In this document: in pieces, positions 1 to 64,000 of the stretch | Layout: each line of letters starts with the position of its first letter | Numbering within the stretch: the first letter of the stretch is position 1 | NCBI RefSeq assembly: GCF_003290025.1 | Contig: NZ_QNHG01000002.1 | Coordinates: forward strand, 694,941 to 758,940 | DNA: 64,000 nucleotides | Source of the DNA: Pseudogemmobacter bohemicus | GTDB lineage: Bacteria; Pseudomonadota; Alphaproteobacteria; Rhodobacterales; Rhodobacteraceae | Direction of reading: 5' to 3' | Notes under the pieces: generated by a model | What the model was told of the DNA's origin: nothing | Database searches by the model: none | The model's input: the letters and a program-made list of their open reading frames with translations, nothing else | Translations under genes and position numbers: made by a program

Positions 1-1
1 C

Positions 2-982
2 CATGGCGCGCTGATCCCGGCGCGCGGCGCGCCGGTTCATATCAGCCCGGTCTTTGAGGAGCCGAAACTGCGCTCTCTCCTGCGCGAGGCGGGCCGGGTT
101 GCGGTCTGGGAGGAAGACGAGGATCCCTATGCCCTGATCGCCGCCGAGGTGGCGGGCCTTGCGGGCGAGGGCGCGACCCTCGCGCTGGACCAGGCGACGC
201 CCTGGCTGTTCGCGGCGCCCTTGCTGGCGGCGATGGAGGGGCGGGTGGTGTCGGCGCAACCGCTGATTTCCGGGCTGCGCCAGGTGAAATCCGCCGCCGA
301 GATCGCCATCATCCAGACCGCGATGAGTGCCAGCCATCAGGTGCAGAAAGCCGTCTGGCAGGGGCTGCGCGCCGGGATTTCCACCACCGTGACCTGTGCC
401 TTCATCACCGCCGCGCATAAAGCCCAGGGCATGAGCCCGCTTTTCGCGGCCGCGCAGTTCGGCGAGGCCACCGCCTATCCGCATGGCGTGCCCGAGCCGC
501 AGATCCTTGCGGATGGCGATATGGTGCTGATCGACCTTGGCGCCACGCTGCATGGCTATTGCTCGGATATCACAAGGACTTATGTGTTCGGCACGCCGAC
601 CCCGCGCCAGCGCGCGCTGTGGGGCCATGAACAGGCTGCCCATGCGGCGGCTTTCGCGGCGGCTCAGATCGGAGCGCCTTGCGAGGCGGTGGACGCCGCC
701 GCCCGCGCCAGCCTGGAGGCTGCGGGTTTTGGCCCCGGCTACCGCGTGCCCGGCCTGCCGCATCGCACCGGACACGGGCTGGGCATGGATATCCATGAGG
801 AACCCTTTATCGTCAAAGGCAACCGCACCCCGCTGGAACCCGGCATGTGCTTTTCAGTCGAGCCGATGCTTTGCCTTTACGGCGAATGCGGCATCCGTCT
901 GGAGGATATCGCCTTTATGACGCCGGAAGGGCCGCATTGGTTCTGCCCGCCATCGGTCAGTCTGGATCGGCCATTTGGCTGA
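2..982 (+). CDS. M24 family metallopeptidase (Xaa-Pro dipeptidase/creatinase-like), 5'-truncated by window
   Basis: The frame is open from base 2 to the TGA at 980-982, so the true start lies outside the window. The M24 pita-bread fold is visible through its metal ligands: the two aspartates in the segments LIDLGAT and YCSDITRTYVFG, the histidine in HRTGHGLGMDIHEEP, and the two glutamates in FSVEPMLC and GIRLEDIAF. The part before about residue 95 is the N-terminal creatinase-like domain. The family hydrolyses Xaa-Pro dipeptides or related C-N bonds in the cytoplasm. It lies 160 bp upstream of a complete dipeptide ABC operon in the same direction, which suggests it processes the imported peptides. 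A creatinase-type amidinohydrolase cannot be excluded by eye. Confidence 0.88.
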   Translation, partial: HGALIPARGAPVHISPVFEEPKLRSLLREAGRVAVWEEDEDPYALIAAEVAGLAGEGATLALDQATPWLFAAPLLAAMEGRVVSAQPLISGLRQVKSAAEIAIIQTAMSASHQVQKAVWQGLRAGISTTVTCAFITAAHKAQGMSPLFAAAQFGEATAYPHGVPEPQILADGDMVLIDLGATLHGYCSDITRTYVFGTPTPRQRALWGHEQAAHAAAFAAAQIGAPCEAVDAAARASLEAAGFGPGYRVPGLPHRTGHGLGMDIHEEPFIVKGNRTPLEPGMCFSVEPMLCLYGECGIRLEDIAFMTPEGPHWFCPPSVSLDRPFG

Positions 983-1061
983 TTGCAGGCATATGCGGTC
1001 AAAATGCTGGCGAATTATACGGCATTCCGACAATTTGAAGTAGAACATCGGCGCTATGGAG

Positions 1062-1082
1062 TTGTATGCAAACATAATACAA
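1062..1082. promoter_or_regulatory. Inverted repeat, candidate operator ahead of dppA
   Basis: TTGTAT at 1062-1067 and ATACAA at 1077-1082 form a perfect 6-bp dyad with a 9-bp spacer, in the AT-richer stretch 63 bp before the dppA start. GntR-family regulators bind TTGTAT-type dyads and often control peptidase/dpp loci, but no regulator gene for it is in view. The assignment is by pattern only. Confidence 0.3.
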
Positions 1083-1144
1083 GCCGGACCCATGGCACGA
1101 ATCCGGAACAACAGACGTTCAACAGTGAGTGAAAGGACCGCTCC

Positions 1145-2749
1145 ATGAAGCTTCTCTCCCGCAGCCTGATCGCCGCCTCGGCCCTTGCGCTGAGTGCTGC
1201 CGCGCCGGCCATGGCGAAAACCTTCATCTATTGTTCAGAGGCCTCGCCCGAGGGCTTTGACCCGGCCCCCTACACCGCCGGCACCACCTTTGACGCGGGT
1301 GCGCACCCGATGTTCAACCGCCTGGCCGAGTTCAAAAAGGGCACCACCGAAGTCGAGCCGGGCCTTGCGGAAAGCTGGGACGTCTCGGAGGACGGCACCG
1401 AATACACCTTCCGCCTGCGCAAGGGCGTCAAGTTCCACTCGAACGACAAATACACGCCCACCCGCGATTTCAACGCCGATGACGTGATCTTTTCGTTCGA
1501 CCGTCAGGGCAATGCCGAAAACCCCTGGCATCAGTATATCCCGGGCATCACCTACGAATATTACACCTCGATGGCGATGCCGGACCTGGTGAAATCGGTC
1601 GAAAAGGTCGATGATTACACCGTCAAGATCACGCTGAACCAGCCCGAGGCGCCGTTCCTTGCGAACATCGCCATGCCCTTCATGTCGATCGTGTCGAAAG
1701 AATATGCCGACGCGCTGGACGCTGCCGGCACCCGCGAAGAGTTCAACAATGCGCCCATCGGCACCGGCCCGTTCAAATTCGTGGCCTATCAGAAGGACGC
1801 GGTGATCCGGTATACCAAGAATGCCGATTACTGGGGTACCCCGGCGATCATCGACGATCTGGTTTTCGCGATCACCCCGGATGCCGCCGTGCGTCTGCAA
1901 AAGCTGAAAGCCGGCGAATGCCACCTGATGCCCTATCCGGCCCCGGCCGATATTGCCGGCATCAAGGCTGACAGCAATCTCAAGCTGGACGAGCAGGCTG
2001 GCCTCAACGTCGGCTACCTCGCCTATAACACCACGCTGGCGCCCTTCGACAATCCGAAGGTCCGCAAGGCGCTGAATATGGCGATCAACAAAGAGGCCAT
2101 CGTCGCGACCGTGTTCGAGGGCCAGGCCGAGCCGGCGAAGAACCCGATCCCGCCGACCATGTGGTCCTATAACGAGTCGATCGTTGACGACCCCTATGAT
2201 CCGGAAGCCTCGAAGAAGCTGCTGGAAGAGGCGGGCGTTTCGGGTCTCTCGATGGAGATCTGGGCGATGCCGGTGCAGCGGCCCTATATGCCGAATGCCC
2301 GCCGCACCGCCGAGATGATGCAGGAAGACCTTTCGAAAGTCGGCGTCAAGGCCGAGATCGTGTCCTATGAATGGGGCGAGTATCTCGACAAGTCGATGGA
2401 GCCGGGCCGCACCGGTGCCGTCATCCTTGGCTGGACCGGCGATAATGGCGATCCGGACAACTTCCTCTCGGTGCTGCTGAGCTGCGCCGGTGCGGCACCT
2501 GGTGGGGCCAACCGCGCCTTCTGGTGCAACGAGGACTTCTCGGCGCTGTTGCAAAAGGCCAAGGTCTCGTCCGACCCGGCCGAACGCACCAAACTCTATG
2601 AGGAAGCCCAGGTCATCTTCAAGGATCAGGCACCCTGGTTCACCATCGCGCATTCCACCCAATATGTGCCGATGAGCAATAAGGTCAGCGGCTTCGTGAT
2701 GAGCCCGCTGGGCGATTTCACCTTCGAAACGGTTGATATCGCCGAATAA
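1145..2749 (+). CDS. dppA: Dipeptide ABC transporter substrate-binding protein (family 5)
   Basis: This 534-residue periplasmic binding protein starts with a Sec signal peptide (basic MKLLSR, hydrophobic core, cut near AMA-K at about residue 25). The mature part shows SBP family 5 (DppA/OppA) features: a [20 protein letters not shown]-type segment near residue 75, PIGTGPFKF near 205, and the lobe around [17 protein letters not shown] near 300. Length matches DppA. An AAGGA ribosome site precedes the ATG. It captures di- or oligopeptides, or possibly another family 5 ligand such as haem or glutathione, for DppBCDF encoded directly downstream. A strong stem-loop follows the gene, as is common after highly expressed binding-protein genes. 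Confidence 0.93.
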
Positions 2750-2771
2750 TCCGCTCTGGACTGACCATCCG

Positions 2772-2806
2772 GGCGCGCGGGGAAGGCAAAACCGGCCCCG
2801 CGCGCC
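2772..2806 (+). terminator. Intercistronic stem-loop after dppA
   Basis: A perfect 11-bp stem (GGCGCGCGGGG at 2772-2782, CCCCGCGCGCC at 2796-2806) with a 13-nt loop lies between dppA and dppB. There is no long T run, so it more likely protects the dppA 3' end or partly attenuates transcription than terminates fully. The operon continues 22 bp later. Confidence 0.55.
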
Positions 2807-2827
2807 TCTTTCACAGGAAAGAGGCGT

Positions 2828-3832
2828 ATGTTTCGTTTCATTCTTTCGAGACTACTCTATCTGGTTCCGACCTTTTTCGGGATCACCCTTGTCACCTTCA
2901 CCTTTCCGCGGCTGCTGAAAGGGGATCCGGTCCTCTTGATGGCCGGCGAGCGCGGCGTTTCGCCCGAACGTCATGCCGAACTGACGGCGCAGCTGGGTCT
3001 CGATAAAAATATCGTGGTGCAATATTTCGATTTCATCGGGCGGCTGTTTCAGGGCGATTTCGGCAATTCTCTGGTGACGAAAAAGCCGGTTCTCTCGGAA
3101 TTCCTGACCCTGTTCCCGGCAACGGTCGAGTTGGGTCTGGTCGCCATTCTGATCGCGATCCTGGTGGGGGTGCCCATCGGCGTGCTGGCGGCGATCAAGC
3201 GCGGCTCCTGGTTCGATCAGGTCTCGATGTCGGCGGCACTGGTAGGCTTTTCGATGCCAATCTTCTGGTGGGGCCTTTTGCTGATCATCTTCTTCTCGGG
3301 AACGCTGGGCTGGACGCCGGTTTCGGGCCGTATCTCGCTGATGTATTTCTTCCCCGATGTGACCGGATTCATGCTGATCGACAGCCTCATTTCGGGGCAG
3401 AAGGGCGCCTTCCTCTCGACGGTGCATCACCTGATCCTGCCGTCGGTCGTGCTGGCCACCATCCCGCTTGCGGTGATCGCGCGCCAGACGCGCTCGGCCA
3501 TGCTGGAGGTTCTGGGCGAGGATTATGTCCGCACCGCCCGCGCCAAAGGGATGCCCGCGCGCCGCGTGATCGGGGTCCATGCGCTGAGAAACGCCATGAT
3601 CCCGGTGGTGACCACCATCGGCTTGCAGATCGGCGTGTTGCTGGCCGGCGCCATCCTGACCGAGACGATTTTTTCCTGGCCGGGCATCGGCAAATGGATG
3701 ATCGAATCCATCTCGCGCCGTGACTATCCTTCGGTGCAGTCCGGGTTGTTGCTGATGGCCGGCATCGTGATGCTGGTCAATCTGCTGGTCGATCTGACCT
3801 ATGGCCTTATCAATCCGAGGATCCGCAAATGA
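2828..3832 (+). CDS. dppB: Dipeptide ABC transporter permease DppB
   Basis: A 334-residue inner-membrane permease. It has the N-terminal anchor MFRFILSRLLYLVP, a periplasmic segment with the family-typical GLDKNIVVQYFDF stretch, then five further membrane helices. The EAA loop is at about residues 233-252 (DYVRTARAKGMPARRVIGVH), where the ATPases dock. Size and motifs match DppB/OppB. An AGAGG ribosome site precedes the ATG. The stop overlaps the dppC start (ATGA), so the two permease subunits are translationally coupled. Confidence 0.94.
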   Translation: MFRFILSRLLYLVPTFFGITLVTFTFPRLLKGDPVLLMAGERGVSPERHAELTAQLGLDKNIVVQYFDFIGRLFQGDFGNSLVTKKPVLSEFLTLFPATVELGLVAILIAILVGVPIGVLAAIKRGSWFDQVSMSAALVGFSMPIFWWGLLLIIFFSGTLGWTPVSGRISLMYFFPDVTGFMLIDSLISGQKGAFLSTVHHLILPSVVLATIPLAVIARQTRSAMLEVLGEDYVRTARAKGMPARRVIGVHALRNAMIPVVTTIGLQIGVLLAGAILTETIFSWPGIGKWMIESISRRDYPSVQSGLLLMAGIVMLVNLLVDLTYGLINPRIRK

Positions 3833-4731
3833 GTGACACCACCGTCAAACTCACCGATGCGCAGATCCGTCGCCGGATGCTGGCCGAATTCTGGTTCTAT
3901 TTCTCGCGCAACCGCGGCGCGGTGATCGGGCTTTGTGTCTTCGTGACGCTGGTTCTGATGGCGATCTTTGCCGATCTGATCGTGCCGCATGATCCGACAC
4001 TGCAATATCGCGGCATGGAGAAACTGCCGCCGGTCTGGGAGGCCGGGGGCAATCCGGATTTCTGGCTTGGAACCGATGCGGTTGGCCGCGATATGCTGTC
4101 ACGGCTGATCAAAGGGTCACAATATTCGATGTTCATCGGGGTGGTGGTCGTTTCCATCGCGTTGCTGGGCGGTGTCGTGATCGGCCTGGTCGCCGGATTT
4201 TTCGGCGGCTGGGTCGATGTGCTGATCATGCGGGTGATGGATGTGATCCTCGCCTTTCCCTCCTTGCTGCTGGCGCTGGTTCTGGTCGCGATTCTGGGGC
4301 CGGGGCTGACCAATGCGATGATCGCCATCGCCATCGTCTATCAGCCGCATTTCGCGCGGCTGACCCGGGCGGCAGTGATGTCCGAACTGAAACGCGATTA
4401 TGTTTCGGCCGCGCGGGTTTCGGGTGCGGGCAATATCCGGCTGATGTTCAGAACCATCCTGCCGAATTGCCTCGGGCCGCTGATCGTGCAGGCAACGCTG
4501 TCGTTTTCCTCTGCCGTGCTGGATGCCGCAGCGCTTGGCTTCCTGGGCATGGGGGCAAGGCCACCCGCCGCCGAATGGGGAACCATGCTGGCCGAGGCGC
4601 GCGAATTCATCCTCAGCCATTGGTGGATCGTGACCTTCCCGGGCCTTGCCATCCTGATCTCGGTGCTGGCGATCAACCTGATGGGCGATGGTCTCAGGGA
4701 CGCGCTTGACCCGAAACTGAAGCGGAGCTGA
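3829..4731 (+). CDS. dppC: Dipeptide ABC transporter permease DppC
   Basis: A 300-residue second permease of the peptide transporter. It has an N-terminal OppC-like cytoplasmic tail and first helix, the family segment FWLGTDAVGRDMLSRLI near residue 80, and an EAA loop at about residues 187-207 (DYVSAARVSGAGNIRLMFR). It pairs with DppB to form the translocation path. The start overlaps the dppB stop and the next gene begins 4 bp after its stop, so the five genes read as one operon. Confidence 0.94.
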   Translation: MSDTTVKLTDAQIRRRMLAEFWFYFSRNRGAVIGLCVFVTLVLMAIFADLIVPHDPTLQYRGMEKLPPVWEAGGNPDFWLGTDAVGRDMLSRLIKGSQYSMFIGVVVVSIALLGGVVIGLVAGFFGGWVDVLIMRVMDVILAFPSLLLALVLVAILGPGLTNAMIAIAIVYQPHFARLTRAAVMSELKRDYVSAARVSGAGNIRLMFRTILPNCLGPLIVQATLSFSSAVLDAAALGFLGMGARPPAAEWGTMLAEAREFILSHWWIVTFPGLAILISVLAINLMGDGLRDALDPKLKRS

Positions 4732-4735
4732 CGCC

Positions 4736-5572
4736 ATGGCTTTGTTGAAAATCCGCAATCTGACGGTCCGCTTCGCCACCTCGACCGGCTCTTTCACCGC
4801 CGTTGACGGGATCGACACGCATGTCGACCGCGGTGAGGTGCTGGCCATCGTGGGCGAATCCGGCTCGGGCAAATCCGTCTCGATGCTGGCGGTGATGGGG
4901 CTCCTCCCGGACACCGCCACCATCACGGCTGATGAGATGAGCTATGACGGCCACGACCTTTTGCGCATGACAAAGGCCGAACGCCGCCAGCTGATCGGCC
5001 GCGAGATCACCATGATCTTTCAGGAGCCGATTGCGTCGCTGAACCCCTCTTTCACCACCGGTTTCCAGATCGAGGAGGTGCTGCGGCTGAATCTTGGCAT
5101 GTCGCGCCGGGAGGCAAAGGCGCGGGCGCTGGAGCTGTTTCAGCAGGTCGGCATTCCGTCCCCCGAGGAAAAGCTGAAAGCCTATCCGCATCAGATGTCG
5201 GGCGGGCAGTGCCAGCGGGTGATGATCGCCATGGCGATTGCCACGAAACCGCGTCTTCTGATCGCGGACGAGCCGACCACGGCGCTCGACGTGACGATCC
5301 AGAAGCAGATCCTCGATCTGTTGATGAGCCTGCAGGAAGAATATGGCATGGCGCTGATCCTGATCACCCATGACATGGGGGTGGTCGCGGAAACCGCCGA
5401 CCGGGTGGTGGTGCAGTACAAGGGCAAGAAGATGGAAGAGGCCGATGTGCTGAGCCTGTTCGAGGCCCCGAAACACCCCTATACCAAGGCGCTGCTGTCG
5501 GCTTTGCCCGAGAATGCCACCGGTGACCGGCTGCCGACCGTATCGGATTTCTTCGGGGAGGGCGCACGATGA
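4736..5572 (+). CDS. dppD: Dipeptide ABC transporter ATP-binding protein DppD
   Basis: A 278-residue ABC ATPase. Walker A is GESGSGKS (about residues 39-46), the Q-loop lies at MIFQEP, the signature is [14 protein letters not shown] (about 153-166), Walker B is [12 protein letters not shown] and the switch histidine is in LILITHDMG. The [12 protein letters not shown] segment typical of peptide-transporter ATPases closes the protein. It is somewhat shorter than enterobacterial DppD (about 327 aa), lacking part of the C-terminal extension. It acts as a heterodimer with DppF on the cytoplasmic face. Confidence 0.92.
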
Positions 5573-6423
5573 CGGTGGTTCTCGAAGGGCGTGACATCAC
5601 CCAGGATTACCATGTCCGGGGCGGTATGTTCGGCGGTGCAAAGACGGTCAGGGCCTTGAAAGGCGTCAGCTTTTCGGTGGAAAAGGGCAAGACGCTGGCG
5701 ATTGTCGGCGAATCCGGCTCGGGCAAATCGACGCTGGCGCGGATCATTGCGCTGATCGACCCGCCCAGCGGTGGCGAGTTGCTGATCGAAGGCCAGCCGG
5801 TGAACATCTCGCATAAGCGCCCCGGGCCCGTGCTGCGCTCCAAGGTGCAGATGGTGTTCCAGAACCCCTATGGCAGCCTCAACCCGCGCCAGAAGGTTGG
5901 CTCGGTGCTGATGGAGCCGCTGGTGATCAACAAGCCGGAAATCCCGGCCGAAGAACGCCGGCTGCTGGCCGAGGCGATGCTGGTCAAGGTCGGCCTCGGG
6001 CATGAGCATTTCAACCGCTATCCGCATATGTTCTCGGGCGGGCAGCGGCAGCGGATCGCGATTGCCCGGGCGCTGATGCTGAACCCGTCGCTGCTGGTGC
6101 TGGACGAGCCGGTTTCGGCGCTGGATCTCTCAGTCCAGGCACAGGTGCTGAACCTGCTGGCGGATCTCCAGGAGGAATTCGGCCTGACCTATGTTTTCGT
6201 CAGCCATGACCTGTCGGTGGTGCGCTATATCGCCGATGATGTGATGGTGATCAGCCAGGGAGAGGCGGTCGAGCAGGGCACGCGCGAGGCGGTTTTCGCC
6301 CATCCCGCCCATCCCTATACCCGCCAGCTTTTCGCCGCGACGCCCGAGACGGATGTTGAGGCGATCCGGGCGCGGGTGGCGAAACGCCAGGCTGCCCGGC
6401 AGGCTTCCGGGGTCGCGCGCTGA
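5569..6423 (+). CDS. dppF: Dipeptide ABC transporter ATP-binding protein DppF
   Basis: A 284-residue ABC ATPase whose ATG overlaps the dppD stop. Walker A is GESGSGKST, the Q-loop MVFQNPYGSLNPR is characteristic of DppF/OppF, the signature is [14 protein letters not shown], Walker B is LLVLDEPVSALD and the H-loop is VFVSHDLSV. It completes the dppABCDF operon. The convergent regulator gene ends 66 bp downstream; I see no convincing terminator in the gap. Confidence 0.93.
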   Translation: MTVVLEGRDITQDYHVRGGMFGGAKTVRALKGVSFSVEKGKTLAIVGESGSGKSTLARIIALIDPPSGGELLIEGQPVNISHKRPGPVLRSKVQMVFQNPYGSLNPRQKVGSVLMEPLVINKPEIPAEERRLLAEAMLVKVGLGHEHFNRYPHMFSGGQRQRIAIARALMLNPSLLVLDEPVSALDLSVQAQVLNLLADLQEEFGLTYVFVSHDLSVVRYIADDVMVISQGEAVEQGTREAVFAHPAHPYTRQLFAATPETDVEAIRARVAKRQAARQASGVAR

Positions 6424-6489
6424 GACAGTGTCCCGCGAATGACGCGGTTCGGGGCTGTTTCCGGGCCGTTTTCCCGTCAAATGGGCGGA

Positions 6490-7038
6490 TCAGTAACTGG
6501 GTGGCGTGATGGCGCTGATTATTCTGGCCACCCCTTCTCCCAGATTTCTGAACCGATGCGGCAGGTTGCTGTCAAAGTAATACCCATCACCGGGGGCCAG
6601 CACCCAGCTTTCCTGACCGACGGTCAACTCGATCCGACCCTCCAGCACCAGCCCGGCCTCTTGCGCATCATGCGAGAAAATGGCGCCGGTATCGGCCAGC
6701 GGCTGATAGGTCTCCATCAAGACCTGCATCTTGCGGGCGGGCTGGTTGAAACCGATCACCCGATATGAGATTTCATCAGGGTTTCCGATCTCTACGAAAT
6801 CATCCGGGCGGTAAACCGGGCTGTAATTATAGCTGCTGCGCAGGCCCGAGAAGAACTCGACCAGGGTTGTCCCAAGCGCATCCACCACCGCGCCCAGCGT
6901 GTCGATCGAGGGGCTCATCCGGTCGCGCTCGATCAGCGAGACGGTGGAATGCGAGATGCCGGCGCGGGCCGCCAGCTCACGCGAACTGAGCTGGCGGCGG
7001 CGGCGCAACTCGCGCAAATGGCGGCCGATCTGCGGCAT
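6490..7038 (-). CDS. XRE-family transcriptional regulator with C-terminal cupin domain
   Basis: A 182-residue one-component regulator. Residues 1-65 are a Cro/C1 helix-turn-helix (LSSRELAARAGISHSTVSLIERDRMSP); about 105-177 form a cupin barrel with the closing segment VLAPGDGYYFDSNLPHRFRN. This is the PuuR/SutR-like layout, in which the cupin senses a small metabolite. It is divergent from the histidinol-dehydrogenase-like gene (140-bp shared intergenic region), so it probably controls the 7.2-12.8 kb operon rather than the dpp operon, which runs convergently toward it. Activator or repressor role cannot be told from sequence. Confidence 0.87.
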   Translation of the reverse strand: MPQIGRHLRELRRRRQLSSRELAARAGISHSTVSLIERDRMSPSIDTLGAVVDALGTTLVEFFSGLRSSYNYSPVYRPDDFVEIGNPDEISYRVIGFNQPARKMQVLMETYQPLADTGAIFSHDAQEAGLVLEGRIELTVGQESWVLAPGDGYYFDSNLPHRFRNLGEGVARIISAITPPSY

Positions 7039-7178
7039 GGGGCGCTCCGGTCAGGGCATTTCGGTGAGTATACGCACCACGGTTCTGGCGGTCCATTGCC
7101 GGAATCAGGAGAAAGCCGGAAGAATTGAGCCTTCCCTGACCGGATCCCTCTTTCAATGCAACCAGTGGACCAGACGAC

Positions 7179-8462
7179 ATGACCAGGCTTTCCGACGACC
7201 TTGAATCCCGCATTTCCCGCGTCAAGGCGCCGGCCCGCGATGCGGTTTCGGACAATTCGCCGGTCGAGGTGCTGGTGAAAGAGATCATCGCCAATGTGGC
7301 GGCGCGCGGTGACGAGGCTGTGCGGGACTATGCGCTGAAATTCGACAAATCCGATCTGGAGGTGCTGGAGGTCAGCCGCGAGGCCCGTGAGGCGGCGGTG
7401 GCCGGTCTGGACCCGCAGACCCGTGCCGATACGCAATTCGCCATCGACAACGTGACCGCCTTTGCGAAGGCGCAGCTTGGCACCATTCTGCCTTTGGAAG
7501 TCGAGACCCTGCCGGGCGTGCATCTTGGCCACCGGGTGATCCCTATTGACCGCGTCGGCTGCTATGTGCCGGGCGGGCGCTATCCGCTCTTGTCGGCGCC
7601 GGTGATGACTATCGTTCCGGCAAAGGTCGCGGGCGTCAAAGAGATCATCGCCTGCCTGCCGCCCAATGCGCATGAGGCGATGATCGCCGGCTGCCATATG
7701 TCCGGCGCGGACCGTATTTTCCGCGTTGGTGGCGCCCAGGCAATTGCGGCCATGGCGCATGGTACGGCCTCGATCCCCAAGGCGGACAAGATCGTGGGAC
7801 CGGGGAATGCTTTCGTGAACGAGGCCAAGCGCCAGGTTTTCGGCCCGGTCGGCATCGACCAGCTGGCCGGCCCATCCGAGATCTACACGCTGGCCGATGA
7901 GACCGGCAATCCGCGCATGATCGCGACCGACCTGCTGGCCCAGGCCGAGCATGACATCCGCACCCGTGTCGGCCTGATCACCACTGACAAGGGGCTGGCA
8001 GAAGCCGTGCTGGCCGAGGTCGAAAAGCAGTTGAAAGACCTGCCCACCGCCCCGGTCGCCGCCGAGGCCTGGCGCGATTATGGCGAGATCATCGTCGTTC
8101 CGGATGAGGCGACCATGATCGCCGTTTCCGATCTGATCGCGGCCGAGCATCTTCAGGTCCATACCAAAGACCCGAAGGCTTTCGCGCAGCGGCTGACCTC
8201 TTACGGCTCGCTCTTCATCGGGGAAAATGCCTCGGTGGTCTATTCCGATAAATGCATCGGAACCAATCATACGCTGCCGACCATGGCGGCGGGGCGCTAT
8301 ACCGGCGGGCTCTGGGTTGGCGCCTATGTCAAAATCTGCACCCATCAATGGCTGGAAGACGCGGCCATCCGCCAGGTGGCAGAACCCGCGATCCGGCAAA
8401 GCGCCTCGGAAGGGCTGGAGGGGCATCGCCGGGCTGCGGCATTCCGTCTCGAACAGAACTGA
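7179..8462 (+). CDS. Histidinol-dehydrogenase-family NAD-dependent alcohol dehydrogenase
   Basis: A 427-residue protein matching HisD along its length: PGGRYPLLSAPVMTIVPAKVAGV (about 132-154), GPGNAFVNEAKRQVFG, and AGPSEIYTLAD. The HisD zinc ligands and catalytic residues appear retained: Q and H in LLAQAEHD, E-H in AAEHLQVHT, D and H around YSDKCIGTNHTLPT, and the late histidine in EGLEGHRRA. It sits with a polyamine-type ABC transporter and a cupin regulator, not with his genes, so it is likely a paralogue. Such paralogues (for example HpsN, acting on dihydroxypropanesulfonate) oxidise an alcohol to a carboxylate in two steps. The substrate here is unknown; a true HisD in a displaced locus is the alternative. 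Confidence 0.85.
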   Translation: MTRLSDDLESRISRVKAPARDAVSDNSPVEVLVKEIIANVAARGDEAVRDYALKFDKSDLEVLEVSREAREAAVAGLDPQTRADTQFAIDNVTAFAKAQLGTILPLEVETLPGVHLGHRVIPIDRVGCYVPGGRYPLLSAPVMTIVPAKVAGVKEIIACLPPNAHEAMIAGCHMSGADRIFRVGGAQAIAAMAHGTASIPKADKIVGPGNAFVNEAKRQVFGPVGIDQLAGPSEIYTLADETGNPRMIATDLLAQAEHDIRTRVGLITTDKGLAEAVLAEVEKQLKDLPTAPVAAEAWRDYGEIIVVPDEATMIAVSDLIAAEHLQVHTKDPKAFAQRLTSYGSLFIGENASVVYSDKCIGTNHTLPTMAAGRYTGGLWVGAYVKICTHQWLEDAAIRQVAEPAIRQSASEGLEGHRRAAAFRLEQN

Positions 8463-8469
8463 AAATGCG

Positions 8470-8501
8470 CTCCGTCCGGGCTTGTCATTGCCCGGGCGGA
8501 G
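8470..8501 (+). terminator. Intercistronic stem-loop before the binding-protein gene
   Basis: A 12-bp stem (CTCCGTCCGGGC with GCCCGGGCGGAG, one G-U pair) with an 8-nt loop and a short T-containing tail lies between the dehydrogenase stop and the binding-protein gene. It may partly terminate transcription or process the mRNA so that the two genes are expressed at different levels. Confidence 0.5.
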
Positions 8502-8532
8502 TGTCTAAAATTTGATCAACAGGGAGAAAAAC

Positions 8533-9594
8533 ATGAAAAACTCGGGTAAGATTTCCAAATTCGGCAAGGTTCTCGCCATGGGCGCGGCCATGACCATGGC
8601 GGGTGCTGCGGCCCAGGCGCGTGACCTGACCGTGGTGTCCTTTGGCGGCAACTTCCAGGACGCGCAGCGCGAACTGTTCTTCAAACCCTTCGCCGCACTG
8701 ACCGGCAAGCCGGTGCTCGATGAGGCCTGGGAAGGCGGTTACGGCGTGCTGCAGGCCAAGGTGAAAGCCGGCACCCCGAACTGGGATGTGGTCCAGGTCG
8801 AGGCCGAAGAACTGGCGCTTGGCTGCGCCGATGGCATCTATGAAAAGCTCGACTGGGAGAAGCTGGGCGGCCAGGACAGCTATATCGAGGGTGGCGCGAC
8901 TGAATGCGGCGCGGGCCATATCGTGTGGTCGGTGGCGATTGCCTATGACGGCAACAAGCTGACCGGAGCGCAGCCCACCAGCTGGGCTGATTTCTGGGAT
9001 GTCGAAAAGATCCCGGGCAAGCGCGCGCTGCGCAAATCGGCGAAATATGCGCTTGAGGCCGCGCTGATGGCCGACGGCGTTTCCGGCGCCGAGGTCTATG
9101 ATGTGCTCGCGACCCCGGAAGGCGTTGACCGCGCCTTCGCGAAACTCGACGAGCTGCGCCCCAATCTGGTCTGGTGGGAGGCCGGCGCGCAGCCGCTTTC
9201 CATGCTGCAAACCGGCGATGTGGTGATGGCCTCGGTCTATAACGGCCGCATCACCGGGCTGAACCGCACCGAGGGCACCAATCTGAAACTGGTGTGGAAT
9301 CAGTCGATCTATGCGGTGGACAGCTGGGTGATCCTGGCGGGTGCCGAGAACAAGGATGCAGGCAATGACTTCATCGCCTTTGCCAATGCGCCCGAGAATC
9401 TGTCGAAACTGCCGGAGCAAATTGCCTACGGTCTGCCGGTTAAAGCGGCTGCCGAACTGATCCCGGCGGAATATGCCGTCGACCTGCCGACCTATCCAGA
9501 TAACCTTGCGGTTTCGGTCAATCTGGATGTGGATTACTGGGTCGATAACTCCGAAGAACTGACCGAGCGTTTCAACGCCTGGGTTGCACAGTAA
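8533..9594 (+). CDS. Spermidine/putrescine-type ABC transporter substrate-binding protein
   Basis: The ATG at 8533 follows the ribosome site AGGGAG; an earlier in-frame ATG at 8512 would put charged residues before the signal peptide. The 353-residue product has a Sec signal (MKNSGKISKFGKVLAMG..., cut after AQA). The mature part begins RDLTVVSFGGNFQDAQRE, typical of COG0687 (PotD-like) proteins. NWDVVQVEAEEL and PTSWADFWD are family landmarks. It delivers its ligand to the ABC permeases downstream. The ligand is probably a small amine or aminoalcohol, judging from the neighbouring dehydrogenase, kinase and PLP enzyme. Confidence 0.88.
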   Translation: MKNSGKISKFGKVLAMGAAMTMAGAAAQARDLTVVSFGGNFQDAQRELFFKPFAALTGKPVLDEAWEGGYGVLQAKVKAGTPNWDVVQVEAEELALGCADGIYEKLDWEKLGGQDSYIEGGATECGAGHIVWSVAIAYDGNKLTGAQPTSWADFWDVEKIPGKRALRKSAKYALEAALMADGVSGAEVYDVLATPEGVDRAFAKLDELRPNLVWWEAGAQPLSMLQTGDVVMASVYNGRITGLNRTEGTNLKLVWNQSIYAVDSWVILAGAENKDAGNDFIAFANAPENLSKLPEQIAYGLPVKAAAELIPAEYAVDLPTYPDNLAVSVNLDVDYWVDNSEELTERFNAWVAQ

Positions 9595-9599
9595 GCGTC

Positions 9600-9630
9600 C
9601 GGGCCGGCCAGGAGATACCCGGCCGGCCCG
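9600..9630 (+). terminator. Intercistronic stem-loop after the binding-protein gene
   Basis: A perfect 10-bp stem, CGGGCCGGCC at 9600-9609 and GGCCGGCCCG at 9621-9630 with an 11-nt loop, lies 6 bp after the binding-protein stop. It has no T run. Like the hairpin after dppA, it fits 3'-end protection of an abundant binding-protein message. Confidence 0.55.
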
Positions 9631-9728
9631 TTGCTTTCGGACGGTGAGATCAGGATTAAGACGCATCCGGGAAACTGAAGATCGCAACGACGCGGATTTC
9701 CCGGCTTTTGATGGCTACAGGGGGTCCC

Positions 9729-10805
9729 GTGTCAGAGAATTTCATAAGATTTCAGAAGGTTACCAAGGATTACGGCACCGTTCGCGTGGTCGAAAACCTG
9801 GATCTCGACATCGCAAGGGGCGAGTTTGTCAGCCTGCTCGGGCCGTCGGGTTCGGGGAAGACCACGCTTTTGATGATGCTGGCGGGGTTTGAAAGCGTCA
9901 GCGGTGGGGCGATCATCCTTGACGGGCATAAGATCAATGATCTGCCGACGCACAGGCGCGATATGGGCGTGGTGTTCCAGAATTACGCGCTTTTCCCGCA
10001 TATGACGATTGCGAAGAATGTGGCCTTCCCGCTGGAGATGCGCGGCATCCCCAAAGCCGAGGTCGCCGGGCGGGTGAAGAAGGCGCTTGATATGGTGCAG
10101 CTCGGGGCTCTGACCGACCGGTTGCCGGGTCAGCTTTCGGGCGGTCAGCAGCAGCGGGTTGCGCTGGCGCGGGCGCTGGTGTTTGAGCCCCGCGTCGTGT
10201 TGATGGATGAACCCCTTGGCGCGCTGGACAAGCAGCTGCGCGAACAGATGCAGCTGGATATCCGCGATCTGCATCACCGGCTGGGCCTGACGATCATCTT
10301 CGTCACCCATGACCAGGACGAGGCGCTGACCATGTCCGACCGGATTGCGGTCTTCAACCATGGCCAGATCCAGCAATGCGCCAGCCCGCGCGAGGTCTAT
10401 GACCACCCGTCGAACCGTTTCGTGGCCGAATTTATCGGCGAGACCAATCTGCTGGAAGGCACGGTCAGCGCGGTTCAGGGCGAGGTGATCACCCTGGAGC
10501 TGCCGGGCGGCACCGCGTTTCGCAGCCATGGCATGCCGGGCTTTGCCGCCGGCGACAAGGCGCTGTTGTCGCTGCGCCCCGAGCGGATCGACCTCTTCTC
10601 CGAAGGTGCCGCGCCCGAGGGCAGCAATTGCCTCAGCGGTGAGGTCACCGATACTGTCTACCAGGGCGACCATCTGCGGGTGGTGGTCGAGACCGGCGCC
10701 GGTCGCATCATCGCGCGGATCAACCGCAAGGCTTCGGAATGGGCCAATGGTGCGCGGGTCACGCTGGGCTTTCGCGCCCAGGATGGCTGGGTGATCGCGC
10801 CATGA
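9729..10805 (+). CDS. Polyamine-type ABC transporter ATP-binding protein (PotA-like)
   Basis: An ABC ATPase of the PotA/FbpC type. Walker A is GPSGSGKTT, the Q-loop VVFQNYALFPHM, the signature LSGGQQQRVALARAL, Walker B VLMDEPLGALD and the H-loop FVTHDQDEAL. A C-terminal TOBE-like domain (about 235-355) contains LSLRPERIDLF. I chose GTG 9729 because AGGGGG lies 5-6 bases ahead of it; ATG 9711 adds six residues but has no ribosome site. The stop overlaps the next gene's ATG, coupling ATPase and permease. Confidence 0.9.
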   Translation: MSENFIRFQKVTKDYGTVRVVENLDLDIARGEFVSLLGPSGSGKTTLLMMLAGFESVSGGAIILDGHKINDLPTHRRDMGVVFQNYALFPHMTIAKNVAFPLEMRGIPKAEVAGRVKKALDMVQLGALTDRLPGQLSGGQQQRVALARALVFEPRVVLMDEPLGALDKQLREQMQLDIRDLHHRLGLTIIFVTHDQDEALTMSDRIAVFNHGQIQQCASPREVYDHPSNRFVAEFIGETNLLEGTVSAVQGEVITLELPGGTAFRSHGMPGFAAGDKALLSLRPERIDLFSEGAAPEGSNCLSGEVTDTVYQGDHLRVVVETGAGRIIARINRKASEWANGARVTLGFRAQDGWVIAP

Positions 10806-11983
10806 CAGGATCCTCTCGCTTTCGGTCTTCTGGCTTCAGGGCGCTGATCCTTATCGCGCCGCTGCTGGTCTTTCTGGGCCTGTTCTTCGTCTGGCCGCTG
10901 ATCACCGTGATCACCCAGGCGGTTTCCGACCCCGCCGTTTCGCGGGTGTTGCCGCAAACGGCGGCGGCGATTGGCGACTGGGATGGCGAAGGCGTGCCCG
11001 CGCCCGAAATCCAGGCCGCTTTCCGCGCCGATATCGCCGCCAATACCGATGATCAGGCGATGGGCGATGTGACGCGCCGGCTGAATTCCTCGAAATCGGG
11101 CTTCCGCTCGCTGATGGGGAAGACGGTTTCGGCGGTCAGAGAGAACCCCGATATCGACCTGGCCGAGGTCGATAAACGCTGGGCCGATACCGCCTTCTGG
11201 AAGGCGATCCAGGACAATGCCTCGCCCTATACCGATGCCTTCCTGCTGGCATCCCTTGATATGGAGCGCGACAGCGCTGGCTCGATCACTTCGATGAAAG
11301 AGGGGACATCGGCGAATTTCGCGATCCTGATGCGGACGCTCTGGACCTCGGCATTGGTGACTTTGAGCTGTCTTATCATCGGCTTGCCCTATGCAATGAT
11401 TGCGGCATCGGTCTCGGGCTGGAAACGGGCGGTGCTTTTGGGGGCGGTGCTCTTGCCTTTGTGGACCTCGCTTCTGGTGCGCACCGCCGCCTGGATGATC
11501 ATCTTGCAGGATAACGGCATCATCAATCAGTCGCTGATGGGGCTGGGCGTGATCAAAGAGCCGCTTGTGCTGATCTATAACCGCTTTGGCGTGGTGCTGG
11601 CGATGACGCATGTGCTGCTGCCCTTTATGGTGCTGCCGATCTATTCGGTGCTGATCACCGTGCCGGGGAATCTGATGAGTGCGGCGGCCTCTTTGGGCGC
11701 GCATCCGGTCAGGGCTTTCCTGCGCGTGCTGTTGCCGCTGTCGCTCAGGGGCGTGATCTCGGGCGCGCTTCTCGTCTTCATGGCCTCGATCGGCTATTAC
11801 ATCACCCCGGCGCTGCTGGGTGGGGCGGCGGATCAGATGATCTCTTCGGTGATCGCCGATTACTCGATCAAATCCGCGAACTGGAGCATGGCCGCCGCGA
11901 TTGGCCTGATCCTGCTGGTGCTGACCCTTGCGCTTTATGCGGTTTATAACCGCCTGTCGCGCGATCCGATCCAGGCGAGGTGA
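10802..11983 (+). CDS. Polyamine-type ABC transporter permease 1 (PotB-like) with large periplasmic insertion
   Basis: A 393-residue permease, about 100 residues longer than E. coli PotB. Helix 1 is at about 14-35; then comes a long, charged, non-membrane segment (about 40-170, with NSSKSGFRSLMGK and EVDKRWADTAFWKA) before helix 2 near residue 180. The remaining helices and EAA loop (VPGNLMSAAASLGAHPVRAFL, about 285-305) are normal. The insertion should project into the periplasm and might contact the binding protein; similar insertions occur in some COG1176 permeases. Its ATG overlaps the ATPase stop. Confidence 0.88.
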   Translation: MTGSSRFRSSGFRALILIAPLLVFLGLFFVWPLITVITQAVSDPAVSRVLPQTAAAIGDWDGEGVPAPEIQAAFRADIAANTDDQAMGDVTRRLNSSKSGFRSLMGKTVSAVRENPDIDLAEVDKRWADTAFWKAIQDNASPYTDAFLLASLDMERDSAGSITSMKEGTSANFAILMRTLWTSALVTLSCLIIGLPYAMIAASVSGWKRAVLLGAVLLPLWTSLLVRTAAWMIILQDNGIINQSLMGLGVIKEPLVLIYNRFGVVLAMTHVLLPFMVLPIYSVLITVPGNLMSAAASLGAHPVRAFLRVLLPLSLRGVISGALLVFMASIGYYITPALLGGAADQMISSVIADYSIKSANWSMAAAIGLILLVLTLALYAVYNRLSRDPIQAR

Positions 11984-11987
11984 GGCA

Positions 11988-12755
11988 ATGAAATACGCAA
12001 AAGCCATCTATGCCAGCCTGATCGTCTTTTTCCTGCTCGCGCCCTTGCTGGTGATCCTGCCGCTGGCCTTCACCTCCAGCGCCTTCCTGACCTATCCGAT
12101 TCCCGCCTTCTCGACGCGCTGGTTCGAAGAGCTGGTGGTCAATTCGGTCTGGAGCCGGGCCATCGTCAACAGCCTGCTGATCGCCGCCGCCACCACGGTG
12201 CTGGCGACGGTGCTGGGGACGCTGGCGGCGCTTGGGCTCAGGTCGCAGGAACTGGGGATGAAGTCGCAGATCCGCACCCTGTTTCTGCTTCCGATGGTGG
12301 TGCCGGCGGTGGTGCTGGGCGTGGGGATGCAGTCGCTGTTCGTGCGGTTTGGCTTCAACTCGACCTATTGGTCGGTGATCTTCGCGCATACCGTGGTGGC
12401 GATGCCCTTCGTGGTGATCTCGGTCTCGGGCGCGCTGACGGGGATCGACCGGCGGGTAGAGCGCGCGGCGCTGAGCCTTGGCGCACCGCCCTGGAAGGTG
12501 TTCGGCCTTGTCACCCTGCCGCTGGCGATGCCGGGCGTCCTGTCGGGTGCGGCGCTGGCCTTCGCCACCTCGCTGGATGAGGTGGTGCTGACGCTGTTTG
12601 TCGCCGGGCCGAACCAGCGGACGCTGGCGCGGCAGATGTTCTCGACCTTGCGCGAGAATATCAGCCCGGCGATTGCTGCGGCGGCCTTTATCATCATTGT
12701 CGGCACGGTGGTGATCGCGCTGGTGCTGATGCTGGCACGCCGCAAGCGGGCCTGA
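11988..12755 (+). CDS. Polyamine-type ABC transporter permease 2 (PotC-like)
   Basis: A 255-residue permease with six predicted helices and the EAA loop (GIDRRVERAALSLGAPPWKVFG, about residues 165-186). The ATG at 11988 is 4 bp past the preceding stop; the frame stays open further upstream, but that stretch overlaps the PotB-like gene. It is the last gene of the dehydrogenase-transporter operon. It converges on the aminotransferase gene, with only 4 bp between the stops. Confidence 0.9.
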   Translation: MKYAKAIYASLIVFFLLAPLLVILPLAFTSSAFLTYPIPAFSTRWFEELVVNSVWSRAIVNSLLIAAATTVLATVLGTLAALGLRSQELGMKSQIRTLFLLPMVVPAVVLGVGMQSLFVRFGFNSTYWSVIFAHTVVAMPFVVISVSGALTGIDRRVERAALSLGAPPWKVFGLVTLPLAMPGVLSGAALAFATSLDEVVLTLFVAGPNQRTLARQMFSTLRENISPAIAAAAFIIIVGTVVIALVLMLARRKRA

Positions 12756-12759
12756 GGCC

Positions 12760-14076
12760 CTATGACAGAACCTTGTCGAGCGCTTCGAGGAAGTGCCCGA
12801 CATGCTCTGGCCGGAACGGCAGCGGCGGGCGGATCTTGAGCGCATCGCCTTTGGCGCCCGAGGCGGATATCAGCACACGCGCGTCGCGCAGGCCATTGAC
12901 CACCCGCGCCGCCGCTTCTGCCGAGGGTTTGCCGTCTTGCAGGATATCGACCGCGAGGAACAGCCCGGCACCGCGCCGGGGGCCAAGCGCCTCATGCCGG
13001 GAGGCAAGGTCGCCAAGACCAGCGAGAAAGGCCGCGCCGGTGTCGCGCGCGTTTTCCATCAGACCTTCATCCTCGATGACGGAAAGCACCGCTCCGGCCA
13101 CGGCTGCGGCCACCGCATTGCCGCCAAATGTGTTGAAATACCGCGCCTTCGCACCGAAATCGGCGATCACATCGGGGCGCAGCACCAAAGCCGCAACCGG
13201 ATAGCCATTGCCCATCGGTTTCCCCATCGAGACCATATCCGGCACCACGCCATGGCGCTGAAAGCCCCACATCGTGGCTCCGGTGCGGCCAAAGCCCGGC
13301 TGCACCTCATCGGCCAGGAACAGCCCGCCCTCGGCCCGGATGGCATCCGCCGCGGCGGCAAGAAAACCCTCCGGTCCTGTGATCAGCCCGTCTGATGAAA
13401 AGATCGTATCGACGATCAGCATGGCCGGGCGGATGCCCGCCTCGCGCATCTTCGCGCAGGTGTCGCGGATCGCGCGCGCGAAACCCGCCGCCACGCCTTC
13501 GGGATAATTCGCCGCCACCGGCGCCGGGATCGGGAAGACCTCGGGGCCGGGCGCCACCGCCGGGCCAATCGACATCGACATCTGCGCGGTGGCGAGCGTG
13601 ACGCCGTGATAGGCATTCGAGGTCACGATCACGCCCGACCCACCGGTCGCCGCGCGGGCGATGCGGTAAGCCAGATCATTCGCCTCGGATCCGGTGCAGG
13701 TGAACATCACATGCGACAGCGCCGGCGGAAAGTAACCGAGCAAGCGTTCGGCATAGTCCAGAATGCCCTCATGCAGGTAACGGGTATGGCTGGCCAGCGT
13801 CGCCGCCTGTTTCGCCATCGCCTCCACCACGCGCGGGTGGCAATGGCCGACCGAGGCCACATTGTTGTAGCAATCGAGCCAGGGCTTGCCGTCAGCGTCG
13901 TAAAGCCAGACGCCCTCGCCGCGCACCAGATGCACCGGTGTCTCGTAGAACAGCCGGTAAGCCGGGCCGAGCGCGGCCTCACGGCGGGAGACCAGCGCCT
14001 CCTCTGCCGGGTTCAACCGGGCGGTGGCGCGGTCAAAGGCGTTGACCATGGTTCCCCGGTTCATCTCAGCGGTCAT
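12760..14076 (-). CDS. Class III PLP-dependent aminotransferase / phospho-lyase family protein
   Basis: A 438-residue fold-type I PLP enzyme. It shows CTGSEANDLAYRIAR (PLP phosphate region, about 118), LFLADEVQPGFGRTG (aspartate contacting the pyridine nitrogen) and SMGKPMGNGYPVAA (Schiff-base lysine, about 280). The start at 14076 follows AAGGAG and comes 1 bp after the kinase stop, so it is coupled to the kinase. In this family, members next to such kinases include ethanolamine-phosphate and 5-phosphohydroxylysine phospho-lyases. A kinase-then-elimination route for an aminoalcohol is therefore a reasonable inference, with ordinary transamination the alternative. Confidence 0.87.
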   Translation of the reverse strand: MTAEMNRGTMVNAFDRATARLNPAEEALVSRREAALGPAYRLFYETPVHLVRGEGVWLYDADGKPWLDCYNNVASVGHCHPRVVEAMAKQAATLASHTRYLHEGILDYAERLLGYFPPALSHVMFTCTGSEANDLAYRIARAATGGSGVIVTSNAYHGVTLATAQMSMSIGPAVAPGPEVFPIPAPVAANYPEGVAAGFARAIRDTCAKMREAGIRPAMLIVDTIFSSDGLITGPEGFLAAAADAIRAEGGLFLADEVQPGFGRTGATMWGFQRHGVVPDMVSMGKPMGNGYPVAALVLRPDVIADFGAKARYFNTFGGNAVAAAVAGAVLSVIEDEGLMENARDTGAAFLAGLGDLASRHEALGPRRGAGLFLAVDILQDGKPSAEAAARVVNGLRDARVLISASGAKGDALKIRPPLPFRPEHVGHFLEALDKVLS

Positions 14077-14077
14077 A

Positions 14078-15148
14078 TCAGGCTCCTTTTGCGGCGAGAT
14101 GGAAGGCGCGGGCGGCGGCATCGGCGCCAATCGCGCGGAAAGCCTCCAGCCCGGCGCGGGCAGCGGGCGCATTCCTGAGGATATAGGGCGCGTTCTCCGG
14201 ATAACGTGCCGCCCGCCAGGAGGTGATCGACAGGGTGGTGATCATCCGCGCGGTGATCATGTCGAACAGGAGGTCCAGCTCGGGCGCGGTCAGCGGCAGC
14301 ACCGAAGCGTAGCCCGCCACAAAGGCCGAAAGCCGCTCAAGCGGACGGGCAGGGTCGATCTGATAGGCGGCGGCGACGCCCAGGTCGCAGATGCGTGGCG
14401 TGTAAACCATATCGCCGAAATCTATGAGGCCGGTGATCCGGTCGGGCGCGGCAGGATCGACCAGCAGGTTGTGCGGATTCAGATCGGAATGGCAGATCTG
14501 CCAGGGCAGCGCGGCGAGGCGCGGCGTGATCTCTGCCGAGAAACGGGCGACAAAGGCGCCGGCCCCGGCGCGCAAAGCCTCATCGGTGATCGAGGGCAAA
14601 AGCGGCACCAGGCGCGGTGTCTGGCGGATATCCCACAAGAGCACATGATCCGCCGCCGGATGGCTGTAATCCGCCAGCGCCCGGGTCAGCCGCGCCAGCA
14701 CCACGCCCGATTGCCGCGCCTGGGCGTCCGAGCGTGCGCCGGCAGACATCGGCTGCCCCTCAAGCCAGGAAAGCACCCTGAGCCGCCCCTCGGGCAATGC
14801 CACCCAGAGCGCGCCATCCACCGGGCGGATCACGCGCGGCACCGGCAACTCCGGGTCGCGCTCGGCGACATGCACGAGGGCGCCGGTCTGGAATTCGGTC
14901 ATGCCGAGGCTTTCGGCCGGATGGGTCAGCTTGACGAGGTATTTTGCGCCCTGGGCGGTGGTCAGGCAGAAATTCAGATCCCGCTCGCCCGCCAGCGGCT
15001 GCATCCCGCCCGAAAGACCCCAATGCTCCGCCAGCGCCGCCGCGATCACAGCATCGGCGATCTCTGGCTTGGGCAGGGTCAAAAGCGCGCCAAGCGCGTC
15101 ATCGGTCGCAGTGGAAACGGGGGCGGGGGGGATGGCTGCATCTGTCAT
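14078..15148 (-). CDS. Aminoglycoside phosphotransferase-fold small-molecule kinase
   Basis: A 356-residue protein with the APH/choline-kinase fold. The catalytic loop is HSDLNPHNLL and the metal-binding segment is GLIDFGDM. The N-terminal lobe carries GERDLNFCL and KYLVKLTHP, the latter holding the ATP-contacting lysine. I use ATG 15148; the longer frame from 15178 begins with an unrelated MCRPAPDKRG tail. Relatives include hydroxylysine kinase and homoserine kinase II. With the adjacent class III PLP enzyme, the likely role is phosphorylation of a hydroxylated amine before phosphate elimination. The substrate is not visible in the sequence. Confidence 0.82.
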   Translation of the reverse strand: MTDAAIPPAPVSTATDDALGALLTLPKPEIADAVIAAALAEHWGLSGGMQPLAGERDLNFCLTTAQGAKYLVKLTHPAESLGMTEFQTGALVHVAERDPELPVPRVIRPVDGALWVALPEGRLRVLSWLEGQPMSAGARSDAQARQSGVVLARLTRALADYSHPAADHVLLWDIRQTPRLVPLLPSITDEALRAGAGAFVARFSAEITPRLAALPWQICHSDLNPHNLLVDPAAPDRITGLIDFGDMVYTPRICDLGVAAAYQIDPARPLERLSAFVAGYASVLPLTAPELDLLFDMITARMITTLSITSWRAARYPENAPYILRNAPAARAGLEAFRAIGADAAARAFHLAAKGA

Positions 15149-15248
15149 GCCCCGCTTATCGGGCGCAGGGCGGCACAAATCCAGATGCCGCGCAATCTGT
15201 CCCTATCAGAGGGGACAAACTGGACTGCCGGCGCGTAAAGGGGGGAAA

Positions 15249-15348
15249 GGTGAGAGGCTGGACTACGACCCAAACGGATCTCGTTACGGCTGCTTCCTTC
15301 CGGACCTGACCGGGTTGGCGAGGCGTTCACCCGCGCCAACCTCTCAAC
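15249..15348 (-). ncRNA. ffs: Signal recognition particle RNA (4.5S, small bacterial type)
   Basis: On the minus strand the SRP RNA core is present: GGTCAGGTCCGGAAGGAAGC, covering the asymmetric and symmetric loops that bind Ffh plus the GGAA tetraloop. The 5' arm (GAGAGGTTGG) pairs with the 3' arm (CCAGCCTCTC). The length of about 100 nt fits the alphaproteobacterial type. Ends are approximate: the 5' end was set from the promoter, the 3' end from the closing stem. Confidence 0.95.
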
Positions 15349-15352
15349 GCCC

Positions 15353-15381
15353 GATATAGGCCCCGGGGCGCCATCACGCAA
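15353..15381 (-). promoter_or_regulatory. Sigma-70 promoter of the SRP RNA gene
   Basis: On the minus strand TTGCGT (15381-15376) and TATATC (15358-15353) are separated by exactly 17 bp. The predicted start, about 7 nt downstream, coincides with the first base of the SRP RNA stem. Confidence 0.65.
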
Positions 15382-15435
15382 GAGGGGGCGCGCAGGGGGC
15401 CAGACATGAGCTGGCAGACAAGCGGGCAGGCGGGT

Positions 15436-16065
15436 TCAGAAGGGCAGGCCCGCGAGGCGCGCGCCTGTCAGCAGGTCATCGGCGACGTGATGCGCCCAGC
15501 GGCCTGTGGGCGTCACCACATCCTTCACCTGGATCACGGTGCAGCCGGCGCGGTGGCCGGCCTCGGCGCCGGTCTCGCTGTCCTCGAACACGAGGCAGCG
15601 CGCCGGGTCGAGATCCAGCATCCCCGCCGCCATCAGATAGGGCTGCGGGTCGGGCTTGGGCCGTGTCACCTCATCCAGCGTGATCACCCCGGCAAAGGCC
15701 GTATGGATGCCGGTCAGCTCCAGCTTGCGGATCGCGCCGGGGCGGCCGGACGAGGTGACCAGCACCGCCGGCACCTCCAGCCCGTCGAGGAGCTGCCTTG
15801 CGCCGGGTTTCAGATCCAGCCCGGCTTCGAGATCCTCATAAAAGGCGCGGTGGAGGTCGGATTGCAGCTGGCCTGCATCAAGGCCTGGCAGCGTCTCGCG
15901 CAGATATTCGGTGATCGAGGGCTCATCCTTGCCGATCATCGCATGGAGGAAGGCGGGTTCGACCGGATGGCCATGTTCGGCAAAGACCCGCAGATTGGAC
16001 CGCAGCGCCAGCGCTTCGGTATCGACCAGGGTGCCGTCGAGATCAAAGAAAACCGCGTCGAACAT
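15436..16065 (-). CDS. HAD-superfamily hydrolase (beta-phosphoglucomutase/phosphoglycolate phosphatase-like)
   Basis: A 209-residue soluble phosphatase with all HAD motifs: FDLDGTLVDTE (motif I, Asp8 and Asp10), VTSSGRP (motif II), the lysine in RPKPDPQPY (motif III) and CLVFEDSETGAEAGHRAG (motif IV). An alpha-helical cap lies at about residues 17-80. It dephosphorylates or isomerises a small sugar phosphate or related metabolite; the substrate cannot be assigned from sequence. It lies between the SRP RNA and the nucleotidase gene, both on the same strand. Confidence 0.87.
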   Translation of the reverse strand: MFDAVFFDLDGTLVDTEALALRSNLRVFAEHGHPVEPAFLHAMIGKDEPSITEYLRETLPGLDAGQLQSDLHRAFYEDLEAGLDLKPGARQLLDGLEVPAVLVTSSGRPGAIRKLELTGIHTAFAGVITLDEVTRPKPDPQPYLMAAGMLDLDPARCLVFEDSETGAEAGHRAGCTVIQVKDVVTPTGRWAHHVADDLLTGARLAGLPF

Positions 16066-16110
16066 CTCAGCCCCTACTCTTTGCGTCTGTCCGGGGCGGA
16101 CCCTGCACCA

Positions 16111-18033
16111 TCACAGATGCAGACGGAAGCGTGAAAAGCCCGATGGCATCAGGCCGACCGCTTCGGGGCGCAGGGCTGCGGCAGAGCCGAGCCGCCCGGC
16201 GGCACCGCTGCCGCTGTCATAAAGCACGCTGGTGCCGGGCATCGGCACAAAGCGCCAGCCGGGGCTGTCGTCGAACCCGATCCGCCCGGCCTCGCGGATG
16301 TGATCGGTGATGACATCGGTACAAAGCCGCCCCTCGTCCAGCACCAGCTGACCGGCGGCGCGGCGCGGGTCGTCGGTGACGTAATTGTTGACAACGAGGA
16401 TCAGCGGATCCGTCGCCGCAATCGGATGCCCGCCGATGCGGAGGTCCCGGATGCGGTCGGTGCCAAAGAGGCGGGTGACCCCTGGCTGGGCGGCGGGCAG
16501 GCTCAGGTCGATCTGATAGGATGCCCCGATTGCCGAGGCAAAGCTGAAGGCGGGGATGCCCGGATCGGTCAGCAGCTGATCCCGGATCCCCGGCACGATC
16601 CGGTTGAACAGGGCAGAGGACAGGTCGAGCCGCGCCGAAAGCTCGGCGCCGGTGGTCAGGATTGCGGTCAGCGTATTGGGGAAAGGGTAAAGACTGAACA
16701 CATGGCGCAGCGAGATATTGCCGGGCGGGATATCGACGTAATTCATCGGCCCGCCCCGGCCACCCGAGCGGAAGGAAGAGACCAGCGCCACCACCGGCAG
16801 CGTGCTCAGCGCTCCTCCGGCAAGGCGGGAGCGGGTATGGTCGATCACCGCCGCACCGATCAGCCGCATGGCCTGGCTGTCGGCGACATTGGCGAACCAG
16901 GTCGAAAGCGGCTCGGTCAGGGTGGCAAGGCGCTGCCGCATCCGGAACAGCGCCGCCGAATGGTCCTGGGCCAGCGCAAGCCGCAAGGGCGCCGAGGCCT
17001 CGCGTATGGCGCGGGCCGGCATGCCGGCAACCGCCTCAAGGCCGGCGATCAGTCGCGACTGGCTGCGGGTCACCTGCCAGCGGCGGTTCGGATTGCCGTT
17101 GACCGGTCGCAGCCAGAGGTCGATCAGCCCCAGATGCGAGCCCTCATGCCCCGGCTGCACCACCGGCGTGCCGGCGATATGGCCGCTGACCCCGTCCACC
17201 CGCGGATCGGCATGGTTGCGGCGGTCGGGAAAGATCAGATGGCTGTGGCCGGCGATCACCGCATCAAGCCCGGGAATGGAGGCGATCTCGGCGGCCTGGG
17301 TTTCTCCCGGTTCGCCCAGGGCCGCCTGGGCAATGCCGGTATGGGCCAGGCAAATCACGACATCCGCCCCGCGTGCCCGCAATTCGGGAACCCAGGCACG
17401 GGCGGTTTCCTCCATCTGGCGGATATCAAGCTGGCCCCGGATCCAGCGCGCATTCCATTGCAGGGTCTCGGGCGGGGTCAGGCCGAAGATGCCGATGGTG
17501 ATCGCCCGCCTGGTGCCATCGGGCAGCGCGATCTCGCGGTTGAGCAGCACCGCCGGTGTGGCGAAATGCCGGTCATCGACCGGCGAGCCTTCGCGCCGGT
17601 GCAGCACATTGGCCGACAGAACCGGAAAATTCGCCCCGGCAATGGCGCGGTTCAGCACCTCAAGCCCGTAATCGAATTCGTGATTGCCAAGCGCAACCGC
17701 ATCATAGCCCAGCGTGTTGAAGGCGGTGATGGCGGGATGCGACCGCCGGCCGCGTTTCGAGGCGCCGATCTCGGCCAGGGCGCCGCCTTGCAGGAAATCG
17801 CCATTATCCAGCAAGAGCGAGGCCGGCGCACTTTCGCGGGCGGCGGCGATCAGGCAGGCGATCTGCGCAAGGCCGGTGCCGGGCAGCTGCCGGTTCGAGA
17901 AATAGTCATAGGACAAGATCTGGGCATGCAGGTCACTGGTCGCGATGATCCGCAACAGGCCCGAGCCATCTGACGGAGTTTCGCCTGAAAACAGAGGTCC
18001 GGCGGACCATGATCTCGCAGGATCAGCAGACAC
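16111..18033 (-). CDS. 5'-nucleotidase / 2',3'-cyclic-nucleotide 2'-phosphodiesterase family protein (CpdB-like)
   Basis: A 640-residue protein. The N-terminal calcineurin-like metallophosphatase domain (about 30-330) shows ATSDLHAQI, LLDNGDFLQG, ALGNHEFDYG, CLAHTG and VIAGHSHLIFPD, the dinuclear metal site. The C-terminal 5'-nucleotidase domain (about 360-600) is the nucleotide-binding part. Homologues are periplasmic, but here the GTG start leads directly into polar residues with no hydrophobic signal. Either the enzyme is cytoplasmic, or it lost its leader, or the start is misplaced. It would salvage phosphate and nucleosides from nucleotides. Confidence 0.85.
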   Translation of the reverse strand: MSADPARSWSAGPLFSGETPSDGSGLLRIIATSDLHAQILSYDYFSNRQLPGTGLAQIACLIAAARESAPASLLLDNGDFLQGGALAEIGASKRGRRSHPAITAFNTLGYDAVALGNHEFDYGLEVLNRAIAGANFPVLSANVLHRREGSPVDDRHFATPAVLLNREIALPDGTRRAITIGIFGLTPPETLQWNARWIRGQLDIRQMEETARAWVPELRARGADVVICLAHTGIAQAALGEPGETQAAEIASIPGLDAVIAGHSHLIFPDRRNHADPRVDGVSGHIAGTPVVQPGHEGSHLGLIDLWLRPVNGNPNRRWQVTRSQSRLIAGLEAVAGMPARAIREASAPLRLALAQDHSAALFRMRQRLATLTEPLSTWFANVADSQAMRLIGAAVIDHTRSRLAGGALSTLPVVALVSSFRSGGRGGPMNYVDIPPGNISLRHVFSLYPFPNTLTAILTTGAELSARLDLSSALFNRIVPGIRDQLLTDPGIPAFSFASAIGASYQIDLSLPAAQPGVTRLFGTDRIRDLRIGGHPIAATDPLILVVNNYVTDDPRRAAGQLVLDEGRLCTDVITDHIREAGRIGFDDSPGWRFVPMPGTSVLYDSGSGAAGRLGSAAALRPEAVGLMPSGFSRFRLHL

Positions 18034-18256
18034 TCTGCCATGCCTTTGAATATGATAGGATCGCAGTCATTACAGTCATATAGGGTTAAAACACGATTGA
18101 CGTTCAAATGTACAACCAAAGGTTGTCATGCCGGGCGCGCAGCCGCAAGCCCTTGATTGAAACTCTGCGCTGCCGTGGCAAAGGGGCTTTCGGATATCGG
18201 GCGGTCATGCCATCACCGCCCCGCAGATCCCTTAAAATACCGTGGCGGAGCGAAAA
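18034..18256. other. AT-richer divergent region between cpdB-like and nudC genes
   Basis: This 223-bp gap contains a direct repeat CAGTCAT (18064-18070 and 18073-18079, period 9 bp), a dyad TTGACGTTCAA (18097-18107) and a perfect dyad ACAACC-AAA-GGTTGT (18112-18126). They lie upstream of the nucleotidase start and are plausible binding sites, but no known consensus matches. Confidence 0.35.
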
Positions 18257-19201
18257 ATGCGACAGGCCAGTTCTGTGACTTTCGGCGGCACCGGGCGCGA
18301 CCGGGGCCATGCCCTGCGCAGTGATCCCGAGGCGCTGGCCGCTTTACTGGCTTCGGGGCTGGTGCTGCCTTTGTGGCGCGGCATGCCGCTGGCCGATGAC
18401 AGTGCGCTGTGTTTTCTGCACGCCGGAGATCCGATGCTGGCCGATGCGCCCGAGCCGGTCTTTCTGGGGCTCTGGCGGGAGAAGGGGGTGTTTGCCACCG
18501 ATCTCTCTGCCTGGCGGCCCGAAGAGGGCCTGCCGACCGAGACCATATTCGATGCCGGGCGGCAGCCGCATCCGCTGGCCCCTGCCGGGCGGCAATTCAT
18601 CGAACTGCGCCAGATCATGGCGGCGCTGGATCCAGACGAGGCCGAGATGGCCGCGACTGCCCGCGCCTTGCTGGAATGGCACCGCTCACACGGTTTCTGT
18701 TCGGCCTGCGGTGCGAAATCCGCAGCCGGCGGCGCCGGCTGGCACCGCAAATGCGCCTCCTGCAAGGCGATGCATTTTCCACGCACCGACCCGGTGGTGA
18801 TCATGCTGGTCACCCGCGGCAATGACCTTTTGCTGGGCCGCAGCCCCGGCTGGCCCGAAGGCATGTATTCCACCCTCGCGGGCTTTATCGAGCCGGGCGA
18901 GACCGTCGAGGCCGCCGTGCGCCGCGAGGTGCATGAAGAGACCGGCGTGATCTGCGGCCCGGTGCGCTATCTGGCCAGCCAGCCCTGGCCCTTCCCCGCC
19001 TCGCTGATGATGGGATGCCATACCGAGGCGGAAAGCTCGGAAATCACCATAGACCCCGAAGAACTGGACCATGCGCTCTGGGTCAGCCGCGAGGATATGG
19101 TGCGGGTGGTGAATGGCACCCATGCGGTGGTGCGCCCGCCACGCAAGGGCTCGATTGCACGGTATCTGATTGATAACTGGCTTGCCGACCGGCTGAATTA
19201 A
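18257..19201 (+). CDS. nudC: NAD(+) diphosphatase NudC (Nudix hydrolase)
   Basis: A 314-residue NudC. An N-terminal domain is followed by a four-cysteine zinc ribbon (GFCSACGAKS and CASCKAMHFPRTDP, about 151-180), then the Nudix box GFIEPGETVEAAVRREVHEETGV (about 212-234) and the NudC-type SQPWPFPASLMMG loop. It cleaves NAD(H) to NMN and AMP and can remove NAD caps from RNA. I take ATG 18257, which has GGAG at good distance; GTG 18242 would add five residues. The product ends without further domains. Confidence 0.93.
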   Translation: MRQASSVTFGGTGRDRGHALRSDPEALAALLASGLVLPLWRGMPLADDSALCFLHAGDPMLADAPEPVFLGLWREKGVFATDLSAWRPEEGLPTETIFDAGRQPHPLAPAGRQFIELRQIMAALDPDEAEMAATARALLEWHRSHGFCSACGAKSAAGGAGWHRKCASCKAMHFPRTDPVVIMLVTRGNDLLLGRSPGWPEGMYSTLAGFIEPGETVEAAVRREVHEETGVICGPVRYLASQPWPFPASLMMGCHTEAESSEITIDPEELDHALWVSREDMVRVVNGTHAVVRPPRKGSIARYLIDNWLADRLN

Positions 19202-19419
19202 GAGAATTGTCAGATGATCAGGCTGCGGCCTGTAGCCTGCCGTTGGCGGGATGGCCGAAATGCGCTATCAAAACGATGAACAGGCGTTGTGACCCAGCCT
19301 GTTGTAACGGTATCTCCGGACAGGTTGCGCCGGCGCAATTCATCCCGACCACGCAGCCTCCCGGGCCCGGGCGGATGCGGGCGCGACCAAAGGCAATGCA
19401 GACAGGCAGGTTCTGACAT
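19202..19419. other. Intergenic region between nudC and the SRPBCC gene
   Basis: A 218-bp stretch with no convincing ORF, RNA or repeat. It presumably carries the promoter of the SRPBCC gene. Confidence 0.4.
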
Positions 19420-19890
19420 ATGAGATTCAGCTCGAAACAGGATATCGAGGCACCGCTGGACTTTGTCTGGAAGGAAATCACCGATTTCGAACATTTCGAG
19501 CGCATGGCCGTGCGGCGCGGGGCCGAAGTCGAGCGGATCGACCATCTGAAACGCCCGGCTGCCGGCATGGGATGGCGCTTGCGCTTTGCCTATAAGGGCA
19601 AGCCGCGCAAGGTGCTGCTGCGCATTGCCGAGATGTCGCCGAACGCCGCGCTGGACCTGGATTTCGACAGTCCCTCGGTGGCGGGCGGCATCCGGCTGGA
19701 ACTGCTGGAACTGGCGCCGAAACGCACCCGGATCTCGCTGGCGGCCGATACCCGCCCCAAGACCATTGCGGCGCGGCTGGTGATCCAGTCGCTGCGGCTG
19801 GTCAAGGGGCGCACACAGCGCAAGCTGGATGGCCAGATGGGCAAATTCGCGAAAATGATCGAGGAGCGCTGGCTGGAAAGAGCGGGCTGA
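19420..19890 (+). CDS. SRPBCC (START-like fold) family protein
   Basis: A 156-residue cytoplasmic protein beginning MRFSSKQDIEAPLDFVWKEITDFEHFERMA. The phrase APLDFVWKEITDFEHFE is typical of polyketide-cyclase/SRPBCC small-ligand-binding proteins. Alternating strands follow (LRFAYKGKPRKVLLRI, GIRLELLELAPKRTRISL) and a long C-terminal helix closes the cavity. No catalytic residues can be inferred. It ends 31 bp from the convergent fnrL gene. The biochemical role is unknown. Confidence 0.75.
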   Translation: MRFSSKQDIEAPLDFVWKEITDFEHFERMAVRRGAEVERIDHLKRPAAGMGWRLRFAYKGKPRKVLLRIAEMSPNAALDLDFDSPSVAGGIRLELLELAPKRTRISLAADTRPKTIAARLVIQSLRLVKGRTQRKLDGQMGKFAKMIEERWLERAG

Positions 19891-19921
19891 GCGCGGCTCG
19901 GGCCCAGGCTCGGGTTCAGGA

Positions 19922-20674
19922 TCAGGCGGGCATGCCGCCATCGGAATCGTCGCCCGCCTCGTCCAGCAGGCGGCGGTAATCCGGGATCTCGATCAGCCGC
20001 TTGCCATGCAGCCGGATGATGCCGTCGCGCTTCAGGGCCGAGATCTGGCGGCTGACGGTTTCCAGCGTTAGGCCCAGGTAATCTGCCATCTCCTCGCGCG
20101 TCAGCGGCAGTTCGACCGAGACCTTGCCCTGCGTGTCGCGCATATGCAGCGAGGCATCGCGCCGCGCCACAATCGCCAGCAGCGAGGCGATCTTTTCCCG
20201 CGCCGTCTTGCGGCCCAGCAAAAGCATCCATTCCCGCGCCGCGTCCAGCTCGTCCAGCGTCATTTCCAGCAGGCGCTGCGCCACATGCGGGGTTTTGACC
20301 AGCATGTCCTCGAACGGTTTGCGGCGGAAGCAGCACATGACCAGATCGGTCGTCGCGGTGACATCATAGCTGGCAATGGACCGGCCCGGGCGCCCGACGA
20401 AATCCGAGGGCAGCAAAAGCCCGACCATCTGGCGCCGCCCATCCTCCATCGTCTGGGTCAGCGTCGCGATCCCTGAGACCACCGAGGCCACGAAATCCAT
20501 CCGGTCCCCCGACCAGATCACCGTCTGGCCGGCCTGAAAGCTGCGGTAGAATTTCAGCTGCTCCAGCGTTTCCATCTCGGCGCTGTCGCAACGCGCACAG
20601 ACGGCACGGTGGCGGATCGGGCAACCGCCGCACTCCATGTGCAAGGCCTGTTTTTCGTGCAGCGTCACGTTCAC
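19922..20674 (-). CDS. fnrL: FnrL, oxygen-sensing Crp/Fnr-family transcription regulator
   Basis: A 250-residue FNR-type activator. The N-terminal cysteines C-GG-C-PIRHRAV-C-AR-C, plus one in the sensor domain, are the [4Fe-4S] ligands that are lost on exposure to oxygen. A cyclic-nucleotide-binding-fold domain (about 30-150) and dimer helix lead to the HTH, where ETVSR matches the E-x-x-S-R recognition residues for TTGAT half-sites. GTG 20674 is chosen because GGAGAGGA precedes it and because the longer frame has a non-homologous 29-residue extension. FNR boxes near fnrL/hemN, usp/ccoN and ccoG in this window are its expected targets. Confidence 0.93.
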   Translation of the reverse strand: MNVTLHEKQALHMECGGCPIRHRAVCARCDSAEMETLEQLKFYRSFQAGQTVIWSGDRMDFVASVVSGIATLTQTMEDGRRQMVGLLLPSDFVGRPGRSIASYDVTATTDLVMCCFRRKPFEDMLVKTPHVAQRLLEMTLDELDAAREWMLLLGRKTAREKIASLLAIVARRDASLHMRDTQGKVSVELPLTREEMADYLGLTLETVSRQISALKRDGIIRLHGKRLIEIPDYRRLLDEAGDDSDGGMPA

Positions 20675-20695
20675 GCCGTTTCCTCTCCGTTGCCA

Positions 20696-20709
20696 TTGAT
20701 CTGCGTCAA
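20696..20709. promoter_or_regulatory. FNR box between fnrL and hemN
   Basis: TTGAT-CTGC-GTCAA matches the FNR consensus TTGAT-N4-ATCAA at 9 of 10 positions. Its centre (20702.5) is exactly 41.5 bp before the A of the hemN ATG, and TAAAGT at 20732-20737 sits where a -10 element belongs, so it fits a class II activated hemN promoter. The same site is 22 bp before the fnrL start and may repress or autoregulate fnrL. Confidence 0.85.
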
Positions 20710-20743
20710 GGAAGATCAGCCTCTGGCGACCTAAAGTAGAGGC

Positions 20744-22099
20744 ATGAAGCCAGATAAGCAACTTGAACGGCTGGGACTTTTTGACGCGAAGGTGCCCCGC
20801 TACACCTCATACCCGACTGCGCCGCATTTCCAGGGCGGCTTCGGCGCAGGAGAATTTGTCTCCTGGCTGGGGCAGATACCGGCGGGGTCGCGCATATCGC
20901 TTTATCTTCATGTACCTTTCTGCCGCAGGTTGTGCTGGTTCTGCGCTTGCCGCACACAAGGCACGCAATCTGAAGATCCTGTGATCGCTTATGCACAGAC
21001 CCTGCGCGACGAGATCGCGCTTCTTGCGCGGCATCTGCCTGAAAAAATTACGCTTTCCAGGCTGCATTGGGGCGGTGGCACCCCAACCCTCTTGCCTCCG
21101 GACGAAATCAGGCGCCTGGCGGATGCGATTTTCTCGGTGGTTCCGATGGCGCCTGGCGGCGAATTCTCGGTCGAGATCGACCCGAACGAGGCCGATGATG
21201 CGCGCCTTGATGCGCTGGCCCGGGCGGGGATGAACCGGGCCTCGATCGGGGTGCAGGATTTCGATCCCGAGATCCAGAAAGCCATCGGCCGCAACCAGAG
21301 TTACGAGTTGACAAAACGTATTGCCGACGGGCTGCGTGCCCGGGGAATTGGCAGTCTGAACGCCGATATCCTTTACGGTCTGCCGCATCAGGACAAATTG
21401 CGTATCGCTGATTCGGTGCAGAAACTGCTTTCGCTGGGGCCGGACCGGGTGGCGCTTTACGGCTATGCCCATGTGCCCTGGATGAGCCGGCGTCAGCAAC
21501 TGATCCCCTCGGACAGCCTGCCGACCCCGCAGGAGCGGCTGGCGCTGTTCGAAACCGCCCGGGCGCTTTTCGCCGCAGATGGCTATGACGAGATCGGCAT
21601 CGACCATTTCGCGCTGCCCGCGGACGGGCTGTCGCAGACCTGGAAAGAGGGGCGTCTGCGCCGCAATTTCCAGGGCTATACTGATGATCAGTCGGGGGTT
21701 CTGGTGGGCCTTGGCGCCTCGTCGATCTCGCGCTTCCCGCAAGGCTATGCGCAGAACGCGCCGGCCACCGCCGCCTATACCAAAGCGATCCGGGAGGGGC
21801 GGTTTTCCGTGAGCAAAGGGCATGTCTTTCAGGGGGAGGATCTTTTGCGCGGCCGCATTATCGAGGCGCTGATGTGCGATTTTCGCGTCTCGGGCGCCGG
21901 GCTTATCCGCGATTACGGTGCCAGCCCGGCCCGGCTTGCGACACTGTTTAAGGCCGCAGAAGAGCGGTTTGGCGATATGGTCACGCTGCAAAACGGTGAT
22001 CTGCTGATCCCCGACCAGGCGCGGCCGCTGACCCGGATGATTGCGCGCATGTTCGACGAATATGACAGCGCGAAGGCGCAGCATTCGGCGGCGGTCTGA
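20744..22099 (+). CDS. hemN: Oxygen-independent coproporphyrinogen III oxidase
   Basis: A 451-residue radical-SAM enzyme. The cluster motif is HVPFCRRLCWFCAC (CX3CX2C plus the extra Cys of true HemN), followed by LHWGGGTPTLL and VEIDPNEA, the SAM-contacting strands, and the HemN C-terminal domain. It decarboxylates coproporphyrinogen III to protoporphyrinogen IX without oxygen, feeding haem (and, in phototrophs, bacteriochlorophyll) synthesis. The ATG has no properly spaced ribosome site, and the predicted FNR-dependent transcription start falls on the ATG itself, suggesting a leaderless message. It is convergent with the glycosyltransferase gene, with 3 bp between the stops. Confidence 0.94.
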   Translation: MKPDKQLERLGLFDAKVPRYTSYPTAPHFQGGFGAGEFVSWLGQIPAGSRISLYLHVPFCRRLCWFCACRTQGTQSEDPVIAYAQTLRDEIALLARHLPEKITLSRLHWGGGTPTLLPPDEIRRLADAIFSVVPMAPGGEFSVEIDPNEADDARLDALARAGMNRASIGVQDFDPEIQKAIGRNQSYELTKRIADGLRARGIGSLNADILYGLPHQDKLRIADSVQKLLSLGPDRVALYGYAHVPWMSRRQQLIPSDSLPTPQERLALFETARALFAADGYDEIGIDHFALPADGLSQTWKEGRLRRNFQGYTDDQSGVLVGLGASSISRFPQGYAQNAPATAAYTKAIREGRFSVSKGHVFQGEDLLRGRIIEALMCDFRVSGAGLIRDYGASPARLATLFKAAEERFGDMVTLQNGDLLIPDQARPLTRMIARMFDEYDSAKAQHSAAV

Positions 22100-22102
22100 G
22101 GC

Positions 22103-23332
22103 CTACGCCTCTGCCATCAGGCTTTCCACCAGCGCGACCTGGGCGGGCAGACAGACCCGTTTCAGATCATATTTCGCGATCACCTGTTCGCGGGCGTGTT
22201 GCCGGATCGCGTCGAACCGCTCTGGCTCTGCCAGGCATTCCGCCAATTGCCGCGCCCAGGCCTTCTGGTCGAAGAAATCCACCAGCAGCCCGGTCTCGCC
22301 ATGGCGGATCATCTCTTCGACCGGCGCCGTGCGCGAGCCCACCACAAGGGCGCCCGCCGCCATCGCCTCGACCATCGACCAGGACAGCACGAATGGATAG
22401 GTCAGATAGGCATGCGCCCGGCTGACCTGCATCAGCCTGAGGTAATCGGCATAGGGCAGTTTGCCGGTGAAATGGATGCGGGACATATCCAGCCGGTCCC
22501 TCACCTCATTCAGGATGACATCCTTCCAGCCCCTGGCATCCTTCGGGGCCGCGCCATAGCTGACCTCGTCACCGCCGACGATCACCACCTGGGCATTCGG
22601 GCGCTCGCGCATCAGGCGCGGCAGCATCCGCATAAAGACATGATAGCCGCGATAAGGCTCCAGATTGCGGTTCACGAAGGTCAACACCTCATCCCCGGCG
22701 CGCAGAACCTGGCCCGAAGGCGTGGTGAAGCGCGCCCCCGGATCGGGGCGGACGGTATCGGTATCAACGCCGTCGAAAATCACATCGACCATAGGGCGCA
22801 AGGCCGCCGGCAGGGTCGAGGCCTGCCACAGGGTCGGCGTCATGCCCCGGTCGGCATGGATCAGCGACTGGCACAGATGCGCGGCGCGGCCCTGGGCGAT
22901 CATCACCTGGTCGAAGCCGCCGGGCGAGAATTCCGGGTCGAAACCCACATCCTGGCCGGTGCCGCGATAATAGAATTCCGAATAGACCAGCAGTTTGGCC
23001 GCCGGCCAGACCTCTTTCAGAAACAACGTCTCGCCCCAACCGGAATGGCCGATGATCAGATCCGGCGAGAAGCCCTCGCGGTCGCGGATGGCGATCGCCG
23101 CGCGGGCAGCCACCACGGCGCGGTCGGAATGGGTGGTGTAATTGCGCCCCAGCCGCGTGACGCGCGGGTCGATCACCTCGGGGGTGAATTTGTAGCGCCA
23201 GGTCGGAATCCTGGTCTGGCGGTCATTCACCTGATCGGTCAGCGCCCGGCAATCATGGCCGCGCCGGACCAGCTCTGGCGCCAGATGCGGGAACTGGCCG
23301 GGGAAATTCTGATGGACGAAAAGGATCTTCAA
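22103..23332 (-). CDS. Family 4 glycosyltransferase
   Basis: A 409-residue GT-B fold transferase beginning [28 protein letters not shown]. The C-terminal half carries the donor-sugar site (RNLEPYRGYHVFMRMLP, VVIVGGDE) and the E-x7-E motif region SWSMVEAMAAGALVVGSRTAPVEEMI (about 325-350). No membrane segment is evident. The acceptor is unknown; lipid- or polysaccharide-directed transfer is usual. Its ATG overlaps the yejF stop by 4 bp (ATGA), so it is the last gene of the yej operon, an unexpected partner for a peptide transporter. Confidence 0.86.
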   Translation of the reverse strand: MKILFVHQNFPGQFPHLAPELVRRGHDCRALTDQVNDRQTRIPTWRYKFTPEVIDPRVTRLGRNYTTHSDRAVVAARAAIAIRDREGFSPDLIIGHSGWGETLFLKEVWPAAKLLVYSEFYYRGTGQDVGFDPEFSPGGFDQVMIAQGRAAHLCQSLIHADRGMTPTLWQASTLPAALRPMVDVIFDGVDTDTVRPDPGARFTTPSGQVLRAGDEVLTFVNRNLEPYRGYHVFMRMLPRLMRERPNAQVVIVGGDEVSYGAAPKDARGWKDVILNEVRDRLDMSRIHFTGKLPYADYLRLMQVSRAHAYLTYPFVLSWSMVEAMAAGALVVGSRTAPVEEMIRHGETGLLVDFFDQKAWARQLAECLAEPERFDAIRQHAREQVIAKYDLKRVCLPAQVALVESLMAEA

Positions 23333-24942
23333 CGTGCGGCCTCCTCGGCCGTGACACGCAGCTCGCCGAAAGCGGCCTCCATCAGGGTGCGGGTGTAATC
23401 GCTGGCGGGGCGCTGAAAAATCTGTTCGGTCGGGCCGGATTCGACCACATCACCCGCCCGCATCACCATCACCTTATGCGACATCGCGCGGATCACCCGC
23501 AGGTCATGGCTGATGAAGATATAGGCCAGCCCCCATTTCTGTTGCAGCCCGCGCAGGAGATCGACGATCTGCACCTGCACCGTCATATCCAGCGCCGAGG
23601 TCGGCTCGTCCAGCACAACGAGTTTCGGGCGCAGGATCATGGCGCGGGCGATGGCGATCCGCTGCCGCTGACCGCCCGAGAACTCATGCGGGTAGCGGGT
23701 CATCGTTGCAGGGTCCAGCCCGACCTCCTGCATGATTTCCGCCACCATATCGCGGCGGTTGCGGCCTGGCTCCACCCCGTGGACGCCAAGGCCCTCGGCG
23801 ATGATCTGCTCTGCCGTCATCCGGGGCGAGAGACTGCCGAACGGGTCCTGGAACACGATCTGCATATCGCGGCGCAGATCGCGCAACCCCTGGCCACGCA
23901 GCCGGGTGATATCCTTGCCCATATAGAAAACCGGCCCTTCAGAGCCGATCAGCCGCATCAGCGCCAGCGCCAGTGTCGTCTTGCCCGAGCCGCTTTCGCC
24001 GACGATTCCCAGCGTCTCACCGGCGCGGACCGAGACATTGGCGTCATTGACCGCCTTCACATGGCCGACGGTGCGCTGGAGAAAGCCTTTGGTGATCGGG
24101 AACCAGACTTTCAGATGCTCGGACCGCACCACTTCCGGCGCGTCTGCGGCCACTGGCCCGGGGCTGCCGCTGGCCTCGGCGGCAAGGAGCTTTTGCGTAT
24201 AGGGATGCTGCGGATTGGCAAAGACCTCAGCCGCCGGCCCCTGTTCGACGATGACACCGTTTTGCATCACACAGACCCGGTCGGCGATGCGGCGCACGAT
24301 GTTCAGGTCATGGGTGATGAACAAGAGGCTCAGCCCCTCTGACGCCTTCAGCTCGGCCAGCAATTCGAGGATCTGCTTCTGGATCGTCACGTCGAGCGCG
24401 GTGGTCGGCTCGTCGGCGACCAGCAACTCTGGCCCATTTGCCAGCGCCATCGCGATCATCACCCGCTGCCGCTGACCGCCCGAAAGCTGATGCGGCCAGG
24501 CGTTCAGCCGGCTTTCAGGGTCGCGAATGCCCACTTTGGTCAAAAGCTCAATCACCCGCGCCCGCGCTTTGGCCCCGCGCAACCCCTGGTGCAGCTCCAG
24601 GCTTTCGGTGATCTGCCGCTCGATGGTGTGGAGCGGGTTCAGGGAGGTCATCGGCTCCTGGAAGATGAAGCTGATATCGTCGCCCCGGATCTGGCGCAGC
24701 TCTGGCTCGGAGAGCTTAGCGATGTCGCGGCCCTGCCAGGAGACGGTGCCAGTGACCGTGGCATTATCCGCGAGCAGCCGCACCGTCGACAGCGCGGTGA
24801 CGGATTTCCCCGAGCCGCTTTCACCGACCAGGGCCACCGTCTCGCCCTTGGCCACGGAAAAGGAAACCCCCTTCACCGCCTCGATCAAACGGCCGTCCTG
24901 GGCAAAGCTGACGCGCAGATCCTTGACGTCAAGCACGCTCAT
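23329..24942 (-). CDS. yejF: Microcin C/peptide ABC transporter ATP-binding protein YejF (double ATPase)
   Basis: A 537-residue tandem ABC ATPase. Domain 1 (about 1-260) has [27 protein letters not shown] and [12 protein letters not shown]; domain 2 (about 280-530) has [26 protein letters not shown] and [12 protein letters not shown]. Each domain has its H-loop (FITHDLN, FISHDLR). One polypeptide supplies both nucleotide sites, as in E. coli YejF. It powers YejB/YejE in peptide (and, in enterobacteria, microcin C) uptake. Start and stop both overlap neighbouring genes by 4 bp. Confidence 0.93.
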
Positions 24943-26048
24943 CGGAAGGTCTTTCTGGGGTCGAATGCGTCACGGATGCCTTCAAAGATGAAGATCAGCA
25001 GCGTGAGCATGATGGCAAAGGTAAAGAACGACACAAAGGCCAGATGCGGCGATTGCAGATTGGCCTGGGCCTGGCGCGACAGCTGGCCAAGGGAGGGCGC
25101 CGACAAGGGCAGGCCAAAGCCCAGGTAGTCGAGCATGGCGAGCGTGCCGATGGTGCCGGTGACCATGAAGGGCAGCATGGTCAGCGTGGCGACCATCGCA
25201 TTCGGCAGCATATGGCGGAACATGATCTGGATGTCGGGCACGCCAAGCGCCCGCGCCGCCCGCACATATTCGAAATTCCGCGCGCGCAGGAATTCGGCCC
25301 GCACGACGCCCACCAGACCCGTCCAGCCGAACAGCACCAGAAGGAACACCATCAGCCAGAAGCTTTTCGCCCAGATCGCGGTCAGGATGATGATGACATA
25401 GATCGAGGGGATCGAACCCCAGAGCTCGATCACGCGCTGGAAGATGAGGTCGGTCTTGCCGCCGAAATAGCCCTGGACCGCGCCGGCCGCGATGCCGAAA
25501 ACCGCGTTCAGCGCCGTGACGATCAGCGCGAAAGTAACCGAAAGGCGGAAGCCATAGATCACCCGCGCCAGCACATCGCGGCTGGCATCATCGGTGCCCA
25601 GCCAGTTCTGAGGGGTGGGGCCTGCGGGCGCCCGGCCGCCGGTATCCACGATGGTGTTGTATTGATAGGGGATCGGCGGCCAGAGGATCCAGCCTTTCTG
25701 TGCCGGCTCGCCCAGCACGGTGCCTTTCTCTTCCAGCTCGGCCATTACGGCTTCGGTATCGTAATCGCATTCCTCATTGCCGCCGGTCATAATCAGGCAT
25801 TGCACCTCGGGCTGGCGGTATTTCGCCTCGGTCCTCAGCACGCCGCCAAAGGCACTTTCGGGGTAAAAGCTGAGGAACGGCGTGTAATACGCGCCCTGGT
25901 AGCGCACCAGCAGCGGCTTGTCATTCGCCACCAGCTCGGCGCCAAGCGAGAGGAGATAAAGCACCGAAAACAGGATCAGCGACCAGAAGGCCCGTTTATT
26001 GGCCTTGAAATTACGCCAGCGGCGCTGGTTCAGCGGCGAAAGTGCCAT
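24939..26048 (-). CDS. yejE: ABC transporter permease YejE
   Basis: A 369-residue permease with the long N-terminal YejE extension: one helix at about 18-38, then a periplasmic segment with YQGAYYTPFLSFYPES. The OppC-like core contains NWLGTDDASRDVLARVIYGFRLS (about 143-165) and the EAA loop FEYVRAARALGVPDIQIMFRHMLPNA (about 259-284). It partners with YejB. The gene overlaps yejF by 4 bp, and its start touches the yejB stop. Confidence 0.92.
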   Translation of the reverse strand: MALSPLNQRRWRNFKANKRAFWSLILFSVLYLLSLGAELVANDKPLLVRYQGAYYTPFLSFYPESAFGGVLRTEAKYRQPEVQCLIMTGGNEECDYDTEAVMAELEEKGTVLGEPAQKGWILWPPIPYQYNTIVDTGGRAPAGPTPQNWLGTDDASRDVLARVIYGFRLSVTFALIVTALNAVFGIAAGAVQGYFGGKTDLIFQRVIELWGSIPSIYVIIILTAIWAKSFWLMVFLLVLFGWTGLVGVVRAEFLRARNFEYVRAARALGVPDIQIMFRHMLPNAMVATLTMLPFMVTGTIGTLAMLDYLGFGLPLSAPSLGQLSRQAQANLQSPHLAFVSFFTFAIMLTLLIFIFEGIRDAFDPRKTFR

Positions 26049-27199
26049 CAGCCCGCCCTCTTCGAGAAATCAATGCGGGGATCGACCAGCACATACATCA
26101 GATCCGACAGGATCCCCACCACCAGCCCGATCAGGCCAAAGGCGAAAAGCGTGCCGAACATCACCGCGAAATCGCGCTCGACCGTGGCGCGGTAGAGCAG
26201 CAGGCCCAGCCCGTCCAGGGTGAAGATCATCTCGATGATCAGCGAAGAGCCGAAGAAGACCCCGAGGAACAGGGCCGGGAAGCCCGCGATCACGATCAGC
26301 ATCGCATTGCGGAAGACATGGCGGTAAAGGACGCGCCGTTCGGAAAGGCCCTTGGCACGGGCGGTCATCACATATTGCTTGCGGATCTCGTCAAGGAAGC
26401 TGTTCTTCGTCAGCAAGGTCAGCGTGGCGAAACTGGCGATCAGCTGCGCCGTGACCGGCAGGGTGATATGCCAGAGATAATCCCTGATCTTGCCGAACCA
26501 CGAAAGGCTGTCCCAGTTATCCGAGGTCAGCCCCCTGAGCGGGAACCATTGCCAATAGGTGCCGCCTGCGAACAGAACCATCAACAGGATCGCAAACAGG
26601 AACCCCGGTATCGCATAGGCCGCGATGATGATCCCCGAGGACCAGGTGTCGAAGGAAGAGCCGTCTTTGACCGCCTTGCGGATCCCCAGCGGGATCGAGA
26701 TGAGATAGGCGATCAGCGTCGACCACAGGCCCAGCGTGATCGAGACCGGCATTTTCTCGATGATCAGATCGACGACCGAGATTTTGCGGAAATAGCTTTC
26801 GCCAAAGTCAAAGCGGGCATAATTCCACATCATAATGCCGAAACGCTCCCAGAAGGGAATCATTTCCTTCTCGCAGGCCGGGTTGGCGGTAGAACGGCGG
26901 CCGGAGAAGCCCTCTTCGCAGATGATGCGGGCAAAGCCGAACTGTTCCTCAAGCTGGGCGCGGTACTCAGGCGACAGGCCCTGGGCCCCGGTATAGCCCG
27001 ATTGCCCGGTGTCGCCGGTGCCGGCATCGCCACCCGCGCCGCTGATTCCCGCTACCGCATCGCCCGAGCCCTGCAGCCGCGCCTCGATCTGGTCAAGCGG
27101 CCCGCCCGGCACCACATTGGTCAGGGCGAAATTGATCAGCATGATGCCGAACAGAGTCGGAATTACCAGTAACAGCCGTCGCAGAATATAGGCGCCCAA
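26048..27199 (-). CDS. yejB: ABC transporter permease YejB
   Basis: A 383-residue permease beginning [37 protein letters not shown], the DppB/YejB anchor. It carries the YejB-specific loop between helices 1 and 2 (Gly/Asp-rich stretch about 50-75, then [15 protein letters not shown]). The EAA loop reads [24 protein letters not shown] (about 274-297). It forms the channel with YejE. The binding-protein gene yejA lies 42 bp upstream in the same direction. Confidence 0.92.
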
Positions 27200-27241
27200 G
27201 GTCGTCCTGCCTGTTCGTTCAGAGATCGGTTGGAGTAACGG

Positions 27242-29302
27242 TCACTGCCGCAGCGCGCCGCTGGCCTTCAGCGCGGCGGCTTTTTCCGGGTTGACCCACC
27301 ACCAGCTCAGCTCTCCCGTGGAATAGGGCGGCAATTCGGCCGGGTGCTCATACATGTCGTAATAGGCGACCCAGGATTCCGGCTTGTGCCACATCGGGAT
27401 GCGGAATTTGTCGGCGCGCAGCACCCGGTCCAGCGCCCGAACCGCTGTGGTGACATCATCGCGCGACTGCGCGGCCATGATCACCTCGATCAGCCGGTCG
27501 ACGGCCGGATCCTGCAAACCGGCAAGGTTCCTGACCGAGACATTGGCCTCGGCCGAGCCCAGCCATTGTTTCAGCCCGGAATCGGGAAAATAATCGAACA
27601 CAAAGAAGGTGTTGGTGACGTCGAAATTATATTCCGGGTTGCGGGTCCGCACCTCGTATTGCGCGGAATCGATCAGGTTCAGGCTGGCATCAATGCCCAC
27701 ATCGCGCAGGTTTTCGACAAAGGGCGCCAGCACCTTTTCAAAGGTCGGATTGTCGTCGAGGAATTCAAGTTTCAGCACTTCGCCCTTTGCGTTGCGGCGC
27801 ATGCCGTCAGACCCCGGCTCCCATCCGGCCTCGTCCAGCAGTTCCGAGGCCCTGAGCAATGCCTTGCGGTCGGCCTGACGGTCGGCGCGCGAGACGGGTT
27901 GCATATAGGGCTCATCGGTCAGGATCGAGGCGGGCAGCAGCCCCTCATCGACCAGCGGCGTGAGCAGCGCCACCTCTTCCGGCGAAGGCGCGCCTTCGGC
28001 TTCCAGCCAGGAATTCTCCCAGAAGGAATTGATCCGCTCATAACGGCCATAGAACAGGGTGTGGTTGCTCCATTCGAAGTTGAACAGGATCGACACCGCC
28101 TCACGGACGCGCGCATCCTGCCAGATCTCGCGGCGCAGGTTGAAGACCCAGGACTGGCCATTCGAGACGCCTTCCTGCGGCAGGGTCTCTTTCTTTACCG
28201 TGCCATTCGTCACGGCCGGGAAGTTGTAGTTCTCGGACCATTGTTTCGCGACATTCTCGATGCGGAACGTATAGGCTCCGCCCTTGAAGCCCTCGAACCC
28301 GGCATTGGCCTCGGCGAAATATTCGTAGCGGATCACGTCGTAATTGTTCATGCCCTTGCCGAAGGGCAGATCCTGTGCCCAGTAATCCGGATTGCGCCGG
28401 TAGCTGATCGAGGTCGGGCTTCTCGACGGCTGCGGCACATAGGCGCCGGTGCCGAGGAAGGGGGTCATCGAGCTTTCCTCAAGATCCATGCCCTTTGCCT
28501 CGTAATCGGCCTTTGACAGCACCGGCAGCCCGCCGACCAGCGCGGGCAGATGGCGGCTTGGTACGCCTTCGCGGAAGGTGAATTTCACCTTATACGGGCC
28601 CATCACCTCGACCGAGGCGACCTGGGCCTCAAGCTGCGGGCGGAATTCGGCAAGACCCTTGGTCAGGAAGAGATTGTAGGAAAACGCCACATCATCGGCG
28701 GTCAGCTGCGAGCCATCGGAAAAGCGTACATCATCGCGCAGGTTGAAGATCACCCAGGAGCGATCCTCGGGATATTCCATCGTGGTGCACATGAGGCAAT
28801 AGGCCGAGCCGATCTCATCGGCGGTGCCGGTCAGGATCCCCTCGAGCATCATCGCAGCGCCCTGGGCGGCCCGGCCCTTGACCGAGAAGGGGTTCATCGA
28901 ATCATAGCCGTCCATCACGGCCTGCATGCTGATTTCGCCGCCCTTCGGGGCATTGGGGTTCACATAGGGCAGGTGGGTCATATCCGCCGGATGCAGCAGC
29001 GTGTCGGAGTTGAACGTGGCGATCCCATGCGAGACGATCACTCCGGCCTCGCCTCCGGGGATGCTGTTATCTGCGGGTTCCGGCGTGGCTTCGGGCGGGG
29101 TCCCGGGGGCGGTGGTGGTCTCCTGCGCGCGCAGTGCCTGCGCAGTTGCCAGCGCCGCGGCAAGCGACAGCGCTCCGGTCAGCAGAAAGGCCCGCATCCG
29201 CGAGAAGCGGGAGACATCCCCGGTGCTGGTTGCGACCCTGCCGCCCGCCATCCGGCTCCTGTCGTCGCCCCGTTTGCCCTTGCGATCCGCCGCTGCCGCC
29301 AT
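27242..29302 (-). CDS. yejA: Peptide ABC transporter substrate-binding protein YejA
   Basis: A 686-residue family 5 binding protein. ATG 29302 is preceded by a strong GGAGG. This gives an unusually long basic n-region (about 35 residues) before the hydrophobic signal core MRAFLLTGALSLAAALATAQ; an internal ATG at 29197 gives a conventional leader but lacks a ribosome site. A Pro/Thr/Glu-rich linker leads to the mature domain, with HLPYVNPNAPKGGEISMQAVMDGYDSMNPF typical of YejA. It delivers oligopeptides to YejBEF. Confidence 0.9.
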   Translation of the reverse strand: MAAAADRKGKRGDDRSRMAGGRVATSTGDVSRFSRMRAFLLTGALSLAAALATAQALRAQETTTAPGTPPEATPEPADNSIPGGEAGVIVSHGIATFNSDTLLHPADMTHLPYVNPNAPKGGEISMQAVMDGYDSMNPFSVKGRAAQGAAMMLEGILTGTADEIGSAYCLMCTTMEYPEDRSWVIFNLRDDVRFSDGSQLTADDVAFSYNLFLTKGLAEFRPQLEAQVASVEVMGPYKVKFTFREGVPSRHLPALVGGLPVLSKADYEAKGMDLEESSMTPFLGTGAYVPQPSRSPTSISYRRNPDYWAQDLPFGKGMNNYDVIRYEYFAEANAGFEGFKGGAYTFRIENVAKQWSENYNFPAVTNGTVKKETLPQEGVSNGQSWVFNLRREIWQDARVREAVSILFNFEWSNHTLFYGRYERINSFWENSWLEAEGAPSPEEVALLTPLVDEGLLPASILTDEPYMQPVSRADRQADRKALLRASELLDEAGWEPGSDGMRRNAKGEVLKLEFLDDNPTFEKVLAPFVENLRDVGIDASLNLIDSAQYEVRTRNPEYNFDVTNTFFVFDYFPDSGLKQWLGSAEANVSVRNLAGLQDPAVDRLIEVIMAAQSRDDVTTAVRALDRVLRADKFRIPMWHKPESWVAYYDMYEHPAELPPYSTGELSWWWVNPEKAAALKASGALRQ

Positions 29303-29399
29303 TCGATCCTCCGGTTTCTGTCCGCTCCGGTCTGCAATGCTAAAGCGAGGAAAGGCGCGGGGAAAGGCGCGAATGCGTTACCCCGGCATGAGGGCCATG

Positions 29400-29427
29400 A
29401 AAAAGGCCGCACCAGGCGGTGCGGCCG
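29400..29427 (-). terminator. Rho-independent terminator of the cytochrome c552 gene
   Basis: On the minus strand a perfect 9-bp stem, GGCCGCACC and GGTGCGGCC with a 4-nt loop, is followed directly by TTTTTT. It lies 40 bp after the cytochrome stop and separates that gene from yejA on the same strand. Confidence 0.85.
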
Positions 29428-29466
29428 GGAATTTCAGCGGTATTTTTCCCCGCCTGGTGGAGGGCG

Positions 29467-29991
29467 TCAGTTCTGCTGCTGCAGATAGGCGATCAGGTTG
29501 ATCCGCTCATCCTGTTTCGGCAGGCCGGCGAAGGACATTTTGGTATTGGACGCAAAAGCCTTGGGTGCCTTCAGGAAGGCGTCCAGTGCCTCGGGCGACC
29601 ACGGGGTGCCGGCATGTTCTGCCATCGAGGAGGAATAGGCAAAGCCCGCTATGCTGGCAATTTCACGATCAACCACGCCGTTCAGATGCGGGCCTGTGCC
29701 GTCGATACCATTCAGTTTGTGGCAGGCCTTGCATTTGTTGAAGACCTTCTCGCCCTTGGCGGGATCAGCGGCGGCCATCAATGCGGCTATATCGACCACT
29801 TCGGCCGTTTCCTCGCCGCCGGCGGCTGCACCGGTGTCGATCGTATAGGCCTGGGCAACCTCTTCCCCATGGCCGCCGCCAGGCGGCTCAGTGTTGTAAA
29901 GCGAAGACGCAGCCCAACCGCCCAGCAGAAGCACGAGAAGCGCTCCACAGACAGCTCCGGTCGCCTTGGTCATCGTCATTGTGTCGAACAT
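29467..29991 (-). CDS. cycM: Membrane-anchored cytochrome c552 (CycM/CycY type)
   Basis: A 174-residue class I cytochrome c held by an uncleaved N-terminal helix (about residues 10-29). An acidic linker (about 35-75) is followed by the haem site CKACH (about 87-91) and the Met ligand near KMSFAGLP (about 152). [29 protein letters not shown] is the mitochondrial-type signature. In Paracoccus this protein carries electrons from the bc1 complex to terminal oxidases. It has its own terminator and is divergent from pheA, the arrangement known in Paracoccus. Confidence 0.9.
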
Positions 29992-30115
29992 GTCGAACGC
30001 ATCCCTTGGTCGTCTTCACGGGTATTAGCCGCTTCCCTGTATGCCTTGCAAGGTGTAGGAGCGCGACCAATCGCCTCTGCGGCGCGAAACCCGCGATTTT
30101 TCAGGAGTTCATGCC

Positions 30116-30970
30116 ATGTCCGCACCAGTCGCCGACACCGGATCCGGCCTGATTTCCTTTCAGGGAGAGCCCGGCGCCTATTCACATCAGGCCTGCGAGC
30201 AGGCACGGCCGGGGATGGCGGTGCTGCCTTGCGGCACTTTTGAGGAGGTGGTCGAATCTGTTCGTGACGGTCGGGCAGAGCTGGGGATGCTGGCGGTCGA
30301 GAACTCGACCTATGGCCGGGTGGCCGATGTTCACAGCCTGCTTCCGAATTCCGGCCTCCATATCATCGACGAGACTTTCGTGCGGGTGCATGTGAATCTG
30401 CTGGGCGTCAAAGGTGCGAAGGTCGGGGATGTGCGCGAGGCGCATGGCCATGTGGTGATCCTGCCGCAATGCGCCGGTTTCCTGAAGAAACACAGAATTC
30501 GTGGCGTGATCAGCTCGGACAATGCGAAAGCCGCGCGTGAGGCGGCGGAGGCCGGTGATCCGGCCCATGCCGCGCTGGCCAGCGAGCTGGCGGCGGGGAT
30601 CTACGGGCTGGATGTGCTGGCCCGCCATATCGAGGATCACGCCAACAACACCACCCGCTTTCTGGTGATGAGCCGCGAGCCTGACCATCGGCGCCGGGCT
30701 TCCAGGATGGTCACGACCTTTGTGTTCCAGGTCAGGAACATCCCGGCGGCGCTTTACAAGGCATTGGGTGGTTTTGCCACCAATGGCGTCAACATGACCA
30801 AGCTGGAAAGTTATATGGTCGGTGGCCATTTCACCGCCACCGCCTTTTACGCCGATGTCGAGGGGCATCCCGAAGATCCGCCTCTGGCCCGCGCGCTGGA
30901 AGAGTTGCGCTATTTCACCACCGAGCTGGATATCCTCGGCGTCTACCCGGCCTCGGGTGAGCGGCGCTGA
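30116..30970 (+). CDS. pheA: Prephenate dehydratase
   Basis: A 284-residue monofunctional enzyme converting prephenate to phenylpyruvate for phenylalanine synthesis. The catalytic domain runs from FQGEPGAYSHQA (about 15) to NTTRFLVMSRE (about 178-188), which holds the conserved T-R-F. The C-terminal ACT domain (about 200-280), starting VRNIPAALYKALGGFATNGVNMTKLES, provides phenylalanine feedback control. No chorismate mutase domain is fused. The start MSAPVADTGSGLISF follows AGGAG. Confidence 0.93.
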   Translation: MSAPVADTGSGLISFQGEPGAYSHQACEQARPGMAVLPCGTFEEVVESVRDGRAELGMLAVENSTYGRVADVHSLLPNSGLHIIDETFVRVHVNLLGVKGAKVGDVREAHGHVVILPQCAGFLKKHRIRGVISSDNAKAAREAAEAGDPAHAALASELAAGIYGLDVLARHIEDHANNTTRFLVMSREPDHRRRASRMVTTFVFQVRNIPAALYKALGGFATNGVNMTKLESYMVGGHFTATAFYADVEGHPEDPPLARALEELRYFTTELDILGVYPASGERR

Positions 30971-31005
30971 GCGGGCGGCTTTGCGTCACCCGCCTGCTTA
31001 TGCCT

Positions 31006-31851
31006 TCAATGAGCCATGAAAACAGGCACTTCGGCGCTTTCCAGCATATTGCGGGTGGCACCGCCCAGGATCGCCTCGCGGAAACGGGAATGGCCGTAAG
31101 CCCCCATCACCAGCATCCCGGCGCCTATATCCTGGCATTGCCGCGCCAGCACATCCGAGACGCGCGGCAGGGTGCGCGCCAGCACCGAGACCTCGGCCCT
31201 GACGCCATGGCGCACCAGGAGCTGGCAGAGGCTGCCACCGGGGTCTGAGCGCTCGGGCCCATAGGCCGAAGGGTCGACCACGGTGATCACCACCTGTTCG
31301 GCCCGTTTGAGGAAGGGCAAAGCGCGCCGCGCCGCCACCATCGCCTCGCGGCCTTGATTCCAGGCCAGCACGATGCGTTTGGGCCAGGCCGATGCCAGGC
31401 CGGATTCCGGCAGCACCAGCACCGGGGCCGAGCCGTCGAACAAAGCGGCCTCCAGCACGGCCTCGCCTTCGGCGCCCTGGCCGTCGCCATAGGGCTGCGG
31501 CAGCACCACCAGATCGCTGTAGCGGGCGCGGGCGCCGACCAGCTCTCCCAGGGCGCCCAGCTGGCAGACCGCCGAATCAAGCGACCAGCGCAGATCCTGG
31601 CCCTGGGCATCAAGGGCCGCGCGCAGCTCTTTCTCGCGCGCCGCCGCCTCTTCGGCCGCCCGCTCCATCGCGACCTGCATGATCACCGCCCCGGTGCCGA
31701 CATAGGCATATCCCAGCTGCGACCGGTCGATCCCGAGCGCCAGCGTCTCCAGATGCGCATCCATCGCAAGCGCGAGCGTTGCGCTGGCATCGACCGCCAT
31801 GCGCGTGCCGGCATCCGGGCCGGCAATGGTGAGAAGCGATTTATAGGCCAT
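31006..31851 (-). CDS. Tandem universal stress protein (UspA family)
   Basis: A 281-residue protein with two Usp domains (about 1-140 and 150-281). The second ends with the ATP-binding signature GAYGHSRFREAILGGATRNML (G-x2-G-x9-G). ATG 31851 starts MAYKSLLTIAGP; the longer frame adds an unlikely 13-residue leader. It is divergent from ccoN. The FNR box at 31924-31937 is placed so that a class II promoter would start at about 31889, with TAGCGT as the -10, so it is probably induced at low oxygen. A usp gene beside the cco operon is also known in Paracoccus. Confidence 0.88.
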   Translation of the reverse strand: MAYKSLLTIAGPDAGTRMAVDASATLALAMDAHLETLALGIDRSQLGYAYVGTGAVIMQVAMERAAEEAAAREKELRAALDAQGQDLRWSLDSAVCQLGALGELVGARARYSDLVVLPQPYGDGQGAEGEAVLEAALFDGSAPVLVLPESGLASAWPKRIVLAWNQGREAMVAARRALPFLKRAEQVVITVVDPSAYGPERSDPGGSLCQLLVRHGVRAEVSVLARTLPRVSDVLARQCQDIGAGMLVMGAYGHSRFREAILGGATRNMLESAEVPVFMAH

Positions 31852-31923
31852 GATCCATATCCCGCAGGGTGTTCGGAGGTTCATCCACAATCAGAACGCT
31901 AGGGCGGCAGCCACGGTTCCGCT

Positions 31924-31937
31924 TTGATTGAGGTCAA
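31924..31937. promoter_or_regulatory. FNR box 1 in the usp-ccoN intergenic region
   Basis: TTGAT-TGAG-GTCAA. Its centre at 31930.5 puts a class II start at about 31889 on the minus strand, 38 bp before the usp ATG, with TAGCGT at the -10 position. It therefore most likely serves usp, and may also assist ccoN. Confidence 0.8.
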
Positions 31938-31976
31938 ATTTTCGCGCGCGGCAACATGCCGCAAGACCAGGACGTG

Positions 31977-31990
31977 TTGACGCAGATCAA
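31977..31990. promoter_or_regulatory. FNR box 2, upstream of ccoN
   Basis: TTGAC-GCAG-ATCAA centred at 31983.5. A class II promoter would start near 32025, with candidate -10 sequences TATAGC or CACAAT between 32008 and 32018. The leader to the ccoN ATG would be about 70 nt. It lies 53 bp, about five helical turns, from box 1. Confidence 0.82.
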
Positions 31991-32093
31991 GGCGCGTGTC
32001 GCCGGACTATAGCACAATGCAGACAGTCCGGAGTCTGTCAGAGGGGAACCAACCCCGCTCAGTCGCCGAGGATATAAGACGAGGGAACGCCTT

Positions 32094-33698
32094 ATGTGGG
32101 ATTACGTCAAACTGATCGCGCTTGGCCTGATAGCGGTTCTTGCCGCCATCGCGGCCAATTTCGCGCGCGATCTGGCCTATCAGATCAATGCGATCACGGT
32201 CATGCTGGCCGCCGCCATCACCTTCGTGGTGGTGCTGCGCGGCGTCGGTGAACCGAAGGTCATCAACAAGAACGAATATATGGACGGCGTTGTCCGTGCC
32301 GGCGTGATCGCCACCGCCTTCTGGGGCATCGTGGGCTTTCTGATCGGCGTGGTCATCGCGAGCCAGCTGGCCTGGCCCTGGCTGAACTTTGAATTCCTGC
32401 AAGGTGTTGGCAACTTTGGACGTCTGCGCCCGCTGCACACCTCGGCGGTGATTTTTGCCTTTTGTGGCAACGCGCTGATCTGTACCGCCTTTTACGTTGT
32501 GCAGCGCACCTGTGCGACACGGCTCTGGGGCGGCAATCTCGCCTGGTTCGTGTTCTGGGGCTGGCAGCTGATCATCGTGCTGGCGGCAACCTCCTATGTC
32601 TTCGGCGCAAGCCAGGCCAAGGAATATGCCGAGATGCCCTGGCATGTCGACATCCTGATCACCGTCGTCTGGGTGGCCTTCCTGGCCGTCTATGCCGGCA
32701 CCGTGATGAAGCGCAAAGAGCCGCATATCTATGTGGCGAACTGGTTCTATCTCGGCTTCATCATCACCATCGCGATGCTGCATATTGTGAACAATATGGC
32801 GGTGCCCGTCTCGATCTTCGGCTCGACCTCGATCCAGGTCACCGGCGGTGTGCAGGATGCCATGATCCAGTGGTGGTATGGCCATAACGCGGTGGGCTTC
32901 TTCCTGACCGCAGGTTTCCTCGGCATGATGTATTACTTTGTGCCGAAACAGGCCGAGCGTCCTGTCTATTCGTATAAATTGTCGATCATCCACTTCTGGG
33001 CGCTGATCTTCCTTTATATCTGGGCCGGTCCGCACCACCTGCATTACACCGCGCTGCCGGAATGGGCCTCGACCCTTGGCATGGTGTTCTCGATCATCCT
33101 GTGGATGCCGAGCTGGGGTGGCATGATCAACGGTCTGATGACGCTTTCGGGCGCATGGGACAAGCTGCGCACCGACCCCGTTCTGCGGATGATGGTTGTG
33201 GCCATCGGCTTCTACGGCATGGCGACCTTTGAAGGGCCGATGATGTCGATCAAAGCCGTCAACTCGCTGTCGCATTATACCGACTGGACCATCGGGCACG
33301 TCCATTCCGGCGCGCTTGGCTGGAACGGGCTGATCACCTTCGGCGCACTTTACTACCTTGTGCCGAAACTTTGGAACCGCGAGCGCCTCTACAGCCTTGC
33401 CCTTGTGTCCTGGCACTTCTGGCTGGCGACCATCGGGATCGTCCTCTACGCCTCGGCGCTTTGGGTCTCGGGGATCATGGAAGGCCTGATGTGGCGCGAA
33501 GTCGACGCGAATGGCTTCCTCGTCAACGCCTTCGCCGACACCGTCGGGGCCAAATACCCGATGAACGTGGTGCGGGTGCTGGGTGGCCTTCTCTATATGA
33601 GCGGCGCGCTGATCATGTGCTGGAACCTCTGGATGACCGTCCGGGGGCAGGAGGCGAAAGCCCCCGTCAATGCCAACAACGCCATTCCGGCCGAGTGA
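32094..33698 (+). CDS. ccoN: cbb3-type cytochrome c oxidase subunit I
   Basis: The 534-residue catalytic subunit with about twelve to fourteen membrane helices. Haem and copper ligands are visible: the low-spin haem His in [20 protein letters not shown] with a CuB His, the CuB pair in [11 protein letters not shown], and [22 protein letters not shown] with further haem ligands. The tyrosine of the cross-link lies in the YGHN/helix VII region, as in other cbb3 enzymes. It reduces oxygen at high affinity and pumps protons in the cytoplasmic membrane. It is first of ccoNOQP; expression is probably FnrL-dependent through two upstream boxes. Confidence 0.97.
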
Positions 33699-33709
33699 GC
33701 GAGGGTTAA

Positions 33710-34453
33710 ATGTCCATTCTCGACAAACATAAGAAAATCGAAACCCACGCGACACTTTTGATGGTGCTGGCTTTCCTGGTGGTGACCATCGGGGGCCTCG
33801 TGCAGATCGTGCCGCTCTTCTACCTGGAAAACACCATCGAGAAGGTGGAGGGGGTTCGCCCCTACACCCCTCTCGAACTGGCGGGCGCGCAGATCTACAA
33901 GAATGAGGGCTGCTATGGCTGTCACAGCCAGATGATCCGCCCGATGCGCGATGAGGTGACCCGTTACGGTCACTATTCTCTGGCGGCAGAGTCGATCTAT
34001 GACAAGCCGTTCCAATGGGGTTCCAAACGCACCGGACCGGATCTGGCACGGGTCGGCGGGCGCTATTCGGATGAATGGCATGTGGATCACTTTACCGATG
34101 CCAAACAGGTGGTGCCGGAAAGCCTGATGCCGCCCTATGGCTTCCTGAAAAACCGGGTGATCGACGGCAAATATATCGCCGATATGCTGGAAACCAGCCG
34201 CATCGTGGGTGTGCCTTACACCGATGACATGATCGCCAATGCCCAGGCCGATTTCCTGGCCCAGGCCAACCCGGATGCCGACAGTTCGGGTCTCGAAGAG
34301 CGCTATGGCGAGGCCGCTTTTGGCCGCGCGGTGAATGTGCGGAACTTCGACGGTTCGTCGAAGATCACCGAAATGGATGCGCTGATCGCCTATATGCAGG
34401 TCCTGGGCACGATGGTCGATTTCTCGACCTTCACCCCGGATCCGGCACGCTGA
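33710..34453 (+). CDS. ccoO: cbb3-type cytochrome c oxidase subunit II (mono-haem)
   Basis: A 247-residue membrane-anchored c-type cytochrome with one N-terminal helix (about 15-38, [20 protein letters not shown]) and the haem site CYGCHSQM (about 69-76). The CcoO landmarks [16 protein letters not shown] and [10 protein letters not shown] (Met ligand) are present. It passes electrons from CcoP to CcoN. It begins 11 bp after ccoN and precedes ccoQ by 13 bp. Confidence 0.97.
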
Positions 34454-34466
34454 GGAGGGGCAAGGA

Positions 34467-34673
34467 ATGGAACTCTATACTTTCCTGCGCGCAACTGCCG
34501 ACAGCTGGGGCCTGTTGTTCATGTTCCTGGTGTTTGTCGGCATCGGGCTCTGGGCCTTTCGGCCCGGCTCGAAGAAGACGCATGAGGACATTGCCAGCTC
34601 GATCTTCCGCAATGAGGACCGCCCCGCAGGCGATCCTGCGGATCCCCGTAACAGCCAGCGGACGGAGGCGTGA
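34467..34673 (+). CDS. ccoQ: cbb3-type cytochrome c oxidase accessory subunit CcoQ
   Basis: A 68-residue protein with one membrane helix (about 14-32, WGLLFMFLVFVGIGLWAF) and a polar C-terminal tail. Size, composition and position between ccoO and ccoP are those of CcoQ, which stabilises the complex. An AAGGA ribosome site precedes it. Confidence 0.93.
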   Translation: MELYTFLRATADSWGLLFMFLVFVGIGLWAFRPGSKKTHEDIASSIFRNEDRPAGDPADPRNSQRTEA

Positions 34674-34676
34674 TCC

Positions 34677-35555
34677 ATGTGCGCCAGGAAGATTACAAAG
34701 GTCGAGCATGAAGTTCCGACCACCGGCCATGAATGGGACGGGATCCAGGAATATGACAATCCGATGCCGCGCTGGTGGGTCTGGGTGTTCTATGTCACCA
34801 TCGTCTGGGGCATCGGCTATACCATCGCCTATCCGGCCTGGCCCCTGCTGACCCAGGCAACCCAGGGCGTGATCGGCAACAATGAACGTGCCAATGTCGC
34901 GGCCGAGATCGCCGACTGGAACGAGAGAAATGCCGGCATCCGCAACAAGCTGGTCGAAACCGATCTGAATGCGATCGGCGGCGATCCCGAGCTTGCGGCC
35001 TTTGCCGAAAATGCCGGCGCCGCAGTCTTCCGCACCAATTGCGTCCAGTGCCACGGCGCCGGTGCGGCGGGGGTGCAGAGCCTTGGTTATCCGAACCTGC
35101 TGGATGATGACTGGCTCTGGGGCGGCACGATGGAGGCGATCCACCAGACCGTCAGCCATGGTATCCGCAACACGACCGATGCCGATGCGCGTTACAGCCA
35201 GATGCCGGCTTTCGGTAAGGACCAGCTGCTTGAAAAGCCGCAGGTCGCCGAGGTGGTCGAATATGTGTTGCAGCTCTCGGGCCAGGAGCATGACGCCACG
35301 CTGGCCTCTGCCGGGGAGACGGTTTTCGCGGAAAATTGCGCGTCCTGCCATATGGCAACCGGCAAGGGCGACCGCGAACAGGGCGCGCCCAATCTGACCG
35401 ATGCGGTCTGGCTTTACGGCGGCTCGCGCGAGGCGATCGCCTATTCGGTGAACAATGCGCGCTTTGGTGTGATGCCCGACTGGGCGGGGCGGCTGTCTGA
35501 GGCCGATATCCGCGCGGTCAGCTGGTATGTCCACAGCCTTGGCGGAGGCGAGTGA
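34677..35555 (+). CDS. ccoP: cbb3-type cytochrome c oxidase subunit III (di-haem)
   Basis: A 292-residue di-haem cytochrome c with one membrane helix (about 37-58) and two haem sites, CVQCHGAG (about 122) and CASCHMATG (about 222). The N-terminal [18 protein letters not shown] is the CcoP signature before the helix. Met ligands lie in QMPAFG and the C-terminal VMPDWAG. It accepts electrons from c-type cytochromes such as the c552 encoded nearby. It is the last gene of the operon and is followed by paired terminator hairpins. In relatives ccoGHIS follows here; in this window it does not. Confidence 0.97.
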
Positions 35556-35561
35556 GACAGG

Positions 35562-35627
35562 AAACGGGCCCTTCGGGGCCCGTTTCCATTTCCGGGCCCG
35601 GTTTTTCCGGGCTGAGTTTTTTTAGGG
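35562..35627 (+). terminator. Terminator after ccoP
   Basis: A perfect 10-bp stem AAACGGGCCC/GGGCCCGTTT with a TTCG loop (35562-35585) is followed by a second hairpin GCCCGG-TTTTT-CCGGGC and a run of seven T residues ending at 35627. The first hairpin is symmetrical enough to serve the convergent urt operon as well. Confidence 0.8.
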
Positions 35628-35628
35628 C

Positions 35629-36324
35629 TCAGACCGAGACAGTGGCGCGTAATGTCTCACGCGAGAGGGCGGATTTTTCGCCCTCCAGTGCGATGGTGCC
35701 ACGTTTCAGGACATAGAAACGGTCGGCGAGCCCATAGGCGAAATCGAAATATTGCTCGACCAGGAGGATCGCCATATCGCCCTTTTGCCGCAGATAGTCG
35801 ATCACCCTGCCGATCTGCTGGATGATATTGGGCTGGATGCCCTCGGTCGGCTCATCAAGCAGCAGCACTTTCGGACGCATGATCATGGCGCGGGCAATGG
35901 CGAGCTGCTGTTGCTGGCCGCCGGACAGGTCGCCACCGCGCCGGTGGAGGAAGTCTTTCAGGATCGGGAACAGCTCGAATGTCTCATCCGGGATGCGGTG
36001 TTCAGATTTCGGCAAAAGCGCGAAGGCGGTCTCCAGGTTTTCCCGCACGGAGAGCAGCGGGAAGATCATGCGGCCCTGCGGCACATAGCCGAGGCCTTTG
36101 CGGGCCATCGCCTGGGCGGGCACCCGCCCGATTTCCTCGCCATCCAGAATGACCTTGCCGCCCGAGCGCGGATGCCAGCCTGAAAGCGCGCGGAAAAGCG
36201 AGGTTTTGCCGACACCATTGGTGCCCATGATGCAGGTGACCTGACCGGCCAGCGCCTCGATATTCAGCCCGTAGAGGATCTGCGAGCCGCCGTAATGGAG
36301 GGTGAGGTTTTCGGTTTTCAGCAT
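35629..36324 (-). CDS. urtE: Urea ABC transporter ATP-binding protein UrtE
   Basis: A 231-residue LivF-type ATPase. Walker A is GTNGVGKTS, followed by GLGYVPQGRMIFPLLSVRENL. The signature is DLSGGQQQQLAIARA, Walker B VLLLDEPTEGIQPN and the H-loop LVEQYFDFA. The EGIQPNIIQQIG segment is typical of UrtE. It pairs with UrtD. It is last of the urea operon, which runs uca-atzF-urtABCDE on the minus strand. Confidence 0.93.
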   Translation of the reverse strand: MLKTENLTLHYGGSQILYGLNIEALAGQVTCIMGTNGVGKTSLFRALSGWHPRSGGKVILDGEEIGRVPAQAMARKGLGYVPQGRMIFPLLSVRENLETAFALLPKSEHRIPDETFELFPILKDFLHRRGGDLSGGQQQQLAIARAMIMRPKVLLLDEPTEGIQPNIIQQIGRVIDYLRQKGDMAILLVEQYFDFAYGLADRFYVLKRGTIALEGEKSALSRETLRATVSV

Positions 36325-36350
36325 GGGCGCTCGTGCTTTCCGGCGGGCCG

Positions 36351-36402
36351 GGCGCGGGGGGCCAGCCCCCCGGACCCCCCGGGATATTTAAGGACAGATG
36401 AA
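36351..36402. repeat. Palindromic intergenic repeat, copy 1 (urtE-urtD gap)
   Basis: A G-run/C-run palindrome followed by GGACCCCCCGGGATATTTAA and GGACAGATGAAAG. The same unit recurs at 38430-38485 between urtC and urtB. The hairpin lies inside the operon and could act in mRNA processing or differential expression. Similar GGGATATTT-tailed repeats are, from memory, frequent in Rhodobacteraceae genomes. Confidence 0.7.
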
Positions 36403-36408
36403 AGGGGA

Positions 36409-37167
36409 TCAGCGGCCAAGATAGACCTCGATCACCTGGGGGTTGGCGGTGACGTGATCGAGGGAGCCTTCGGCGAGGACGGAGCCCTCATGCAGGACGG
36501 TGACGCGGCAGTTGAGGCGGCGCACGAATTCCATGTCATGTTCGACCACCACCACGGCGCGGGTTTTCGCGAGTTCGGTGAGAAGGGTGGTGGTCTGTTC
36601 GCGCTCGGCCAGGGTCATGCCAGCAGCGGGTTCGTCAACGAGGAGGAGTTTCGGCTCCTGCGCCAGCAACATGCCGATTTCCAGCCATTGTTTCTGGCCA
36701 TGGCTGAGTTCGCCGGATTTGCGCGAGAGCGCCTGGCCGAGACCGACCTGCGTGGCCAGGGTCTCTGTGCGGTCGAGATCGGGGCGGCGGGGTTTCCAGC
36801 GCAGTACGGCGAAGGGGCTGCGCGGGGCCTTCAGCGCCATGATCAGATTTTCCCGGACGGTCTGGTCTTCGAAGACGGTGGGGCGCTGGAATTTGCGCCC
36901 GATGCCGATGCGGGCGATCTGGGCCTCGTTCATCGCCAGGAGAGAACGCGAGAGCGGTCCCCACAGAACGCGACCCTCATCGGGGCGGGTCTTGCCGGTG
37001 ATGATATCCATGAATGTGGTCTTGCCGGCGCCATTGGGGCCGATGATCGCGCGCAGCTCCCGCTCGCCAATGGCGAAGGATAGGTTGCGGATCGCCCTGT
37101 AGCCATCGAATGTGACCGACAGGCCGGAAGCTTCGAGAAGCGTGGCGCCAGTTGTTTGGCCAGTCAT
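36409..37167 (-). CDS. urtD: Urea ABC transporter ATP-binding protein UrtD
   Basis: A 252-residue LivG-type ATPase from ATG 37167, which overlaps the urtC stop by 4 bp. Walker A is GPNGAGKTTFMDIITGKTRPDEG, the segment RKFQRPTVFEDQTVRENL is characteristic of UrtD, the signature is LSHGQKQWLEIGM and Walker B LLLVDEPAAGM. Further upstream codons in this frame (to 37341) lie inside urtC and are not used. Confidence 0.93.
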   Translation of the reverse strand: MTGQTTGATLLEASGLSVTFDGYRAIRNLSFAIGERELRAIIGPNGAGKTTFMDIITGKTRPDEGRVLWGPLSRSLLAMNEAQIARIGIGRKFQRPTVFEDQTVRENLIMALKAPRSPFAVLRWKPRRPDLDRTETLATQVGLGQALSRKSGELSHGQKQWLEIGMLLAQEPKLLLVDEPAAGMTLAEREQTTTLLTELAKTRAVVVVEHDMEFVRRLNCRVTVLHEGSVLAEGSLDHVTANPQVIEVYLGR

Positions 37168-38396
37168 TCGCGGGCCTCTTTTTCCTGGAGGGCTCCCGGA
37201 TCGGGGCCGAGCGGCGCACCGCCGCGACGGGGCGTGAGGGGACCGGCGAGGCGTTGCAACAGGCCCGCGAGGCCCTGGGGTGCGAAGAGGGTGACGCAGA
37301 CGAAGCCGAGCCCCAGCAGGATCAGCCACCAGTCCACCCATTTGATGGTGTAAAAGCCCAGAGGCAGATCGGGCGCGCGGCCTCCGGTGAACCAGGACGA
37401 CAGGAGCGAGACCAGCGCCGCGCCCAGCACCGCGCCCCAGAGTTGCCCCCGCCCGCCGATCGCCACCCAGACCGCGAGATAGATCGAGGCGATGGGGGCA
37501 AGCTCGGCCGGGTTGATGATGCCGGCCTGCGGATAATAGAGCGCACCGGCGATGGCGGCGATCAGGGCGGCGAGGGTGAAGACGAAGAGTTTATAGCTCT
37601 CGACCGGATAGCCCAGAAAGCGCATGCGGGTCTCGTCATCGCGGATGGCGCGGATCACAGAGCCGAATTTGCCGGAGGTGATGCTGCTCAGCAGCAGATA
37701 GCCGAGCGCGAGGGCGAGAGCGGAGGCGAGGAAGAGCCAGATCGAGATTACATCCTGGCTGGTCTGGCCGAGGCCGGGGATGTTTTGCAGCCCGGACAGC
37801 CCGTTATTGCCCCTGAGACCGGAATCGTTCTGGAAGAGCCAGAGCGCCAGCGTCAGCGTCATCGCCTGGGTCAGGATCGAGAGATAGACACCGGTGACGC
37901 GGGAGCGGAAGGCGAGCCAGCCGAAGACCAGCGCCAGCAGGCCGGGGACCAGCAGCACCAGCAGGAGTTGCAGCGGCAGGCTATGGGCGAAGCTCCAGAT
38001 CGGGGGCAGTTCAGACGAGCCGACCACGCCGAAGATCTGGCTGGTGATGCCCTGGCGGATCTCCTCAGGGGTGGCGGGAAGCGGGCTGTTTGCGAGGCTG
38101 AGGATGACGATTTCCTCGGTCCTAGCATACATCAGCCACATGCCGATCATATAGCCGCCAATCGCAAAAAACGCCATGTGGCCGAGCGATAGGATACCGG
38201 TGAACCCCCAGATCAGATCCATCGCCAGCGCAACGAGGCAAAGGCACAGCGTCTTGCCCAGCGTTTTGACGAAGGAAGTGGGGATCAGCGAAAGCCCCCA
38301 GGCCTCGGACATGACGGTCACTGCGATGGTGAAAAGCGCGAGGCAGGCGAGGAAGAGCAGAACCGAGGGGTTTTTGGCGAAGAAGCTGTGTTTCAT
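37164..38396 (-). CDS. urtC: Urea ABC transporter permease UrtC
   Basis: A 410-residue LivM-type permease with about ten helices. The N-terminal part contains VALAMDLIWGFTGILSLGHMAFFAIGGYMIGMWLMY, a UrtC landmark, and the ATPase-docking region lies near VIRAIRDDETRMRFLGYPVESYKLFVF (about 270-296). The C-terminal tail is Arg/Gly/Pro-rich. It forms the urea channel with UrtB. The 133-bp gap to urtB holds the second copy of the palindromic repeat. Confidence 0.93.
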   Translation of the reverse strand: MKHSFFAKNPSVLLFLACLALFTIAVTVMSEAWGLSLIPTSFVKTLGKTLCLCLVALAMDLIWGFTGILSLGHMAFFAIGGYMIGMWLMYARTEEIVILSLANSPLPATPEEIRQGITSQIFGVVGSSELPPIWSFAHSLPLQLLLVLLVPGLLALVFGWLAFRSRVTGVYLSILTQAMTLTLALWLFQNDSGLRGNNGLSGLQNIPGLGQTSQDVISIWLFLASALALALGYLLLSSITSGKFGSVIRAIRDDETRMRFLGYPVESYKLFVFTLAALIAAIAGALYYPQAGIINPAELAPIASIYLAVWVAIGGRGQLWGAVLGAALVSLLSSWFTGGRAPDLPLGFYTIKWVDWWLILLGLGFVCVTLFAPQGLAGLLQRLAGPLTPRRGGAPLGPDPGALQEKEARE

Positions 38397-38429
38397 GGCT
38401 GGCGCTGCGCTTTTTGGCTGGCGTTGCGC

Positions 38430-38485
38430 GCGGGGGGCTTCGCGCCCCCCGGACCCCCCGCGGGATATTTAGGGACAGATGAAAG
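38430..38485. repeat. Palindromic intergenic repeat, copy 2 (urtC-urtB gap)
   Basis: Shares with copy 1 the CCCCCCGGACCCCC block, GGGATATTTA and GGACAGATGAAAG, in the same orientation. The flanking arm (GCGCGGGGGGCTTCGCGCCCCCC) forms a strong hairpin with a CTTCG-type loop. Confidence 0.7.
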
Positions 38486-38529
38486 AAGACAGGTTTGGGC
38501 CAGGGCGGGGAAGGCGATGCGGAACATGG

Positions 38530-40476
38530 TCAGTCTCCTGCGGCGCGGCCTTTGAGGGCGATGATGCCTCTGGGGCGGAACTGGATGAAGAGGATGATGA
38601 AGAGGATCATCCAGGTTTGCGCGGCGAGGGTGTTCGAAGGGTTCAGCCATTCGATGCCCTTTTGCAGCGTGCCGATCAGCGCGGCGCCGGCCAGCGTGCC
38701 CCAGATATTCCCGACGCCTCCGACCACGACGGTCATAAAGCTTTGGACGATATAGTCATTGCCCAGTTCTGAGGTGACTTTCGCGAAAAGTCCTATGGCG
38801 ACGCCCGCGATGCCCGCGATGCCGGAGCCGAGGCCGAAGGTCAGCATATTGATGCGGTCGGGATTGATGCCCATCGAGGCGGCCATGTTGCGGTTTTGCT
38901 GGACGGCGCGGACTTCGAGCCCGAGGCGGGTGCGTTTCATCACGAAAAGGATGAAGCAAAGGAACAGGGTGGCGAGGACGAAGATCGCGATGCGGATATA
39001 GCTGATGGCGATGATGTCGTTGAAGGCGAGCTGACCGTCGAGCCAGGCGGGCGCGGTCAGCGGGCGGGCCTGGGTTCCGAAGATATTCTTGGCCAGCTGT
39101 TGCAGCGCGATCGAGATGCCAAAGGTTGCAAGCAGCGTCTCAAGCGGGCGTTTGTAGAGATGGCGGATCACCAGCCGCTCCATTGCGACGCCTGCGGCGA
39201 AGGTGACCGCGAAGGCCATAGGCAGGGCGACGATGATCGAGATTGTGTAGTCGGGGATGATCAGCTGCACCACATATCCGGTATAGGCGCCCATCATGAT
39301 GAATTCGCCATGCGCCATATTAATCACCCCCATCACGCCGAAAGTGATGGCGAGGCCGATGGCGGCGAGGAAATAGATCGAGGCGAGCGAGACCGCGTCC
39401 AGCGCCAGATCGGCGGCCTGCATGGCGCCGACGCGGGTGGAAATGGCACTCAGCGCGGCGCTTGCGGCGGTGGTGACGGCGGGCTCGGGCTCGGTATAGA
39501 GGTCGTAGAAGTGATAGCGGGCCAGAGTGGCGGCGACCTCGTCTTCGGTGGCGGCAGGGGGGACGGCGCCGGCCGCTTCCAGCGCGGTATAGGCGCGGTC
39601 GCGGGCGGCCTGATCGTTCAGCGCGGCCAGTTTCACACCGCCGACCTCGCCATTCGCGATATTGGCGATCAGTGCGTCGCGGGCGGTTTTGACGCTCAGT
39701 CGTTCCGGCGCGGCGCCGGCGGCGATCAGGATATCCCAGGCCTCTTCGGCGGGAATATCCGTGCCCGGGATCAGTGCGCGCGCGATATTGGCGCCGGCAG
39801 GGGGCGGGCTGTCGAAAGCGGCGCGCCTCGTCGTGGTCAGGGGCGTCAGCGCGGCGCGCAGGTCGAGGCCGGTATCGGCGCCGAAGCTTTCAATCGCTTT
39901 GACGCGCGCGGCGCTGTCAGGGTCAAAACGCAGGGTCAGAAGGCGTTCAAGCCGGTGTTTCTGCGCCAGAAGGACGGGATTGCTCTCGCCTGGAATGGCG
40001 TTTCGCAGCGGTTCCAGGTGACCCGCGCTGGCATCGCGGGCGATGGCGGTCAGCGCCTCGGCGCGGCGCGCAGGATCGGGGTCCGCGAGGGTGAACTGCA
40101 CCAGAGCGGTCTGGATCAACCCGCGCACACCTGCATTCGGCTTCAGCTCGGTCATGTCGGTTTTTGCGGCAATGCCGGCCTCCGCTCCGGTCAGATCGCG
40201 GAGCGCCCAGCCATCCCCGGACGGGCGGATCAGAAAGATCACCCCATCGGATTTGCGCTGCGCGAGCCCCTTTTCCGCCCAGGCGGCAAGGATTTCGGCG
40301 GCCATCGGGTCGCCCGAGGCAGCCAGCGCGTCGATCACCGGGCCGATGCTTTGCCGCGAGGGTTTCGCGACCTGACCGGCATTGTCCAGCACGACGGCGG
40401 CGGCTTTGCCTTCGGCCTGGGCGCGGGCCGGGGTCAGCGCCAGCAACAGGGCGAAGAGGAGGAAGAGGGTGCGCAT
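38530..40476 (-). CDS. urtB: Urea ABC transporter permease UrtB
   Basis: A 648-residue protein from ATG 40476. It starts with a signal peptide (MRTLFLLFALLLALTPARAQA), followed by a soluble, probably alpha-helical region (about 25-350) with repeated Ala/Arg-rich helices, then a LivH-type permease (about 370-640) with NMAHGEFIMMGAYTGYVV and VRAVQQNRNMAASMGINPDRINMLTFGLGSGIAG. UrtB proteins of proteobacteria commonly carry such an N-terminal extension; its role is unclear. It forms the translocation path with UrtC. Confidence 0.92.
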   Translation of the reverse strand: MRTLFLLFALLLALTPARAQAEGKAAAVVLDNAGQVAKPSRQSIGPVIDALAASGDPMAAEILAAWAEKGLAQRKSDGVIFLIRPSGDGWALRDLTGAEAGIAAKTDMTELKPNAGVRGLIQTALVQFTLADPDPARRAEALTAIARDASAGHLEPLRNAIPGESNPVLLAQKHRLERLLTLRFDPDSAARVKAIESFGADTGLDLRAALTPLTTTRRAAFDSPPPAGANIARALIPGTDIPAEEAWDILIAAGAAPERLSVKTARDALIANIANGEVGGVKLAALNDQAARDRAYTALEAAGAVPPAATEDEVAATLARYHFYDLYTEPEPAVTTAASAALSAISTRVGAMQAADLALDAVSLASIYFLAAIGLAITFGVMGVINMAHGEFIMMGAYTGYVVQLIIPDYTISIIVALPMAFAVTFAAGVAMERLVIRHLYKRPLETLLATFGISIALQQLAKNIFGTQARPLTAPAWLDGQLAFNDIIAISYIRIAIFVLATLFLCFILFVMKRTRLGLEVRAVQQNRNMAASMGINPDRINMLTFGLGSGIAGIAGVAIGLFAKVTSELGNDYIVQSFMTVVVGGVGNIWGTLAGAALIGTLQKGIEWLNPSNTLAAQTWMILFIILFIQFRPRGIIALKGRAAGD

Positions 40477-40553
40477 AGAACGGAGATCCGGCTGCGGGGC
40501 GGCTGCGGGAGGGCCGGGGATCGGCCCTCCCGCGTGGTAAAACCGGTCAGGGA

Positions 40554-41852
40554 TCAGTAATTCGACTGCAATTGGACGCAGGTTTTCGTCTCGGTATTGT
40601 ACATGCCGCATTTCAGATCGACCCAGTCGGAGTCGAGCACCGCCGATTCCGGCAGAAAATCGGTCCAGGCATCGCCCGGCACCGGCCCGGTCTGCGAGAT
40701 GATGTCGAACTGGCCATCGGCGCGGATCTCGCCGATCAGCACCGGCTTGGTGAGGTGGTGGTTCGGCAGCAGTTTCGCCATGCCGCCGGTGAGGTTGGGC
40801 GTCTCAAGCCCGACAATCGCGTCGAGGACCGGATCGACCGCCGTGGTGCCGGCCTTTTCCACCGCCTGAACCCAGAGATTGAAGCCGATCATCGTCGCCT
40901 CCATCGGGTCATTGGTCACGCGCTTTTCGTCGCCGGTAAACGCCTTCCAGGCCTTGATGAACTCGGCATTGGCCGGGCTTTCGGCGGTTTCGAAATAGTT
41001 CCAGGCGGCGAGATGGCCGACAAGGTTCGTCGTGTCGAGGCCGGAGAGTTCCTCTTCGCCGACCGAGAAGGCGACGACGGGGATCTTGTCGGCGGTGACG
41101 CCGGCGGCGGCGAGCTCTTTGTAGAAGCCGATATTCGCATCGCCGTTGATTGTGGAAATCACGCCGACCTTCTTGCCGTCCGCGCCAAGTGCCACAACGT
41201 CAGCCACGATCTTCGACCAGTCGGAATGGCCGAAGGGGGTGTAGTTGACGAAGATGTCTTCGGCCGCGATGCCTTTCGATTTCAGATAGGCCTCAAGGAT
41301 GTTGTTGGTGGTGCGCGGATAGACGTAATCGGTGCCGAGCAGCGCGAATTTCTCGATGCCGAGCTCTTCGAGGAAGTAATCCGTCGCCGGGATCGCCTGC
41401 TGGTTCGGCGCGGCGCCGGTATAGATGACGTTTTTCGACGATTCCTCGCCCTCATATTGCACCGGGTAGAACAGAAGGCCGTTCAGTTCCTCAATGACCG
41501 GCAGCACGGATTTGCGCGAAACGGAGGTCCAGCAGCCGAACATCACGTCGACTTTCGACACGGTCAGTAATTCCCGCGCCTTTTCCGCGAACAGGGGCCA
41601 GTCAGAGGCCGGGTCGACCACCACCGCCTCAAGCTGACGGCCCAGAATGCCGCCTTTCTTGTTCTGTTCGGCCACCATCATCAGGACCGTGTCCTTCAGC
41701 GTGGTTTCTGAAATCGCCATCGTGCCGGAAAGCGAATGCAGCACGCCGACCTTGATCGGCCCACCTTCGGCAAAGGCCATGCGCCCCATGCCGAGGGTAA
41801 GCGCGCTGGCGGCGATACTGGCTTTCAGAAGGGCTCTGCGTCCAAGTTTCAT
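40554..41852 (-). CDS. urtA: Urea ABC transporter substrate-binding protein UrtA
   Basis: A 432-residue periplasmic urea-binding protein. The ATG at 41852 follows GAGG; an in-frame GTG 12 bases upstream is less likely. The leader MKLGRRALLKASIAASALTLG has a twin-arginine-like RR followed by a hydrophobic stretch and an AFA cleavage site, so Tat export is possible. Mature landmarks: KVGVLHSLSGTMAISE, FGCWTSVSRKSVLPV and FYPVQYEGEESSKNVIYTGAAPNQQ, all typical of UrtA. It begins 62 bp after the allophanate hydrolase stop. Confidence 0.94.
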   Translation of the reverse strand: MKLGRRALLKASIAASALTLGMGRMAFAEGGPIKVGVLHSLSGTMAISETTLKDTVLMMVAEQNKKGGILGRQLEAVVVDPASDWPLFAEKARELLTVSKVDVMFGCWTSVSRKSVLPVIEELNGLLFYPVQYEGEESSKNVIYTGAAPNQQAIPATDYFLEELGIEKFALLGTDYVYPRTTNNILEAYLKSKGIAAEDIFVNYTPFGHSDWSKIVADVVALGADGKKVGVISTINGDANIGFYKELAAAGVTADKIPVVAFSVGEEELSGLDTTNLVGHLAAWNYFETAESPANAEFIKAWKAFTGDEKRVTNDPMEATMIGFNLWVQAVEKAGTTAVDPVLDAIVGLETPNLTGGMAKLLPNHHLTKPVLIGEIRADGQFDIISQTGPVPGDAWTDFLPESAVLDSDWVDLKCGMYNTETKTCVQLQSNY

Positions 41853-41914
41853 AGAATTCCTCACTGTTGGTTTGGGGTGATCGCCCGCTTTTCGCGGGTC
41901 TGTCGCTCAGGTGG

Positions 41915-43723
41915 TCAGGGGGAGAGGCTGGCGATATAGGCCCGCCAGCCGCCGAAATCAGAGATGTCTTTTGCGCCTTTCAGCCCTTCGGCCTCGACGA
42001 TGAAGCCTTTGGGCGTGGTGCCATCGGCGAGGCGCGCGGTGCCGATGCCCAAAGGCGCGGGGATGCCGGCGACGAAACTTCCGAAACTGGTGGCGGGGAT
42101 CGCCCAGACCTCGGTTTTGATCCGGGCGCCCTCGCCGGGGGCTGTGCGCATCAGGCCGGGGCGGGCCGGCGGGCCGCCGGCGAGGACGTAAAGCCGGTAT
42201 TCGGGCAGCGTCTCGACCGCGCGCAGGAACCGCGCGCCGCGTGAGGTCAGCTCATGGTTCAGCACCATGCCGGAAAGATGCGCGCCGACCACGGTGACCT
42301 CGATCTCATCCGGGCCCGCCTGCGGCGCCGGGGCCGCCAATGCGGGCACCGGGGTTTCGGTGGCCCCGATGGTATTCCTCGCCGCCGCCTGGATCCTGGC
42401 GCCAAGCGCTGCGATCAGCCCGTCGCGGCCTTTCGGCGCGATCAGCGTCACGCCCGAGGGGAAGCCGTCGCTGCGCCACCTGGACGGCACCGCCAATGCG
42501 CAGAGATCCAACAGGTTGACGAAATTCGTGTAAGTCCCGAGTTCCGAATTCGGCCCGACCGGATCGGCATCAAGATCGGCGCGGGTGCGGGGGCGCGGAT
42601 AGGTCGGCACCACCAGCATGTCGATCTGGTTCCAGAGCGCCGAGGCGGTCAGCGCCAGTTCTTTCACCCGGTAAAACGCCGCAAACATATCGGCGGCCGA
42701 GTAATTGCTGGCGCCCGAGATGATCTTCAGCGTGGTCGGGTGCAGCACCTCGGGCCTGTTCTCGATGATCTCACGAATGGCCTGATAGCGCTCGGCCACC
42801 CAGGGGCCGGAATAGAGGAGGCGCGCCACCTCAAAGAGCGGCGCCATATCGACGGGTTTTGCCGGGGTGGCGATGATATTGCTCAGATCGGTCAGCGCGG
42901 CGTCAAAGGCGGCTTCGGACAGCGCGTCGCCGCCAAAAATGCGGCCCGCCGCGTCAGGGATGCCGATCCGCAGCCCGTCGGGCAGGTTTGAAGGTTTCAG
43001 CGCCTCGGGGATATTGCGCGACCAGGGATCAGCCGGGTTGTGGCCGCCCATCACCCGCAAGACAGTGCTGGCGTCCGCGACGGTTCCGGCGAAAATCGAA
43101 ATCGTGTCCAGCGTCTGGCAGGCCGGCACCATGCCGTGATCCGAGATCACCCCCAAAGTCGGTTTCAGCCCCACGATATTGTTCAGCCCCGCCGGCACCC
43201 GGCCCGAGCCCGCCGTATCGGTGCCCAGCGAAAAGCTCACCAGCCCATGCCCGACCGCAACGCCCGAGCCGCCCGAAGAGCCCCCCGGCACATAATCCGG
43301 GTTGATCGAATTCCTTGGCACCGGCCAGGGGGTGCGCACGCCGACCAGCCCGGTCGCAAACTGGTCGAGATTGGTCTTGCCGATCAGGATCGCGCCGGCA
43401 TCCAGCAGCCGTTGCACCGAAAAGGCGGTCTCATCGGGGATATAGGAAAAGGCCTCGCAGGCGGCGGTGGTCGGCACACCGGCCACGTCGATATTGTCCT
43501 TGGCTGCGAATGGCACACCCCAAAGCGGCCTGGCCACCGGATCAAACGGGCCGAGCGCCCGGGCCGCAGCAATGGCATCCTCTTCGGCGATCAGGGTGAT
43601 GAAGATGCCCGGATCATTCAGCGCCTTCAGCCGCATATGGATATTCGCCACCACCCCGGCGGGGGAGAGACCTGTGGCATAGGCGGTGTGCAGCGAGGCA
43701 ATCGTCGGAAACTCAACAGACAT
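41915..43723 (-). CDS. atzF: Allophanate hydrolase (amidase-signature family)
   Basis: A 602-residue enzyme hydrolysing allophanate to ammonium and CO2. The N-terminal amidase domain holds the Ser-cisSer-Lys triad: Lys near 75 (AAKDNIDV), PGGSSGGSG near 147-154 (cis-Ser) and DTAGSGR near 169-175 (nucleophile). The C-terminal domain (about 460-600; VVGAHLSGMVLNHELTSRGARFL) is the AtzF-type module with a second, decarboxylation-linked role. It starts 9 bp after the urea carboxylase stop with a GAGGA site, so both enzymes of the urea amidolyase pathway are made from one message. Confidence 0.93.
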   Translation of the reverse strand: MSVEFPTIASLHTAYATGLSPAGVVANIHMRLKALNDPGIFITLIAEEDAIAAARALGPFDPVARPLWGVPFAAKDNIDVAGVPTTAACEAFSYIPDETAFSVQRLLDAGAILIGKTNLDQFATGLVGVRTPWPVPRNSINPDYVPGGSSGGSGVAVGHGLVSFSLGTDTAGSGRVPAGLNNIVGLKPTLGVISDHGMVPACQTLDTISIFAGTVADASTVLRVMGGHNPADPWSRNIPEALKPSNLPDGLRIGIPDAAGRIFGGDALSEAAFDAALTDLSNIIATPAKPVDMAPLFEVARLLYSGPWVAERYQAIREIIENRPEVLHPTTLKIISGASNYSAADMFAAFYRVKELALTASALWNQIDMLVVPTYPRPRTRADLDADPVGPNSELGTYTNFVNLLDLCALAVPSRWRSDGFPSGVTLIAPKGRDGLIAALGARIQAAARNTIGATETPVPALAAPAPQAGPDEIEVTVVGAHLSGMVLNHELTSRGARFLRAVETLPEYRLYVLAGGPPARPGLMRTAPGEGARIKTEVWAIPATSFGSFVAGIPAPLGIGTARLADGTTPKGFIVEAEGLKGAKDISDFGGWRAYIASLSP

Positions 43724-43732
43724 TCTGATTCC

Positions 43733-46700
43733 TCAGGCGGCGGCAATGACCAGCAGACGGTCGCCGGTGGCGACGGTTCGGCCGGGGCGGGCATGGATGC
43801 GGGCGATGGTGCCCGAGACCGGGGCGGTGACGGTGATCTCGGTCTTCATCGCCTCAAGGATGGCGACGGTGTCGCCGGCGCTGACTTCCTGGCCTTCCTC
43901 GACCAGCACTTTCCAGACCGAGCCATGCAGTTCCGCCAGCAGCGCCTCGCCGGCGATGTCGCTCTCATCCGGGGGCGGGGCATCGTCGATGGCGGCGAGC
44001 GCCTCATCCTCCTGCCAGCGGGCTACCTCTTCGGTAAAGGCCACGGCCTGGGCGGCTTTGAAGGCGGCGATGCTGTCTTTTTCGCTTTCCAGGAAGGCGT
44101 GATAGGCGCCGAGGTCGAAGACCTCTTCCTTGATCCGCACAGTAGCGCGACCCTCGCGGAAATCCTCGCGCAGCCGGTCGAGCTCCGGCTCTGACACCTC
44201 ATGGAACCGCACCTGGTCGAAGAAGCGCAAAAGCCAGGGCTCGCCCGGGGTGAAGGAGGCGTTTTTGGTGAATTTGTTCCAGATCGGCAGGGTGCGACCG
44301 ATCAGCTGATAGCCGCCGGGGCTGTCCATGCCATAGATGCACATATAGACGCCGCCGATGCCGACGGTGCCCTCGGCGGTGAAGGTGCGGGCGGGGTTGT
44401 ATTTCGAGGTCAGCAGCCGATGGCGCGGGTCGATCGGCACCGCACAGGGGGCGCCAAGATAGACGTCGCCCAGCCCCATCACCATATAGCTGGTCTCGAA
44501 TGCGATCCGCTTCACCTCGTCGCGCGAGGCGAGGCCGTTGATTCGCTGGATGAAATCGACATTGTTCGGCATCCACGGCGCGTTGGCGCGGACCGTCTCG
44601 CTATAGCGGGTCTGCGCATCCAGCGTGGCGCTGTCCTCAAACGCCATCGGCATATGGATGACGCGGGTTGCCAGCTTCATGCTGGCGATTTCCGGCAGCG
44701 TCTCTTCGACGGCCAGCAGCTTTGCGATCAGATCGGTCTGATGGATGATGCGCCCGTCATAATTGATCTGCAGAGACCGCACGCCCGGAGACAGCTCCAG
44801 GATGCCGTTGATCGGGCTGGCCTGCAGCGCCTCCATCAGCGCATGGACGCGGAAGCGGTAGCGCAGATCCAGCTCGTTCGGGCCATATTCCAGCAGGATA
44901 TATTTGTCGCCGGCCTGGCGATAGGCAATGGCGGGGCGGTCGCCGATGGCGGGCAGTGCGGCGATCACCGTGGCGGAAACCGTCGCGGCGGGTGCCAGCG
45001 AGGGCGCGATGCGGGCGGGAAGGGGCGCAGGCGGGGTCAGGGTCGCGATGGCCGCGTCCTGGGCCTTCTCCAGCGCAAGCGCGTCGTCGAAACTCATCGG
45101 CCTGAACCGGATCCGGTCGCCTGGGCGGGCCTGGCCGATCTTCCACAGCTCGGCCTGGACGATGGTGGCGGGGCAGACGAAACCGCCAAGGCTTGGCCCG
45201 TCCTGGGTCAGGATCACGGGCATATCGCCGGTGAAATTGATCGCACCAATGGCATATTCGGTATCGTGGATGTTCGAGGGGTGCAGCCCGGCTTCACCGC
45301 CATCTGATCTGGCCCATGTGGGCTTTGGCCCGATCAGCCGCACGCCAAGGCGGTTCGAGTTGTAATGAACCTCCCAATCGGTGGCGAAAAACATCTCGAT
45401 TGCCTCGGGCGTGAAGAAATCCGGGGCGCCGTGGGGGCCATAGGTGACGCCGACCTCCCAGGTCGTGCCATAGACGGGGATCAGCGCGTCGGGCGCCGGG
45501 GCGGCGGCAAGCGGCGCATCCGCCCCAAGCGCGATCACATCGCCCTTTTGCAGAACGCGGCCCGCATGGCCACCGAATTTCCCCAGCACAAAGGTCGCGC
45601 GGCTGCCAAGGTAAAGCGGAACATCCAGCCCGCCTGCCACCGCGAGGTAAGAGCGGCAGCCGGTTTCCGCCTTGCCGATCTCAAGCAACTGGCCGGCGCG
45701 GACGGTGACAGGGGACCAGAGCGCGATTTCGACCCCGTCGAGTCTTGCCCCGCAGCCGGCTCCGGTCAGCGCGATGGTGGTGTCGGAATGGAATTTGACC
45801 GAAGGCCCGACCAGGGTGCATTCGATCCCGGCGGCATCCGGGCTGTTGCCGACGATCCGGTTCGCCATGCGGAAGGCAAACGCGTCCATCGGCCCGGAAG
45901 GCGGCACCCCGATATGCCAGAATCCCATGCGGCCGGGGCAGTCCTGGATGGTGGTATAGGTGCCGGGTGCGGTGATTTCCAGGGCGTTCGGCGCATAGGC
46001 AAACCCGCCGAGCGCGCGGGTCGAGACCTGACCGGTCGCGAACATTTCAGACGCGGTGACCGCGCGCAGATAGCCGATATTGGTGGCGATTCCGGCAATG
46101 TTCGAGCCTTTCAGTGCGCTTTGCATTTTCGCGATGGCCTCTTCGCGTGTCTCGCCATGGACGATCAGCTTGGCGATCATCGGGTCATAGAATGGCGAGA
46201 CAACCGAGCCGGTCGAGACCCAGCCATCCAGCCGCACATCCCCGGGGAAGGTCACCTCGGTCAACTCGCCCGCCGAGGGCAGGAAGTCATGCACCGGATC
46301 CTCGGCATAGATGCGGACCTCGATGGAATGGCCCTTCGCCTGCGGCAAGGCGGTCAGATCCGGCGGCGTGCCGGCGGCGGTCAGCAGCATCCATTCGACA
46401 AGGTCGATGCCCAGCACGGATTCGGTGACCGGATGTTCGACCTGGAGCCTGGTATTGACCTCCAGGAAGTAGAACGCATCGCGGGCGCGGTCATAGATAT
46501 ATTCAACCGTCCCCGCCGACTGATAGCCGACCGAGGCGCCCAGCGACTCGGCTGCCGCCATCATCGCGGCGCGGGTGGCAGCCGGCAGATCGGGGGCCGG
46601 GGTTTCCTCGACCACTTTCTGGTTGCGGCGTTGCAGCGAGCAGTCGCGCTCTCCCAAAGCGACAACGCGGCCCTGGCCGTCGCCGAAGATCTGCACCTCG

Positions 46701-47323
46701 ACATGGCGGCCATTGTCGATGCAGCATTCCAGAAAGACGCCTGCATCTTTGAAGAAGTTCAGCGCCTGGCGGCGGACGGTGTCGAACGCCTCGGTCAGCG
46801 CTGTCGCATCGCCGCAGCGGGTCATGCCGATGCCACCGCCGCCGGCGGTGGATTTCAGCATCACCGGATAGCCGATGCGGGCTGCCTCGCTCAGCGCCTG
46901 TTCTGCAGTGTCAAGAAGGCCAGAGCCCGGAACCAGCGGCACGCCGGCGGCTTCGGCCAGCTCGCGCGAGGTGTGTTTCAGCCCGAACTGGCGGATCTGG
47001 TCGGGGGTTGGGCCGACGAAAGTGATGCCATCGGCAGCGCAAGCCTCTGCGAATGCGGTGTTTTCCGACAGGAACCCATAGCCGGGGATCACTGCCTCGG
47101 CGCCATGCTCTTTGGCGGCCGCAAGGATCAGATCGGCGCGCAGATAGGTATCGGCAGGCTTGTCGCCCGGCAGCCGCACCGCGACATCCGCCAGCGCCAC
47201 ATGCGGGCTGCCATGGTCGGGATCGGAATGCACGGCGACCGCGCGGATGCCCATCGCCTTCAGCGTGCGGATGATGCGGGCGGCAATCTCTCCGCGATTG
47301 GCGACGAGAACGGTGCGGAACAT
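43733..47323 (-). CDS. uca: Urea carboxylase (biotin-dependent)
   Basis: A 1196-residue enzyme from ATG 47323 (MFRTVLVANRGEIAARII). The biotin carboxylase domain (about 1-450) has the ATP-grasp loop GGGGIGMTRC and VEVQIFGDG. The carboxyltransferase region combines AHS2-like (about 465-780) and AHS1-like (about 815-1020) domains. The C-terminal biotin carrier domain holds EAMKTE with the biotinyl lysine near residue 1160. It carboxylates urea to allophanate using ATP and bicarbonate. It is first of uca-atzF-urtABCDE. The small urea-carboxylase-associated proteins often encoded beside this enzyme are absent in this window. Confidence 0.94.
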   Translation of the reverse strand: MFRTVLVANRGEIAARIIRTLKAMGIRAVAVHSDPDHGSPHVALADVAVRLPGDKPADTYLRADLILAAAKEHGAEAVIPGYGFLSENTAFAEACAADGITFVGPTPDQIRQFGLKHTSRELAEAAGVPLVPGSGLLDTAEQALSEAARIGYPVMLKSTAGGGGIGMTRCGDATALTEAFDTVRRQALNFFKDAGVFLECCIDNGRHVEVQIFGDGQGRVVALGERDCSLQRRNQKVVEETPAPDLPAATRAAMMAAAESLGASVGYQSAGTVEYIYDRARDAFYFLEVNTRLQVEHPVTESVLGIDLVEWMLLTAAGTPPDLTALPQAKGHSIEVRIYAEDPVHDFLPSAGELTEVTFPGDVRLDGWVSTGSVVSPFYDPMIAKLIVHGETREEAIAKMQSALKGSNIAGIATNIGYLRAVTASEMFATGQVSTRALGGFAYAPNALEITAPGTYTTIQDCPGRMGFWHIGVPPSGPMDAFAFRMANRIVGNSPDAAGIECTLVGPSVKFHSDTTIALTGAGCGARLDGVEIALWSPVTVRAGQLLEIGKAETGCRSYLAVAGGLDVPLYLGSRATFVLGKFGGHAGRVLQKGDVIALGADAPLAAAPAPDALIPVYGTTWEVGVTYGPHGAPDFFTPEAIEMFFATDWEVHYNSNRLGVRLIGPKPTWARSDGGEAGLHPSNIHDTEYAIGAINFTGDMPVILTQDGPSLGGFVCPATIVQAELWKIGQARPGDRIRFRPMSFDDALALEKAQDAAIATLTPPAPLPARIAPSLAPAATVSATVIAALPAIGDRPAIAYRQAGDKYILLEYGPNELDLRYRFRVHALMEALQASPINGILELSPGVRSLQINYDGRIIHQTDLIAKLLAVEETLPEIASMKLATRVIHMPMAFEDSATLDAQTRYSETVRANAPWMPNNVDFIQRINGLASRDEVKRIAFETSYMVMGLGDVYLGAPCAVPIDPRHRLLTSKYNPARTFTAEGTVGIGGVYMCIYGMDSPGGYQLIGRTLPIWNKFTKNASFTPGEPWLLRFFDQVRFHEVSEPELDRLREDFREGRATVRIKEEVFDLGAYHAFLESEKDSIAAFKAAQAVAFTEEVARWQEDEALAAIDDAPPPDESDIAGEALLAELHGSVWKVLVEEGQEVSAGDTVAILEAMKTEITVTAPVSGTIARIHARPGRTVATGDRLLVIAAA

Positions 47324-47428
47324 GGTGCGGCCCCCGGGCGTTGTGCCGCACAGCATTCCCCGTCCCGGCGGCGCAGGGGCCACGGGAGAAGGGCGTGTCG
47401 TGATCGGCGGAATGGTGATCTGTCAGCA

Positions 47429-47448
47429 CTTTTGCAGTTGCAGCAAAG
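47429..47448. promoter_or_regulatory. Imperfect dyad in the uca-lysR divergent region
   Basis: CTTTTGC and GCAAAG form an imperfect inverted repeat within the 212-bp gap between the divergent uca and lysR genes. It is a candidate LysR operator by position; the T-N11-A core is not certain. Confidence 0.3.
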
Positions 47449-47535
47449 GCTGGCATGTTGCCCCGGGTTATGAAATTGCTAATAATTCACATAAGCGGTT
47501 CCGAAAATGTATCACCCTTGTCAAAGTCTTTCCGG

Positions 47536-48435
47536 ATGAAACACTTATACGACTTTCAGCTGATCGAATCCGTGGCGCGAACCGGCTCTATGCGGCGCGC
47601 GGCCGAGGATATGAACCTCACCGGATCGGCGCTGAACCGCAGAATCCGCCGCTTTGAGGAGGATTTCGGCTTTGAGATCTTCGAGCGCCTGCCCGGTGGC
47701 GTGCGGCTGAACCCGGCGGGCGAGATGCTTTTGCACCATTACCGCAGCACGCGGTCAGACCTCGCGCGGGTGCGCAGCCAGGTGGCGGATCTGGCGGGTG
47801 AGCGGCGCGGTCATGTCTCGATTGCCTGCAGCCAGGCGCTGACGCCCTATTTTCTGCCCGAACAGATCGCCCGCTATCGCGCCCAGCATCCCGGCGTCAC
47901 TTTCGCGGTCAAGGTCGGTGACCGCGCCCAGGCCGAGGCGCAGCTGGAGAATTTCGCCGCCGATCTCGTGCTGGTCTATGAGCCGGTCTATCTCGTGGAT
48001 TTCGCGGTGATCGAAACCCTGCCGCAGCGGGTGCATGCGATCCTCTCGGCCAGCGATCCCCTGGCGGTAAAGCCGGAACTGAGGCTGCGCGAGGTGCTGG
48101 CCAGGCCCTGCGTGCTGCCATCAACACAATATGGCGTGCGCCATCTGCTGGAGCTTGGCACCCGCAAGCTGAAGCGGCAATTCGACCCGGTGGTGGAATC
48201 CGACAGTTTCGACCTGATCCGCCACTATATCCAGCATGAGCAGGCGATCGGCTTCCAGATCCCGATCGGGCTGAGAGAGCCCGCAGACGGCTCGCTGGTC
48301 TTCCGCCCGATTGCCGAGCGTGACGTGCCGGTCGGCAATCTGTTTCTGGGCCAGCGCCAGGGCCGGACCTTGCCGGTGGCCTCGGCCAGATTCGCCATGC
48401 AGCTGGCCAGCGTTTTCGCCAATGCGGCCGGCTGA
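47536..48435 (+). CDS. LysR-family transcriptional regulator
   Basis: A 299-residue regulator. The N-terminal winged HTH (about 1-62) reads LYDFQLIESVARTGSMRRAAEDMNLTGSALNRRIRRFEEDFGFEIFERL. A linker helix and a periplasmic-binding-protein-like effector domain (about 90-295) follow. ATG 47536 begins MKHLYDF; the frame is open back to 47455 but that sequence is not LysR-like. Divergent from the urea carboxylase operon, it is the probable regulator of urea use; the effector (urea, allophanate or a nitrogen signal) is not known. It lies upstream of the GTPase cluster on the same strand, 635 bp away. Confidence 0.9.
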   Translation: MKHLYDFQLIESVARTGSMRRAAEDMNLTGSALNRRIRRFEEDFGFEIFERLPGGVRLNPAGEMLLHHYRSTRSDLARVRSQVADLAGERRGHVSIACSQALTPYFLPEQIARYRAQHPGVTFAVKVGDRAQAEAQLENFAADLVLVYEPVYLVDFAVIETLPQRVHAILSASDPLAVKPELRLREVLARPCVLPSTQYGVRHLLELGTRKLKRQFDPVVESDSFDLIRHYIQHEQAIGFQIPIGLREPADGSLVFRPIAERDVPVGNLFLGQRQGRTLPVASARFAMQLASVFANAAG

Positions 48436-49070
48436 AGGGGGACGCGTCGCCTGCGGGGCTGTTTCTGATTCTCCGACAGTGGCGGGCGAGACCCGGGCCA
48501 CCCTGCAACCTGGGCGGGAGAGGGGGGTGAATCATGGCGTTGACGTGGCGGCGGACGCTGGGGAATGAATGCATTAAAAAATAGTTAACTATCAGATATA
48601 AATGTCAGAAATATAAAATCGCTTTCCGGATTTCCGGTCGCACAGTCCTAAAAGGACCGCGAACCCGCCTGATTTGAGACAAAAACAATGAACATCCTCC
48701 AGGCATGTGTCGTTACGAGTTAGGGCAGGCAAATGTCAGGCCAGTTGTTGCAATTTGAAGAAGCGGAGACCCGCCGGTTTGCGGTGGCCGTTGGAAGAGT
48801 ACGTTCCGGACAGACTGATCTTTTCGCCAGGCTGTCCAGCCAGGCCCCGGCGGTTTTCCGGTCGCGCCGGATCCTCACGGCTTCGGCGCCGCGCCATGCG
48901 GCTGCGGCGGGTACGGGGCTGAATTCGGGGCAGGATGCAGAGCGCCGCATCGTCTCTGAAGAGCTTGCCTGAACATTGTTGCTGCCGGCGGGACCAGAGC
49001 CGGAATTCTGATCTGGTCCGGCTGTGATATCTGTATGCGGCCTGGTCCGCGCCATTGTTGAGAGGCCTTC
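48436..49070. other. Promoter-bearing region before the dynamin-like GTPase cluster
   Basis: This 635-bp stretch includes a markedly AT-rich block (about 48565-48620), rare in this window. It holds AATGCATT (48568-48575), a perfect 12-bp palindrome ATAGTTAACTAT (48581-48592), two copies of a CAGA-ATATAAA-like sequence, a direct repeat TTTCCGG (48623-48637) and a GTCCT-AAA-AGGAC dyad (48645-48657). These look like a regulated promoter for the GTPase genes. A possible small ORF lies at 48733-48972. Confidence 0.5.
48733..48972 (+). CDS. Hypothetical 79-residue protein
   Basis: Frame MSGQLLQFEEAETRRFAVAVGR..., ending IVSEELA, with a weak GGCAGG ribosome site. It has no recognisable domain and is Ala/Arg-rich. 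The same bases are also read by long shadow frames, so coding is uncertain. It lies 98 bp before GTPase A1 and would be co-transcribed from the AT-rich promoter region if real. Confidence 0.25.
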   Translation: MSGQLLQFEEAETRRFAVAVGRVRSGQTDLFARLSSQAPAVFRSRRILTASAPRHAAAAGTGLNSGQDAERRIVSEELA

Positions 49071-51089
49071 ATGACGAAGGGTAACATCAGGCTGAAGCAC
49101 CGCGAGGGGTTTGAGGAACTCAACCGCTATTGGTCGCGCCTGGAGGATCTTGAGAAAGCGGTCGAGAATTTCTACGAATTCTCGCTGGCCTTCGTTGAGG
49201 AACCCATCGAGCGTGTGCTTGACAAGATCCGCTCGTTTGAACCCTCGGTCTCGGTGATCGGGCAGATCAAGGCCGGGAAAAGCACCCTGGTCAATGCGCT
49301 GATCGGGGAAACCGATCTCCTGCCTGCGGATGTGAATCCCTGGACCTCGGTGATCACCGCGCTGCATCTGAACAGCCGGCACCGGCCCTTCAACACCCGC
49401 GCGCTGTTCCGCTTTTTCGACCAGCATGAATGGGACCGTCTGGTGGCGACCGGCGGCCGCCTTGGCGAGATGGCCACCCGCGCCGGTTTCGAGCAGGAGG
49501 CCGATGAGGTCCGCGCCCAGGTCACCCAGATGCGCCAGACCACCGAGGCGCGGCTGGGGGCGGATTTCGGCACGATCATCGGGTCGAACCATTCCTTCCC
49601 GACGCTCGAAAAGGAAACCATCAACCGCTATATCTGCTATGGCGATCCGTCCGAGCTGAAAGACGGCTCGGGTGACGGCGTCTATGCCGATATCACCAAG
49701 ACCGCCGATCTCTATATCGAGGCCGAAGGTCTGCCCTCGGGGCTGTGCATTCGTGACACGCCCGGCGTGAACGACACCTTTATGATGCGCGAGCAGATCA
49801 CGCTGAACGCGATCCAGGACAGCCGGGTCTGCGTCGTGGTCCTGTCGGCGCATCAGGCGCTGTCGACGATGGATGTGGCGATCCTGCGCATCATCTGCGC
49901 CGTCGAGGCGCGCGAGGTGGTGATCTTCGTCAACCGGATCGACGAGCTGGCCGATCCGCAGGCCGAAGAGGAAAAGATTCGCGCCTCGATCCGCCGCACG
50001 CTGGCGCGGCTGGGGCTGGACCAGGACATCTCGATCCTGTTCGGCTCGGGCTATTGGGCGAATTATGCGATCTCGGGCGCGGGCACGCTGATGCCGCGCA
50101 GCCTCGAATCGCTGAAAAAGTTGAATCCGGGGCTGAAGGTTTCCGACCGCAATGCGCTGCGCGCGGCGGCGTTTGAATCCTCGGGCGTTCCGGCGCTGCA
50201 CCGGCTGATTGCACAGCGCGTGGTCGAAGGGCCGGGCGCGGCCTTCCTGAAAGACATCGAAGCCGAGATCAAGCTTATCATCGAGATGAGCGAGGCGGTG
50301 GATTCGGCGGCACGTCTGCGCGATGCCGGCATGGCGGTTCTGACCATCAGCCAGGAAGAGCTGATGATGAAGGTCGCGGATTCGCTGCAAAAGGTGATGG
50401 TCACCTTTGATGCGGCGGCGGTCGAACTGCGCGCCGGCCTGCATGAGCGCCTGACCCGAGCCCGCGATACCTTTGTGGATTCCGCCGTCGAGGCGCTGCA
50501 ATCGCATATCCAGGCCTTTGGCGAGACCGGCTCCTGGGATCACGATCCGACGGGCCTTCGGATGATGATGCGCACCGCCTATCTCTCGGCCTGTTCCAAA
50601 CTGCGGCGTGAGGGCGAGGTCAGTTTCGAATCCGTGCTGGATGCGGTGCAGGACGTGCTGCAAAACGAGCTGGGCGTCTATCGCAACGCCGCCAGCATCG
50701 ACTTCCCCGAACAGCAGCAGCATACCGCGCCAACCGTGCTGGCGCGCACGCTGTCGCTGGACCTACAGGGCACCTGGTGGCAACGGATCTGGGAGACCGG
50801 CGCGACCGGCAGGCTGGCCGGGCGCTTCCTGCGCTTTGGCGCAGCGAAGAAGGTCGAAAAGAAATACCGCGCGCTGATCGTCGAAGAGACCCAGCCGCTG
50901 ATCGACAATCTGCTGACGGATTTCTTTGATCCGGCGGTGGCGGCGACCCGTGAGATCGTCACCGGCTTTGCGCTTGACCAGAGCCGGTTCTGCGAGGCGC
51001 TGCTGGAGCGGCTGCATGAAAACGGGCCGGAGCCGATGGATGAGGGCAGCCTTGCCCGGTTGAGCGATGCCAGGAGGTTATCGGCATGA
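49071..51089 (+). CDS. Dynamin-like GTPase A1 (long type)
   Basis: A 672-residue GTPase. After a helical N-terminus (1-58) the G domain shows G1 GQIKAGKS (64-71), G2 Thr in NPWTS (92), G3 DTPG (229-232) and G4 NRID (288-291). The roughly 135-residue spacing of G2 to G3 and the helical C-terminal half (about 390-660) fit the dynamin/EHD-like superfamily rather than small GTPases. Near residue 564-574 the segment LQGTWWQRIW suggests a membrane-contacting tip. The start has AGAGG ahead. Its stop overlaps the B1 start. Closest relative in the window is A2 (54773-56920). Confidence 0.85.
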   Translation: MTKGNIRLKHREGFEELNRYWSRLEDLEKAVENFYEFSLAFVEEPIERVLDKIRSFEPSVSVIGQIKAGKSTLVNALIGETDLLPADVNPWTSVITALHLNSRHRPFNTRALFRFFDQHEWDRLVATGGRLGEMATRAGFEQEADEVRAQVTQMRQTTEARLGADFGTIIGSNHSFPTLEKETINRYICYGDPSELKDGSGDGVYADITKTADLYIEAEGLPSGLCIRDTPGVNDTFMMREQITLNAIQDSRVCVVVLSAHQALSTMDVAILRIICAVEAREVVIFVNRIDELADPQAEEEKIRASIRRTLARLGLDQDISILFGSGYWANYAISGAGTLMPRSLESLKKLNPGLKVSDRNALRAAAFESSGVPALHRLIAQRVVEGPGAAFLKDIEAEIKLIIEMSEAVDSAARLRDAGMAVLTISQEELMMKVADSLQKVMVTFDAAAVELRAGLHERLTRARDTFVDSAVEALQSHIQAFGETGSWDHDPTGLRMMMRTAYLSACSKLRREGEVSFESVLDAVQDVLQNELGVYRNAASIDFPEQQQHTAPTVLARTLSLDLQGTWWQRIWETGATGRLAGRFLRFGAAKKVEKKYRALIVEETQPLIDNLLTDFFDPAVAATREIVTGFALDQSRFCEALLERLHENGPEPMDEGSLARLSDARRLSA

Positions 51090-52240
51090 TGGGATTCTGG
51101 AACCGCAGAAAACCTGCCGAGCCGGTCCCCGAGCGTCCGGCCACCCCTGTGCAGCGCAAGCCGCGCATCCTGATCGCTGGTGAATTCAGCGCCGGAAAGA
51201 CCCATCTGATCAACGGGCTGGTGGGCGTGTCCGTGCTGCCCTCGAATGTCACCGCGACCGCCCTGCCGCCGGTCTGGCTGGTCCGGGGCGAGCCCGCACT
51301 GATCCGTGTCGGCTTTTCGGGCCGGGGCGAGCCGCTGGCTGATCTGAGCAATGTCGATCTGGAAAAGACCCAATATTGCGTGATGTCTAACCCGGCCCCG
51401 GTGCTGACCGGGATGGATATCATCGACACGCCCGGCAATTCCGATCCGAATATGGCGGCCGAGATCTGGCAGCGCATGCTGGCCTTTGCCGATGTCGTGA
51501 TCTGGTGCACCAATGCGACCCAGGCCTGGCGGCAAAGCGAAAAGGCGGTCTGGCAGGCGATGCCGGCCCGGCTGCGCCAGAATGCGACGCTGGTGGTGAC
51601 CCATGCCGATCTGCTGGGCAGCCCGGCCATGACTGATCGTGTGTTGCAGCGTGTGCAGCGCGAGGCCGGCACGTTTTTCGACCATTTCCTGATGGCCTCG
51701 CTTTTGCAGCGCGAGGATCTGGACCGGATCTCGGCCCATCTGCGCATGCTCAGCGGCACGCTGCGGCTTGACGGGGCGGCCAATGCGCTGATCAGCGATT
51801 TCGCAGCCTCGGTGCCGGTGCGCAGCACCACGCCTGCTCCGGAACCGGCAAGGCCCGCCGCCGCTGCGGCGCTGCCCGAGGCCGCGGATGAGGTGGCAGA
51901 AGACCTGAACCAGGATATCGGCCCCGATGCCCTGCAGGACCGCGCGCCCGGCGGCGCCAGGGTGCTGAAACTTGTCCGGACCCGTCGCCGGGAGGATGGC
52001 GGGAGCGGCAATTCCCCCGCTGCCCGGACCGGACCGGCTGCACCGGAGCCAGGCCGTGCCCGCCTGTTATGGGTCGAGCTGAGCAAGACCGTAGACCAGA
52101 GCGATCCGGAATCGCTGCTGGCCGCTGTGGATCACCTTATTGCCCGGCTGGATGCGCAACCCGCCCAGACCGGAACCCTTAATACTGTTTCTGCCAGCAG
52201 CGCCGGACATTCCGGTGCGGCGGCGGATGTTTATGAGTGA
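51086..52240 (+). CDS. Dynamin-like GTPase B1 (short type)
   Basis: A 384-residue protein overlapping A1 by 4 bp. G1 is GEFSAGKT (32-39), G2 Thr lies in VTATALPPVW, G3 is DTPG (114-117) and G4 reads THAD (172-175). It has only a short G2-G3 interval and no long helical stalk. After about residue 235 comes a low-complexity Ala/Pro-rich linker and a short C-terminal helix (about 330-360). It resembles B2 closely (PPVW, DTPG-x-SDPN, WCT-x-A-x-QAWR-x-SE). The translational overlap implies a complex with A1. Confidence 0.82.
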   Translation: MMGFWNRRKPAEPVPERPATPVQRKPRILIAGEFSAGKTHLINGLVGVSVLPSNVTATALPPVWLVRGEPALIRVGFSGRGEPLADLSNVDLEKTQYCVMSNPAPVLTGMDIIDTPGNSDPNMAAEIWQRMLAFADVVIWCTNATQAWRQSEKAVWQAMPARLRQNATLVVTHADLLGSPAMTDRVLQRVQREAGTFFDHFLMASLLQREDLDRISAHLRMLSGTLRLDGAANALISDFAASVPVRSTTPAPEPARPAAAAALPEAADEVAEDLNQDIGPDALQDRAPGGARVLKLVRTRRREDGGSGNSPAARTGPAAPEPGRARLLWVELSKTVDQSDPESLLAAVDHLIARLDAQPAQTGTLNTVSASSAGHSGAAADVYE

Positions 52241-52249
52241 GGAGCTGTC

Positions 52250-54373
52250 ATGCAAATTGCACCCAACCAGCGCCAGGAACTGAATTTTCTGCGGGATTCC
52301 CTTGACGGGATCGACAAGGTCGTCAGCCGCGAGATGCGCGCCGGTTTTCGCGTGTTGCGGGAACGGCTGGACAACTGGGCTGCGAAAGTCGCGGTGATCG
52401 GCCAGGTCAAGGCGGGTAAATCGACCTTCCTGAACTCGTTCCTTTACAGCCATGATTTCCTGCCCTCGGATGTGAACCCCTGGACTTCGGTGGTCACCAA
52501 TATCCGGGTGAACCTGCCCGGCGATCCGGTGATGGGCGCAAAGTTCGAATTCTTCGGCGAGGCGGACTGGAACGAGATCGTCAATGGGGATTCGCGCATC
52601 CGCAAGCTGACCGAACAGCTGCTGCCGGGCTTTGACACCCATCTTTTGCGCGAACAAAGCGAGCAGATGCGCCAGCGCGCCGAAGAGCGGCTGGGCAAGC
52701 GCTATGCCGATCTGTTGGGCACCACCCATGATTACGACTATATCTCTTCGGAACTGCTGAAGAGCTATGTCTGCGCCGGTGCCGAAGATGAGACTGATCC
52801 GACGGCGGCGGGGCGTTATGCCATGCTGACCAGGGTGGCCAATGTCTATATGCGGCTGCCGGAATTCCAGGTGCCGACTATCATCACCGACACGCCCGGC
52901 GTGAATGACCCCTTCCTTGTCCGTGATGAATTCACCTGCCGCAGCCTCGACAAGTCGGATGTGTTCGTCATCGTGCTTTCGGCGCATCAGCCGCTGACAG
53001 ATGTGGACATCGCGCTGATCCGCATTCTGGCGAAACAGGACAACAAGGATGTTCTGGTCTTTGTGAACCGCATCGACGAGCTGGACGATTACGACACCGA
53101 TGTGCCGCGCGTGATCGAGGATGTCTCGCAGCGTCTGTGCGGCGCGATCCCGGATATTGATTTCACCATCGTGGCCGGGTCGGCCTGGATGGCGGATCTG
53201 ACGCTCCAGGACGGGCCCGAGGCCGAGGCAGACCGCGCCGCCCTGGATGACACCCGCCTCGCCCGCTATATCCATTCGCGCTATGGCTATCTGCCCGATG
53301 ACCGCTGTGAGCGTCTGATGCTCGCCTCTGGCATGCGCGACGTGAAACTGGCGCTGTCGCAGCTGATCGACTCGGGCGTTGGCCGCTCGCAAATGGCACA
53401 GATCAAGGCGGATATCCGGGCCGAGCTGAACGGTGCGCTGTTCGTGGCGCGGCGCGAACGCGCCTCGCTGCAAACCCAGATGGGCAGCGTCAACAGCGAG
53501 GTCGCCAATATGGCGATCGAGGATCTCCAGGTCGAGATCGACGCCATCCGCAAGGTGCAATCCGAGCTGGAGGGCCATGTCGAGAATGCCGAGGCCCAGA
53601 TCGAGAAAGTGCTGACCAAGGCCTGGTCGAGGCTGGAAACCCGGCTGATCGGCATGATCGAAAGCTTTATCGAGGACCAGAAGCCGGAATTCGAGGCGCG
53701 GATCATGGCCGGCAAGCTGCGTGGCGAGACCGCGAAGGCGATGGAAATCGACCTCTCGCCGCTGCAAAAGGTGATGGAGCGCGAGCTGACCTCGGCCTGG
53801 AAGAACTCGCGTGCGGGGACCGATGTGGTGCTTTCGAACGGGCTGTCCTCGTGCCAGCAGACGATCAAAGACCGCTTTCAGGAGCGGACCGAGGGCATCG
53901 ACCTTTCCGACCTGCCTTATGACGAATTCGCCTCGACGCTGACGCTGGCGAAACGGTCGCTCAGGGTGAATTTCATCAGCAATCGCAGCTGGGCCTTCTG
54001 GCGTAAGCCCGGGATCAATGTCGAGAAAAGCCTTGCCGCGCTGAGGATGATCGCCGCCGAAGAGCTGCGCCCGCCGATGGAAAAGCTGCTTGCCGCCTTC
54101 AACGAGGCCCAGGTGGAACGCGCCGGCGCCGGGATCGACCGGATCCGGGTGATGCTGAGGATGTTCGAGGTCTCGCTGAACGAACGCGTCCACCGGCTGA
54201 AGAAGGACATGGTGGAATTCGAGATGGTGGTGAACGATCCCGATTTCCGCCGTCGCATCGTGCATCGGCTGCAAAGCCAGATGGAGGTGCTGGAGCGCCG
54301 TCTGATCAACCTGTCCGCCGTGGAAAGCGCGCTGGCCCAGGCGGATGTGACACGGGCGGCCGCTGCCGCCTGA
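52250..54373 (+). CDS. Dynamin-like GTPase C (long type, divergent)
   Basis: A 707-residue GTPase. G1 is GQVKAGKS (51-58), G2 Thr lies in NPWTS (79), G3 is DTPG (214-217) and G4 NRID (273-276). The stalk region is strongly helical, with likely coiled coils at about 400-470 (ERASLQTQMGSVNSEV, VQSELEGHVENAEAQIEKV) and near 640-690. In place of GTWW it has SNRSWAFWRKPG near residue 580. It starts 9 bp after B1 with GGAG. A 400-bp gap follows, so it probably ends the first transcription unit. Confidence 0.84.
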   Translation: MQIAPNQRQELNFLRDSLDGIDKVVSREMRAGFRVLRERLDNWAAKVAVIGQVKAGKSTFLNSFLYSHDFLPSDVNPWTSVVTNIRVNLPGDPVMGAKFEFFGEADWNEIVNGDSRIRKLTEQLLPGFDTHLLREQSEQMRQRAEERLGKRYADLLGTTHDYDYISSELLKSYVCAGAEDETDPTAAGRYAMLTRVANVYMRLPEFQVPTIITDTPGVNDPFLVRDEFTCRSLDKSDVFVIVLSAHQPLTDVDIALIRILAKQDNKDVLVFVNRIDELDDYDTDVPRVIEDVSQRLCGAIPDIDFTIVAGSAWMADLTLQDGPEAEADRAALDDTRLARYIHSRYGYLPDDRCERLMLASGMRDVKLALSQLIDSGVGRSQMAQIKADIRAELNGALFVARRERASLQTQMGSVNSEVANMAIEDLQVEIDAIRKVQSELEGHVENAEAQIEKVLTKAWSRLETRLIGMIESFIEDQKPEFEARIMAGKLRGETAKAMEIDLSPLQKVMERELTSAWKNSRAGTDVVLSNGLSSCQQTIKDRFQERTEGIDLSDLPYDEFASTLTLAKRSLRVNFISNRSWAFWRKPGINVEKSLAALRMIAAEELRPPMEKLLAAFNEAQVERAGAGIDRIRVMLRMFEVSLNERVHRLKKDMVEFEMVVNDPDFRRRIVHRLQSQMEVLERRLINLSAVESALAQADVTRAAAAA

Positions 54374-54772
54374 CCGGATGGCGCCCGATGATGGGGCCGA
54401 AAAGCGGGACGGATCCGGCAAGGGTCCGTCCCCATCATTTCAGTCGCAATCTCTGATTGAAATTCTGAAAAATCATTACCTTAAGCGCCACCGAAATCTG
54501 AATCCGGAACATGGAAAATCCACCTCAGGTCCACAAATTTTCCACAAAGGCGGGACAGTTTTGCAAAGTACGAGGAAGAGGTCATCGGACCGGTTCCTCC
54601 GGTTGTGTTATGTGCTGATTAACGAGCGGGTTGTGCTCTGACTGATCGTCCAGACAGGCCGGAAGACCGTCTGATCCCTATCCCCCGGGAAATGCTGGCA
54701 GGATGCGACTCTTTCGGGGGCAACTGCCATTTCGACACTGCGATCAATGCTCCCGCAAAGGGGAATGGGAAC
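54374..54772. other. Gap between GTPase C and A2: hairpin and candidate second promoter
   Basis: No convincing ORF. The perfect 8-bp stem GGGACGGA/TCCGTCCC (54406-54432), nested in ATGATG/CATCAT arms, follows gene C and may terminate it, though without a T run. An AT-richer section (54445-54560) could hold a promoter for A2-B2. A small ACCGG-TTCCT-CCGGT hairpin lies near 54592. Confidence 0.4.
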
Positions 54773-56920
54773 ATGAAGAACACGAAAACCGCCGCAAAAG
54801 GCGCATCCGCCGCTGCATCAGGCGGGCCGGTGCGGCCGCGCAACCTCGACCTGCTTAGCCAGGGCAGCGAGGTGATTCAGCCCTTCTTCCACACGCTGAA
54901 CACATTGCGGGATGCGGTTCTGACCCAGGCGGGCGAGGCTGACAGCGGCATGAGCCGCAAGCTGATGGCGCTGGCGAAGAAGATTGACAGTTTCGAGGCC
55001 TCGGTCACTCTGGTGGGCCAGGTCAAGGCCGGCAAGACCGCGCTGGTCAACGTGCTCAGCGGCCAGGCCGGATTGCTTCCGACCGATGTGAATCCCTGGA
55101 CATCGGTTGTGACCTCGCTGCATGTCAATTCAAAGCAGGCCAGTACGAGGACCTGCGCTCGGTTCAAGTTCTTTGACAACAGCGAATGGGACAAGATGGT
55201 GCGTGGCGGCGGCCGGATCGGCGAGCTGGCCCGTCGTGCCGGCGCGGAAGACGATCTGGAAAAGCTGCGCGGCCAGATCGACCAGATGCGCGAAACCGCA
55301 CGCCGCCGCCTCTCGGCGAATTACGAGAAATTGCTGGGGAAAACACACAGATACAACTATGTCGACCGTGAGCTGATCGAGCGCTATGTCTGCCTTGGTG
55401 ATCCTGATGAGCTGGCGCTGAACCCGAAAAGCCAGCAGGGCAAATTCTCGGATATCACCAGATCGGCGGATGTCTGGCTGGATGTGCCGCAGCTTTCCGG
55501 CAGCTATCTGTTCCGCGACACACCCGGCGTGAACGATACATTCCTTGTGCGCGAACAGATCACCATCCAGGCGCTGCGCGGGTCCAGGGTCTGCGTCGTG
55601 GTCCTTTCGGCGCATGAGGCGCTGAACAGCACTGATCTTGCGCTGGTGCGGCTGATTTCCAACTATGAATCGCGCCAGGTCATTTTGTTCGTCAATCGCA
55701 TCGACGAGCTGGAATCGCCCTATGAACAGGTTGCCGAGATCTATGAAAGCATCAACAGGACGCTGCGCCCCTATGGCCGCCTGCGCGATGTGAAGGTGAT
55801 TTTCGGCTCTGCCCGCTGGGCCGAAATGGCGCTGAACGGCGATATTTCGGATCTGGATGATGATGCCGAATCGGCGCTGGCCGACTGGGCGCGGAATTGC
55901 GATGTCGGCGCCGATCCGCGCCAGATGCCGCATCTGTGGAAGCTCTCGGGCATCCCCGAGCTGATGCGCAGCATCAATGAGCGTATCGTCGAACGGTCCG
56001 GCGCGCGCCATCTGGCAGCGGTCAGGGCGAGTCTGGCCAATATCTCTGCCGCTATGGCTGCCCGAGAGGCGCTGGCCAGCGGGCGTGATGCGGCGGGGCG
56101 GCTGGCCAGCGTCGATCCGGCACAGCTGCGCGACGATCTGGGCGGCCTTGGCACCCGGGCGCGGCACAAGCTGGAAGAGACACTGTCACGGCTGGAAAGC
56201 GACCTCACGCCGGCGCTGAGCCAAGTGCAGACCGATTACGTTACCCGCGCCACCGATGCACTGGTCGACCATCTGCGCAGCGCGGGCCGTGACGAGAGCT
56301 GGACCTTCAACTCCTCGGGGCTGCGGCTGGTTCTGCGCACCACCTGCGACCGTTTCTCGGCCCGGGCGCGCGCCCAGGTGGAATCGGTTTTCCACGGCGC
56401 GGCCAGCGATTTCAGCGGTGTCTATCTGGGCACGCTGGGCCTGAGGATCGACGGCTTCCGGATCGAGCCGCCCCAGGTGCCGAAAGCGCCGCCGCCGGTC
56501 GTTCTGGGCAAGACCATCGCCATTGATCTGGGCGGCACCTGGTGGAAACGCTGGTGGCAGCGCCGCAAGAATCCGGCCACCCTGGCGGATGAATATCGCA
56601 GCCTGATCGAGGCCGAGATCGGCTCGGTGATCGGCGATCTGAAGCAAAGCCAGTTCACCGATGTTTTCGGCGAGATCCGCCGGATCTTTGATGAGTTCCT
56701 GGCCGAACAGACGGAAACCCTGCTCGACCTGGTGGAGAGCAGCCCGGATGCGGGTGATGGCGCGGCGGATTCCGATGAATTCGGCGCGATGATTGCCGAA
56801 ATGCTGGAGTCGATCCGGCTGGAAGAGGCCCCGGAGGAAGAGGGCGAAGAAGAAGAGGGGCGCGACCCGGCCATCAGTGGCGATACATTCGAACTCCGCA
56901 AAGCCGTGGGAGGCTATTGA
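54773..56920 (+). CDS. Dynamin-like GTPase A2 (long type)
   Basis: A 715-residue paralogue of A1. G1 is GQVKAGKT (82-89), G2 Thr lies in NPWTS (110), G3 is DTPG (249-252) and G4 NRID (308-311). It shares with A1 the segments RDTPGVNDTF, SRVCVVVLSAH, SW-x5-GLR-x3-RT and the tip DLGGTWWKRWWQRRKN (near 610-625). The N-terminus has a 25-residue Ala/Lys-rich tail, and the C-terminus is very acidic (EEAPEEEGEEEEG). ATG 54773 follows GGGGAATGGGA; an upstream in-frame ATG at 54692 gives an LAGC motif without a hydrophobic leader and is rejected. The stop overlaps the B2 start. Confidence 0.85.
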   Translation: MKNTKTAAKGASAAASGGPVRPRNLDLLSQGSEVIQPFFHTLNTLRDAVLTQAGEADSGMSRKLMALAKKIDSFEASVTLVGQVKAGKTALVNVLSGQAGLLPTDVNPWTSVVTSLHVNSKQASTRTCARFKFFDNSEWDKMVRGGGRIGELARRAGAEDDLEKLRGQIDQMRETARRRLSANYEKLLGKTHRYNYVDRELIERYVCLGDPDELALNPKSQQGKFSDITRSADVWLDVPQLSGSYLFRDTPGVNDTFLVREQITIQALRGSRVCVVVLSAHEALNSTDLALVRLISNYESRQVILFVNRIDELESPYEQVAEIYESINRTLRPYGRLRDVKVIFGSARWAEMALNGDISDLDDDAESALADWARNCDVGADPRQMPHLWKLSGIPELMRSINERIVERSGARHLAAVRASLANISAAMAAREALASGRDAAGRLASVDPAQLRDDLGGLGTRARHKLEETLSRLESDLTPALSQVQTDYVTRATDALVDHLRSAGRDESWTFNSSGLRLVLRTTCDRFSARARAQVESVFHGAASDFSGVYLGTLGLRIDGFRIEPPQVPKAPPPVVLGKTIAIDLGGTWWKRWWQRRKNPATLADEYRSLIEAEIGSVIGDLKQSQFTDVFGEIRRIFDEFLAEQTETLLDLVESSPDAGDGAADSDEFGAMIAEMLESIRLEEAPEEEGEEEEGRDPAISGDTFELRKAVGGY

Positions 56921-57864
56921 TGCGCAACAGCGAGACCCAGGAGCGGTACGTCACCGAAGCGCAGCTGAACCGTCTGTCGGACTGGAGCAGGCGCAAACCG
57001 GTCATTGCCCTGATGGGGGAATTCAGCGCCGGCAAATCGACACTGATGAATCTGCTGATCGGGCAGAATATCCTGCCGACCCAGGTGACCGCGACGCAGA
57101 TGCCGCCGGTCTGGATCCGCTATGGGTCCGGCGCGCCAAGTCTGGTCGATCACGCGGGCAAACATCATCCGGTCAACCTGGGCGACCGGGCCTCCATTCC
57201 GGTCAACCGCACCAAATATATCCGGCTTTATTGCGAAGCCGATATCCTGAAACAGTGCGATCTGATTGATACGCCCGGTATTTCAGACCCGAATATCCCG
57301 GTGGAAAACTGGATCCGCACCATTCGCTATGCCAATGCGGTGATGTGGTGCACCCATGCCTGTCAGGCCTGGCGCGAAAGCGAGCGCGGCGCCTGGGAGG
57401 CGCTGCCGAAACGGCTGCGTCAGACCTCGATCCTGCTGGCCACCCGCAAGGACAAGATCACCTCGGAGCTGGATCGCAGCAAGATCGGGCGCCGGCTGGA
57501 GCGTGAGACCCAGACGCTGTTCTCCGCGCGGATGTTCATCTCACTGACCAATGCGATCCGCGCCCGCCAGGCCGGCGACAGCGCGGGCTGGGCGGAAAGC
57601 GGCGCCCAGGAATTCTCGGAAATGCTGGCGAGGATCGTCGAAGGCATTTCGGTGCAGCGCAGCGTCCTGCTGGAACGCTATGTCCCGGGCGCCAACAATG
57701 CGAAACCGCAGGGCACTGAACGGGCGGCTGCGCTGATCCCGGATACGGCGATGGCCGAAGAGGGGCTCTGTAGCGCAAACAGCGTCAGGGGTTCATCTGG
57801 TGAACCCGGCATGACAGCCGATCTGCATGAAGAGGCCGCCACCCTCGACCTTGTAGGGGGGTAG
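56920..57864 (+). CDS. Dynamin-like GTPase B2 (short type)
   Basis: A 314-residue paralogue of B1, starting at the ATG that overlaps the A2 stop (TGATG). G1 is GEFSAGKS (33-40), the G2 Thr is in VTATQMPPVW, G3 is DTPG (117-120) and G4 TRKD (175-178). WCTHACQAWRESERGAWEALPKRLRQ aligns with B1. After the G domain (to about 240) there is only a short polar tail, so it lacks the B1 low-complexity linker. The repeated A-then-B overlap strongly suggests an A2-B2 complex. No membrane helix is seen. Confidence 0.82.
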   Translation: MRNSETQERYVTEAQLNRLSDWSRRKPVIALMGEFSAGKSTLMNLLIGQNILPTQVTATQMPPVWIRYGSGAPSLVDHAGKHHPVNLGDRASIPVNRTKYIRLYCEADILKQCDLIDTPGISDPNIPVENWIRTIRYANAVMWCTHACQAWRESERGAWEALPKRLRQTSILLATRKDKITSELDRSKIGRRLERETQTLFSARMFISLTNAIRARQAGDSAGWAESGAQEFSEMLARIVEGISVQRSVLLERYVPGANNAKPQGTERAAALIPDTAMAEEGLCSANSVRGSSGEPGMTADLHEEAATLDLVGG

Positions 57865-58141
57865 TAACTCTGGCAGACGGTCACAGAAACCGATGGGCAG
57901 ACCGAAGCCTTTGAAAACCGGACAGAAAGAGGCTTGTCCGGCGTTAGTTGTGCTGGTGGGGAAATGAAATCAGGGGGCGAAACTGAGCGATCCAGCGCTA
58001 TTCACCGCGCATCTGATCGACATTTACCCCACATCCGGTCGACATTGCCGCGCAACGGCTAACATTTTGAACCGAAATGTATTCCCGGCAATCTACGCGG
58101 AACGGTTCAGCAGGTAAAGCTATTGTAACTCAGGTGATGCA
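57865..58141. other. Junction between GTPase cluster and prophage remnant
   Basis: Non-coding 277 bp with AT-richer composition. It contains a hairpin CCGGACA/TGTCCGG (57918-57941), possibly the GTPase operon terminator, and two TCGACATT copies 22 bp apart (58017 and 58039). It also holds GGTCACAG (57879-57886), repeated as a perfect CTGTGACC-GCT-GGTCACAG dyad at 58152-58170. Confidence 0.4.
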
Positions 58142-58675
58142 ATGGGGAGAACTGTGACCGCTGGTCACAGTTTCCGCTCACCAGGACATAGCTGCCCTGA
58201 CCAGCATGACTATGGCGCAGGCTATCCCGTCCAGGATTATCTGTTCGGCCCGCCGCCTGCTAAGGTCTTGTATAAAATCACAAATCAGCCTTTCCGGCTG
58301 GCCGAGAAGTTCATAGTCCGCGCGCTGGAGTCCTCGCTTGATGGCGTGGCGATGCTGGTGCGCACCTCGTTCCTTGAGGGACAAAGCCGCTACGCGAGCC
58401 TGTTCAAAAAACAACCGCCGACCCATGTGCTCCAGTTCGCCGAGCGCGTGATCATGCATAAGGGCAAGATGCTCGATCCTGACGTGCCAGTGCGCACCTG
58501 GAGCAAGAAGCTTGGTGAGTGGGTCATGCGCAAGCCGTCGACCGCGACCTCCTATTGCTGGCTCGTCTGGATTCGGAACAGCTCCGGCCCGTCGCGGATC
58601 ATCTGGATCCCGCCTTGCCGCAAGCAGCTGACGAAGCCGGGTGATTACCTGCTGCCGGAGGTGCTGGCGGCATGA
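58142..58675 (+). pseudogene. 5'-truncated phage-type SAM-dependent DNA methyltransferase
   Basis: From about 58197 the frame reads DYGAGYPVQDYLFG, then ITNQPFRLAEKFI, LVRTSFLEGQSRYASLF and WIPPCRKQLTKPGDYLLPE, the C-terminal two-thirds of a methyltransferase family common in alphaproteobacterial prophages. The N-terminal SAM-binding part (normally CGxGHM...SDIHDYG) is missing: sequence before DQHDYG is unrelated. The catalytic NPPF motif reads NQPF. The remnant is therefore very probably inactive, though the frame is open from ATG 58142. Its stop overlaps the next gene (ATGA). Confidence 0.72.
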
Positions 58676-59055
58676 GCCCGGATCTCGACGGCCTGCCGGA
58701 TTCGCTCGTAGACCTCGCCGAGGCCCTCGGCCTGCGCATTGCGCTGGTTTTCATGCGCGAGTTCGGCGGCCGCGAGATGCGGATCCCGAAAAAGCCCGGC
58801 GCTGATCACCCGATCCTCAGGGCGCTTGGTGATGACGACGGCCGCGCCCTGTGCCACTACTTGGCAGATCAGACGGTTTACGTGCCGCATTGCCGTGCCA
58901 CTGGACGCCGCCGCGCCGTGCTGGATATGATCTCGGCCGGGAAGACCCAGGGCAGGATTGCCCGCGAGCTGAAGCTGTCCGAGCGCCATGTGCGCCGGAT
59001 CGCCAATACCGCCCACTCTGAAACTCCTGATCTTTTCTTTGGTCTGGAAGACTGA
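58672..59055 (+). CDS. Mor transcription activator family protein (Mu-like phage)
   Basis: A 127-residue protein. The N-terminal dimerisation part (LPDSLVDLAEALGLRIALVFMREFGGREMRIPKK) and C-terminal HTH (GKTQGRIARELKLSERHVRRIAN, about 89-111) match the Mor/C family, which activates middle or late promoters of Mu-type phages. It overlaps the methyltransferase stop. A dyad CCGGAC-AGAT-GTCCGG begins right at the end of the gene (59056-59071), where a Mor-dependent promoter would sit. Confidence 0.75.
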   Translation: MSPDLDGLPDSLVDLAEALGLRIALVFMREFGGREMRIPKKPGADHPILRALGDDDGRALCHYLADQTVYVPHCRATGRRRAVLDMISAGKTQGRIARELKLSERHVRRIANTAHSETPDLFFGLED

Positions 59056-59071
59056 CCGGACAGATGTCCGG
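59056..59071. promoter_or_regulatory. Dyad between mor-like gene and endolysin
   Basis: A perfect 6-bp inverted repeat CCGGAC/GTCCGG with a 4-bp spacer, placed like the Mor-bound dyad of the Mu middle promoter. It could equally be a small hairpin. Confidence 0.3.
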
Positions 59072-59124
59072 ACCAATCCGCGCATGTCACGCGCGATGGT
59101 GCGAGCGATCCTCAGGAGCGCTCC

Positions 59125-59997
59125 ATGTCCAAAGCCGCCACATCCCTCATCCAGACCGGCCTGCGCGATGCTGGCTTTTCGCCAGGCGTGATCGACGGTT
59201 TCTATGGTCCGAAAACCGCCAATGCCGCGCAGGCCTGGCTGCTACGCGGCAGGATCGGCCCTGACACTGCCGTCGCTCTGATCCAGTCTGGCCTCCGGGA
59301 TCTCGGGTATGCCCCCGGCGCGATTGATGGTCGGTTCGGCCCAAAGACCAATTCGGCTGCGCAAGCCTGGCTGATGGCGCGCGGCGTGTCTGCCCGTGCG
59401 GTCCTCCTCCCGACAACCAGCTCCATGATTTATCAGGGCAGCGCCCGTTACCCGGTCGAGGAGATCTGCGTCCATACCAGCGCCACCTTGCCGGACTGGA
59501 TGGAGGCGAGTTCGATCCAGGCGCAACGGGCAGAGATCCGGCGCTGGCATGTGTCGCCGAAACCCATCGGCGAAGGCTGGAACGACATCGGCTACCACCA
59601 TCTGGTTTTCCGGAAAGGTGCGACCATCGCGGGCCGTGCGGAGACCGTGATCGGCGCGGGCGTCAGGAACCACAATCAGGGCGTTATCCATACACTAACC
59701 CTGACGATCCGACTACCAGGTACGGAGCCTCGCTGGGCGCTCCGAGCAGCTACACCGGAGGGCGAATCGCGCAGTACGGTGACGGCCGCGATGATGCCGC
59801 CAACAACTCAGCTGCGATCCGGTTGGCCTGGAGCCAGATCCGTGGCCGGTATGCCTGGCAGGATGGCCGCAGCAGCAATCGGGATATTTACGGCGTCTCC
59901 GGCACCGGCTATTCCGCGATCACACAGCGATATCTCTGGGCAAACGGCCTCTATATTGCCGATGGCGCGGCGGTCGGAAACACCGTCAACCGCGTGA
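59125..59997 (+). pseudogene. Endolysin (two peptidoglycan-binding-like repeats + amidase), 3' part replaced
   Basis: Residues 1-34 and about 48-83 are two near-identical repeats (LIQTGLRDAGFSPGVIDG and LIQSGLRDLGYAPGAIDG, each ending FGPKT/YGPKT...AAQAWL). The amidase-2-like domain follows (EEICVHTSATLPDWM, WNDIGYHHLVFRKG, IGAGVRNHNQG). After NHNQG near 59690 homology stops and the frame runs on through an unrelated sequence to 59997, while a different frame takes over. The amidase C-terminus with its last zinc ligand is lost, so the enzyme is probably dead. An AGGAG ribosome site precedes ATG 59125. Confidence 0.75.
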
Positions 59998-60398
59998 GGT
60001 CCTGCACCAATCTGGCAGCCATCACGGATGCGAATTTCGGCCCTGCCGTGCGCGGGGATCGCTGGCTTTACATCCAACCATCAGCCGGGGGCTTCACCGG
60101 CGCGGTCTGCACCACCGCCGGCACTCTGGGCAGCACGGCAGTCATCAAGCAATTCGGCGAGGACCGGGAGGTCTATATCCGGCTCAACAACATCGAGGCG
60201 AACAATCACGGCGTCCCGGCACTGGCGCTGTTTCGCGGGTTCATCTCGCGCGCGGCCTTTGAGGCTGGCGCCCATTACGTCTGGGAGGCCAGCGTTGAAT
60301 TTGCCTCTGACGTGACGCTGCCGCTCTGGCCGCAGGCCTATGCCGCCCTCGTCGAGGTGCATGGGCTGGAGGCCGTTGAATCGTCAACCTTGCCATGA
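59697..60398 (+). pseudogene. 3' fragment of a prophage structural-type gene
   Basis: Frame 3 is open from before 59697 and reads NPDDPTTRYGASLGAPSSYTGGRIAQYGDG, then a long aromatic- and Gly-rich sequence (YAWQDGRSSNRDIYGVSGTGY, RWLYIQPSAGG, YIRLNNIEANNHGVPALALFRGF) to the stop at 60398. No natural start is evident; a TTG at 59823 is internal. I do not recognise the family; composition and place suggest a phage tail or late protein. The join to the endolysin frame near 59690 indicates one deletion that fused the two genes' remains. Confidence 0.5.
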
Positions 60399-60493
60399 TC
60401 CTGTGGCTGCTGATCTGCGACCGGCTCGGGCTGGTCGGGAGTTGTCAGGATCTGACGGACGAGCCTCCCGCCCGCCCCGATCCTGACAGCTAA
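60395..60493 (+). CDS. Small 32-residue prophage ORF
   Basis: MILWLLICDRLGLVGSCQ... followed by a Pro/Asp-rich tail, starting at an ATG that overlaps the upstream stop (ATGA). The hydrophobic beginning and Cys near residue 17 recall small phage lysis (spanin-like) proteins, but it is too short to assign. A terminator-like inverted repeat spans its second half. Confidence 0.3.
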   Translation: MILWLLICDRLGLVGSCQDLTDEPPARPDPDS

Positions 60494-60500
60494 AATTTTT
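60443..60500 (+). terminator. Terminator-like inverted repeat at the end of the prophage remnant
   Basis: TGTCAGGATC (60443-60452) and GATCCTGACA (60479-60488) form a perfect 10-bp stem with a 26-nt loop, followed by GCTAAAATTTTT. It would end transcription of the remnant's late frame. Confidence 0.6.
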
Positions 60501-60542
60501 CTGCCAAAGCTGACCCACCGTTCTGCCAAAGCTGGCGCGGCG
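60499..60542 (+). repeat. Tandem 22-bp direct repeat
   Basis: TTCTGCCAAAGCTG occurs at 60499-60512 and 60521-60534, a 22-bp period. It lies at the boundary between prophage remnant and IS fragment. Mu-type ends carry tandem sites of this length for the transposase, so it might mark the prophage right end; it could also be chance duplication. Confidence 0.55.
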
Positions 60543-60719
60543 CAACAGACCTGCAAGATCCCGACCCGCAAGACCCGGACCTGGCCAGGCCTCAACAGGA
60601 CGCTCAGGCGCTGCGGCTTGCTGACGATCTGGTTCGATCCTGCCATCCCCTGGGAAATCGCGCCGACCGGGAAGCGCGGCCGACAGCCTGACGACAGCGA
60701 TGCCGTGAGCCAGATTTGA
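60536..60719 (+). pseudogene. IS5-family transposase fragment (N-terminal part)
   Basis: Frame 3 reads RTWPGLNRTLRRCGLLTIWFDPAIPWEIAPTGKRGRQ, recognisable as the N-terminal segment of IS5-type transposases (W-x3-N-x2-L-x2-RG-LT-WFDP...GKRGRQ). It breaks off at PDDSDAVSQI-stop (60717-60719) where intact copies continue with YSDAAIQTCL. The start codon and the DDE catalytic region are absent. No terminal inverted repeats were identified. Confidence 0.65.
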
Positions 60720-60727
60720 GCTGGGTC

Positions 60728-60754
60728 GGAAAACAGTCCGGGGGACCGTTTTCC
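60728..60754. repeat. Hairpin GGAAAACAGTCC / GGACCGTTTTCC
   Basis: Two 12-nt arms with a single mismatch and a GGG loop. The TTTTCC arm gives it a terminator-like look on the plus strand. It separates the IS fragment from the GFA-gene upstream region. Confidence 0.45.
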
Positions 60755-61096
60755 CGCCAGCCATGAGACGGCCCTGACCCTGCCGGCAGCGGCGTTCGCC
60801 ACCTGCGCCGTGGGCGACGCGCCGATGCCGGGGCATTTGCCGGTCTCACCGATGCTGCCGGAAGATAAAGCGACGGGCTTTGCCGCCGGGCCCGGCGGCA
60901 GGGATGCGCTGGATGTCGGGTTCGGACAGCCGCTTTGGGATTTCGGGCTGACGCGGGATCCGCAAGCCGGGCAGCTGCCGCCAATGATGCAGAATATGAC
61001 GCCGGTGGTGACGCCGCCGGCGATACCCGATATTCTGTCCGGGGCCATGATGGCCGGGGCGCAACCCAACCCAGCACAGTCAGTCAGGGGAATGCG
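60755..61096. other. Region upstream of the GFA-family gene
   Basis: A frame runs from GTG 60810 to a stop at 61098-61100 that overlaps the GFA start (ATGA). It encodes 96 residues rich in Met, Pro and Gly with no known domain; upstream codons in frame (ALTLPAAAFATCAVG) resemble the end of a signal peptide, but no start codon is present. It may be a decayed gene truncated by the IS/prophage events. Nothing else is supported. Confidence 0.3.
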
Positions 61097-61738
61097 ATGA
61101 AAGACGAGACCGCCGGGGCAGGCAAATGCCCGTTTGGCTTTGGCGGTGAGGCAAGGCCGGTCACGGTGTCGACCCCGAAACCCGCCGGAGCCGGCAGCGC
61201 AGCGGTGGCCGAGGCCGATGGCTACCGCCATCTGTCGACGGCCCCGGGCACGGCCCGTGACAAGCTGCCGGACCTGTTGCGAGATCCGGTGCCCGAGGGC
61301 GAGAACGGTCTTGCCACCGGGCGCTGCCTTTGCGGCAAGGTGAGCTTCCGCTCGAACCAACCCTTCTCGATGGTGTTTGCCAGCCATGATGCGGTGTCGC
61401 GCAAACGCTCGGGCGGGGTGGCGCTGACCATCATGCTGCGCGCCGGCAGCACCGCCTTCGCCGGCTGGGACAATCTGGTGCATTACCAGGTCTCGGAGCG
61501 CGAGGTCTCGTGCTTTTGCAGCACCTGCGGCACGCCGGTTCTGACCCGCTATCTGGCGCCGGATGTGATGTCCGGGATGATCTCGCTTTCGGCCGGGCTC
61601 CTGGACCGGACCGGGGGGCTGCGCCTTGCCGCCGATATCAGCCATGATGAGAAACCGGATTTCTACGCCTTTGAGGGCGAGCGCCGGGTGATCAACACTG
61701 CCGAGCTGGAGGCGATGTTCGCCGGGCGCGGGCGCTGA
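61097..61738 (+). CDS. GFA/CENP-V-fold zinc-binding protein
   Basis: A 213-residue protein whose second half (about 75-205) has the GFA fold cysteines: GRCLCGKVSF and CFCSTCGTPVLTR (two CxC/CxxC pairs), with the third-site residues likely around the HDAVSRKRSGG stretch. The N-terminal 70 residues are a Gly/Pro/Ala-rich extension beginning MKDETAGAGKCPFGFGG. The ATG follows AGGGG. The family includes a proposed S-(hydroxymethyl)glutathione synthase, but most members have no established activity. The FNR box of ccoG begins 11 bp after its stop. Confidence 0.8.
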   Translation: MKDETAGAGKCPFGFGGEARPVTVSTPKPAGAGSAAVAEADGYRHLSTAPGTARDKLPDLLRDPVPEGENGLATGRCLCGKVSFRSNQPFSMVFASHDAVSRKRSGGVALTIMLRAGSTAFAGWDNLVHYQVSEREVSCFCSTCGTPVLTRYLAPDVMSGMISLSAGLLDRTGGLRLAADISHDEKPDFYAFEGERRVINTAELEAMFAGRGR

Positions 61739-61748
61739 CGCGCCGCGA

Positions 61749-61762
61749 TTGATCCAGGTCAA
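61749..61762. promoter_or_regulatory. FNR-like box downstream of the GFA gene
   Basis: TTGAT-CCAG-GTCAA. No good -10 element is found 41 bp downstream, so it may be an accessory site 272 bp upstream of the ccoG-proximal box, or may drive an unseen transcript. Confidence 0.55.
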
Positions 61763-61868
61763 GGCCGGCGCCGGACCCGTCCGGCACAAAGAGGGGCCCC
61801 GTCTTTTCGAACCCCTTCGGAGAGGGCGGGGCGCGGCCCTGGCCTTACCCTGCTGTTCGTGCGTTTCC

Positions 61869-61889
61869 GGGGTGGGGTCGGGGTCGGGG
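61869..61889 (+). other. Potential G-quadruplex motif upstream of ccoG
   Basis: Four GGGG runs (61869-61872, 61874-61877, 61880-61883, 61886-61889) are separated by loops of only 1-2 bases (T, TC, TC). Such a short-loop motif should fold stably. It lies between the two FNR boxes on the coding strand. Confidence 0.6.
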
Positions 61890-62020
61890 TCGGACTCCGG
61901 ACGTGGCGCCGATCTGCATCCGGGCCGGTTGTCCCCTGGCGGATCACGACCCGCTCACGGCTGCGGCATTTGCGCACTGCGGCGAGGCGTCGGCTCAAAC
62001 TTGAATCAGTGATGGAATAT

Positions 62021-62034
62021 TTGACGCATATCAA
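62021..62034. promoter_or_regulatory. FNR box of the ccoG promoter
   Basis: TTGAC-GCAT-ATCAA centred at 62027.5. A class II start would be near 62069, with GATAAC (62057-62062) as the -10 and a 26-nt leader to the ccoG GTG. FnrL activation of ccoG is therefore well supported. Confidence 0.85.
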
Positions 62035-62094
62035 AGCCGGTCCGCTGCCGGCCTGCGATAACCAACGCGTCACAGCCGATTCCGGAGTAATTCC

Positions 62095-63525
62095 GTGTCT
62101 ACACCAGAAGCCAGCCCGCCGAGCCTTTATGCGGCGCGTGAGCCGATCTTCCCCCGCCGGGTCAAAGGCCATTTTCGCACCGCGAAATGGTGGATCATGG
62201 CGATTACGCTGGGCATTTATTACATCACCCCCTGGATCCGCTGGGACCGCGGCCCGAACCTGCCCGATCAGGCCGTTCTGCTCGACCTGGCGAACCGCCG
62301 TTTCTTCTTCTTTATGATCGAGATCTGGCCGCACGAATTCTACTTTGTCGCGGGCCTGTTGATCATGGCAGGGCTGGGGCTGTTTCTGTTCACCTCGGCC
62401 GCCGGACGGGTCTGGTGCGGCTATGCCTGCCCGCAAACCGTCTGGACCGACCTTTTCATCCTGGTCGAGCGATGGATCGAGGGCGACCGCAATGCGCGGA
62501 TTCGCCTGCATCGCAGCAAGTGGACAGGAGAAAAGATCCGCAAATCCGCGATCAAATGGGGCACCTGGTTTCTGATCGGCCTTGCCACCGGCGGCGCCTG
62601 GATCTTTTACTTCACCGATGCGCCCACGCTTTTGCGCGACCTGGTGACGCTCAGCGCCCATCCTGTCGCCTGGATCACCATGCTGATCCTGACCATGACC
62701 ACCTTCATTTTCGGTGGCTTCATGCGTGAACAGGTCTGCATCTATATGTGCCCCTGGCCGCGTATTCAGGCCGCGATGATGGACGAAGACACCATCACCA
62801 TCGCTTACCGCGACTGGCGGGGCGAGCCGCGCGGCAAACCTGCGGCCGACAAGGGCGACTGCATCGACTGCATGGCCTGTGTGAACGTCTGCCCGATGGG
62901 GATCGACATCAGGAATGGCCAGCAGCTGGCCTGTATCACCTGCGGGCTCTGCATTGATGCCTGCAATGATATGATGGACAGGATCGGCAAGCCGCGCGGG
63001 CTGATCGACTATATCGCCCTGACCGATGAGGCGCGCGAGCGTAAGGGTGAACCTGCCATCCCGGCCTGGAAACATATTCTGCGCCTGCGCACCATCCTTT
63101 ACACGGCGCTCTGGGCCGGGGTGGGGGTCGCACTGGTGGTGGCGCTGTTCCTGCGCAGCCCGATTGATGTCAATGTCACGCCGGTCAGGAATCCGACCTT
63201 TGTGACGCTTTCGGATGGCACCATTCGCAACACCTATGAGATCCGTCTGCGCAATATGGAAGGCGAGGCCCGCTGGTTCAGCTTTAGCGTCGAGGATCCG
63301 TCGCTGGCTCTGTCGGTCGAAGGCGGCGAGAATGGCCGTACGCTGGTGGCCGCGAATGAAACGGCGCATGTGCGGCTTTATGTGACGGCGGCGCCGGGCA
63401 CGCCCGCCGCAACCACGCAACGCAGCGATATCCGGCTCTGGATCGAGGGTGATCCGGTGCCGGGCGTCAAAGACAGCAAAGACCGGGTGTCGAAGGATAC
63501 CGTCTTCAACGGCAAGGGGAACTGA
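62095..63525 (+). CDS. ccoG: cbb3 oxidase assembly protein CcoG (RdxA/FixG family polyferredoxin)
   Basis: A 476-residue membrane protein. Helices lie at about 35-55, 85-108, 160-182, 195-215 and 340-360. CGYACPQTVWTDLFILVERW follows helix 2, and a two-cluster ferredoxin domain (about 258-305) reads CIDCMACVNVCP...CITCGLCIDACN. The C-terminal part is a periplasmic Ig-like FixG domain (about 365-470). CcoG reduces copper for CuB insertion into CcoN. GTG 62095 has GGAG upstream. It would normally follow ccoP directly; here it is 26.5 kb away with its own FNR box. Confidence 0.95.
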   Translation: MSTPEASPPSLYAAREPIFPRRVKGHFRTAKWWIMAITLGIYYITPWIRWDRGPNLPDQAVLLDLANRRFFFFMIEIWPHEFYFVAGLLIMAGLGLFLFTSAAGRVWCGYACPQTVWTDLFILVERWIEGDRNARIRLHRSKWTGEKIRKSAIKWGTWFLIGLATGGAWIFYFTDAPTLLRDLVTLSAHPVAWITMLILTMTTFIFGGFMREQVCIYMCPWPRIQAAMMDEDTITIAYRDWRGEPRGKPAADKGDCIDCMACVNVCPMGIDIRNGQQLACITCGLCIDACNDMMDRIGKPRGLIDYIALTDEARERKGEPAIPAWKHILRLRTILYTALWAGVGVALVVALFLRSPIDVNVTPVRNPTFVTLSDGTIRNTYEIRLRNMEGEARWFSFSVEDPSLALSVEGGENGRTLVAANETAHVRLYVTAAPGTPAATTQRSDIRLWIEGDPVPGVKDSKDRVSKDTVFNGKGN

Positions 63526-63528
63526 GCC

Positions 63529-63582
63529 ATGGCCAATCGCATCGGCACCGGGATCAGTAGCGGGCAAAGGGGGCAGGAATGA
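63529..63582 (+). CDS. 17-residue leader-like ORF between ccoG and ccoH
   Basis: ATG 63529 begins 3 bp after the ccoG stop and encodes MANRIGTGISSGQRGQE. Its TGA overlaps the ccoH ATG (ATGA at 63579-63582). It may couple ccoH translation to ccoG; no independent function is suggested. Confidence 0.25.
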   Translation: MANRIGTGISSGQRGQE

Positions 63583-64000
63583 ACGCTGCGCAGCTTCCGG
63601 GCTTTCAGCCCATCTTTCTTCTGTTCGTGCCGCTGGTGCTGGTGGTGATCGGCTTTGGCCTCTGGTTCAGACGTGGCACGCTGACCGGCGGCAAGGTGCT
63701 GTTCGCGGTGCTGTCCTTCTTTGGCATCGTCACGGCGGTCAATCTCTTCATGGCCTTCAAGGCGATTTCGACCTTCCCGGGGCTTGAGGTGCAAAGCTCT
63801 TACGTCGCGGGTCGTGGCTTCGACGGGCGCCGCGCGGCGCAAGAGGCGCTTGGCTGGACGGTGGCGCAGGATTACCAGCCCGGCCGCATGCGGCTGAGCA
63901 TCACCGATGCCAGCGGCAAGGCGGTCGAGGCGCGGGCGCTGGAGGCTGTGATCGGCCGGGTGACCGTCGCGAGAGACGACCAGGTCCCGGAATTTCGATG
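63579..64000 (+). CDS. ccoH: cbb3 oxidase assembly protein CcoH (FixH family), cut by window end
   Basis: The visible 140 residues contain FixH landmarks: GGKVLFAVLSFFGIVTAVNLFMAFKAISTFPG (membrane helix about 36-60), SSYVAGRGFD and WTVAQDYQPGRMRLSITDASG. Ahead of this is an extra hydrophobic stretch (about 11-27, IFLLFVPLVLVVIGFGL), giving two helices instead of the single one usual in FixH. ATG 63579 has GGCAGG upstream. CcoH associates with the cbb3 complex during assembly. The reading frame continues past the window. Confidence 0.85.
   Translation, partial: MNAAQLPGFQPIFLLFVPLVLVVIGFGLWFRRGTLTGGKVLFAVLSFFGIVTAVNLFMAFKAISTFPGLEVQSSYVAGRGFDGRRAAQEALGWTVAQDYQPGRMRLSITDASGKAVEARALEAVIGRVTVARDDQVPEFR

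Follow-up and report, generated by a model that had tools for sequence, protein, structure and literature searches.

A probable worn-down island of paired dynamin-like GTPase genes in Pseudogemmobacter bohemicus

A stretch of 64,000 nucleotides from Pseudogemmobacter bohemicus (Rhodobacteraceae), here called the window, carries five dynamin-type GTPase genes in tandem on the forward strand, in the order A1-B1-C-A2-B2, as the original prediction had claimed. Three encode long dynamin-like proteins (LONG): A1 (49071..51089, 672 aa), C, of a clade of its own name (52250..54373, 707 aa), and A2, of another clade (54773..56920, 715 aa; the first ATG of the open reading frame, at 54692, gives 742 aa). 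Two encode short proteins (SHORT): B1, the partner of A1 (51086..52240, 384 aa), and B2, the partner of A2 (56920..57864, 314 aa from the ATG, or 315 aa from a TTG at 56917). The overlaps claimed for both A-B pairs are present, ATGA joining A1 to B1 and TGATG joining A2 to B2. All five proteins pass the Pfam Dynamin_N gathering score (E 2e-14 for A1, 1e-9 for B1, 2e-15 for C, 7e-10 for A2 and 7e-12 for B2); therefore the dynamin-like identity proposed for them is not due to chance. Of the motifs said to be retained, G1, G3 and G4 were found in all five: G1 reads GxxxAGKS/T and G3 DTPG throughout, and G4 is NRID in A1, C and A2, THAD in B1 and TRKD in B2. A pattern scan found G1, G3 and G4 together in 72 of 72 LONG sequences, and the G2 threonine of NPWTSV is invariant across 14 aligned LONG sequences. 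The five enzymes are akin to the membrane-shaping dynamins of human cells.

Between C and A2 lies a 55-bp remnant (54494..54548, + strand) of the 3' end of B3, the SHORT partner of C, with 84% identity to P. hezensis (blast E 8e-9, or 2e-11 in a smaller comparison; at the protein level the match is weak, 17 aa with E 0.44). Next to the array, as predicted, is a prophage remnant (58142..60398, + strand) consisting of a methyltransferase fragment (PHROGs 2e-29, part of the model), a late activator (1e-23) and an endolysin (1e-17). It is followed by a remnant of the 3' end of an ATPase-PTP gene (60837..60980, + strand; tblastn 44% over 48 aa, E 1e-4; blastn 60905-60960, E 5e-5) and by GFA8, a CPFG-motif GFA-domain protein (61097..61738, + strand; Pfam GFA 2e-9), whose start was set by comparison in a frame that opens at 60935. 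The site is bordered on the right by ccoG (62095..63525, + strand; TIGR02745 above cut-off); in relatives it is bounded on the left by ccoNOQP, which in the window stands at 31944..35552 (+ strand; tblastn 77-92% to the genes of locus L071).

These pieces belong to an island that is complete in Pseudogemmobacter hezensis (L070 = L103), where it has 10 genes, A1-B1-C-B3-A2-B2-PTP-RB2-ATPase-GFA8, with GFA8 as the last. Gene orders of the arrays were read by HMM passes over stop-to-stop frames. The array of the genus sits between ccoNOQP and ccoGHIS and is eroded, each time differently, in four of five genomes. The empty site is seen in six of the seven array-less genus genomes read (eight in the set), in which ccoP adjoins ccoG at about 180-640 bp. 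The window genome has lost B3, PTP, RB2 and the ATPase gene, and the prophage remnant occupies the position taken in P. hezensis by PTP, RB2 and the bulk of the ATPase gene. The window thus appears to hold the worn-down remains of a larger inserted island with three pairs, A1-B1, C-B3 and A2-B2. The neighborhood survey, named beforehand as the refuting test, went against the five-gene order as a conserved unit: exactly five intact GTPase genes occur only in the window's array out of five, and this form is not kept together. C is not an unpaired third long type either, since relatives carry its partner B3, deleted in the window genome. The erosion series inside one genus reveals which parts stay together: A1-B1 is intact in all five arrays, A2-B2 is cut or degraded in three, and C is split in one. 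A functional link to the prophage remnant, also suggested, was not borne out; the remnant occurs in one of the five arrays, with no room for it in L100-L103, and the array as prophage cargo was rejected on this count. A second, unlinked locus, in which RB1 adjoins the pair C2-B3, is intact in 5/5 genus genomes (dN/dS 0.08-0.10).

The long-short coupling is supported by gene order and by agreeing LONG and SHORT trees. A1 joins the LONG proteins of kinase operons (SH-aLRT 98) and A2 joins another group (97); the SHORT tree splits B1 from B2 in the same manner, and the A1 and B1 clades contain the same nine loci. Thus A1/A2 and B1/B2 are old paralogues: the paralogy that had been claimed stands, but not a local duplication of the pair, their members lying in different old clades. 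LONG and SHORT distances correlate at 0.88 across 55 adjacent pairs, a value matched by none of 2000 permutations. At 28 kinase loci LONG correlates with another protein, X, as much as with SHORT (0.815 and 0.785), so that agreement of trees and distances is expected from shared descent too.

An AF2 model of A1, built from 14 sequences (pLDDT 75.5), has helices at residues 373-418, 428-483, 494-534 and 592-650, which would form a helical neck and trunk beyond the G domain. Its best PDB matches by fold are BDLP (2j69, 1.8e-9) and IniA (6j73, 2.8e-9), and Cj-DLP, SynDLP, LeoA and mitofusin are also matched; a LONG profile search finds BDLP (3e-13), Cj-DLP1 (4e-11) and Fzo1 (7e-7). A tip motif is found in 65 of 72 LONG sequences by a loose pattern. 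Among the points that count against the explanation favored below are the 14-sequence basis of the model and its TM-scores of 0.45-0.53 to the best fold matches. Within the A1 model the tip loop, with low pLDDT, is the interior segment predicted with the lowest confidence, and LONG has no conspicuous transmembrane-like stretch, the highest 19-residue hydropathy (1.97) being inside the G domain. A1 scores far below the NCBIfam cut-offs for CrfC (42 vs 1146 bits), DynA (16.5 vs 1600 bits) and LeoA (12.1 vs 325 bits). Judged by its G motifs and predicted helical stalk, LONG is a member of the dynamin superfamily, a bacterial dynamin-like protein.

The SHORT proteins carry no helical stalk by sequence. 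Near residue 220 the G domain gives way to a low-complexity linker, and at the C terminus stands a short motif, which in B1 reads LW..DxLIxxL (spotted by eye); B2 is without the C-terminal motif found in its 487- and 521-aa relatives. On this layout SHORT proteins are classed with dynamin-type G-domain proteins rather than with complete dynamins. Comparison of the window genes with other genomes of the genus gave dN/dS values of 0.06-0.10 for C, 0.12-0.22 for A1, 0.25-0.28 for A2, 0.34 for B2 (one comparison) and 0.36-0.43 for B1, consistent with purifying selection that is weaker on the SHORT proteins.

LONG genes are patchy in the Rhodobacteraceae (48 of 198 genomes). A survey of the class found LONG relatives in 2/289 genomes (C at E 1e-10; LONG profile at 1e-15), both of this family, to which at least four of the 289 genomes belong; few candidates per genome were scored. 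A Ser/Thr kinase, an FHA protein and a PP2C phosphatase are all present in 31 of 59 LONG-SHORT regions of the family, and at least one of them in 36. Often the operons also include a degenerate GTPase, an RB protein and K7; counts of X per region were set aside because its model also matches SHORT proteins. PADLOC shows resemblance to the MADS parts mad3, mad6 and mad8. In natural fusions a short GTPase is joined to RB1 (L052, L058, L083) or to PTP and RB2 (L075). RB1 bears a weak resemblance to Roadblock/LC7 proteins, a further point against the favored explanation: Robl_LC7 matches two of nine members weakly (best E 0.0058), and the only two PDB matches, also weak (E 0.24 and 0.39), are both Roadblock proteins; a single-sequence AF2 model (pLDDT 33) was uninformative. 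RB2 and RB3, counted together as their models match each other's members, gave no Robl_LC7 match in 26 members and no Roadblock match in the PDB, and joining them with RB1 in one family was rejected (profile-profile probability 3.5). A supply of the missing parts from elsewhere in the window genome was also rejected: queries with RB2/RB3, PTP and PP2C find nothing, an empty answer that shows little without a positive control, and GLB13 yields domain-level matches only. Control by such regulators may thus be gone from the window genome. No report of a kinase-FHA-PP2C-dynamin operon was found in the part of the literature covered, so its absence from print is only probable.

Gene content, pairing, erosion, the empty site and the predicted LONG fold together make it probable, with some reserve, that the locus is an eroded island of regulated heterotypic dynamin pairs, each with a stalkless G-domain partner. 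The island would originally have encoded three such pairs plus a PTP-type phosphatase, the small RB2, an ATPase and a GFA-domain protein. LONG would be a BDLP/IniA-like dynamin whose stalk ends in a W/R-rich loop that probably contacts the membrane. SHORT, predicted to consist of a dynamin-type G domain and a flexible linker but no stalk, would most likely pair with the G domain of its own LONG and set the GTP cycle of the latter. The regulators (RB proteins and phosphatases; in most relatives Ser/Thr kinase, FHA protein and PP2C) would decide the timing of LONG assembly, and LONG assembled on the membrane would protect or reshape it under stress. A wider proposal is held more tentatively, doubt being slightly ahead of belief: that Rhodobacteraceae possess an undescribed, family-restricted membrane machine of a stalked dynamin and a stalkless GTPase with its own kinase, FHA protein, PP2C, degenerate GTPase and RB protein. 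If true, this would be a bacterial dynamin with eukaryote-style phospho-control, and the window would show a derived branch, with several pairs brought together on an island and a tyrosine/dual-specificity-type phosphatase replacing the kinase set. To our knowledge, little is established about the activation of bacterial dynamins. An operon that links a dynamin pair with kinase, phosphatase and FHA-adaptor genes, and that recurs within a single family, offers a direct and genetically simple test of phospho-control, and the same operon allows the role of the stalkless partner to be asked.

The alternative that survives best, though unlikely, is an anti-phage system like Eleos (the defense name for Leo-type genes; LeoA/LeoBC) or Bacillus subtilis DynA, in which dynamins keep the membrane intact or postpone lysis in infected cells. 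Among the PADLOC models, LeoA/LeoBC match the scanned LONG proteins best (best E per protein 8e-8 to 3e-14), but these matches are weak or partial and do not extend to LeoA/LeoBC over the full protein length. The patchy spread and the insertion at a conserved site would fit, and DynA is reported to delay phage lysis (PMC8844932). The mad3 model is matched by the L070 ATPase (1e-12), and the PD-T4-6 and mad6 models by the L076 kinase (1.5e-47 and 3e-43), a resemblance that the breadth of the kinase and ATPase families may explain. Speaking against this reading, five of the 36 kinase-type operons adjoin mreB, which looks like a housekeeping site, and the prophage remnant is limited to a single array. 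Neutral decay, leaving genes without present function, is improbable: the losses from the window genome, the damage to A2-B2 and C in other arrays and the weak constraint on B1 and B2 speak for it, but A1-B1 and the unlinked RB1-C2-B3 locus have stayed intact, and comparison of C with two genomes likewise without B3 still gives dN/dS of 0.06 and 0.09. A redox or nitrosative-stress membrane function is a shade less probable still. It draws on the position of the array between cbb3 oxidase operons and on relatives in which regions without kinase genes carry GFA8 (7/23) or GLB13 (4/23), a ferredoxin-reductase-globin protein with Fer2, FAD, NAD and Bac_globin domains, against 0/36 for both in regions with kinase genes. 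Against it, GLB13 leaves only the domain-level matches in the window genome, and ccoG lies less than 10 kb from a LONG gene in only one of 48 family genomes, the window's (in two more the distance is 31 and 34 kb, and five are without a ccoG match). The cco site is therefore probably just an insertion site of the genus, and a link to cbb3 oxidase biogenesis in general was rejected on the same count, with ccoG adjoining the arrays of this genus. That an A-B pair was duplicated locally in tandem, with a novel long protein as third partner, would account for the paralogy, but is hardly credible, as both trees contradict it unless they are badly wrong and C is paired with a SHORT protein in relatives.

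The proposed island of regulated heterotypic pairs shares parts with several known systems; none described was found with the window's array organization. PpkA/PppA/Fha, the phospho-switch of type VI secretion, has the same set of Ser/Thr kinase, PP2C and FHA protein, but here the set is linked to dynamin genes, and the shared neighbor families inspected hint at no secretion. BDLP1 of Nostoc and mycobacterial IniA resemble LONG in the predicted G domain, helical stalk and tip loop. By profile and by fold the best PDB match is BDLP, and by fold IniA comes second; LONG, in contrast, is only 14-15% identical to them in fold alignments, is without a clear hydrophobic paddle, and has a stalkless GTPase partner and, in many operons, signaling genes. 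B. subtilis DynA, with a reported role in membrane protection (PMC8844932), is reported to be two dynamins fused into one protein (PMC6104087), and its NCBIfam model scores far below cut-off here. In LeoABC/Eleos, too, dynamin genes stand in tandem and one product is a small G-domain protein, LeoC (206 aa; PMC4159319), and this system gives the best PADLOC matches of LONG; LeoC, however, belongs to a split dynamin that has a membrane anchor, whereas SHORT is a complete G domain with no anchor. Campylobacter Cj-DLP1/Cj-DLP2, described in PMC6104087 as a side-by-side heterotypic pair, shares the adjacency, and Cj-DLP1 is the second best sequence match of LONG. Both Campylobacter chains have 614-732 residues, whereas the partner here is a G domain and linker without a stalk, with up to three pairs per array.

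The five ORFs lie where the original prediction placed them, and each encodes a dynamin-type GTPase by Pfam, with G1, G3 and G4 intact in all five. C and A2 can be aligned to A1 over the full length, and these three are termed LONG. B1 and B2, termed SHORT, consist of a ~220-residue G domain and a low-complexity linker; an LW..DxLIxxL motif forms the C-terminal end of B1 and of the longer B2 relatives, and is missing from the B2 of the window. A1 as modelled by AF2 (mean pLDDT 75.5, pTM 0.68) has long helices after its G domain. Searched against PDB sequences, a profile built from 14 LONG proteins matched BDLP (3e-13), Cj-DLP1 (4e-11) and mitofusin Fzo1 (7e-7); it also matched GTPase Der (3e-8), as expected because of the G domain. 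Fold search with the A1 model retrieved BDLP (1.8e-9) and IniA (2.8e-9), and also Cj-DLP, SynDLP, LeoA and mitofusins. The TM-scores against BDLP and IniA, 0.45-0.53, could stem from differences at the hinge or from errors in the model. The NCBIfam models of CrfC, DynA and LeoA scored far under cut-off, and PADLOC matches to LeoA/LeoBC were weak or partial.

LONG relatives occur in 48 of 198 Rhodobacteraceae genomes (the window's own genome counted), and in 7 of 13 genomes of the Pseudogemmobacter set. Across the class, 289 genomes yielded two with a LONG relative, both belonging to the family. Relatives of protein C with a named source are from Paracoccus sp. IB05 (96%), Pseudogemmobacter hezensis (90%), Mesobacterium pallidum (68%) and Rhodobacterales HKCCE2091 (60%). 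Some regions are the same record: L070 and L103, L071 and L102, L072 and L074.

A1-B1 and A2-B2 had been read as one duplicated pair, but the trees separate them. In the midpoint-rooted LONG tree, built by a quick method, 33 LONG proteins from kinase operons form the sister group (SH-aLRT 98) of the A1 clade with its 9 loci; A2 falls in another group (97) and C in a third (99). In the SHORT tree, also midpoint-rooted, B1 from the same 9 loci and the SHORT proteins of kinase operons are sister groups (100/96), and the positions of B2 and of B3, a third SHORT type, match those of their LONGs, the wider B2 group being weaker (92/81). LONG and SHORT distances correlate at 0.88 over 55 adjacent pairs. 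In 28 kinase loci the distances of X, another operon protein, correlate with those of LONG as strongly as SHORT does; the 0.88 thus points to shared descent more than to contact.

Regions with A1-B1 and C are a separate type from the kinase operons. The array order is A1-B1-C-B3-A2-B2-PTP-RB2-ATPase-GFA8 in P. hezensis, where PTP is a PTP-type phosphatase, RB2 a small putative regulator and GFA8 a CPFG-motif GFA-domain protein, and A1-B1-C-B3-A2-B2-GLB13-GFA8 in M. pallidum, where GLB13 is a ferredoxin-reductase-globin protein. L073 and L077 carry A1-B1-C-B3, and in L075 B3, PTP and RB2 form a single protein. Since B3 adjoins C in these arrays, C is normally paired with a SHORT, and is not the lone third long partner first proposed. 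The window has 318 bp between C and the first A2 ORF start; within this gap, a 55-bp segment (54494-54548) is 84% identical to the 3' terminus of B3 from P. hezensis. A stretch of 48 codons shortly upstream of GFA8 matches the end of the island ATPase gene. From these remnants, the window seems to have lost B3, PTP, RB2 and the larger part of the ATPase gene by deletion, and a prophage remnant (58142-60398) occupies the second of the two gaps. The loss of B3 is shared with Paracoccus sp. IB05.

The ABC-like ATPase gene of the PTP-RB2 cassette lies at L070 17615-18916, L075 3815-5200 and L086 8086-9303. The L070 protein matches PADLOC mad3 (1e-12), and the C terminus of the L086 protein weakly resembles a DSP phosphatase (E 0.004). 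Another protein, which combines ferredoxin, FAD/NAD reductase and globin domains, stands beside a CPFG-GFA protein in L086 (13727-15884) and also in L066, L074 and L091, in each case near dynamin genes without kinase genes.

Among the five array-bearing Pseudogemmobacter-set genomes, A1-B1 is intact in all and C in four; the L101 copy of C is broken into two frames. P. hezensis alone has B3, PTP, RB2 and the ATPase gene intact. It also has a complete A2-B2 pair; the window's pair is complete as well, though its B2 is shortened, and the other three genomes have a cut or degraded pair. The A2 of Paracoccus sp. IB05 (L071 11562-13607) keeps its frame, with a 29-column gap and altered conserved G-domain residues. 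The site between ccoNOQP and ccoGHIS was examined in 7 of the 8 array-less genomes. The ccoP-ccoG distance is ~180-640 bp in six; in the seventh (L113) ccoG was found and ccoP was not. The array is therefore an insertion at this site. The window has a further ~13 kb (35553-48380) between ccoP, ending at 35552, and the array, missing from arrays L070, L071, L100, L101 and L103. Between ccoP and the array lie a putative urea-carboxylase-like gene (43733-47383) and a putative LysR-type gene (47455-48435), both named by reading the sequence alone.

A second dynamin locus of the window's genome (G000:C2:1246946-1249060; L005 7538-11850), ~0.5 Mb from the array, encodes RB1, a small putative regulator, the LONG protein C2 (59% identical to C) and, in a gene overlapping C2, a SHORT protein with a long acidic tail. 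This RB1-C2-B3 locus, unlinked to the array, is intact in all five array-bearing genomes. C is the most constrained array protein, and stays so against genomes from which B3 was lost as well (dN/dS 0.06 and 0.09); it may thus borrow the B3 of the second locus or act alone.

A single draw of family genomes gave 59 LONG-bearing regions, the window and the duplicate L074 being left out. Of these, 36 carry at least one of a Ser/Thr kinase, an FHA protein and PP2C, and 31 carry all three, counts that are conditional because regions were picked for LONG. The 36 are a minimum, since L047, L049, L069 and L080, which have no kinase genes, run out at a contig edge near LONG. The usual order is kinase, FHA, PP2C, X, LONG, SHORT, RB2/RB3, K7, as in L076 (2318-12567; Pfam Pkinase 9e-32, FHA 9e-9, PP2C 1e-11) and comparable regions elsewhere; the L076 K7 (266 aa) had no match in Pfam. 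RB2 or RB3 occurs in 34 of the 36 and K7 in 33. By its motifs X is a degenerate GTPase, with G1 in 30/39 and DxPG in 7/39, compared with 59/59 and 50/59 for SHORT. LONG belongs to the clade sister to A1 in 33 of the 36; in L087, L088 and L089 kinase genes adjoin an A2-group LONG, and the kinase link thus spans more than one clade. In L035, L036, L038, L039 and L081, mreB lies immediately downstream of the operon.

Dynamins work through G-domain dimers and stalk assembly. Gene content suggests that SHORT, a stalkless G-domain partner, could bind LONG G domains and set the timing of lattice formation, that its linker would carry regulators, and that kinase, FHA protein and PP2C would provide a phospho-switch. 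Fusions of a short GTPase with RB1 occur in L052, L058 and L083, and one with PTP and RB2 in L075. RB1 is weakly recognisable as Roadblock/LC7; RB2 and RB3 were not recognisable as such in profile searches. In the cell, the system would more likely protect or reshape the membrane during envelope stress than serve a dedicated defence role. Neither stalkless partners nor signalling operons of the kinase-FHA-PP2C-dynamin kind were found in the literature among the matches listed, and both are probably absent from it. A role in membrane protection is reported for DynA (PMC8844932). Heterotypic dynamin pairs are already known in bacteria.
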